The notes under the pieces were generated by a model. That model searched no databases. It was given only the letters and a program-made list of their open reading frames with translations, and had not been told where the DNA came from. A DNA stretch of 21,987 nt from a virus: IMG/VR virus record IMGVR_UViG_3300020074_000143, positions 1-21,987 of that record; one strand, written 5' to 3'. The first letter of the stretch is position 1. Every line of letters starts with the position of its first letter. The position numbers and the translations under genes are program-made. Below are positions 1 through 21,987 of the stretch, piece by piece.

Positions 1-2
1 AA

Positions 3-131
3 GCAGCCATTGAAATAAAAAACCTACAAGAAAAACTAAAGGACTGTAGAGAAACTGTTGCTATCTTCAAATCTATCGTAAAATTTTTATGCAATAACAA
101 AGAATGGGATATTACCGATGACTGTGTATGA
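3..131 (+). CDS. C-terminal end of an unknown early protein (5' truncated)
   Basis: An open frame enters from the left edge and stops at TGA 129-131, giving 42 visible residues that begin AAIEIKNLQEKLKDC. The first half is rich in Lys, Glu and Leu with heptad-like spacing, so a short coiled coil is likely, followed by a Trp/Asp-containing tail. It overlaps the start of the next gene by 14 nt, the packing seen throughout this window. The family cannot be recognised from the fragment. Its reality rests on the open frame and the overlap. Confidence 0.5.
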   Translation, partial: AAIEIKNLQEKLKDCRETVAIFKSIVKFLCNNKEWDITDDCV

Positions 132-354
132 ACTAAGACATGAAATTAACAGCAATGAATCAGCAATGCCTTATTTGTTTCCTTTGACAACGTTAAACTA
201 TTGGATTGATTGGATTGAGTGTGCTAATATTAATACAAAAATCCCAGATATTAAATCATTTATGAAATGGGTAGAGTCAAAAGAAAATATTATTGGATCA
301 CATATTATTGAAATGGGTTTACCTTGGGAAGATTCTAATGAAGAAGAAAACTAA
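118..354 (+). CDS. Small hypothetical early protein (78 aa)
   Basis: The ATG at 118 opens a 78-residue frame. The protein is mildly acidic, contains several Trp (YWIDWIE, MKWVES, GLPWED) and ends in an acidic tail, EDSNEEEN. I see no membrane segment, signal peptide or known motif. It lies ahead of the tRNA and well upstream of the RNA polymerase, in the part of T7-like genomes that is transcribed first and often carries host-takeover proteins. That role is only inferred from position. It overlaps the preceding partial gene by 14 nt and the following gene by 17 nt. Confidence 0.55.
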   Translation: MTVYELRHEINSNESAMPYLFPLTTLNYWIDWIECANINTKIPDIKSFMKWVESKENIIGSHIIEMGLPWEDSNEEEN

Positions 355-589
355 AACAGAAAAGAAGTATAACTATTGGTTTTATTTTAACACGGGTGAT
401 TATATCACTGTAAGTCATAGACTAGAGGATGTATTTCCAACGTTGTATTCAGGTTCTGGTATGTGTTTAAATAGTGGACGTTTTGATGTTTCGTTCTTTT
501 GTTCACCTAAACAAGCACGAGAGATTACTAAATATATCGCATCGAATTTTAAAGGTAAAGTTGTTATAGAGCGGTGTGATAACGTATAA
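338..589 (+). CDS. Small hypothetical early protein (83 aa)
   Basis: I chose the ATG at 338, which begins MKKKTKTEKKYNYW, over an in-frame ATG at 293. It gives a usual short overlap (17 nt) with the gene before and has a purine-rich stretch (GGGAAG) just upstream. The protein has a very basic N-terminus and then an aromatic-rich mixed alpha/beta body (YWFYFNTGDYITVSHRLEDV, FDVSFFC). No family is recognised. The gene ends 23 nt before the tRNA, so it is probably co-transcribed with it. Confidence 0.55.
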   Translation: MKKKTKTEKKYNYWFYFNTGDYITVSHRLEDVFPTLYSGSGMCLNSGRFDVSFFCSPKQAREITKYIASNFKGKVVIERCDNV

Positions 590-612
590 GTACATATGAG
601 ATAAACCTCATA

Positions 613-685
613 GAGCTGGTAGTCCAAAGGCAGAGACAACAGATTTAAAATCTGTAAAGTGTGGGTTCGACTCCCACCCAGCTTA
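613..685 (+). tRNA. tRNA with UAA anticodon (Leu by anticodon), short variable arm
   Basis: The 73-nt sequence folds into a cloverleaf. The acceptor stem is GAGCTGG/CCAGCTT with a G-U first pair; T8 and A9 follow. The D arm has a 3-bp stem GTC/GAC and a loop containing GG. The anticodon stem is ACAGA/TCTGT with loop TTTAAAA and anticodon TAA at 646-648. The T arm is GTGGG/CCCAC with loop TTCGACT, and the discriminator is A685. CCA is not encoded. The anticodon reads UUA, a codon much used in this AT-rich phage, so the tRNA probably supports translation of phage genes. The variable region is only 5 nt (AAAGT), whereas bacterial tRNA-Leu normally has a long variable arm. A short inverted repeat, TATGAG/CTCATA at 595-612, abuts its 5' end. 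Confidence 0.85.
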
Positions 686-687
686 TT

Positions 688-708
688 ACAATACCATTGT
701 GGTATTGT
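688..708 (+). other. 9-bp hairpin just downstream of the tRNA
   Basis: ACAATACCA (688-696) and TGGTATTGT (700-708) are perfectly complementary around a TTG loop. It lies between the tRNA and the ribosome-binding site of the DUF932 gene. The following sequence is T-rich but interrupted, so this is not a clean intrinsic terminator. An RNA-processing site or a 3' boundary for tRNA maturation is equally possible. Confidence 0.4.
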
Positions 709-743
709 TGTTCGATAGTTTGGTTTTCTTTTAGGAGAAAATT

Positions 744-1751
744 ATGGCTCATGAAATTACCACGACAGACGGTGCTATGTTTACAAAAGAAAAAGCATGG
801 CATGGTTTAGGTTATGTGGTGGAGAATGCACCTAGTCCAGCAGAAGCACTTAAGTTATCTGGCTTGGATTGGACTGTAACCAAGTCTTCTGGAATCTTTG
901 CAAAGATTGGTAATGATGAAACTTGGGAAGACAGTTATTCAGATAAGTTTTGTGCAATAGTTCGTGACGACACTAACACAATTCTTTCTGTTCAGTCACC
1001 TGAATATCAGGTTGTGCAAAACCATGAAGTGTTTGATCTAGCATATTCACTAGGTAATGATGTAAAGGTTGAGTCTGCCCTATCTTTACAGGGCGGGAAG
1101 AAGATTATCTGTCTTGTTCAAGGCAATACCTTTGCTCCAAGTAATTCTACTAATGATTCTATTACTGAGTATCTTGCTTTGTTATCATCACACGATGGTA
1201 CTTTAGCTCTTAGTGGATTACCAACCAGTGTTCGTATTGTTTGTGCAAACACACTTAGGATGGCTCTCAGTACTGCTAAGAAGAACATGATTCGATTTAC
1301 CCATACAGGAAACATCGAAGAGAAGAAAGAAGCAATGAGAGAAGCATTGCGAATGTTTGCTCAGACTGGTAAGATGTTTGAAGAAAGTGTTCAGGCTTTG
1401 TCTACTAAAGAATGGACACAACAAAACATCAGAGACTTTTATCTTAAGGTTTACGAGCAACTGTTTGCTCCAGTAAACCCCAACCCAGTAACTGAAGATG
1501 ATTTCAGAATTTATACTGATGCTACAGTTAAGGTTTCCAAGTGGTCAGAGAACTTTGATGAAGAGAGACACAACCTATCTGCACCCCCAAGTGCATGGAT
1601 GGCTGTGAACTCAGTTACCAAGTATCTCCAACACAATGTATCAGCCAAGGGTCGTAAGGTTGGTTGGGAGAATCGTGCTTATAATAACCTGTTAGGTTCA
1701 TCACAAGATGAGTCTGTCAAGGTTGCTCAGATGGCGTTGCAAATGATCTAA
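744..1751 (+). CDS. DUF932 family phage/plasmid-like protein (335 aa)
   Basis: The protein begins MAHEITTTDGAMFTKEKAWH and continues with HGLG, the N-terminal signature of the DUF932 / TIGR03299 phage-plasmid family. The body keeps the family's pattern, with VQSPEYQVVQNHEVFDLA and later VRIVCANTLRMAL, and its length is normal for the family. The biochemical function of this family is not established. It is common in phage and plasmid early or replication regions, and a role in DNA metabolism is only a guess. A good Shine-Dalgarno (AGGAGA, 733-738) lies 5 nt before the ATG. It is the first gene after the tRNA and its hairpin, so it may start a translational unit with the two genes that follow. 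No transmembrane segment is seen. Confidence 0.85.
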   Translation: MAHEITTTDGAMFTKEKAWHGLGYVVENAPSPAEALKLSGLDWTVTKSSGIFAKIGNDETWEDSYSDKFCAIVRDDTNTILSVQSPEYQVVQNHEVFDLAYSLGNDVKVESALSLQGGKKIICLVQGNTFAPSNSTNDSITEYLALLSSHDGTLALSGLPTSVRIVCANTLRMALSTAKKNMIRFTHTGNIEEKKEAMREALRMFAQTGKMFEESVQALSTKEWTQQNIRDFYLKVYEQLFAPVNPNPVTEDDFRIYTDATVKVSKWSENFDEERHNLSAPPSAWMAVNSVTKYLQHNVSAKGRKVGWENRAYNNLLGSSQDESVKVAQMALQMI

Positions 1752-1760
1752 GGAATTACA

Positions 1761-2081
1761 ATGAATAATCTTGAAATTAAACTTTGTCCTGAAACTTTTA
1801 ATAATATTGTTAAATCTATTGCAGATCGTATTAATTTAGATGATCTTGCTGATCATCTTGATTATGAAAATTTAACATCTAATCTGAATATTAATGCCGC
1901 AGATGTTGCTGAAAATATGCGTACAGATGAAGTTGCTGATTGTGTAGATGTTTGTGATGTTGCTTCTTATCTGAACACGGATGAAATAGCTGAAGAAATT
2001 GTAAGCCGTATTGATTATAAGAAACTAGCCTCGGATCTTCTTGCAACACTGCTTGAGAATAAATCAGGATTGTCTACTTAA
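1761..2081 (+). CDS. Small, strongly acidic hypothetical protein (106 aa)
   Basis: The frame begins at ATG 1761 behind AAGGAA and shares its last base with the thyX start. Composition is striking: about 22 Asp/Glu against 8 Lys/Arg. Residues 27-95 read as repeated short helices of the type D-D/E-hydrophobic-A-x-x-hydrophobic (LDDLADHLD, AADVAENM, TDEVADCV, TDEIAEEIV). No enzyme motif or membrane segment is visible. Size, acidity and early position recall anti-restriction DNA mimics such as T7 Ocr, but I see no sequence evidence of homology. An acidic helical adaptor is equally possible. The gene itself is secure from its position between DUF932 and thyX. Confidence 0.7.
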   Translation: MNNLEIKLCPETFNNIVKSIADRINLDDLADHLDYENLTSNLNINAADVAENMRTDEVADCVDVCDVASYLNTDEIAEEIVSRIDYKKLASDLLATLLENKSGLST

Positions 2082-2746
2082 TGTTGTGCAATGATGTGCA
2101 AGTTTCATTGTGTAACTACATGGGAAATGATTTGTCTGTATGTAATGCAGCCCGTGTCTCATTCAATAAAAATGCTAGTTTGTATACCGAAGAAGAAAAT
2201 AAATCTTTAATAAACTATCTTGCCAAGCATGGTCATTGGTCACCCTTTGCACACACCAGTGTACAATTAAGGATATCAGCACCCATTTTTGTAGCAAGGC
2301 AGTTAGCCAAACATCAGGTTGGTTTGTCTTGGAATGAAGTATCAAGGCGTTATGTGGATTATGTGCCAGATGTGTGGCTACCAGAAACATTAAGACGACA
2401 AGCCTTAAATAAAAAGCAAGGCAGTCTTAATCAAGCTATTGATAATCACGACACAGTTTTAAATACCATGGAACTAAGTCTGAGATCTAGCGTAAAGTGT
2501 TATGAGGATTTACTGAAGGCTGGGGTATGCCCTGAACAGGCAAGAGCTGTGTTACCCCAAGCTATGTATACAGAATGGATATGGACTGGTTCTTTGTATG
2601 CATTCTTCCGTGTATATTCTTTACGAAGCGACCCTAGTTCTCAAAAAGAAACCCAAGATATTGCTGAAATGATTAAGAGCTGTTGTGAGAAAGTGTTTCC
2701 TGTATCTTGGGAAGCCCTAGAAAAAACTTTAGAAAGGATTGTATGA
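2081..2746 (+). CDS. thyX: FAD-dependent thymidylate synthase ThyX
   Basis: ThyX makes dTMP from dUMP using methylene-tetrahydrofolate, FAD and NADPH. The 221-aa length is normal for the family. The signature region is at residues 72-91 (ARQLAKHQVGLSWNEVSRRY), matching the ThyX motif region RHR...NE.S.RY in a variant form. The C-terminal dUMP/FAD-binding part reads QARAVLPQAMYTEW and later FRVYSLR. With the dUTPase and ribonucleotide reductase encoded downstream it forms a dTTP supply route. The start overlaps the previous gene by one base and the stop overlaps the RNA polymerase start (ATGA, 2743-2746). The canonical first Arg is replaced by Lys77 and the motif spacing is one residue longer than RHRX7S. 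Confidence 0.93.
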   Translation: MLCNDVQVSLCNYMGNDLSVCNAARVSFNKNASLYTEEENKSLINYLAKHGHWSPFAHTSVQLRISAPIFVARQLAKHQVGLSWNEVSRRYVDYVPDVWLPETLRRQALNKKQGSLNQAIDNHDTVLNTMELSLRSSVKCYEDLLKAGVCPEQARAVLPQAMYTEWIWTGSLYAFFRVYSLRSDPSSQKETQDIAEMIKSCCEKVFPVSWEALEKTLERIV

Positions 2747-5211
2747 AACAATGGACAAGATTATCTAAAGAAGATCAAGAGAAAAGAATGAATCTTCAGG
2801 CTATTGCTGAAGAAGATATGATCATTCTTTCGGAGCGTAAGTATTGGCAAGAGTATGATGTGGCTCCCGATGAGGGTAAGCCAGAACAATCCTTGTTGGA
2901 TACATGTGTTATAAACTTGACACCTTTATTCCAAGAATGGATAGACTACTCAGCCAAGAATACAAAGACACCAAGCTGGGTATTGCCTTTGTTTGGTGTT
3001 GGTGCTGGTAAGATGGCAGACATAACTGTTAGATGTCTTATCATAGAATGGTTTAATGCTAGTCTGTGGGACAGGAAAACTAATGAACACAATATTAGTT
3101 TGCCAACAGCCCAACACATAGCGCACGCTATCAGTGAAATGGTTATTGATATTATTGGATATCAACAAACCAAAAGTTTCTTTAGAGAAGACTGGCTTAA
3201 ACAATCTCACTACCAGAAAAACTGGTCACCTAAAAGATGTAAAGCATTTGTTGCTAAGATGGGCGGTCTTAACAAGTCTTCGTTCTCACGAAAGAACAGA
3301 GAAGACTTTGGACACCACATGCTCAGGATTGTAGAAAAGTCTAATGTTATAAACATATTTAACATAAGAAAGAACACTGGTAAACGGTGGTGTGATAGAG
3401 TTGTGGTATCGTTTACCAATGAAATTCTACAAGAGCTGCACAAAAGACATACAGATGTTATCTCTTATGCTGCTCTATTGTATAGACCTATGTTGGTTCC
3501 GCCAGTACCACACACTACAACATCTTCGGGTGGAAACCTATTACCTTATGTGCGAAAACCTGTAGTGCAAAGGTTCAAGGATGTAATGTGGGATGAAACT
3601 GTAGTTCAACATGGTTCTACTCCAAGTGAAATGGTGGTAGAGGGTCTGAATGGAATGATGCATACTGAGTGGAGCATAAACGAACAAGTCTACACAGTAA
3701 TGAATAATCTGTTTAGAAACAACACTAGAGCTTGCAACCTACCAGCCTATGAGTTTTCCGCATTCGACTACCCAGAACCCTACCCGAAAGATGGGGCTAA
3801 AGAAGATCGGGCTAAATGGTGTGCCCATAAGCAAGAAGCCTATAGCAACTGGTACAAAGAAGAGAGAGCAAGAGGTCGTATGTTGGTAAGACTGAAGCTT
3901 GCCAAGGATATGATTAAGTATAAGTTCTTCTATCAGTTGTACACTTGTGACTTTAGGGGCAGAGCCAATGCAGCATGTGATCTACTCAGTCCCCAAAGTT
4001 CTGACTTTGATCGCGGCTTAATTCACTTTGCAAACACAGAGAAACAAACACCGAGTGGGTTGTATTGGCTCAAGGTACACCTTGCTAATCTGTTTGATAA
4101 AGACAAGGAAAGTTTCTCTGATCGTGTCAAGTGGATCGACGATAACATGGGTATGTTTAAGGAAATAAACAAAGATCCTTATGCAACCCTTGGTCTATGG
4201 ATGTCTGATAAAAAGAAAAAGAATCCTTCGTTCCAAAGGTTGGCTGCAATATTTGAACTGTGTAGGACAGACGGTCTTACTCAACTACCTGTACAAATGG
4301 ATGGTAGTTGTAATGGTGTCCAACATTGGGCAGCACTAATGAAGACTGAAGAGTTAGCTAATATGGTTAACCTAGTCAAAGCAGACAAACCTCAAGACTT
4401 GTATCAATATGTAGCAAACTTAATTACAGATTTAATGCAACAAGATAAAGATAATGATACTAAGTCTGGTCTTTGGGCTAAACAATTCTTGGACCACTGG
4501 GATAACAACATTAACCGTAGTGTAGTTAAGAGAGCGGTTATGACTGATCCCTATGGTGTTACCTTGTTTGGTATCCGTAGATATTGTAGATCTGAAGGAC
4601 ATCTTGATTGGGTATCTAAAGATAAGATTGCTGGTGCTGTTATGGAACTGGCTACCTTTATAGACAAGGCTCTGAAAGGAACCTTGGTAGAACCCAACAA
4701 GGGTAAAGTGTGGTTAAAAGCGGTATCAGATATTGCTAGTGAACTAAATAAAAACCTAGAGTGGACAACACCATGTGGTTTTAATGTTGTTCACCAGTAT
4801 TACGAGCTTGTTACAAGAAGATCGGTAACCAAGTTGTTTAACATGAAGGAGCTATACTTTGGATATCCCGATAAGAATACTATAGATCCTAAGCAAGTTA
4901 ATCTTGCTATTTCCCCCAATTATATTCACTCATTAGACGCTAGTCATATGTGGTGTACAATTAGAAGGATGTTGTTATCAGGCATAGACTCTCTTAGTAT
5001 GGTTCATGATAGTTATGGATGTCATGCTCCCTGTGTTCCTATGATGCGAGAGTATACAAAGGAAGAGTTCTGTCTTATGCACAAACAACCTTTACTTGAG
5101 AACCTTAAGATTCAATTAGAGAAAATTCTTAATGTACCACTACCTGAACTGCCATCTCAGGGTCAGTATGATATAACAGAAACACTTAATGCGGAGTATT
5201 TATTCCAATGA
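2743..5211 (+). CDS. T7-type single-subunit DNA-directed RNA polymerase
   Basis: This 822-aa enzyme would transcribe the middle and late genes from phage-specific promoters. Palm and fingers motifs are clear. Motif A is MDGSCNGVQHW with catalytic Asp520. Motif B is RSVVKRAVMTDPYG with Lys596. Motif C is SMVHDSYG with Asp756. Also typical are DFRGRANAACDLLSPQ before motif A and SPNYIHSLDASHM before motif C. Length compares with 883 aa for T7. I chose ATG 2743 because it overlaps the thyX stop as ATGA and has AAAGGA 5 nt upstream. A longer in-frame start at 2707 lies inside thyX and lacks this site. A promoter-like 21-mer lies inside the gene at 3787-3807. Confidence 0.97.
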   Translation: MKQWTRLSKEDQEKRMNLQAIAEEDMIILSERKYWQEYDVAPDEGKPEQSLLDTCVINLTPLFQEWIDYSAKNTKTPSWVLPLFGVGAGKMADITVRCLIIEWFNASLWDRKTNEHNISLPTAQHIAHAISEMVIDIIGYQQTKSFFREDWLKQSHYQKNWSPKRCKAFVAKMGGLNKSSFSRKNREDFGHHMLRIVEKSNVINIFNIRKNTGKRWCDRVVVSFTNEILQELHKRHTDVISYAALLYRPMLVPPVPHTTTSSGGNLLPYVRKPVVQRFKDVMWDETVVQHGSTPSEMVVEGLNGMMHTEWSINEQVYTVMNNLFRNNTRACNLPAYEFSAFDYPEPYPKDGAKEDRAKWCAHKQEAYSNWYKEERARGRMLVRLKLAKDMIKYKFFYQLYTCDFRGRANAACDLLSPQSSDFDRGLIHFANTEKQTPSGLYWLKVHLANLFDKDKESFSDRVKWIDDNMGMFKEINKDPYATLGLWMSDKKKKNPSFQRLAAIFELCRTDGLTQLPVQMDGSCNGVQHWAALMKTEELANMVNLVKADKPQDLYQYVANLITDLMQQDKDNDTKSGLWAKQFLDHWDNNINRSVVKRAVMTDPYGVTLFGIRRYCRSEGHLDWVSKDKIAGAVMELATFIDKALKGTLVEPNKGKVWLKAVSDIASELNKNLEWTTPCGFNVVHQYYELVTRRSVTKLFNMKELYFGYPDKNTIDPKQVNLAISPNYIHSLDASHMWCTIRRMLLSGIDSLSMVHDSYGCHAPCVPMMREYTKEEFCLMHKQPLLENLKIQLEKILNVPLPELPSQGQYDITETLNAEYLFQ
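3785..3804 (+). promoter_or_regulatory. Promoter-like motif inside the RNA polymerase gene
   Basis: Bases 3787-3807 match the intergenic element at 6560-6580 at 20 of 21 positions (core GGGGCTAAAGAAGAT). The only difference is A for T at 3791. The two bases before this stretch (CG) do not match the TT of the other copies. It encodes KDGAKED in the polymerase frame, so the resemblance could be chance coding, but 20/21 identity is hard to obtain randomly in 22 kb. If active, it would transcribe the 3' part of the polymerase gene and the genes after it. Confidence 0.35.
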
Positions 5212-5450
5212 ATAACAAAAAAGTATATATGGTTAGATCAGAAGGAGATATGGAAGCAGTAATGGAAAGATTCTATGAACTAAGTAAAACCAAAGCAAAG
5301 AAAAAGATTATGCAAATTGTAGTTCCCTCATCAAAATTAAGTAACATAGTAATTTCAAATCTAAACAAGATGTTTACTGTAAAAGATATGGGAGATCCAA
5401 AAAATTATCACGTTCATATATTTTTAGAAAAGGATGAAATAAATGAGTAA
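5208..5450 (+). CDS. Small hypothetical protein (80 aa)
   Basis: The ATG at 5208 overlaps the RNA polymerase stop (ATGA), so translation is probably coupled. The protein (MNNKKVYMVRSEGDMEAVME...) is Lys-rich, with alternating predicted helix (EGDMEAVMERFYELSKTKAKKK) and strand (IMQIVVPSS, HVHIFLEKD) segments, suggesting a small alpha/beta fold. I recognise no family. It precedes and overlaps the metallophosphoesterase gene by 8 nt. T7 gp1.x genes just after the polymerase are often small host-interaction proteins, but nothing here shows such a role. Confidence 0.65.
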   Translation: MNNKKVYMVRSEGDMEAVMERFYELSKTKAKKKIMQIVVPSSKLSNIVISNLNKMFTVKDMGDPKNYHVHIFLEKDEINE

Positions 5451-6105
5451 TGTTTTAGTTGTTGGAGACACACATTTTCCTGCGTGTCATTCAAAGTACT
5501 TTGACTTTGTTAAAAGTATTTACAGAAAATACAAATGTAATAGAGTTGTACACATAGGTGACTTAGTTGATCACCATACAGTATCGTTTCACAAGAAGCA
5601 TCCAGAATCTGATAGTGCGCTTGGAGAGTACAACAAAGCAATCAAAGATATTGAAAAATGGTATAAACAATTTCCCCGAATGTCTGTTTGTATTGGCAAC
5701 CACGATGAAAGAGTCGTAAGATTATGTGCAGACTTAGGAATTCCTTCTCTTTATCTAAAGGAATACAATGAAGTTTACAAAACAAAAACTTGGACTTGGA
5801 ATTACAGTTTTATTATTGACGGGGTGTATTACACTCACGGCACTGGTAGTTCTGGTTTGTATCCTAGTTTTAATCAGGTAAAAGCACGTGCTATGTCTTG
5901 TGTCATGGGTCACCACCACAGTATCGCTGGTATTAATTGGTTGGTTGGTCCTAATACAAGATACTTTGGGATGGATGTTGGTTCAGGTATTGACCACAAC
6001 CACATTGGTTTCTCCTATGGTAAATACCATCTTAAGAAGCCTGTGGTTTCTTGTGGTGTTGTTATTGATGGTAAGTTTCCCTATCTAGAGGTAATGGATC
6101 TATGA
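5443..6105 (+). CDS. Calcineurin-like metallophosphoesterase (220 aa)
   Basis: The classic dinuclear-metal motifs occur in order: D-x-H at Asp9/His11 (VVGDTHF), GD at Gly39-Asp40 (HIGDLVDHH), GNHDE at 85-89, then YTHG and GHHHS near the C-terminus. These are the metal ligands of calcineurin-type phosphoesterases, which hydrolyse phosphomonoesters or diesters. The substrate cannot be told from the sequence. Related small phosphoesterases occur in T7-like and T4-like marine phages, sometimes as end-trimming or nucleotide hydrolases. The ATG at 5443 overlaps the preceding gene by 8 nt, and its stop overlaps the next small gene (ATGA, 6102-6105). No signal peptide is seen, so it should act in the cytoplasm. 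Confidence 0.9.
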   Translation: MSNVLVVGDTHFPACHSKYFDFVKSIYRKYKCNRVVHIGDLVDHHTVSFHKKHPESDSALGEYNKAIKDIEKWYKQFPRMSVCIGNHDERVVRLCADLGIPSLYLKEYNEVYKTKTWTWNYSFIIDGVYYTHGTGSSGLYPSFNQVKARAMSCVMGHHHSIAGINWLVGPNTRYFGMDVGSGIDHNHIGFSYGKYHLKKPVVSCGVVIDGKFPYLEVMDL

Positions 6106-6278
6106 GTATATACATTGACGAACTAAAGGATTTAGCTTACTATAACAATGGTGCTACACCCTTCGTTCTTTTAATGGACGCAGTTTCTGTTGTTAAAAAA
6201 CTAGAGGAAAAACTAAATGAAAAAGAACAAAGCACAACCCTTAATAAAGAAAGTACCCTTAGTCAAAGAAATAACTAA
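6102..6278 (+). CDS. Small hypothetical protein (58 aa) overlapping both neighbours
   Basis: A short frame begins at ATG 6102, overlapping the phosphoesterase stop as ATGA, and ends at TAA 6276-6278. It encodes MSIYIDELKDLAYYNNGATP followed by a hydrophobic stretch and a Lys/Glu coiled-coil segment (VVKKLEEKLNEKEQ). It overlaps the next gene by 62 nt in another frame. The ATGA coupling and the otherwise empty gap of about 110 bases between 6105 and 6217 argue that it is real. No family is recognised. Confidence 0.6.
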   Translation: MSIYIDELKDLAYYNNGATPFVLLMDAVSVVKKLEEKLNEKEQSTTLNKESTLSQRNN

Positions 6279-6561
6279 GAAAGAAACTTTTCTTAAAGAT
6301 GTGGTATTGTCATACAAAATACCAAAGATAGTTAAGATACTGTGGGTAGATGCCTATACAGTAGGTGGTGCTGAGTGGCTTGAAAAAGATGAATCTAGAA
6401 CTGCTGCTAGAGAACCCTTGCCGCATATGATAACAATTGGTTTTGTTTTATTTTCTGATAATGAGCAAGTAGCTGTTACTAATACTATAGGACCTAGTGA
6501 AACTGCTCAAATAAATAAGATACCAAAACGCATGATTATCAGTATGGAAACGCTGCATTAA
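6217..6561 (+). CDS. Hypothetical protein (114 aa)
   Basis: The ATG at 6217 gives a protein with a Lys-rich N-terminal third (MKKNKAQPLIKKVPLVKEIT). A beta-rich middle follows: KIVKILWVDAYTVGGAEW, then MITIGFVLFSDNEQVAVTNT. The IGFVLFSDNEQVAV stretch and a later IGPS/IPK segment look like a small beta fold, but I do not recognise the family. The gene begins inside the preceding 58-aa gene. Its stop (TAA 6559-6561) falls within the promoter-like motif at 6558-6577, so it closes this transcription block. Confidence 0.6.
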   Translation: MKKNKAQPLIKKVPLVKEITKKETFLKDVVLSYKIPKIVKILWVDAYTVGGAEWLEKDESRTAAREPLPHMITIGFVLFSDNEQVAVTNTIGPSETAQINKIPKRMIISMETLH

Positions 6562-6577
6562 AGTTGGGGCTAAAGAA
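6558..6577 (+). promoter_or_regulatory. Putative phage RNA polymerase promoter ahead of the replication genes
   Basis: The motif TTAAAGTTGGGGCTAAAGAA lies at the start of the only gap (6562-6650) between the early/middle block and the replication genes. A sister copy lies before dUTPase (13791-13810) and others at 11857 and 3785. By alignment with SP6/T7-class promoters (CTATAG with start at G) the transcript would begin near G6575. The RNA would then start directly before the long stem-loop at 6581-6632. This is inferred from repetition and position; no experimental promoter for this phage is known to me. Confidence 0.55.
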
Positions 6578-6580
6578 GAT

Positions 6581-6632
6581 GTTCTTGTTTGCTCGTTGTC
6601 AGTCTAATCGTATAGACTACAGCAAACAGAAC
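6581..6632 (+). other. Long stem-loop in the leader of the replication operon
   Basis: GTTCT-T-GTTTGCT (6581-6593) pairs with AGCAAACAGAAC (6621-6632) in 12 bp with a single bulged T6586. Inside it AGTCTA (6601-6606) pairs with TAGACT (6613-6618) around loop ATCGTA. An outer GTTG/CAAC pair (6563-6566 and 6633-6636) can extend it if transcription starts further upstream. There is no following U-tract, so it is not a simple terminator. Its place right after the putative start site suggests a 5' protective stem, an RNase III site or a translation control element. Confidence 0.6.
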
Positions 6633-6650
6633 CAACTACAAGGATGACTA

Positions 6651-6737
6651 ATGAAGTCAAAGAAGCCAGTTAAGAAAACGGTTAAGTCAAAGAAACCAGT
6701 TCGCAAAGCTATGATGACAAAGAAAGGAGGATATTAA
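6651..6737 (+). CDS. 28-aa Lys-rich repeat peptide
   Basis: ATG 6651 is preceded by AAGGA (6640-6644) at good spacing and the frame ends at TAA 6735-6737, directly before the next ATG. The peptide MKSKKPVKKTVKSKKPVRKA ends MMTKKGGY. It carries two copies of KSKKPV and resembles the Lys-Pro tails of H1-like DNA-binding proteins. The DNA repeats are also alike (17 of 18 bases). Within its last codons lies AAAGGAGG, the ribosome-binding site of the next gene. It may therefore be a real nucleic-acid-binding peptide or mainly a translated leader. Confidence 0.5.
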   Translation: MKSKKPVKKTVKSKKPVRKAMMTKKGGY

Positions 6738-6953
6738 ATGACAGTTACGGAAACTCAAACTGAAGAAGCTACTACAGGAAATGTTCCTGCTATTCGTAGC
6801 GACAGTGTATGCCAGTATCTTTTAAACATGGCTGCTGTTCTAAGTTCAATTGTGGTTGATATCAATGCACAAGTTGCATCTATCAAGCGCATCTCGCAAA
6901 CTAACAATACAGAAGAAAGTTCTACTAATGGCAACAACAAACAAGAAGACTAA
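6738..6953 (+). CDS. Small hypothetical protein (71 aa)
   Basis: ATG 6738 lies behind a very strong AAAGGAGG. The protein begins MTVTETQTEEATTG. A predicted central helix follows (VCQYLLNMAAVLSSIVVDINAQVASIKRI) and a polar Asn/Ser/Glu tail. The helix is amphipathic rather than clearly membrane-spanning. It overlaps the start of the ssDNA-binding protein gene by 26 nt. No family is recognised. The strong start signal makes it likely to be well expressed, perhaps as an assembly or regulatory partner of the replication proteins, but nothing proves this. Confidence 0.65.
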   Translation: MTVTETQTEEATTGNVPAIRSDSVCQYLLNMAAVLSSIVVDINAQVASIKRISQTNNTEESSTNGNNKQED

Positions 6954-7461
6954 AAGAATTCCTCAATTTATCACACCAACATTGGAAACCAAGTGGAGTA
7001 ATCTACTGAAGCCAGATGTTGCTTTCGGAGAAGGCAGTGCTAACCACAACATTACTGTTGTTGTTGATACTGAGTTTAAGAAAGTTTTGGATACTGTTCT
7101 TAAGAACAGTGGAGCAAAGAAACTAAATGGGTTACGGGAGGCAGACGGTGTTACAACATTTAAAGCAAAATCTAAGGTTCATGTGGATGCTGGCATGTTC
7201 CCTTGTGTCGATTCTTTGGGACAAGCTACGGACACAGTTCCGTTTGGTGGTGACAAAGTTCGTCTCAAGTTGGCACCGATGGTTCTAACTAGAGATAATT
7301 CTTTATCAATCTATCTGAATGGTATTCAGGTTATTGAGAAGAACTCTGTTACTAAGGACAACAGTTTCACTCCTGTTGAGGGTGGTTTTGTTCGTTCGGG
7401 TGTACCAACACGCGATGTAACAGAACCAGAGGATCAGGAAGACAGTGACCTCCCCTTCTAA
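6928..7461 (+). CDS. Single-stranded DNA-binding protein (T7 gp2.5-like)
   Basis: The 177-aa protein from ATG 6928 (MATTNKKTKRIPQF...) has the layout of T7 gp2.5. A basic N-terminus is followed by a beta-rich OB-type body (NITVVVDTEFKKVL, VRLKLAPMVLTRDN, LSIYLNGIQVIE). It ends in an acidic tail, EPEDQEDSDLPF, with a terminal Phe. In T7 that aromatic tail contacts polymerase and primase-helicase. It sits directly before the resolvase and primase-helicase, as in T7 order. I preferred 6928 to an in-frame upstream start at 6850, since the extra 26 residues look like the out-of-frame shadow of the preceding gene. It would coat displaced strands in replication and recombination. Size is a little below T7's 232 aa. 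Confidence 0.85.
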   Translation: MATTNKKTKRIPQFITPTLETKWSNLLKPDVAFGEGSANHNITVVVDTEFKKVLDTVLKNSGAKKLNGLREADGVTTFKAKSKVHVDAGMFPCVDSLGQATDTVPFGGDKVRLKLAPMVLTRDNSLSIYLNGIQVIEKNSVTKDNSFTPVEGGFVRSGVPTRDVTEPEDQEDSDLPF

Positions 7462-7837
7462 GACCTTAAGTTGGCAATTCAATATCAATCCTGTGGCTGC
7501 TTCTAGACCCAGGGTTAGTAGGTGGGGTGCTTTTTATGTAGGATCTTACAAAAAGTTCCGTGAAGAAGCTGCTGAAAAGGTGTGGAATACCATTGGAAGT
7601 GGGTTTAAACCTCTCACCAATACCTTAGCTGTATCTATAGAGTTGCATGTTAAAAGACCTAAGAAAACAGATAAGGAATACCCACGCCCAGATATTGATA
7701 ACTTTGCCAAAGCTATCTTAGACACCATGAATGGTAAACTATGGGAAGATGATACACAAATTATCTCTCTGTATGTTACCAAACAATGGGCAGAAAAAAA
7801 TTCTGAGGGTTACTTTATATTACAAGTAAACTGTTGA
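7445..7837 (+). CDS. RusA-family Holliday junction resolvase (GTG start)
   Basis: The 130-aa protein carries the RusA signature. An N-terminal strand with Pro/Arg (INPVAASRPRVSRWG) is followed by RPDIDNFAKAILDTMNG at 82-97, with Asp83/Asp85/Asn86, and then WEDDTQI with Asp102/Asp103. These acidic residues bind Mg in RusA dimers, which cut four-way junctions. The start is GTG 7445, with AGGAAG just upstream, inside the end of the ssDNA-binding gene (17-nt overlap). In T7 this slot is taken by gp3 endonuclease I, so RusA probably does that job: resolving branched replication and packaging intermediates and perhaps cutting host DNA. Confidence 0.9.
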   Translation: MTSPSKTLSWQFNINPVAASRPRVSRWGAFYVGSYKKFREEAAEKVWNTIGSGFKPLTNTLAVSIELHVKRPKKTDKEYPRPDIDNFAKAILDTMNGKLWEDDTQIISLYVTKQWAEKNSEGYFILQVNC

Positions 7838-7894
7838 GGCTGAAGTATGGGGTGTGGGTGTAACAACCCATGCCCCTACTTTATTAGGAGGTAT

Positions 7895-9628
7895 ATGTCT
7901 GAATCGGTGTATATTACAAAAGAAGCTTGCCCTAAGTGTAAGCAAGAAGGTCGTGACAACTCAAATGATAACTTGGCTGTCTATTCAGATCATGTCTATT
8001 GTTTTAGTTGTGGTTATTACAAAGGAGAGTATGTGAAAACAGAAGAACAAGTTGTTGTAAAAGACTTTGTTCCAATACAGGGTTCTTTTGACTTTAGTCA
8101 AGAGTTATCTGATCGTCAAATAAACGAGAAGGTGTGTAGATTGTACAACTACCAAGTCGCTAAGATCAATGGTAAGATGGTACAAATTGCAAACTATTAC
8201 AAAGATGGAACACTGGTAGGTCAACACTTGCGTGGACCTGATAAGCAATTTGCTTGGAAAGGTTCAGCTAAGAATGTTGAATTGTTTGGTCAACATCTAT
8301 GGAAAACTACTGGTGGCAAACGGTTGATTATTACCGAAGGTGAGATTGATTGTCTTACAGTCAACCAAGTCTTAGGTGGTACTTGGGCTGTTGTGTCTGT
8401 TCCTAATGGTGCTGCATCAGCACTAAAGTCTATCAAAGAAAATCTAGAGTTTGTTAACAGCTATGCAGAAGTTATTCTGTGCTTTGATATGGATGACGCA
8501 GGACAAAATGCTGCTAAAGAAGTTGCTGATATTCTACCAGCTGGTAAGTGTAAGATTGCAAAGCTTCCATACAAGGATGCTAATGAGTGTCTTATAAACT
8601 CTCAGTCTAAATCTCTTGTGAATGCCTTGTGGGAAGCCCAAGCATATTCACCAGATGAAATTTTACATGTATCAAAGATAGCAAATGACACCCAAAATAT
8701 TGAAGATGTTCGGGTGTATCCATTTCCATATGACAAACTAAGTGAGTTTCTTATTGGTCAGCGTAGTGGTGAGATTACCTTATGGGCTAGTGGTACTGGC
8801 TCAGGTAAGTCAACTATTCTAAGAGAGTTAATTATTAATCATCTTGTGGATGGTCGTAGTGTTGGTTGTATTATGCTTGAAGAATCCCCTCAAGAAACAA
8901 TGGATGATCTTATATCACTATTGTTAAACAAACCAGTACGAGCCATTAGAGCTTCACGTATGATGAATGCTTTACAAGTTAAGATGGGACGATCAAAAAT
9001 CAGTGTCTCTATCTTTGATGATCTTAGTGATGATGAGTACCAAGCAGCCAGACACAAACTGTGTCAAACTAATCTGTTTATCTATGACCACCTAGGTAAC
9101 AATGCAATGGCAAATCTATTAGCTAGAATGGAGTTTATGGCTACATCTCTGAAGGTAGATGTTATTGTACTAGACCACATAACAGCAGCAGCTGCTGGTC
9201 TAATGGGTGTTGGAGATAAAGATGTTGAGGGTGGTGGTTCTGAGCGTATCATTATAGATACCCTTATGAAAGAGTTGAGATCTATTGCAGTTAGAACAGG
9301 TGTTCATATTGATATAGTATCACAACTAAAGAAAACAGATAAGGCATATGAAGAAGGTCACAGAGTTACACTACAAGATCTTCGCGGATCTGGTGCATTA
9401 TCCTCAGTACCAAACACAGTTGTTGGTCTTGAAAGAGATAGACAAAACCCAGATGAACGGACAGCTAATACTACCTTAGTTAGAGTTCTAAAGAACAGGC
9501 TAACAGGTAGGTCTGGTATTGCTACTGCTTTGTACTACAACCACAAAACTGGTCGGTTGGAAGAAGTTAACTTTGCTATAGCTGATGATGGAGAGGTCGC
9601 ATTTGAACCAGTTAATACAAATATATGA
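7895..9628 (+). CDS. DNA primase-helicase (T7 gp4-like)
   Basis: One polypeptide joins a primase and a hexameric 5'-3' helicase. From ATG 7895 it is 577 aa (T7 gp4 is 566). The zinc ribbon has Cys12, Cys15, Cys36 and Cys39. A TOPRIM primase core follows with EGEIDCLTV and LCFDMDDAG. The helicase has Walker A GTGSGKST (Lys305), Walker B VIVLDHI, and RecA-like motifs IDIVSQLKK and LQDLRGSGALS. ATG 7895 has TTAGGAGG immediately upstream, though spacing is short. An in-frame ATG at 7847 would add 16 residues (MGCGCNNPCPYFIRRY) and cannot be excluded. The stop overlaps the DNA polymerase start (ATGA, 9625-9628). It unwinds DNA ahead of that polymerase and primes the lagging strand. Confidence 0.95.
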   Translation: MSESVYITKEACPKCKQEGRDNSNDNLAVYSDHVYCFSCGYYKGEYVKTEEQVVVKDFVPIQGSFDFSQELSDRQINEKVCRLYNYQVAKINGKMVQIANYYKDGTLVGQHLRGPDKQFAWKGSAKNVELFGQHLWKTTGGKRLIITEGEIDCLTVNQVLGGTWAVVSVPNGAASALKSIKENLEFVNSYAEVILCFDMDDAGQNAAKEVADILPAGKCKIAKLPYKDANECLINSQSKSLVNALWEAQAYSPDEILHVSKIANDTQNIEDVRVYPFPYDKLSEFLIGQRSGEITLWASGTGSGKSTILRELIINHLVDGRSVGCIMLEESPQETMDDLISLLLNKPVRAIRASRMMNALQVKMGRSKISVSIFDDLSDDEYQAARHKLCQTNLFIYDHLGNNAMANLLARMEFMATSLKVDVIVLDHITAAAAGLMGVGDKDVEGGGSERIIIDTLMKELRSIAVRTGVHIDIVSQLKKTDKAYEEGHRVTLQDLRGSGALSSVPNTVVGLERDRQNPDERTANTTLVRVLKNRLTGRSGIATALYYNHKTGRLEEVNFAIADDGEVAFEPVNTNI

Positions 9629-11331
9629 AAACTTGTATACTAGATATCGAAGGTAATGCTTTATCAGAAGTCAATATAGAAAAGAAAGGAATTGCTAAAA
9701 AAGAATGCACTAAAATATGGTGCGTAGCAACAAAGGATTACAAGGATTCTAAACCTAGGTTGTGGACCGAAAGTCAACTAAAGGATTTAGTTTTATACCT
9801 CAGTAAGTTTGATGTACTTGTGGGTCATAACATTTATGGTTATGATTTACCAGTGCTAGTTCGCTTATTGGGTTTAACGATGCCAAGACTTGTTGTAGAT
9901 ACATTAGTTGTATCTCGCTTAATGTTTCCAGACAGGAACGATCACAAGCTTGGTGGTAACTCTTTGGAAAACTGGGGTAAGTTTCTTAAGTTTCCTAAAA
10001 TAGAATACAATGGAGATTGGTCACACTACTCAGATGACATGGGTAGGTATTGTCTAAATGATGTTCTCCTTAGTGAACAGATATATGAGTATCAATTACC
10101 CTTTATCATCACTAATAAAACATTAGTTAAATTTGAACACCAAGTTTCTCATGTCTTATTCAAACAAGTGGAGAATGGTTTTGGTTACAATCTAACATTG
10201 GGTGACAATCTACTTGAGTCTTTGATTCTAGAAAAAGTAGAAATTGAAGACAACATGCGTGAAATCTTTCCAGATAAGATACACGTAAGGTACTCAAAGA
10301 AAACAGGTAAGGCACTTAAGAACAAGGTCGAAGTATTCAACCCAGGTTCTAGAGTACAGATTGCTGAGAGGTTGGAAGAAAAGTACGGATGGGTTGCACC
10401 AACTACAGATAAGGGTAATCCTAAAGTTGACGAAGAAGTTCTAAGCAAACTAAAGTATGATGAAGCCAAAGCATTGGTAAAATACTTTGATCTTGTAAAA
10501 CTTATTGGTCAAGTTGAAGACTGGAATCTCAGAGCGTTTGCTTCCCGTGATCACAGGATACACGGTAGCATCAACCCTCAGGGGGCAGCGACTGGTAGAT
10601 GTACCCACAGCCAACCTAATGTAGCCCAAGTCTCTAGTGACCCTAGGGTTCGTTCCCTGTGGTTTCCAAATATAGATGGATATGTTCAGGTTGGTTCTGA
10701 TCTCAAGGGTTTGGAATTGAGAATGTTGGCACACTATATGTCCAAGTATGATAACGGTAACTACGCTACAGTACTGATCAATGGTGATATACATTCCCAC
10801 AACCAAGAAGCAGCTGGTCTTGCTGACAGAAACTTAGCCAAGTCCTTTATATATGCTTATCTATATGGTGCTAGTAACACAAAGTTATCTAAAGTTCTAG
10901 GATGTTCTTCTGCAAACGCTGACAATCTTCGTAAAAAGTTTCAGAAAGAAATCCCTGCATTGACTAAAGTTCAAGAACAAGTTCGGTATGAATTCTTAAA
11001 ATCCAACAGTGTTACTTTACCTGACGGCAGATCAGTTCCTGTTCGCAAGGAACATGCTGCATTAAATACCCTGTTACAAGGTGCGGGGGCTGTTGTATCA
11101 AAGTTATGGATGGTTATTGCAGATGAGCAACTAAATGCCAAGTATGGTAGCAAAGTATTTCAGATGGCTTATATACATGATGAACTACAGTATGCTGCAC
11201 CTAAAGATATAGCTGATGATGTTGGTCAAATAATTAAAGACTCAGCTAACAAAGCTGGTGTCAGACTTAATCTTAATATTCCTATAGATGCCGAGTATAC
11301 TATAGGTTTGAATTGGAATGATACTCATTAA
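9625..11331 (+). CDS. Family A DNA polymerase with 3'-5' exonuclease
   Basis: The 568-aa replicative polymerase has an N-terminal proofreading domain: Exo I DIEGNAL with Asp7/Glu9, Exo II VGHNIYGYDLP and Exo III YCLNDVLLSEQIY. It is followed by the polymerase domain. That contains ATGRCTHSQPNVAQ, motif A SDLKGLELRMLAHYM (Asp359), motif B RNLAKSFIYAYLYG (Lys406, Tyr410) and motif C IHDELQY (Asp519). T7 polymerase is 704 aa. Part of the gap falls where T7 has its thioredoxin-binding insertion, which looks absent or much reduced here. Tyr410 corresponds to T7 Tyr526 / E. coli Phe762. Position after primase-helicase is as in T7. Confidence 0.96.
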   Translation: MKTCILDIEGNALSEVNIEKKGIAKKECTKIWCVATKDYKDSKPRLWTESQLKDLVLYLSKFDVLVGHNIYGYDLPVLVRLLGLTMPRLVVDTLVVSRLMFPDRNDHKLGGNSLENWGKFLKFPKIEYNGDWSHYSDDMGRYCLNDVLLSEQIYEYQLPFIITNKTLVKFEHQVSHVLFKQVENGFGYNLTLGDNLLESLILEKVEIEDNMREIFPDKIHVRYSKKTGKALKNKVEVFNPGSRVQIAERLEEKYGWVAPTTDKGNPKVDEEVLSKLKYDEAKALVKYFDLVKLIGQVEDWNLRAFASRDHRIHGSINPQGAATGRCTHSQPNVAQVSSDPRVRSLWFPNIDGYVQVGSDLKGLELRMLAHYMSKYDNGNYATVLINGDIHSHNQEAAGLADRNLAKSFIYAYLYGASNTKLSKVLGCSSANADNLRKKFQKEIPALTKVQEQVRYEFLKSNSVTLPDGRSVPVRKEHAALNTLLQGAGAVVSKLWMVIADEQLNAKYGSKVFQMAYIHDELQYAAPKDIADDVGQIIKDSANKAGVRLNLNIPIDAEYTIGLNWNDTH

Positions 11332-11339
11332 GGAGATAT

Positions 11340-11696
11340 ATGTTATTAGATTACACTACAAACAAGCCACTTACTTTATATATTGCTGGTCCTATGCGTG
11401 GTTATGCGTTGCATAATTTCCCAGCTTTTCATTCAGCAGCTAAAAAGTGGGCTAAGAAAATACCTGGTTGTACAATTTTTAATCCCGCTGAAATGGATGA
11501 ACAAGCTGGTTTTGACGGCAACAGTGTTTCATTAGACAGTAAGGAACATCTTAAGTCTTGTATGAAGCGTGACTTAGATGCCATTATGAAATCAGATGGA
11601 TTAGTTATGTTACATGGTTGGGAAAATTCTGAAGGAGCCAGAGTAGAACATTCTTTAGCTGTCTATCTTGGTTTATGTATATTCTATGAAAGTTAA
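11340..11696 (+). CDS. DUF4406 protein, nucleoside 2-deoxyribosyltransferase-like fold
   Basis: The protein (118 aa) has an N-terminal LYIAGPMRG followed by NFPAFHSAAKKW, and a C-terminal pattern MKRDLDAIMKSDGLVMLHGW-ENSEGARVEHSLA. Together these are the hallmark of DUF4406, a family related to nucleoside 2-deoxyribosyltransferases. Many phages carry it, and the reaction has not been fixed for the family. Its place beside polymerase, kinase-like and dUTPase genes fits nucleotide salvage or modification. ATG 11340 follows AAGGAG at ideal spacing and lies 8 nt after the polymerase stop, so strong independent translation is likely. Its end overlaps the next gene by 11 nt. Confidence 0.82.
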   Translation: MLLDYTTNKPLTLYIAGPMRGYALHNFPAFHSAAKKWAKKIPGCTIFNPAEMDEQAGFDGNSVSLDSKEHLKSCMKRDLDAIMKSDGLVMLHGWENSEGARVEHSLAVYLGLCIFYES

Positions 11697-12162
11697 AGTA
11701 CAAGCTTGTTTTTACTCAAGCTATAAACTACAAGGTTGGCGTAAGCTTGTAATTGCTTTAATGCAAATGACTAGGCATACCCATGTACACTTAGAAATAG
11801 AACACGATAATAATAAGTACATTATCTTAACCATAGATGGAGACAGTCCACGCATCTTAAAGTTGGGGCTAAACAAGAAGTTTCTTGGCGTTGATCCCTA
11901 TTACAGTTATTCATTTGGGCTAGTTAATTTAGATCCTGAATGGCAGGACTTTGTAAGCTCATACAAACCAACTAAACACTGGGATTTAATTAAGTACCAG
12001 ATACTGAGATGGTTTAACCTACACCACAGTAAGCGCATTCCCCCAACATGTGCTACATTTGTTTCAGATTTTATGTTCTTGCATAATATTTCTGTACCAA
12101 TGTTCTTTTCACCTAAACAATTATGGAGATATTGGCATGATGGTTATAATGTTTGGCGGTAA
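11686..12162 (+). CDS. Probable permuted papain-like (NlpC/P60, LRAT/YiiX-type) hydrolase
   Basis: The 158-aa protein from ATG 11686 has His residues in a strand-like THVHLEIEHDNNKY (31-45). Much later a Cys heads a helix, PPTCATFVSDFMF (Cys122). That His-before-Cys order is seen in circularly permuted NlpC/P60 proteins such as LRAT and YaeF/YiiX, which act on amide or ester bonds. There is no signal peptide. If active it might cleave peptidoglycan peptides, lipids or a host protein; T7 has its lysozyme/amidase gp3.5 in the replication region. I preferred ATG 11686 to a TTG at 11668. The assignment rests on the residue pattern alone and could be wrong. A promoter-like motif lies within the gene at 11857. 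Confidence 0.5.
   Translation: MKVKVQACFYSSYKLQGWRKLVIALMQMTRHTHVHLEIEHDNNKYIILTIDGDSPRILKLGLNKKFLGVDPYYSYSFGLVNLDPEWQDFVSSYKPTKHWDLIKYQILRWFNLHHSKRIPPTCATFVSDFMFLHNISVPMFFSPKQLWRYWHDGYNVWR
11857..11876 (+). promoter_or_regulatory. Promoter-like motif copy inside the hydrolase gene
   Basis: TTAAAGTTGGGGCTAAACAA shares 17 consecutive bases with the intergenic copy at 6558 and differs from it only by C for G at the expected start position. It is followed directly by CAAGAAGTTTCTTG, a perfect short inverted repeat. It encodes LKLGLNK, so coding constraint cannot explain an exact 17-base match well. The C at +1 may weaken it. If active it would drive the kinase-like and exonuclease genes. Confidence 0.4.
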
Positions 12163-12883
12163 AGCACGGGTTGGTAAAACAACCCTTGCTAAATTATTTA
12201 CAGAATACTTGTATAATAAAGGATACTCTCCAGTTATTGTTCCTTTTGCTGATGTATTAAAAAGAGAGGTAGAAAAAACTGGACTAACAAAAGAAGCTAA
12301 TCCCGAACAATATAGATTAGCTTGTCAAGTTCTTGGTTCAGGTATGCGTAAGAACAATCCTGACTTTTGGGTTAATAAATTTGAAGAGCGGCTTAATGAA
12401 ATTAAAATACAAGACATTGAAAACTTAGAAACCAACCCAAAAAAGTGGCATGAAAAATGTGTACTGGTTGATGATTGTAGATATTTAAATGAAGTTAACT
12501 TTGGTAGAAAGATTGGTGCCTTACAAGTATTTGTAGCTCATGGTAAAAGAGTTGTATCAGAACATGATGCACCTTGGCGTAACCATGAAAGTGAAGACAT
12601 GGCTAATAAGATAGAATCTAGTAATATGAATTACACAGAAATGTTTCACTATAGATTATTTAACGAAGGTACAGAAAAGGAATTCAAAACCAAAGCTACT
12701 AATTACTTTGAGGATTGGTTAAACTATATGAAAAGTGATGATAAAGTTTTGTGTGATTGTTTAGGCTGTATGAAAACAAGATATGATATAGCTCTTACAT
12801 TAGGGGATCTAGAACAAATTTTAGATAAAGCACACAAGAAACTTGCGGAAGAAGATGACGAAGATTTAGAAGATATATTGTGA
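12137..12883 (+). CDS. P-loop nucleotide-kinase-like protein (248 aa)
   Basis: Near the N-terminus is a clear Walker A, GGKARVGKTTLAK (Gly8-Lys14-Thr15). It is followed by VPFADVLKREVE and later VLVDDCRYLNEVNF, whose VDD-x-R pattern fits the acceptor/Mg region of phage deoxynucleoside monophosphate kinases. It probably phosphorylates a nucleotide, likely a dNMP given its neighbours, but the substrate is not shown. The C-terminus adds a CDCLGC cluster and a very acidic tail (EEDDEDLEDIL). Start choice is between ATG 12137 and 12140, both behind GGAG. The start lies 26 nt inside the preceding gene. A long upstream extension to 12050 reads only the previous gene's shadow frame. Confidence 0.72.
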   Translation: MMVIMFGGKARVGKTTLAKLFTEYLYNKGYSPVIVPFADVLKREVEKTGLTKEANPEQYRLACQVLGSGMRKNNPDFWVNKFEERLNEIKIQDIENLETNPKKWHEKCVLVDDCRYLNEVNFGRKIGALQVFVAHGKRVVSEHDAPWRNHESEDMANKIESSNMNYTEMFHYRLFNEGTEKEFKTKATNYFEDWLNYMKSDDKVLCDCLGCMKTRYDIALTLGDLEQILDKAHKKLAEEDDEDLEDIL

Positions 12884-12891
12884 CAAAACAT

Positions 12892-12911
12892 TTACACTTG
12901 GGTGTAAAGAC
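12892..12911 (+). promoter_or_regulatory. Weak promoter-like motif in the gap before the exonuclease
   Basis: TTACACTTGGGTGTAAAGAC matches TTAAAGTTGGGGCTAAAGAA at 15 of 20 positions and sits in the 54-base gap 12884-12937. The same bases form a 7-bp inverted repeat, TTTACAC/GTGTAAA around TTGG (12891-12908). The site could therefore be a hairpin rather than a promoter. A 15/20 match is near what chance can give in 22 kb, so only the position supports it. Confidence 0.3.
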
Positions 12912-12937
12912 CGACAATTTATCACAGGAGAATATTA

Positions 12938-13066
12938 ATGGTTGATCCAGAAGATGAAGATTTAGAAGACGATGTAAACGATAACGAGACAACACCAGAA
13001 CAAGATCATGCTTATTGGCTGGACTTACGTAAGAGGACAAGGATGGAATACGATGATGAATCTTGA
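12938..13066 (+). CDS. Small acidic hypothetical protein (42 aa)
   Basis: ATG 12938 follows CAGGAGA at good spacing. The peptide begins MVDPEDEDLEDDVNDNETTP and ends with a helix-like, Arg-containing segment (HAYWLDLRKRTRMEYDDES). The first half is almost all acidic and echoes the acidic tail of the preceding kinase-like protein; a 14-base string is identical in both. The stop overlaps the exonuclease start by 14 nt. The function is unknown. The good ribosome-binding site and position argue that it is translated, perhaps to couple expression of the exonuclease. Confidence 0.6.
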   Translation: MVDPEDEDLEDDVNDNETTPEQDHAYWLDLRKRTRMEYDDES

Positions 13067-13793
13067 ACCAATGCCTAAGGTTGCTGTATTAGACGGCGAT
13101 ATACTAGCGTACAGGATTGCTTTCTGGGCAGAGTCTGAGGGTATTGAAGATATTGAAACCAGAGTAGATCATGATGTCAAAGCATGGGTACCCCCTGGTA
13201 TTACTACAGTACACATAGCAGTATCATGTGCAAGGTCTGATAACTTTAGGCGTAAGATTTGGGATCCGTATAAAAGGCACAGGGATGTTAACCGAAAGGT
13301 TCCCGAAGCTTTACCCTTAGCCGTTGAGTTGGTTACCAAAGTTGGTAACAAGTTAGATATTCCCCAACTAGAAGCTGATGATGTTATGGGTATCATGGCA
13401 TCAGGCTATCGTGCTGTGGCTGTAACCATAGACAAAGATCTTAGATCTGTACGGGGATGGCATTGGAATCCAGATAAAGAAGATAAACCAGTTCTTGTTG
13501 ATGCTAGACAGGCAGAGTATAACTTTCATAAGCAGTGGCTTACGGGGGATACTACTGATAACATACCTGGAATCTGGAAGTGTGGTCCAATAAAAGCACA
13601 GAAGTTATTAGACTCGGTTCAACCACACAACTGGACCGACGCTGTTTTGGGTGCATACGAGCAAGCTAAAGATGCACAAGGAAACCCCTACAGTCTTGAT
13701 TATTGTGTAAAAATGGCACAATGTGTTAGGATATTGCGGGATGGAGAGTATAATTCAGATACAAAAGAACCAATTCTATGGAACCCTGCCTAA
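13053..13793 (+). CDS. 5'-3' exonuclease (T7 gp6-like, FEN/PIN family)
   Basis: The 246-aa protein shows the acidic metal-binding pattern of FEN-type nucleases: VAVLDGDILAYR (Asp14, Asp16), then QLEADDVMG and AVTIDKDLRSV. The helix-three-turn-helix region reads TGDTTDNIPGIWKCGPIKAQ. In T7, gp6 removes RNA primers, degrades host DNA and makes recombinogenic ends; the same is expected here. I chose ATG 13053 (MMNLEPMPKVAVLDGD), with AAGGATGG upstream. In-frame 13008 lies well inside the preceding small gene. The gene ends at TAA 13791-13793, which begins the putative promoter before dUTPase. Confidence 0.92.
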   Translation: MMNLEPMPKVAVLDGDILAYRIAFWAESEGIEDIETRVDHDVKAWVPPGITTVHIAVSCARSDNFRRKIWDPYKRHRDVNRKVPEALPLAVELVTKVGNKLDIPQLEADDVMGIMASGYRAVAVTIDKDLRSVRGWHWNPDKEDKPVLVDARQAEYNFHKQWLTGDTTDNIPGIWKCGPIKAQKLLDSVQPHNWTDAVLGAYEQAKDAQGNPYSLDYCVKMAQCVRILRDGEYNSDTKEPILWNPA

Positions 13794-13810
13794 TAGTTGG
13801 GGCTATAGAA
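13791..13810 (+). promoter_or_regulatory. Putative phage RNA polymerase promoter before dUTPase
   Basis: TAATAGTTGGGGCTATAGAA lies between the exonuclease stop and the dUTPase start. It shares AGTTGGGGCTA with the copies at 6558 and 11857. Aligned on CTATAGAA it matches the SP6 promoter at 13 of 20 positions, including CTATAG, where transcription of SP6 and T7 promoters starts at G. Start would be G13808, leaving a 23-nt leader with AAGGAT before ATG 13831. It would drive dUTPase, the reductase and possibly late genes. Confidence 0.55.
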
Positions 13811-13830
13811 TACAACCAAGGATAAGATAT

Positions 13831-14340
13831 ATGTCAACAGATAGTTATTATATCAGTTCAAACACCTTTTCAAACCCCACTGAGGTTTCAGCAGCAACCT
13901 ATGTTCACCAAAACTATAACGCTGTTAAGGTTAAATTAGAACAAAACGCAAAGCTACCAATGTTTCAAACGGCAATGTCCGTAGGGGCTGACCTAGCTTG
14001 CTTAAACGAGTTTACTTTACAATGTAATATGCCAACCCTGATTGATACAGGTGTTTCTTTAGAGTTACCTATAAACACAGCTGGTTTAGTTTATATTAGA
14101 TCCAGCGTAGCCTTAAGTGGTATTGTCTTAAGTAATGGTGTCGGTGTTATAGATCCTGATTACAGAGGTACAATTAAACTTATGTTAACAAATATATCAG
14201 GTGGTATAAAATCATTTTCTAAAGGTACAAGATTAGCCCAGTTAATTCTTACTCCAACCATATGTGCTAGATTTGTTGAAGTTACGAATCTTAATACTAC
14301 AGATAGAAATAATGGTGGGTTTGGATCAACTGGAGTTTAA
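13831..14340 (+). CDS. dut: dUTPase (trimeric dUTP diphosphatase)
   Basis: All five motifs of homotrimeric dUTPases are present in the 169-aa protein: I SVGADLACL (50-58), II IRSSVALSG (89-97), III NGVGVIDPDYRG (102-113) with Asp108 and Tyr111, IV KGTRLAQLIL (131-140), and V NNGGFGSTG (160-168). The enzyme turns dUTP into dUMP, keeping uracil out of DNA and feeding ThyX. The N-terminal 30 residues are an unrecognised Ser/Thr/Asn-rich extension. I chose ATG 13831 because it follows AAGGATAAG and comes just after the putative promoter. An upstream in-frame start at 13723 would overlap the exonuclease. The reductase gene starts one base after its stop. Confidence 0.95.
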   Translation: MSTDSYYISSNTFSNPTEVSAATYVHQNYNAVKVKLEQNAKLPMFQTAMSVGADLACLNEFTLQCNMPTLIDTGVSLELPINTAGLVYIRSSVALSGIVLSNGVGVIDPDYRGTIKLMLTNISGGIKSFSKGTRLAQLILTPTICARFVEVTNLNTTDRNNGGFGSTGV

Positions 14341-14341
14341 T

Positions 14342-16219
14342 ATGAATACATTTCAAGAATTTATAGCACTAAGTCGTTACTCAAGATGGCTACCAAATTT
14401 AGGTCGCCGTGAAACATGGGAAGAAACAGTAGAAAGATGGTGGTCTTTCTTTACAAACAAAGCACCCCAATTATTAGAAAGACCTGATATTAAATCAGCC
14501 ATTCTTAATCTAGAAGTTCTACCCAGTATGCGTGGTCTTATGACCGCTGGGGTTGCTTTAGAAAAAGATAATACAGCTTTATATAACTGTGCTTATATGG
14601 AGATTGATTCTCCCAAAGCATTCTGTGAACTAATGTATATCTTAATGTGTGGCACTGGTGTTGGCTATAGCGTTGAATCGCGTTGTGTAAATAAATTACC
14701 TCTCGTACCAACATCAATAGAAAAAGTTTGGGAAAAACCCATTGTTGTCGAAGACTCAAGAGAAGGTTGGTGTAACTCTTTAGAATCATTAATCACAAAT
14801 CTTTACAGTGGAGTTCATCCCAAGTGGGATACTTCTAAAGTTCGCAAAGCAGGCGAAAGACTGAAGACATTTGGTGGTCGAGCAAGTGGACCACAGCCCC
14901 TTGAAGAAGTGTTTAGATATGTAACACAATCATTTTACAAAGCACGAGGTCGCCACCTCAGTTCTCTAGAGTGTCATGACATCTGTTGTAAGATTGCCCA
15001 GTCTGTTATTGTGGGTGGTGTTCGTAGGTCTGCTATGATTTCACTGTCTGATCTATCAGATCGTGAGATGGCAAACTGTAAGTCTGGTGCTTGGTGGGAA
15101 ACGGCATCACACAGATCACTAGCAAATAACTCTGCTGTATATCAAGATCGACCTTCTATGGGGCAGTTCATGGAAGAGTGGTCTGATCTTTATAACTCGC
15201 ACTCAGGCGAACGTGGTATTTGTAACAGACAAGCCATGACTGATATTGCCAAAGCATCACACAGAGATACAGAAGAATATTTCTTTGGTACAAACCCTTG
15301 TTCAGAAATTATTCTACGACCCAATCAATTCTGTAATTTATCTACAGTTGTTGTTCGGGCTGATGATAATATAGAAACTTTAAATCGTAAGATTGAACAA
15401 GCTACTGTTATAGGTACAATCCAAAGTATGTTTACACATTTCCCATACTTAAGAAACTCTTGGGAAAAGAATTGTAAGGAAGAAAGATTGTTGGGTGTCA
15501 GTATGACTGGCATCTTTGATAACAAACTTATGTCTGGTAAAGAAGGTAGACCAAAGCTCAAGTATGTTTTGGAAGTTTTAAAAGAAACTACTGAATATAC
15601 TAATCTTGTTTGGTCTGATAAATTAGGTATCGCTCCTAGTAAATCAATCACGTGTATCAAGCCAGAAGGTACTACATCTTGTTTAGCAAACTCAGCGTCT
15701 GGGTTACACCCAAGATACTCTGAGTATTATTATAGACGTGTACGGTTGGATAAGAAAGATCCAATGTATGCTATGATGAGAGATCAAGGGGTTACGGTAG
15801 AGGATTGTGTAATGAATCCTGAGTCTACAGCTGTGTTTACATTTCCCCAAAGAGCAGAACTAGGTACACAAACCAGTGAAACACTAGGAGCAATGGAACA
15901 CCTACAGCTATGGTTAGACTATCAACAATTCTATTGTCACCATAAGCCTAGTATCACTGTGTCTTATACAGATGATGAGTTCTTAGAGATTGGTAACTGG
16001 GTTTGGAAAAACTTTGATAAGATATCAGGTATATCATTCTTACCCAAGTGTGACCATACATATGCTCAAGCTCCCTTTGAAACTATTGATGCTCGTACCT
16101 ATAACATGTCTCCAAAAGTTCTTGTAGATTTTTCTAAGTTAAAGGATTATGAGTTAAATGATACAACAACATCTTCACACTCTATGGCTTGTACGGCTGG
16201 GGGTTGTGAAATTATTTAA
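14342..16219 (+). CDS. nrdJ: Class II (adenosylcobalamin-dependent) ribonucleoside-triphosphate reductase
   Basis: The 625-aa protein matches monomeric B12-dependent reductases. SRYSRW and ETWEETVERW open the N-terminus. The substrate/redox cysteines are Cys83 (ALYNCAYME) and Cys331 (NQFCNLS). The radical site is NPCSE with Cys320 and Glu322, and the C-terminal CTAGGC pair is Cys617/Cys622. The 11-residue and 5-residue cysteine spacings equal those of the Lactobacillus leichmannii enzyme, which is longer (739 aa). It makes dNTPs from NTPs without oxygen but needs cobalamin, which the host must provide. ATG 14342 has GGAG upstream and lies one base after dUTPase. Similar viral class II reductases are known from marine podoviruses. 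Confidence 0.95.
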   Translation: MNTFQEFIALSRYSRWLPNLGRRETWEETVERWWSFFTNKAPQLLERPDIKSAILNLEVLPSMRGLMTAGVALEKDNTALYNCAYMEIDSPKAFCELMYILMCGTGVGYSVESRCVNKLPLVPTSIEKVWEKPIVVEDSREGWCNSLESLITNLYSGVHPKWDTSKVRKAGERLKTFGGRASGPQPLEEVFRYVTQSFYKARGRHLSSLECHDICCKIAQSVIVGGVRRSAMISLSDLSDREMANCKSGAWWETASHRSLANNSAVYQDRPSMGQFMEEWSDLYNSHSGERGICNRQAMTDIAKASHRDTEEYFFGTNPCSEIILRPNQFCNLSTVVVRADDNIETLNRKIEQATVIGTIQSMFTHFPYLRNSWEKNCKEERLLGVSMTGIFDNKLMSGKEGRPKLKYVLEVLKETTEYTNLVWSDKLGIAPSKSITCIKPEGTTSCLANSASGLHPRYSEYYYRRVRLDKKDPMYAMMRDQGVTVEDCVMNPESTAVFTFPQRAELGTQTSETLGAMEHLQLWLDYQQFYCHHKPSITVSYTDDEFLEIGNWVWKNFDKISGISFLPKCDHTYAQAPFETIDARTYNMSPKVLVDFSKLKDYELNDTTTSSHSMACTAGGCEII

Positions 16220-16230
16220 GAGGTATTACT

Positions 16231-17205
16231 ATGGCTTTATACAACGCTGATCGCGTAACTGATCGCGCACAACGAGAAGCTGATAATAGACAACAGATGG
16301 ATATAATAATGGCTGCGTATAACCGATACCTTGAAAACTTACAAGCACCTGTTGTATCAGGACCTATGCCAAGAACAGTGGTAGGTAAAAAACTTTATGA
16401 TACATTTAAACCTCAACAATTAGGGTCTGTTGGGTTTACAATTAAGGAAAGAGAAAGAAGTGCTGATGAGTTTTTATTTAATGCGCGTACTCCTGAAGAG
16501 TTGCTGACTATGGCTGGTATTAAAAAACCAGCTAATTGGAATCCCTACTATTATGCTTTTGAAAGAAACCCTTATACTAACATGGGGGAGCGAGTTATAA
16601 AAGAAACAGAAGATGATTATGCAAACAAACTAAAAGCTGCCAATAAACTATTTGAAAGTGCTAAAGCTACTTCATTGACAGGCGGCTCCAGTTTCTTTAA
16701 CTTTGCCAAATCTACTGAAGAAGAAGAACTAAATAAACGATATGACTTTAATAAATTCTTGCCAGGAATTACAGAAGAATTACAAAATAAATACAGCGCT
16801 TTGGGAGGTTATCAGCGTGGTTTACTAGCAAATGAAACCGTAGAAACCAGCGATGATGAAAAAGTTTTATTTAAAACTAACCCAGCAATGGCAGTAGAAG
16901 CTGAGATAAAAGCATTGCAAAGTACTTTTAAAGATATAACTAAAAAAATAAACGACGAGTTTACAAGATACAGCCAATCCCAAAGAAAATTAGGGTCATA
17001 TCAATCAGCCGCTTTATCTGAAGAACAGATGATGCAAGCTTTGGGTCAACAAATAAGATCCACCTATACTACCTTTGGAGGACAAGCAGAAGATTCCTAT
17101 ATAGGAAATCAATATATGTCTCCTATAGATAAAAATATTGATTTAGAAAACTTTAATATCCAAGACTATATGAGTGGTCTTCCAAAACCAAGGACAATAC
17201 AATGA
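16231..17205 (+). CDS. Hypothetical protein (324 aa) at the head of the structural region
   Basis: ATG 16231 follows AAGAGG. The protein begins MALYNADRVTDRAQREADNR, is polar with Lys, Glu, Gln and Asn in excess, and reads mostly as helices. Examples are ANKLKAANKLFESAKATSL, and a Gln-rich stretch with SEEQMMQALGQQIRSTYTTF. No membrane segment or enzyme motif is seen. The tail runs PIDKNIDLENFNIQDYMSG. It stands between nucleotide metabolism and portal genes, where T7-like phages carry small virion or assembly proteins, so a structural or assembly role is a reasonable guess. I recognise no family. Its stop overlaps the next gene (ATGA, 17202-17205). Confidence 0.7.
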   Translation: MALYNADRVTDRAQREADNRQQMDIIMAAYNRYLENLQAPVVSGPMPRTVVGKKLYDTFKPQQLGSVGFTIKERERSADEFLFNARTPEELLTMAGIKKPANWNPYYYAFERNPYTNMGERVIKETEDDYANKLKAANKLFESAKATSLTGGSSFFNFAKSTEEEELNKRYDFNKFLPGITEELQNKYSALGGYQRGLLANETVETSDDEKVLFKTNPAMAVEAEIKALQSTFKDITKKINDEFTRYSQSQRKLGSYQSAALSEEQMMQALGQQIRSTYTTFGGQAEDSYIGNQYMSPIDKNIDLENFNIQDYMSGLPKPRTIQ

Positions 17206-17432
17206 GCTTTCAAAACAATTTTAAACTAAGATTAAATACAAATATTTCAACGCTGTCTTCTTCAGACATTAGGTTAATTTTAAAAAATTTATATGAAGAA
17301 TTAGAAACACTTAAGACAGATATAGATACAATCAAAACACAAATGGATAAACAAGTAAATGAAACAAGAAATATATCCCAGGATAGACCCAAAGTTGGTA
17401 GACCTGTTGGAAAAGATGTATCCACCTCTTGA
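17202..17432 (+). CDS. Small coiled-coil protein (76 aa)
   Basis: The ATG at 17202 overlaps the preceding stop as ATGA. Residues from about 20 to 55 (SSDIRLILKNLYEELETLKT, then DIDTIKTQMDKQ) show heptad spacing of Leu/Ile typical of a coiled coil. The tail, DRPKVGRPVGKDVSTS, is basic and flexible. It has no recognised family. The gene overlaps the following one by 74 nt in another frame. An assembly chaperone or minor virion component would suit its place just before the portal, but this is inference. Confidence 0.6.
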   Translation: MSFQNNFKLRLNTNISTLSSSDIRLILKNLYEELETLKTDIDTIKTQMDKQVNETRNISQDRPKVGRPVGKDVSTS

Positions 17433-17565
17433 GTATGATCCTGAATTAACCTCGGAACAATGGACACGCAAGTGTTCTTTTAGGGCTGGTCAAATAGAAT
17501 TGATAAGTAAATTAAAAACAATATGTAACAAACAAAAAGAATCTGGAGGTACTTATGGGTGGTAG
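17359..17565 (+). CDS. Small hypothetical protein (68 aa), long overlap with the preceding gene
   Basis: The frame from ATG 17359 encodes MKQEIYPRIDPKLVDLLEKM, followed by YPPLEYDPELTSEQW and a helical tail (RKCSFRAGQIELISKLKTI). The N-terminal part reads as genuine protein (DPKLVDLLEKMYPP), so the 74-nt overlap with the coiled-coil gene seems real. An internal ATG at 17416 would shrink the overlap to 17 nt and cannot be excluded. The stop lies inside the next gene by 11 nt. No family is assigned, but the position before the portal suggests virion assembly. Confidence 0.6.
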   Translation: MKQEIYPRIDPKLVDLLEKMYPPLEYDPELTSEQWTRKCSFRAGQIELISKLKTICNKQKESGGTYGW

Positions 17566-17896
17566 TCCATCTATTTCGGGAGGTATGACATTTTCCGAAC
17601 AACAACAATTGTTAAGGGAAGAAAGAGAATTCCAAGCACAACAAGAAGCTCAACGAAGAACTGATGCTGAAGCTGCGGAAGCTAGACGAGTAGCTAGAGA
17701 AGCAGCAGAGCGTACTAGAATTAAACAAGAAGAAGAAAAACAAATTCAAGCAGCAACACAAGCAGAACAAGAAGCTATTGCAGAAGCAAACGCGCAAGCT
17801 GAAGCTGGTCAACAACAGGGTATGGCTGGTTCAAATGTGTCTAACTTAGATTTCTTTTCTTCCCTATATACAGGTATGAGTACACCAGGTACATAA
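17555..17896 (+). CDS. Ala/Glu/Gln-rich coiled-coil protein upstream of the portal (113 aa)
   Basis: ATG 17555 follows GGAGG at good spacing. The protein starts MGGSPSISGGMTFSEQQQ. From about residue 14 to 90 it forms a long charged helix rich in Glu, Ala, Gln and Arg (REEREFQAQQEAQRR, then AEAAEARRVAREAAER), ending in a Gly/Ser tail (NVSNLDFFSSLYTGMSTPGT). By place it corresponds to the small tail-assembly or virion gene (T7 gp7.3 region) that precedes the portal, but I see no sequence identity to gp7.3. The low-complexity helix makes database matches unreliable. The gene ends one base before the portal start. Confidence 0.65.
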   Translation: MGGSPSISGGMTFSEQQQLLREEREFQAQQEAQRRTDAEAAEARRVAREAAERTRIKQEEEKQIQAATQAEQEAIAEANAQAEAGQQQGMAGSNVSNLDFFSSLYTGMSTPGT

Positions 17897-17897
17897 T

Positions 17898-19481
17898 ATG
17901 AAAAATTCTTTAGCAGATAGATTTTCTAGATTACACTCAAACCGAAACTCTAAACTTGTTAGATCAAGGTATTGTGCTGCATTAACCATTCCATCTCTAC
18001 TACCTCCAGAGGGGTGGACCGAAGAACAAATGCTGCCCCAACCCTTTTCTTCAGTTGGTTCGCGGGGGGTTACTTCTTTAGCTAGTAGAATGTTGTCTGC
18101 TATGATGCCTGTAAACGATACACCATTCTTTAAATTTAATCTTAAGTCTGGTGTTGATCCTTCTGTTGAAATAAAAGCATACCTTGAAACTTTATGTTAC
18201 CAAGTATATAGAAGATTGTCATCTACCAATCTAAGAGAAGTTGTATATCAAGCTATTCAATCATTGATTGTTGTTGGAGATTCTTTAATACATTTAGAAG
18301 ATGATTATAAGTTTAGATCCACACGACTAGATCATTATGTAGTTCAACGAGCTGTTGATGGTTCTGTTCAAGAAATTATTTTTATAGAATATGCTTTACA
18401 AAATGAAGATGCTATTTCATATCAAATGTTTGGTGTAGAAAAACAAGGATATGAAAAACAGTTCTGTCAACTAATGTTAAACAAAGATGGTAATTGGGAT
18501 TATAGAAAAGAAAATGCAGATGGTGATTTATTAGCTGAAGGTGTTTATGAAATTGCCCCCATGTCTATCTTAAGATGGTATGGTGTAGCAGGTGAAAACT
18601 ATGGTAGATCCCATTGTGAAGATACCCTTGGTGATCTTCAGTCTTTAGATTCATATACCAAAGCAATGCTTGATGGTATGGCTGCTTCTACGGCATTCTG
18701 GATGTGCCTAGATCCCAGTGGTATCACGGAGATTGATGACGTAGCCAGTCAATCTAATGGCTCTTGGGTCCCTGCTAGAAGAGAAGATGTGTTCGTGTTG
18801 TCCCCCAGTCAAACAATGAACACTCAAATTTCAGCAGCACAAACAGCAGTGGAAGTTATGCGTCGTGAGATTGGTCAGGCTTTCCTAATGTCTGCTAGTG
18901 CTATCCCTAGTGGAGACAGGGTTACTGCTACTGCTGTTAGAATGATTGGTTCAGAATTAGAAACCATTCTTGGCGGTGCGTTCTCTGCCATAGCTAGGGA
19001 TTTACTTGAACCCATTATTAAGAGAACGGTTTTCTTAATGATTGAAGATGGTTCTTTAGATAAAAGAATGTACGACCAATTCTTTAACAAAGACGGTACA
19101 TTAAACATCGAAGTTGTTACTGGTTTACAAGCTTTATCTAGAGATACAGACTTACAGAAACTAATGCAAATGGGAGAAATGGTTCGCAACCTTCCTGAGT
19201 CTGCTCTTAGTTCCTTTAAGTGGTCTGAATATGCTAAAGCATTGATATCTTCCTTAGGGTTTGATTCAAGAAATTGGGTTATCTCTGAAGAAGAACAACA
19301 ACAAATGATGCAACAACGACAAGCTCAAGAACAAATGTTGCAACAGCAACAACTTACACAACAAACATTGGCTAAAGCTGGTACTGCTGCTGCAATGCAA
19401 GACATAGAGCAAACAGGTGGTCAAGGTGTTGCTAATGTATTACAAAACGCTGGCGTTGATATGTCAGCATTCCAAGGATAA
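17898..19481 (+). CDS. Portal (head-tail connector) protein, T7 gp8-like
   Basis: The 527-aa length is close to T7 gp8 (536). The N-terminus has the family's helical opening and Pro-rich turn (RYCAALTIPSLLPPEGW) followed by QPFSSVGSRGVTSLASRML, the conserved region of podovirus connectors. Further marks are the long TAVEVMRREIGQAFLM segment and SGDRVTATAVRMIGSELETI, seen in T7-type portals, and a Gln-rich C-terminal helix (EEQQQMMQQRQAQEQML). Twelve copies form the ring through which DNA enters and leaves the capsid and where the tail attaches. It marks the start of the morphogenesis genes. The start at 17898 has only a weak ribosome-binding site (AGG). Confidence 0.95.
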   Translation: MKNSLADRFSRLHSNRNSKLVRSRYCAALTIPSLLPPEGWTEEQMLPQPFSSVGSRGVTSLASRMLSAMMPVNDTPFFKFNLKSGVDPSVEIKAYLETLCYQVYRRLSSTNLREVVYQAIQSLIVVGDSLIHLEDDYKFRSTRLDHYVVQRAVDGSVQEIIFIEYALQNEDAISYQMFGVEKQGYEKQFCQLMLNKDGNWDYRKENADGDLLAEGVYEIAPMSILRWYGVAGENYGRSHCEDTLGDLQSLDSYTKAMLDGMAASTAFWMCLDPSGITEIDDVASQSNGSWVPARREDVFVLSPSQTMNTQISAAQTAVEVMRREIGQAFLMSASAIPSGDRVTATAVRMIGSELETILGGAFSAIARDLLEPIIKRTVFLMIEDGSLDKRMYDQFFNKDGTLNIEVVTGLQALSRDTDLQKLMQMGEMVRNLPESALSSFKWSEYAKALISSLGFDSRNWVISEEEQQQMMQQRQAQEQMLQQQQLTQQTLAKAGTAAAMQDIEQTGGQGVANVLQNAGVDMSAFQG

Positions 19482-19485
19482 TATT

Positions 19486-19620
19486 ATGGCTAGTAAAAAA
19501 GATGCTTGTTATCACAAAGTAAAATCTAGATATACTAAATGGCCTTCAGCTTATGCAAGCGGTGCTTTAGTTAAATGTCGAAAAGTTGGTGCTAAAAATT
19601 GGGGTAAAGGAAAAAAATAA
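19486..19620 (+). CDS. Small basic protein with the KWPSAYASGALVKCRK motif (44 aa)
   Basis: ATG 19486 follows AAGGA. The peptide MASKKDACYHKVKSRYTKWP continues SAYASGALVKCRKVGAKNWG. I recognise this pattern (Y-x-K-WPSAYASGALVKCRK-x-GA-x-NWG) from many small proteins of marine phages and large algal viruses, none with a known role. It has two Cys and 11 Lys. It is the first of four consecutive small basic genes between portal and scaffold, where T7 has none. An upstream in-frame start at 19417 would overlap the portal and is not supported. DNA binding or virion packaging is a guess. Confidence 0.75.
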   Translation: MASKKDACYHKVKSRYTKWPSAYASGALVKCRKVGAKNWGKGKK

Positions 19621-19621
19621 T

Positions 19622-19921
19622 ATGGCAAAGAAATTAGATAAAGCTAGTATGCCTTGTAATAAACCCCGCAAGTCTCCTAACCCCAATAAAAAAAGGGTTG
19701 TTAAAGCTTGTGCTAATGGTAAAGAAAAGATAATTCACTATGGTGCTACGGGTTATGGTCACAACTATAGCGCCGGTGCTAGAAAATCTTTTAAAGCTAG
19801 GCATAAATGTGATTCAGCTACCAACAAACTATCCGCTAGATACTGGGCTTGTAAGAATTTATGGGCTGGGTCTGGTGGCTCTAAGTCATCTTGCCCTAAA
19901 AACAGAAAGTGTAAAAAGTAA
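19622..19921 (+). CDS. Small basic Cys-rich protein (99 aa)
   Basis: ATG 19622, one base after the previous stop, gives a very basic protein with six Cys. The middle, KKRVVKACANGKEKIIHYGA, followed by GYGHNYSAGARKSFKARHKC and ARYWACKNLWAG, is a pattern I recognise from small conserved proteins of marine phages and other aquatic viruses. It has no established function. The regularly placed Cys and His could bind zinc, but no standard finger spacing is certain. It shares its last base with the next gene, so all four small proteins are likely co-translated with the portal and scaffold. Confidence 0.75.
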   Translation: MAKKLDKASMPCNKPRKSPNPNKKRVVKACANGKEKIIHYGATGYGHNYSAGARKSFKARHKCDSATNKLSARYWACKNLWAGSGGSKSSCPKNRKCKK

Positions 19922-20145
19922 TGGCAAAGAAAAAAGCTGATTTTTCTTTAGAAAAAAAGAAAGGTTTACACGGTTGGTTTTCTCGAAACAATGGTAAGGG
20001 TTGGATTAACTGTAAGACAGGAGGACCATGCGGTCGTTCCAAGGCTGGTAAAGGTTCTTATCCTGCTTGCCGTCCAACTAAATCAATGTGTACAGCTAAA
20101 GGTGTTCGTGCTAAGAAATCCGGTAAGAGAGTATCTTGGAAATGA
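19921..20145 (+). CDS. Small basic Cys-containing protein (GLHGWF...CKTGGPCGR type, 74 aa)
   Basis: The protein contains KKGLHGWFSRNNGKGWINCK followed by TGGPCGR and YPACRPTKSMC. I know this pattern (GL-x-x-WF...GW-x-[DN]CKTG-x-PCGR...YPACRPT) as a conserved domain of aquatic phages and algal viruses. I believe it is classed among the DUF58xx families, but I cannot confirm the number. It carries four Cys and is strongly basic. Its role is unknown; Cys-Cys spacing suggests a small metal- or disulphide-stabilised fold. The start overlaps the preceding stop and the end overlaps the next small gene (ATGA, 20142-20145). Confidence 0.78.
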   Translation: MAKKKADFSLEKKKGLHGWFSRNNGKGWINCKTGGPCGRSKAGKGSYPACRPTKSMCTAKGVRAKKSGKRVSWK

Positions 20146-20249
20146 AAACTAAATTTAAATGTAATTGTGGTACAACAACCAGATTGACTGGTAAACATGC
20201 ACAAGCCAAGGTCAATCCTAAGGCTACTAGCAAAACAAAGAAAGGTTAA
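20142..20249 (+). CDS. 35-aa Lys-rich peptide with CxC motif
   Basis: The ATG overlaps the preceding stop as ATGA and the frame ends at TAA 20247-20249, two bases before the scaffold start. The sequence is MKTKFKCNCGTTTRLTGKHA, then a Lys-rich tail (KATSKTKKG). The N-terminal KFKCNCG resembles one half of a zinc ribbon, with His19 a possible further ligand. The frame exactly fills what would otherwise be an empty gap, and coupling is by ATGA, so I think it is real. No family is recognised. Confidence 0.6.
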   Translation: MKTKFKCNCGTTTRLTGKHAQAKVNPKATSKTKKG

Positions 20250-20251
20250 GA

Positions 20252-21217
20252 ATGACAGATAGTGAAGAGACTCCAGAATTTGAATATCAAGCAGAACAAC
20301 CTGAATCTCAGGCTCAAACTGATCTTAAAAATTCGGAACAATCCCTAGTTTCTACTGAGCAAGATGTACAGAATGCTAAAGAAAGACTTGCATTTGAAGC
20401 TTATGTTAAAAACAATGGTAACAAGATTCCCGAAAACTTTAAAGATGCGGGTGCTTGGTTTGATAGTTTAAAAAATGCACAACGGGAATATACCAAGTCA
20501 CGACAAGAGTTGGCTGCACTAAAGAATCAATATGCTGAACAAGGTTCTGTAAATAAACAATATAAAGAACCAACTCCAGAACCACCGAAAGTTGTTGAAG
20601 ATACAACTAAGCCTATTCCAGAAGTTCTCAGGATTCCAAAACAAGAAACACCTCCTGAGGCACCTCCCCAAGTTTCTCCCTCCGTTAGCGAGGCTGATTG
20701 GAAAAGCTGGACTGTTGAGTATGCAACTCAGGGTACACTTAGCGATGCTACCCAAGCTATAATCAGAGAAAAAACTAAGTTGCCTGAATATGTTATTAAC
20801 GAGTACATGACAGGTCAAAAAGCTAAACTTGAAATGGCTTACAGTAAAGCAGCAGATGTTATTGGTGGTAGGGAACAATTGAATAAGCTGTTTACATGGG
20901 CTAGTAAGAATCTTACTCAGCCAGAACAAGACAGTATGAATGCTTCTTTAGCTAGTCCTAATTGGGAAATTGCTTTGATGGGTCTTAACAGCATGTATGA
21001 TAAGAAGAATCCAAACATGCGAAGAACAGAACCAGCAACAACACCAACTACAAATAAACCTTCTATAGCTAATACCCAAGTTCCCGATATGCCCTATAGG
21101 ACAAAAAGGGAATTCTCAAGTGAAAGAAACAATCCAAGGTTTGCAACAGATGCTAAGTTTAGAGCAGCCGTTGAAAGGCGAATGATGCAAACTGACTTTA
21201 ATAAACTACAACCATAA
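20252..21217 (+). CDS. Scaffolding protein (T7 gp9-like)
   Basis: The 321-aa length (T7 gp9 is 307), place between portal and major capsid genes, and composition all fit a podovirus scaffold. The N-terminus is very acidic (MTDSEETPEFEYQAEQPESQ). A helical Gln/Glu/Lys-rich body follows, then a Pro-rich linker (PTPEPPKVVEDTTKPIPEV). The C-terminus is basic and Arg-rich (ERNNPRFATDAKFRAAVERR), as expected for the part that binds capsid subunits. Scaffold proteins guide procapsid assembly and leave on DNA packaging. Sequence identity in this family is low, so the call depends mainly on context. ATG 20252 follows a purine-rich AAAGAAAGG. Confidence 0.85.
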   Translation: MTDSEETPEFEYQAEQPESQAQTDLKNSEQSLVSTEQDVQNAKERLAFEAYVKNNGNKIPENFKDAGAWFDSLKNAQREYTKSRQELAALKNQYAEQGSVNKQYKEPTPEPPKVVEDTTKPIPEVLRIPKQETPPEAPPQVSPSVSEADWKSWTVEYATQGTLSDATQAIIREKTKLPEYVINEYMTGQKAKLEMAYSKAADVIGGREQLNKLFTWASKNLTQPEQDSMNASLASPNWEIALMGLNSMYDKKNPNMRRTEPATTPTTNKPSIANTQVPDMPYRTKREFSSERNNPRFATDAKFRAAVERRMMQTDFNKLQP

Positions 21218-21400
21218 GTTTTCAATTTAAGACTGAGAAAACTTATTATGATTTTATACCCAGCAAGAAACCCCACCTAGGTGCAATGGTTATTCTTGGT
21301 ATATAAATCGACATAGACATCAACTCTAAAAAGAACTACTGATTCTGTGTAATCTTTAATTGTCTTTTCTAGTTAACAAAAAATTTTAGGAGATTTTAAA
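21217..21400 (+). promoter_or_regulatory. Capsid gene leader with two inverted repeats
   Basis: This 184-base stretch is the longest non-coding gap in the window. It contains an imperfect inverted repeat, AGTTTTC (21217-21223)/GAAAACT (21237-21243). A larger one at 21257-21301 pairs CAAGAA with TTCTTG and ACC with GGT around the palindrome CACCTAGGTG. The remainder is AT-rich and ends in TTAGGAG, a strong ribosome-binding site 10 bases before the capsid ATG. No copy of the TTGGGGCTA motif is present; CTTGGTATATAAATC after the second repeat is only a weak look-alike. Promoter, terminator or RNA-processing roles are all possible ahead of the most highly expressed phage gene. Confidence 0.45.
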
Positions 21401-21987
21401 ATGCCAGGAGATAATTTAACACATGATGAGTTAGCACTGCGAACAGCAGTTGGAGATGGACCATCAGGTGGTGCAGCAGGAGCTAACAAGCTTTGGCTAC
21501 CACTTTGGTCAGGCGAAGTAATTAATGCGTATGATGAGTACAATATGTTTGAAAACCTGATTACCCACAAATCACTTAGTGGTGGGTTTTCTTATGAATT
21601 CCCAGTAACGGGTAAGGTTTCACTACAACCCAACTGGAATGCTGGAGTAGAGCTTGTTGGTGGTGATTCTAGCAGCACAACCTTCAAGATTAATCTTGAC
21701 AAGCGACCTATGGCAGCACACTTTGAAACTGATAATGTAGATTTATTGGTTACTCAGTGGGACTACCGTAGCGAGCTTGCAAGACAAGCTGGTTTAACAC
21801 TAGCAAATGCAAGAGATAAGCAAATTATCTCTACGCTAATTGGTGCTTGTGTCGCTGCTCCATTAACCAATGATCCTAGAGGTATTGTTGAAGCCGACTT
21901 CCCAGCACCAGCTATTGTGGATGTTGCTGCAGCACAAGGTATTGGTCTAGCTGTTAGTGGTTGTACAGAAACTACTGCACTGAACAT
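21401..21987 (+). CDS. Major capsid protein, T7 gp10-like (3' truncated by window edge)
   Basis: The frame from ATG 21401 stays open to the window end (195 complete codons). It begins MPGDNLTHDELALRTAVGDG. A region follows with the order of T7-type capsid proteins: KLWLPLWSGEVINAYDEYNM, then GGFSYEFPVTGKV, KINLDKRPMAAHFETDNVD, and YRSELARQAGLTLANARDKQ before a long helix. The last part matches the D-x-RSE...G..LA...D..I pattern of podovirus HK97-fold capsid subunits. Its place after the scaffold and the strong TTAGGAG ribosome-binding site agree. The C-terminal half is not in the window, so a frameshifted minor form like T7 gp10B cannot be judged. Confidence 0.9.
   Translation, partial: MPGDNLTHDELALRTAVGDGPSGGAAGANKLWLPLWSGEVINAYDEYNMFENLITHKSLSGGFSYEFPVTGKVSLQPNWNAGVELVGGDSSSTTFKINLDKRPMAAHFETDNVDLLVTQWDYRSELARQAGLTLANARDKQIISTLIGACVAAPLTNDPRGIVEADFPAPAIVDVAAAQGIGLAVSGCTETTALN

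Follow-up and report, generated by a model that had tools for sequence, protein, structure and literature searches.

We have little doubt that the motif repeated along this phage DNA is, as the original prediction proposed, a promoter of the phage's own single-subunit RNA polymerase (RNAP) of the T7 family. This reading of the sequences is supported by the anatomy of the motif, by the conserved positions of its copies and by a single joint change of polymerase loop and promoter core. The prediction went further and spoke of an undescribed promoter class. A new specificity does seem to be present, but not a new class, since the motif falls within the promoters of T7-type single-subunit RNAPs, and we filed it accordingly as a predicted new sequence specificity of a kind already known, the single-subunit phage polymerase promoters. 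The DNA analysed (hereafter the window, the whole stretch of 21,987 nucleotides of IMG/VR record IMGVR_UViG_3300020074_000143) comes from an uncultured freshwater phage, whose promoters would very probably be read by the RNAP it encodes.

The three repeats sharing an 11-base core that were predicted on the coding strand, at 6558, 11857 and 13791, are all present: the window holds three exact copies of the 11-mer AGTTGGGGCTA, each of them on the coding (+) strand, and the claimed absence from the minus strand is borne out (0 copies). If one mismatch is allowed, five matches are found, again all on +, for 0.31 expected; the 20-mer with at most three mismatches is found four times, for 0.01 expected. 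As had been claimed, two copies (6558 and 13791) are intergenic; each shares bases with the TAA that ends the ORF before it, and the core begins immediately 3' of this stop codon. The first, predicted promoter P3 (6556..6578, +), overlaps the stop codon of ORF 6217-6561 at the boundary between the RNAP block and the gene of a Gp2.5-like ssDNA-binding protein (6850..7461, +; phrog_112, 6.9e-11), which lies downstream of it. The second, predicted promoter P4 (13789..13811, +), overlaps the stop codon of ORF 13008-13793 at the boundary between the exonuclease and dUTPase genes. The first gene 3' of P4 is that of the dUTPase (13831..14340, +; phrog_135, 2.3e-39) and the second that of the ribonucleotide reductase (14339..16219, +; phrog_367, 4.2e-173, and others), after which come the portal, scaffold and capsid genes. 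The motif profile places the predicted +1 at G6575 for P3 and at G13808 for P4, the very starts that had been proposed.

The third copy (11855..11877, +) is intragenic. It lies within ORF 11668/11689-12162, which gave no family match when counted from 11689, upstream of the dNMP-kinase gene. Its predicted +1 is C11874, and such enzymes start poorly at C; among 28 homologues of the gene that holds it, 17 lack the copy. Within its own sublineage, its codons are unusually conserved: 6/6 are identical in G003 against 34/77 in the remainder of the gene, 5/5 against 39/75 in G002, and 5/6 against 37/71 in G013. It is probably a weaker promoter than the gap copies. Other matches were not retained as promoters. 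The near-match in the RNAP gene (3785..3804, +, with a one-mismatch 11-mer at 3789) codes for PKDGAKE and loses the motif in more distant relatives, and we regard it as a coding coincidence; the one-mismatch copy at 19584, within a small ORF, looks like another. The weak fourth match announced at 12892 does exist, at 15/20, but its promoter role did not survive: the sequence (12891..12908, +) is an inverted repeat without mismatch, its 7-bp arms enclosing a 4-base loop (TTTACAC-TTGG-GTGTAAA), and has the look of an RNA stem-loop. In G002, G003 and G013, a ~350-aa gene contains a further recurrent coding match.

Enrichment of the motif in the intergenic gaps of related genomes had been set beforehand as a test, and it is found. 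In 16 whole records (959,599 bases), the 10-mer GTTGGGGCTA occurs 57 times in RNAP sense versus 0 on the other strand; 32 of these 57 sites fall in gaps, which make up 7.1% of the sequence, and 25 within called ORFs. In the same records, 47 of 56 one-mismatch sites are within called ORFs, and 20 more are antisense. All 58 copies of the exact 11-mer are in RNAP sense (22/22 records searched whole, of 55 loci), and the reversed 11-mer, used as a control on those 22 records, gives 0. Profile matches number 101 in RNAP sense versus 0 antisense at 18 bits or more, and 129 versus 7 at 14 bits or more. Orthologous sites stand at four conserved gene boundaries: P1, after the giant gene, in 14/14 records; P2, in most relatives before the RNAP block, in 12/14 (it is absent in G003 and in G001, a close relative of the window); P3 in 16/17 (absent in G013); and P4 in 16/16. 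The motif is thus a repeated element of ~20-23 bp placed in a single orientation at gene boundaries. These claims are based on exact-core counts and anchored positions, not on profile scores: the seeded profile recovered the motif where unguided k-mer enrichment against Markov expectation, run on all records, had left it outside the 25 best, but it also took in coding matches from the RNAP gene, so that the scores of coding sites are inflated.

We have to weigh here the explanation by coincidence or coding constraint, to which some plainly coding matches (3785, 19584 and those of the ~350-aa gene) lend colour. The excess of matches in the window, the gap enrichment, the strand purity, the conserved positions and the codon identity of the intragenic copy make it next to worthless as a general account: it is refuted for P3 and P4, and possible for individual intragenic matches.

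Beyond these records, G023 and G024, whose RNAPs are 51% and 43% identical, did not show the motif as a family, and a search for repeated windows in these two gave no clear promoter family; its two "strands" are mirror images, so that it is uninformative on strand. A strict 19-base pattern is found in at least 80 IMG/VR stretches. Among those listed, 62 lie on contigs of this phage group, and in these all the matched genes share the strand of the motif; 14 further listed ones lack any protein match to the group. Four stretches (L135, L158, L166, L188) carry the exact pattern with a DNA-polymerase identity to the group of only ~31-33%. In L166, the one of the four that we read closely, the motif lies within the DNA-polymerase gene, and there is an ORF which by eye we take to be psbA-like. 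For these reasons we do not count the four as group members and take them as cyanophage-like chance matches.

The predicted promoter has an AT-rich block at about -17 to -13, a putative specificity block at -12 to -6, a T/A-rich melting block and a purine at +1 (G 0.71, A 0.22 in the profile), with CTATAG or CTAAAG at -5 to +1. When the copy at 13791 is aligned in fixed register with the T7 promoter (TAATACGACTCACTATAG), 11/11 positions agree in the AT-rich and initiation blocks and 0/7 in the core. Besides the register, the two share AATA (-16 to -13) and CTATAG (-5 to +1); the T7 core CGACTCA at -12 to -6 has no base in common with the motif, and T7 specificity is not that of the motif. T7 has some 17 promoter sites per genome, more than the ~4 anchored sites per genome of this phage group. 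The likeness to the SP6 promoter claimed for the copy at 13791 was reproduced at 13/20, but outside the core T7 fits better (11/11 in the flanks). SP6 shares the CTATAG end and 3/7 core bases; its AT-rich block agrees at only 2/5 and its core is different.

The likeness to Syn5 also holds in part: its promoter does contain TTGGG, but out of register with the motif. The promoters of two aquatic phages, VSW-3 (TTAATTGGGCCACCTATA+G) and Syn5 (ATTGGGCACCCGTAA+G), both contain TTGGG, as does the motif, and that of VSW-3 ends in CTATAG. In register, 1/7 core bases agree, because their TTGGG is 3 bases further upstream relative to +1; shifted by 3, VSW-3 matches GTTGGGGC at 6/8. The TTGGG of VSW-3 and Syn5 and that of the motif may have a common origin. 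A literature text search for the motif strings gave no phage paper, judged by title; Zhu et al. 2025, reportedly a survey of T7-like promoters, might list a similar core.

TTGGG can also be drawn as one arm of a hairpin. The early promoters of N4 are hairpins (PMC4496689), and some copies of the motif can form CCCAA-TAG-TTGGG, a 5-bp stem with a 3-base loop, which a virion RNAP of the N4 type might read, perhaps the 3,200-4,300 aa protein that the group encodes next to P1. The compensatory changes that such a stem would leave are absent (274 paired cells observed versus 274.4 after shuffling, over 86 distinct sites), the full stem is not formed by the copies of the window, and for the giant protein of G004 (4337 aa), the sole one tested, Pfam gave no match and PHROGs gave no RNAP, just one PHROG of unknown function. 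We rejected this reading of the inverted repeat and regard it as scarcely credible.

The polymerase of the preferred reading is encoded at 2707..5211 (+; 834 aa from a TTG, an ATG start at 2743 being also possible). It matches Pfam RNA_pol (1.6e-85), phrog_414 (1.4e-147) and, in the PDB, T7 RNAP (3.5e-46). The catalytic residues D537, K631, Y639 and D812 of T7 RNAP, a member of the same family, are aligned in it, and the gene product counts as a single-subunit RNAP carrying the catalytic residues of T7. Its structure model has T7 RNAP as nearest folds, with ~21% identity over the fold alignment. The AlphaFold model adopts the T7 RNAP fold, but no contact can be read from it for the specificity loop (residues 703-719, TRRSVTKLFNMKELYFG; 4813..4863, +), because pLDDT is below 50 at residues 700-703 and 714-723. 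Identity to named phages is 25-29% among the best 40 matches listed; 55 related loci are found in IMG/VR, and a host search through GTDB contigs gave only 7 distant relatives (25-32%) and no host.

One lineage nested in the group, sister to L118 with support 100/97, has changed both partners. Its RNAPs (L033 and L034, near-identical) carry K709R and M713T in the specificity loop. Of the 341 positions that never vary in the other 52 rows (many of these rows being near-copies), the two RNAPs depart at only 6, K709 and M713 among them; 12 of the 341 positions lie in the loop, so that 0.2 loop changes were expected. The record of L034 (G028) has ATGTAGCTATA and then GATA at both P3 and P4, its two testable promoters, with the core changed at -12, -11, -8 and -7. 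In L118, residues 709 and 713 are unchanged and P3 is consensus. For T7, the reported loop contacts span -11 to -7 (PMC5937735), and the changed position -12 falls outside them. Loop conservation is good but unexceptional, 144 of 826 windows of 14 residues being better conserved. In G031, the third record with a variant core, -11 is the one position of P1 that differs; an RNAP was sought in that record and not found. The co-change is one event, noticed post hoc; as a single case it speaks for a possible match between the core and the specificity loop.

It bears also on the possibility that the motif is the site of another factor, be it a phage activator, a host sigma factor or a replication or packaging protein. 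P1 does adjoin AT-rich DNA and palindromic repeats, possibly for replication or packaging. Against such a factor speak the T7 register with its CTATAG or CTAAAG, a motif direction that is always that of the RNAP gene, sites placed as promoters are in T7-like phages (one of them immediately downstream of the RNAP block), a core that changes together with the RNAP loop, and sigma-70-like matches that are not above chance (50 versus 66 expected in window positions 1-20000). We consider it improbable.

If the phage RNAP is the reader, then host polymerase would presumably transcribe the early region, including the RNAP gene. The phage RNAP would then bind ~23 bp, from -19 to +4, with AATA of the AT-rich block at -16 to -13; its specificity loop would read the seven-base block GTTGGGG (-12 to -6) in the major groove; and melting would involve CTA(T/A)A or CTACT (-5 to -1), with initiation mostly at G. 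In such a temporal order, P3 would restart transcription at 6575, ahead of the replication genes, and P4 at 13808, ahead of the genes for nucleotide metabolism and structural proteins; an additional start within a gene, at 11874, is probable.

The RNAP and its predicted promoter are a candidate orthogonal expression pair, because the -12 to -6 block holds no T7 base and the group is uncultured. The finding would explain how transcription could be divided up in this T7-like group, whose contigs reach 68 kb, and the derived lineage, in which loop and cores have changed, offers a concrete test of the joint evolution of enzyme and promoter. It is tempting to go further and to see in the group a natural specificity switch caught midway, in which K709R and M713T went with the core changes at P3 and P4 while P1, known from a related record, lags behind with -11 alone changed. 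P1 might in addition serve as an origin of replication at the end of the genome. This tentative reading falls just short of an even chance. If the switch reading is true, a phage RNAP-promoter network would have been rewired step by step in the wild, the old pair, in the sister lineage, and the new pair being both preserved.

The window comes from a T7-like phage. Its gene set, all on the plus strand, comprises a phrog_1221 protein (function unknown), thymidylate synthase, a single-subunit RNA polymerase (RNAP), phosphoesterase, a Gp2.5-like ssDNA-binding protein, a RusA-like resolvase, primase-helicase, DNA polymerase, dNMP kinase, exonuclease, dUTPase, ribonucleotide reductase, portal (head-tail adaptor), scaffold and capsid; a tRNA-Leu gene (anticodon TAA, 613-685) lies upstream of the RNAP block. 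A pattern search of the window for AGTTGGGGCTA gave three exact matches (6562, 11861 and 13795) and two with one mismatch (3789 and 19584), all on the plus strand: five matches, against a chance expectation of 0.31 at up to one mismatch. The three 20-base copies of the original prediction are each present where it had placed them. Those at 6558 and 13791 do lie in gaps, as it had claimed, and overlap the TAA stop of the preceding ORF (6217-6561 and 13008-13793, respectively), while the one at 11857 falls within an ORF that runs to 12162 from either of two possible starts, TTG at 11668 or ATG at 11689. The score of 15/20 for the weak fourth match (12892) is confirmed, but the sequence there is that of an inverted repeat, TTTACAC-TTGG-GTGTAAA. 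This perfect 7-bp repeat with a 4-base loop (12891-12908), in the gap upstream of the exonuclease gene, is possibly an RNA-processing or terminator-like stem-loop. The near-match at 19584 falls in the first of three small lysine-rich ORFs which follow one another in the portal to scaffold interval (19417-20145).

Among named phages, the best 40 RNAP matches listed (2,574 records) are at 25-29% identity. IMG/VR holds relatives at 55 loci (65-100% identity, contigs up to 68 kb), and a second scan with the divergent L033 as query added nine contigs (seven at 79-83% to L033, the others at 49% and 42%). We picked 22 of the 55 records for length and searched them whole for the exact 11-mer. It occurs 58 times, occurrences which are not independent because several of the records are near-copies, in 22/22 records, and every one has the orientation of the RNAP gene; our control, the reversed pattern, has no occurrence in the same records. 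In 16 records fetched whole, the 10-mer GTTGGGGCTA is found exactly 57 times in sense and never in antisense, and with exactly one mismatch 56 times in sense and 20 in antisense. Gaps, as defined by mechanical ORF calling, make up 7.1% of the bases of these records and contain 32 of the 57 exact and 9 of the 56 one-mismatch sites. The enrichment in the gaps of relatives which had been predicted is thus visible for the exact sites. We built a profile from 37 distinct exact sites and iterated it. At a score of at least 18 bits it gave 101 distinct hits in sense and none in antisense, and at 14 bits 129 and 7, respectively. The consensus of the profile is CCC(A/T)A(T/A)AGTTGGGGCTA(C/A)(A/T)GA(T/A)A, the presumed +1 being G (0.71) or A (0.22).

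We anchored 18 records by their flanking genes and, with a threshold of at least 17 bits, found sites at four conserved places: directly 3' of a giant gene (P1, 14/14 scorable records), within 6 kb upstream of RNAP (P2, 12/14, the two records without a site, G001 and G003, being of the window's sublineage), between RNAP and the ssDNA-binding protein (P3, 16/17, without a site in the anchored interval of G013) and between exonuclease and dUTPase (P4, 16/16). In the window, P3 is at 6575 and P4 at 13808. The giant gene (about 3,200-4,300 aa) lies at 20425-33438 in G004, 17958-29180 in G007 and 49241-60136 in G002; its product in G004, the sole copy tested, had no Pfam match and matched one PHROG, of unknown function. 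Downstream of P1 (L072:9180-10270, that is G007 29180-30270, and the equivalent place in G002-G004, G006, G008-G012 and G018), the 11 records have AT-rich DNA and palindromic CCTTAGGTTAACCTAAGG-like repeats; in G007, TCCGATAACC is repeated. The richest 40-base AT window near P1 is in the genome's top 0.04% in six of the 11 records, five of them from one sublineage, and within the top 1-5% in the other five. A gap of about 650-1,300 bases lies ahead of the next plus-strand ORF in G004, G007, G009 and G011; in G002, G003 and G018 it is only 165-245 bases. The region is a candidate genome end or replication origin.

We compared the motif with known promoters, +1 being fixed. The T7 promoter agrees with TAATAGTTGGGGCTATAG (13791-13808) at 5/5 positions from -17 to -13, 0/7 from -12 to -6 and 6/6 from -5 to +1; T3 shares the CTAAAG end of 6558-6575 (6/6). 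The likeness to Syn5 noted in the original prediction holds for the TTGGG common to both, but in Syn5 and in VSW-3 (sequences as given in excerpts of PMC3950665, PMC6834552 and PMC9624206) this block lies 3 bases further upstream, and 1/7 core bases agree in register. The motif would behave like T7-type promoters and has most of the testable features of that class. An N4-type hairpin promoter finds no support, its pairing being without covariation (274 observed against 274.4 shuffled).

The proposed reader, the RNAP encoded at 2707-5211, matches Pfam RNA_pol (1.6e-85), T7 RNAP in PDB (3.5e-46) and, in fold comparison, T7 RNAP folds (E 5e-33, TM about 0.65); its D532, K608, Y616 and D768 align with D537, K631, Y639 and D812 of T7. 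Its specificity loop (residues 703-719) reads TRRS[VI][TAS]KLF[ND]MKEL[YHN]FG in nearly all of 54 aligned rows, with a mean conservation of 0.91 versus 0.80 for the whole RNAP; 144 of 826 14-residue windows are better conserved. According to excerpts of PMC5937735, the T7 loop (739-770) contacts promoter positions -11 to -7, a range which excludes -12. Only in L033 and L034, a variant lineage, is the otherwise invariant K709 changed to R and M713 to T, with S at the variable 708. The other 52 rows share 341 invariant positions, 12 of them within the loop; this lineage is changed at six of the 341, K709R and M713T being two of these changes. The consensus core is absent from both records. P3 is CCCAATAAATGTAGCTATA followed by GATA in L033 and in G028, the whole record of L034, where P4 is GCCGAATATATGTAGCTATA followed by GATA; in these variant sites positions -11, -8 and -7 are A, T and A, respectively, and -12 is A or T. 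K709 and M713 are retained in the sister lineage L118, whose P3 is TCCCAATAGTTGGGGCTATG followed by GATA. In the RNAP tree, L033/L034 stand beside L118 (100/97), nested among consensus-core lineages. As read from the sequences, the co-change of loop and core is one event, spotted after the fact. A third variant-core record, G031, in which no RNAP was found, has the same P3 and P4 as the variant lineage; its P1, ATAGATGGGGCTATA followed by GATA, is altered at -11 only.

The matches inside genes could be constrained as DNA or as coding sequence. For copy 11857, motif codons at kept amino acids are identical in G003 (6/6), G002 (5/5) and G013 (5/6), the figures for the rest of that gene being 34/77, 39/75 and 37/71. 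Among 28 homologues of the gene (11689-12162), nine carry TTGGGGCTA, two differ from it by one base and 17, all at 29-33% protein identity, lack it; L053 (34%) retains the DNA motif with changed adjacent amino acids. Because the motif codons are kept, and because the motif persists in L053 despite these changes, the data point to a constraint on the DNA, at least in the window's sublineage; a counterpoint to its being a signal is the C at +1 in the window. In the RNAP gene, the match at 3785 has 5/6 codons conserved in both G002 and G003 (outside it, 294/597 and 310/590), but decays in further relatives and was therefore taken as coding. A consensus-core match also recurs within a gene of about 350 aa upstream of a very large gene (G002 ~43276, G003 ~11673, G013 33447-33457), and may reflect either a coding constraint or an additional intragenic promoter.

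A strict 19-base pattern gave at least 80 stretches over IMG/VR, some on contigs from the earlier sets: 62 on contigs with the group's proteins (best match at least 45% identity), where all matched genes are on the motif's strand, 14 without any protein match, and four with DNA polymerases at 31-33%. These four (L166, L135, L158 and L188) were judged to be chance matches; in L166, the sole one examined closely, the motif lies inside the DNA-polymerase gene, near an ORF which by eye we take to be psbA-like. The core as a family was not found in G023 or G024, whose RNAPs are 51% and 43% identical to the window's. Nor did we find a counterpart to it in the literature listings and excerpts covered by our search, the NAR 2025 survey (gkaf140) standing outside the comparison; within that scope, the motif would be a kind of T7-type promoter with a core of its own.

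The repeats, their orientation, positions and register, the family of the polymerase and the one co-change of loop and core are established at the level of sequence. The RNAP would then bind the motif, melt it at CTATA, CTAAA or CTACT, and start transcription at G6575 and G13808. In such a phage the early genes would be driven by the host, and the replication and late genes afterwards by the phage's own RNAP.
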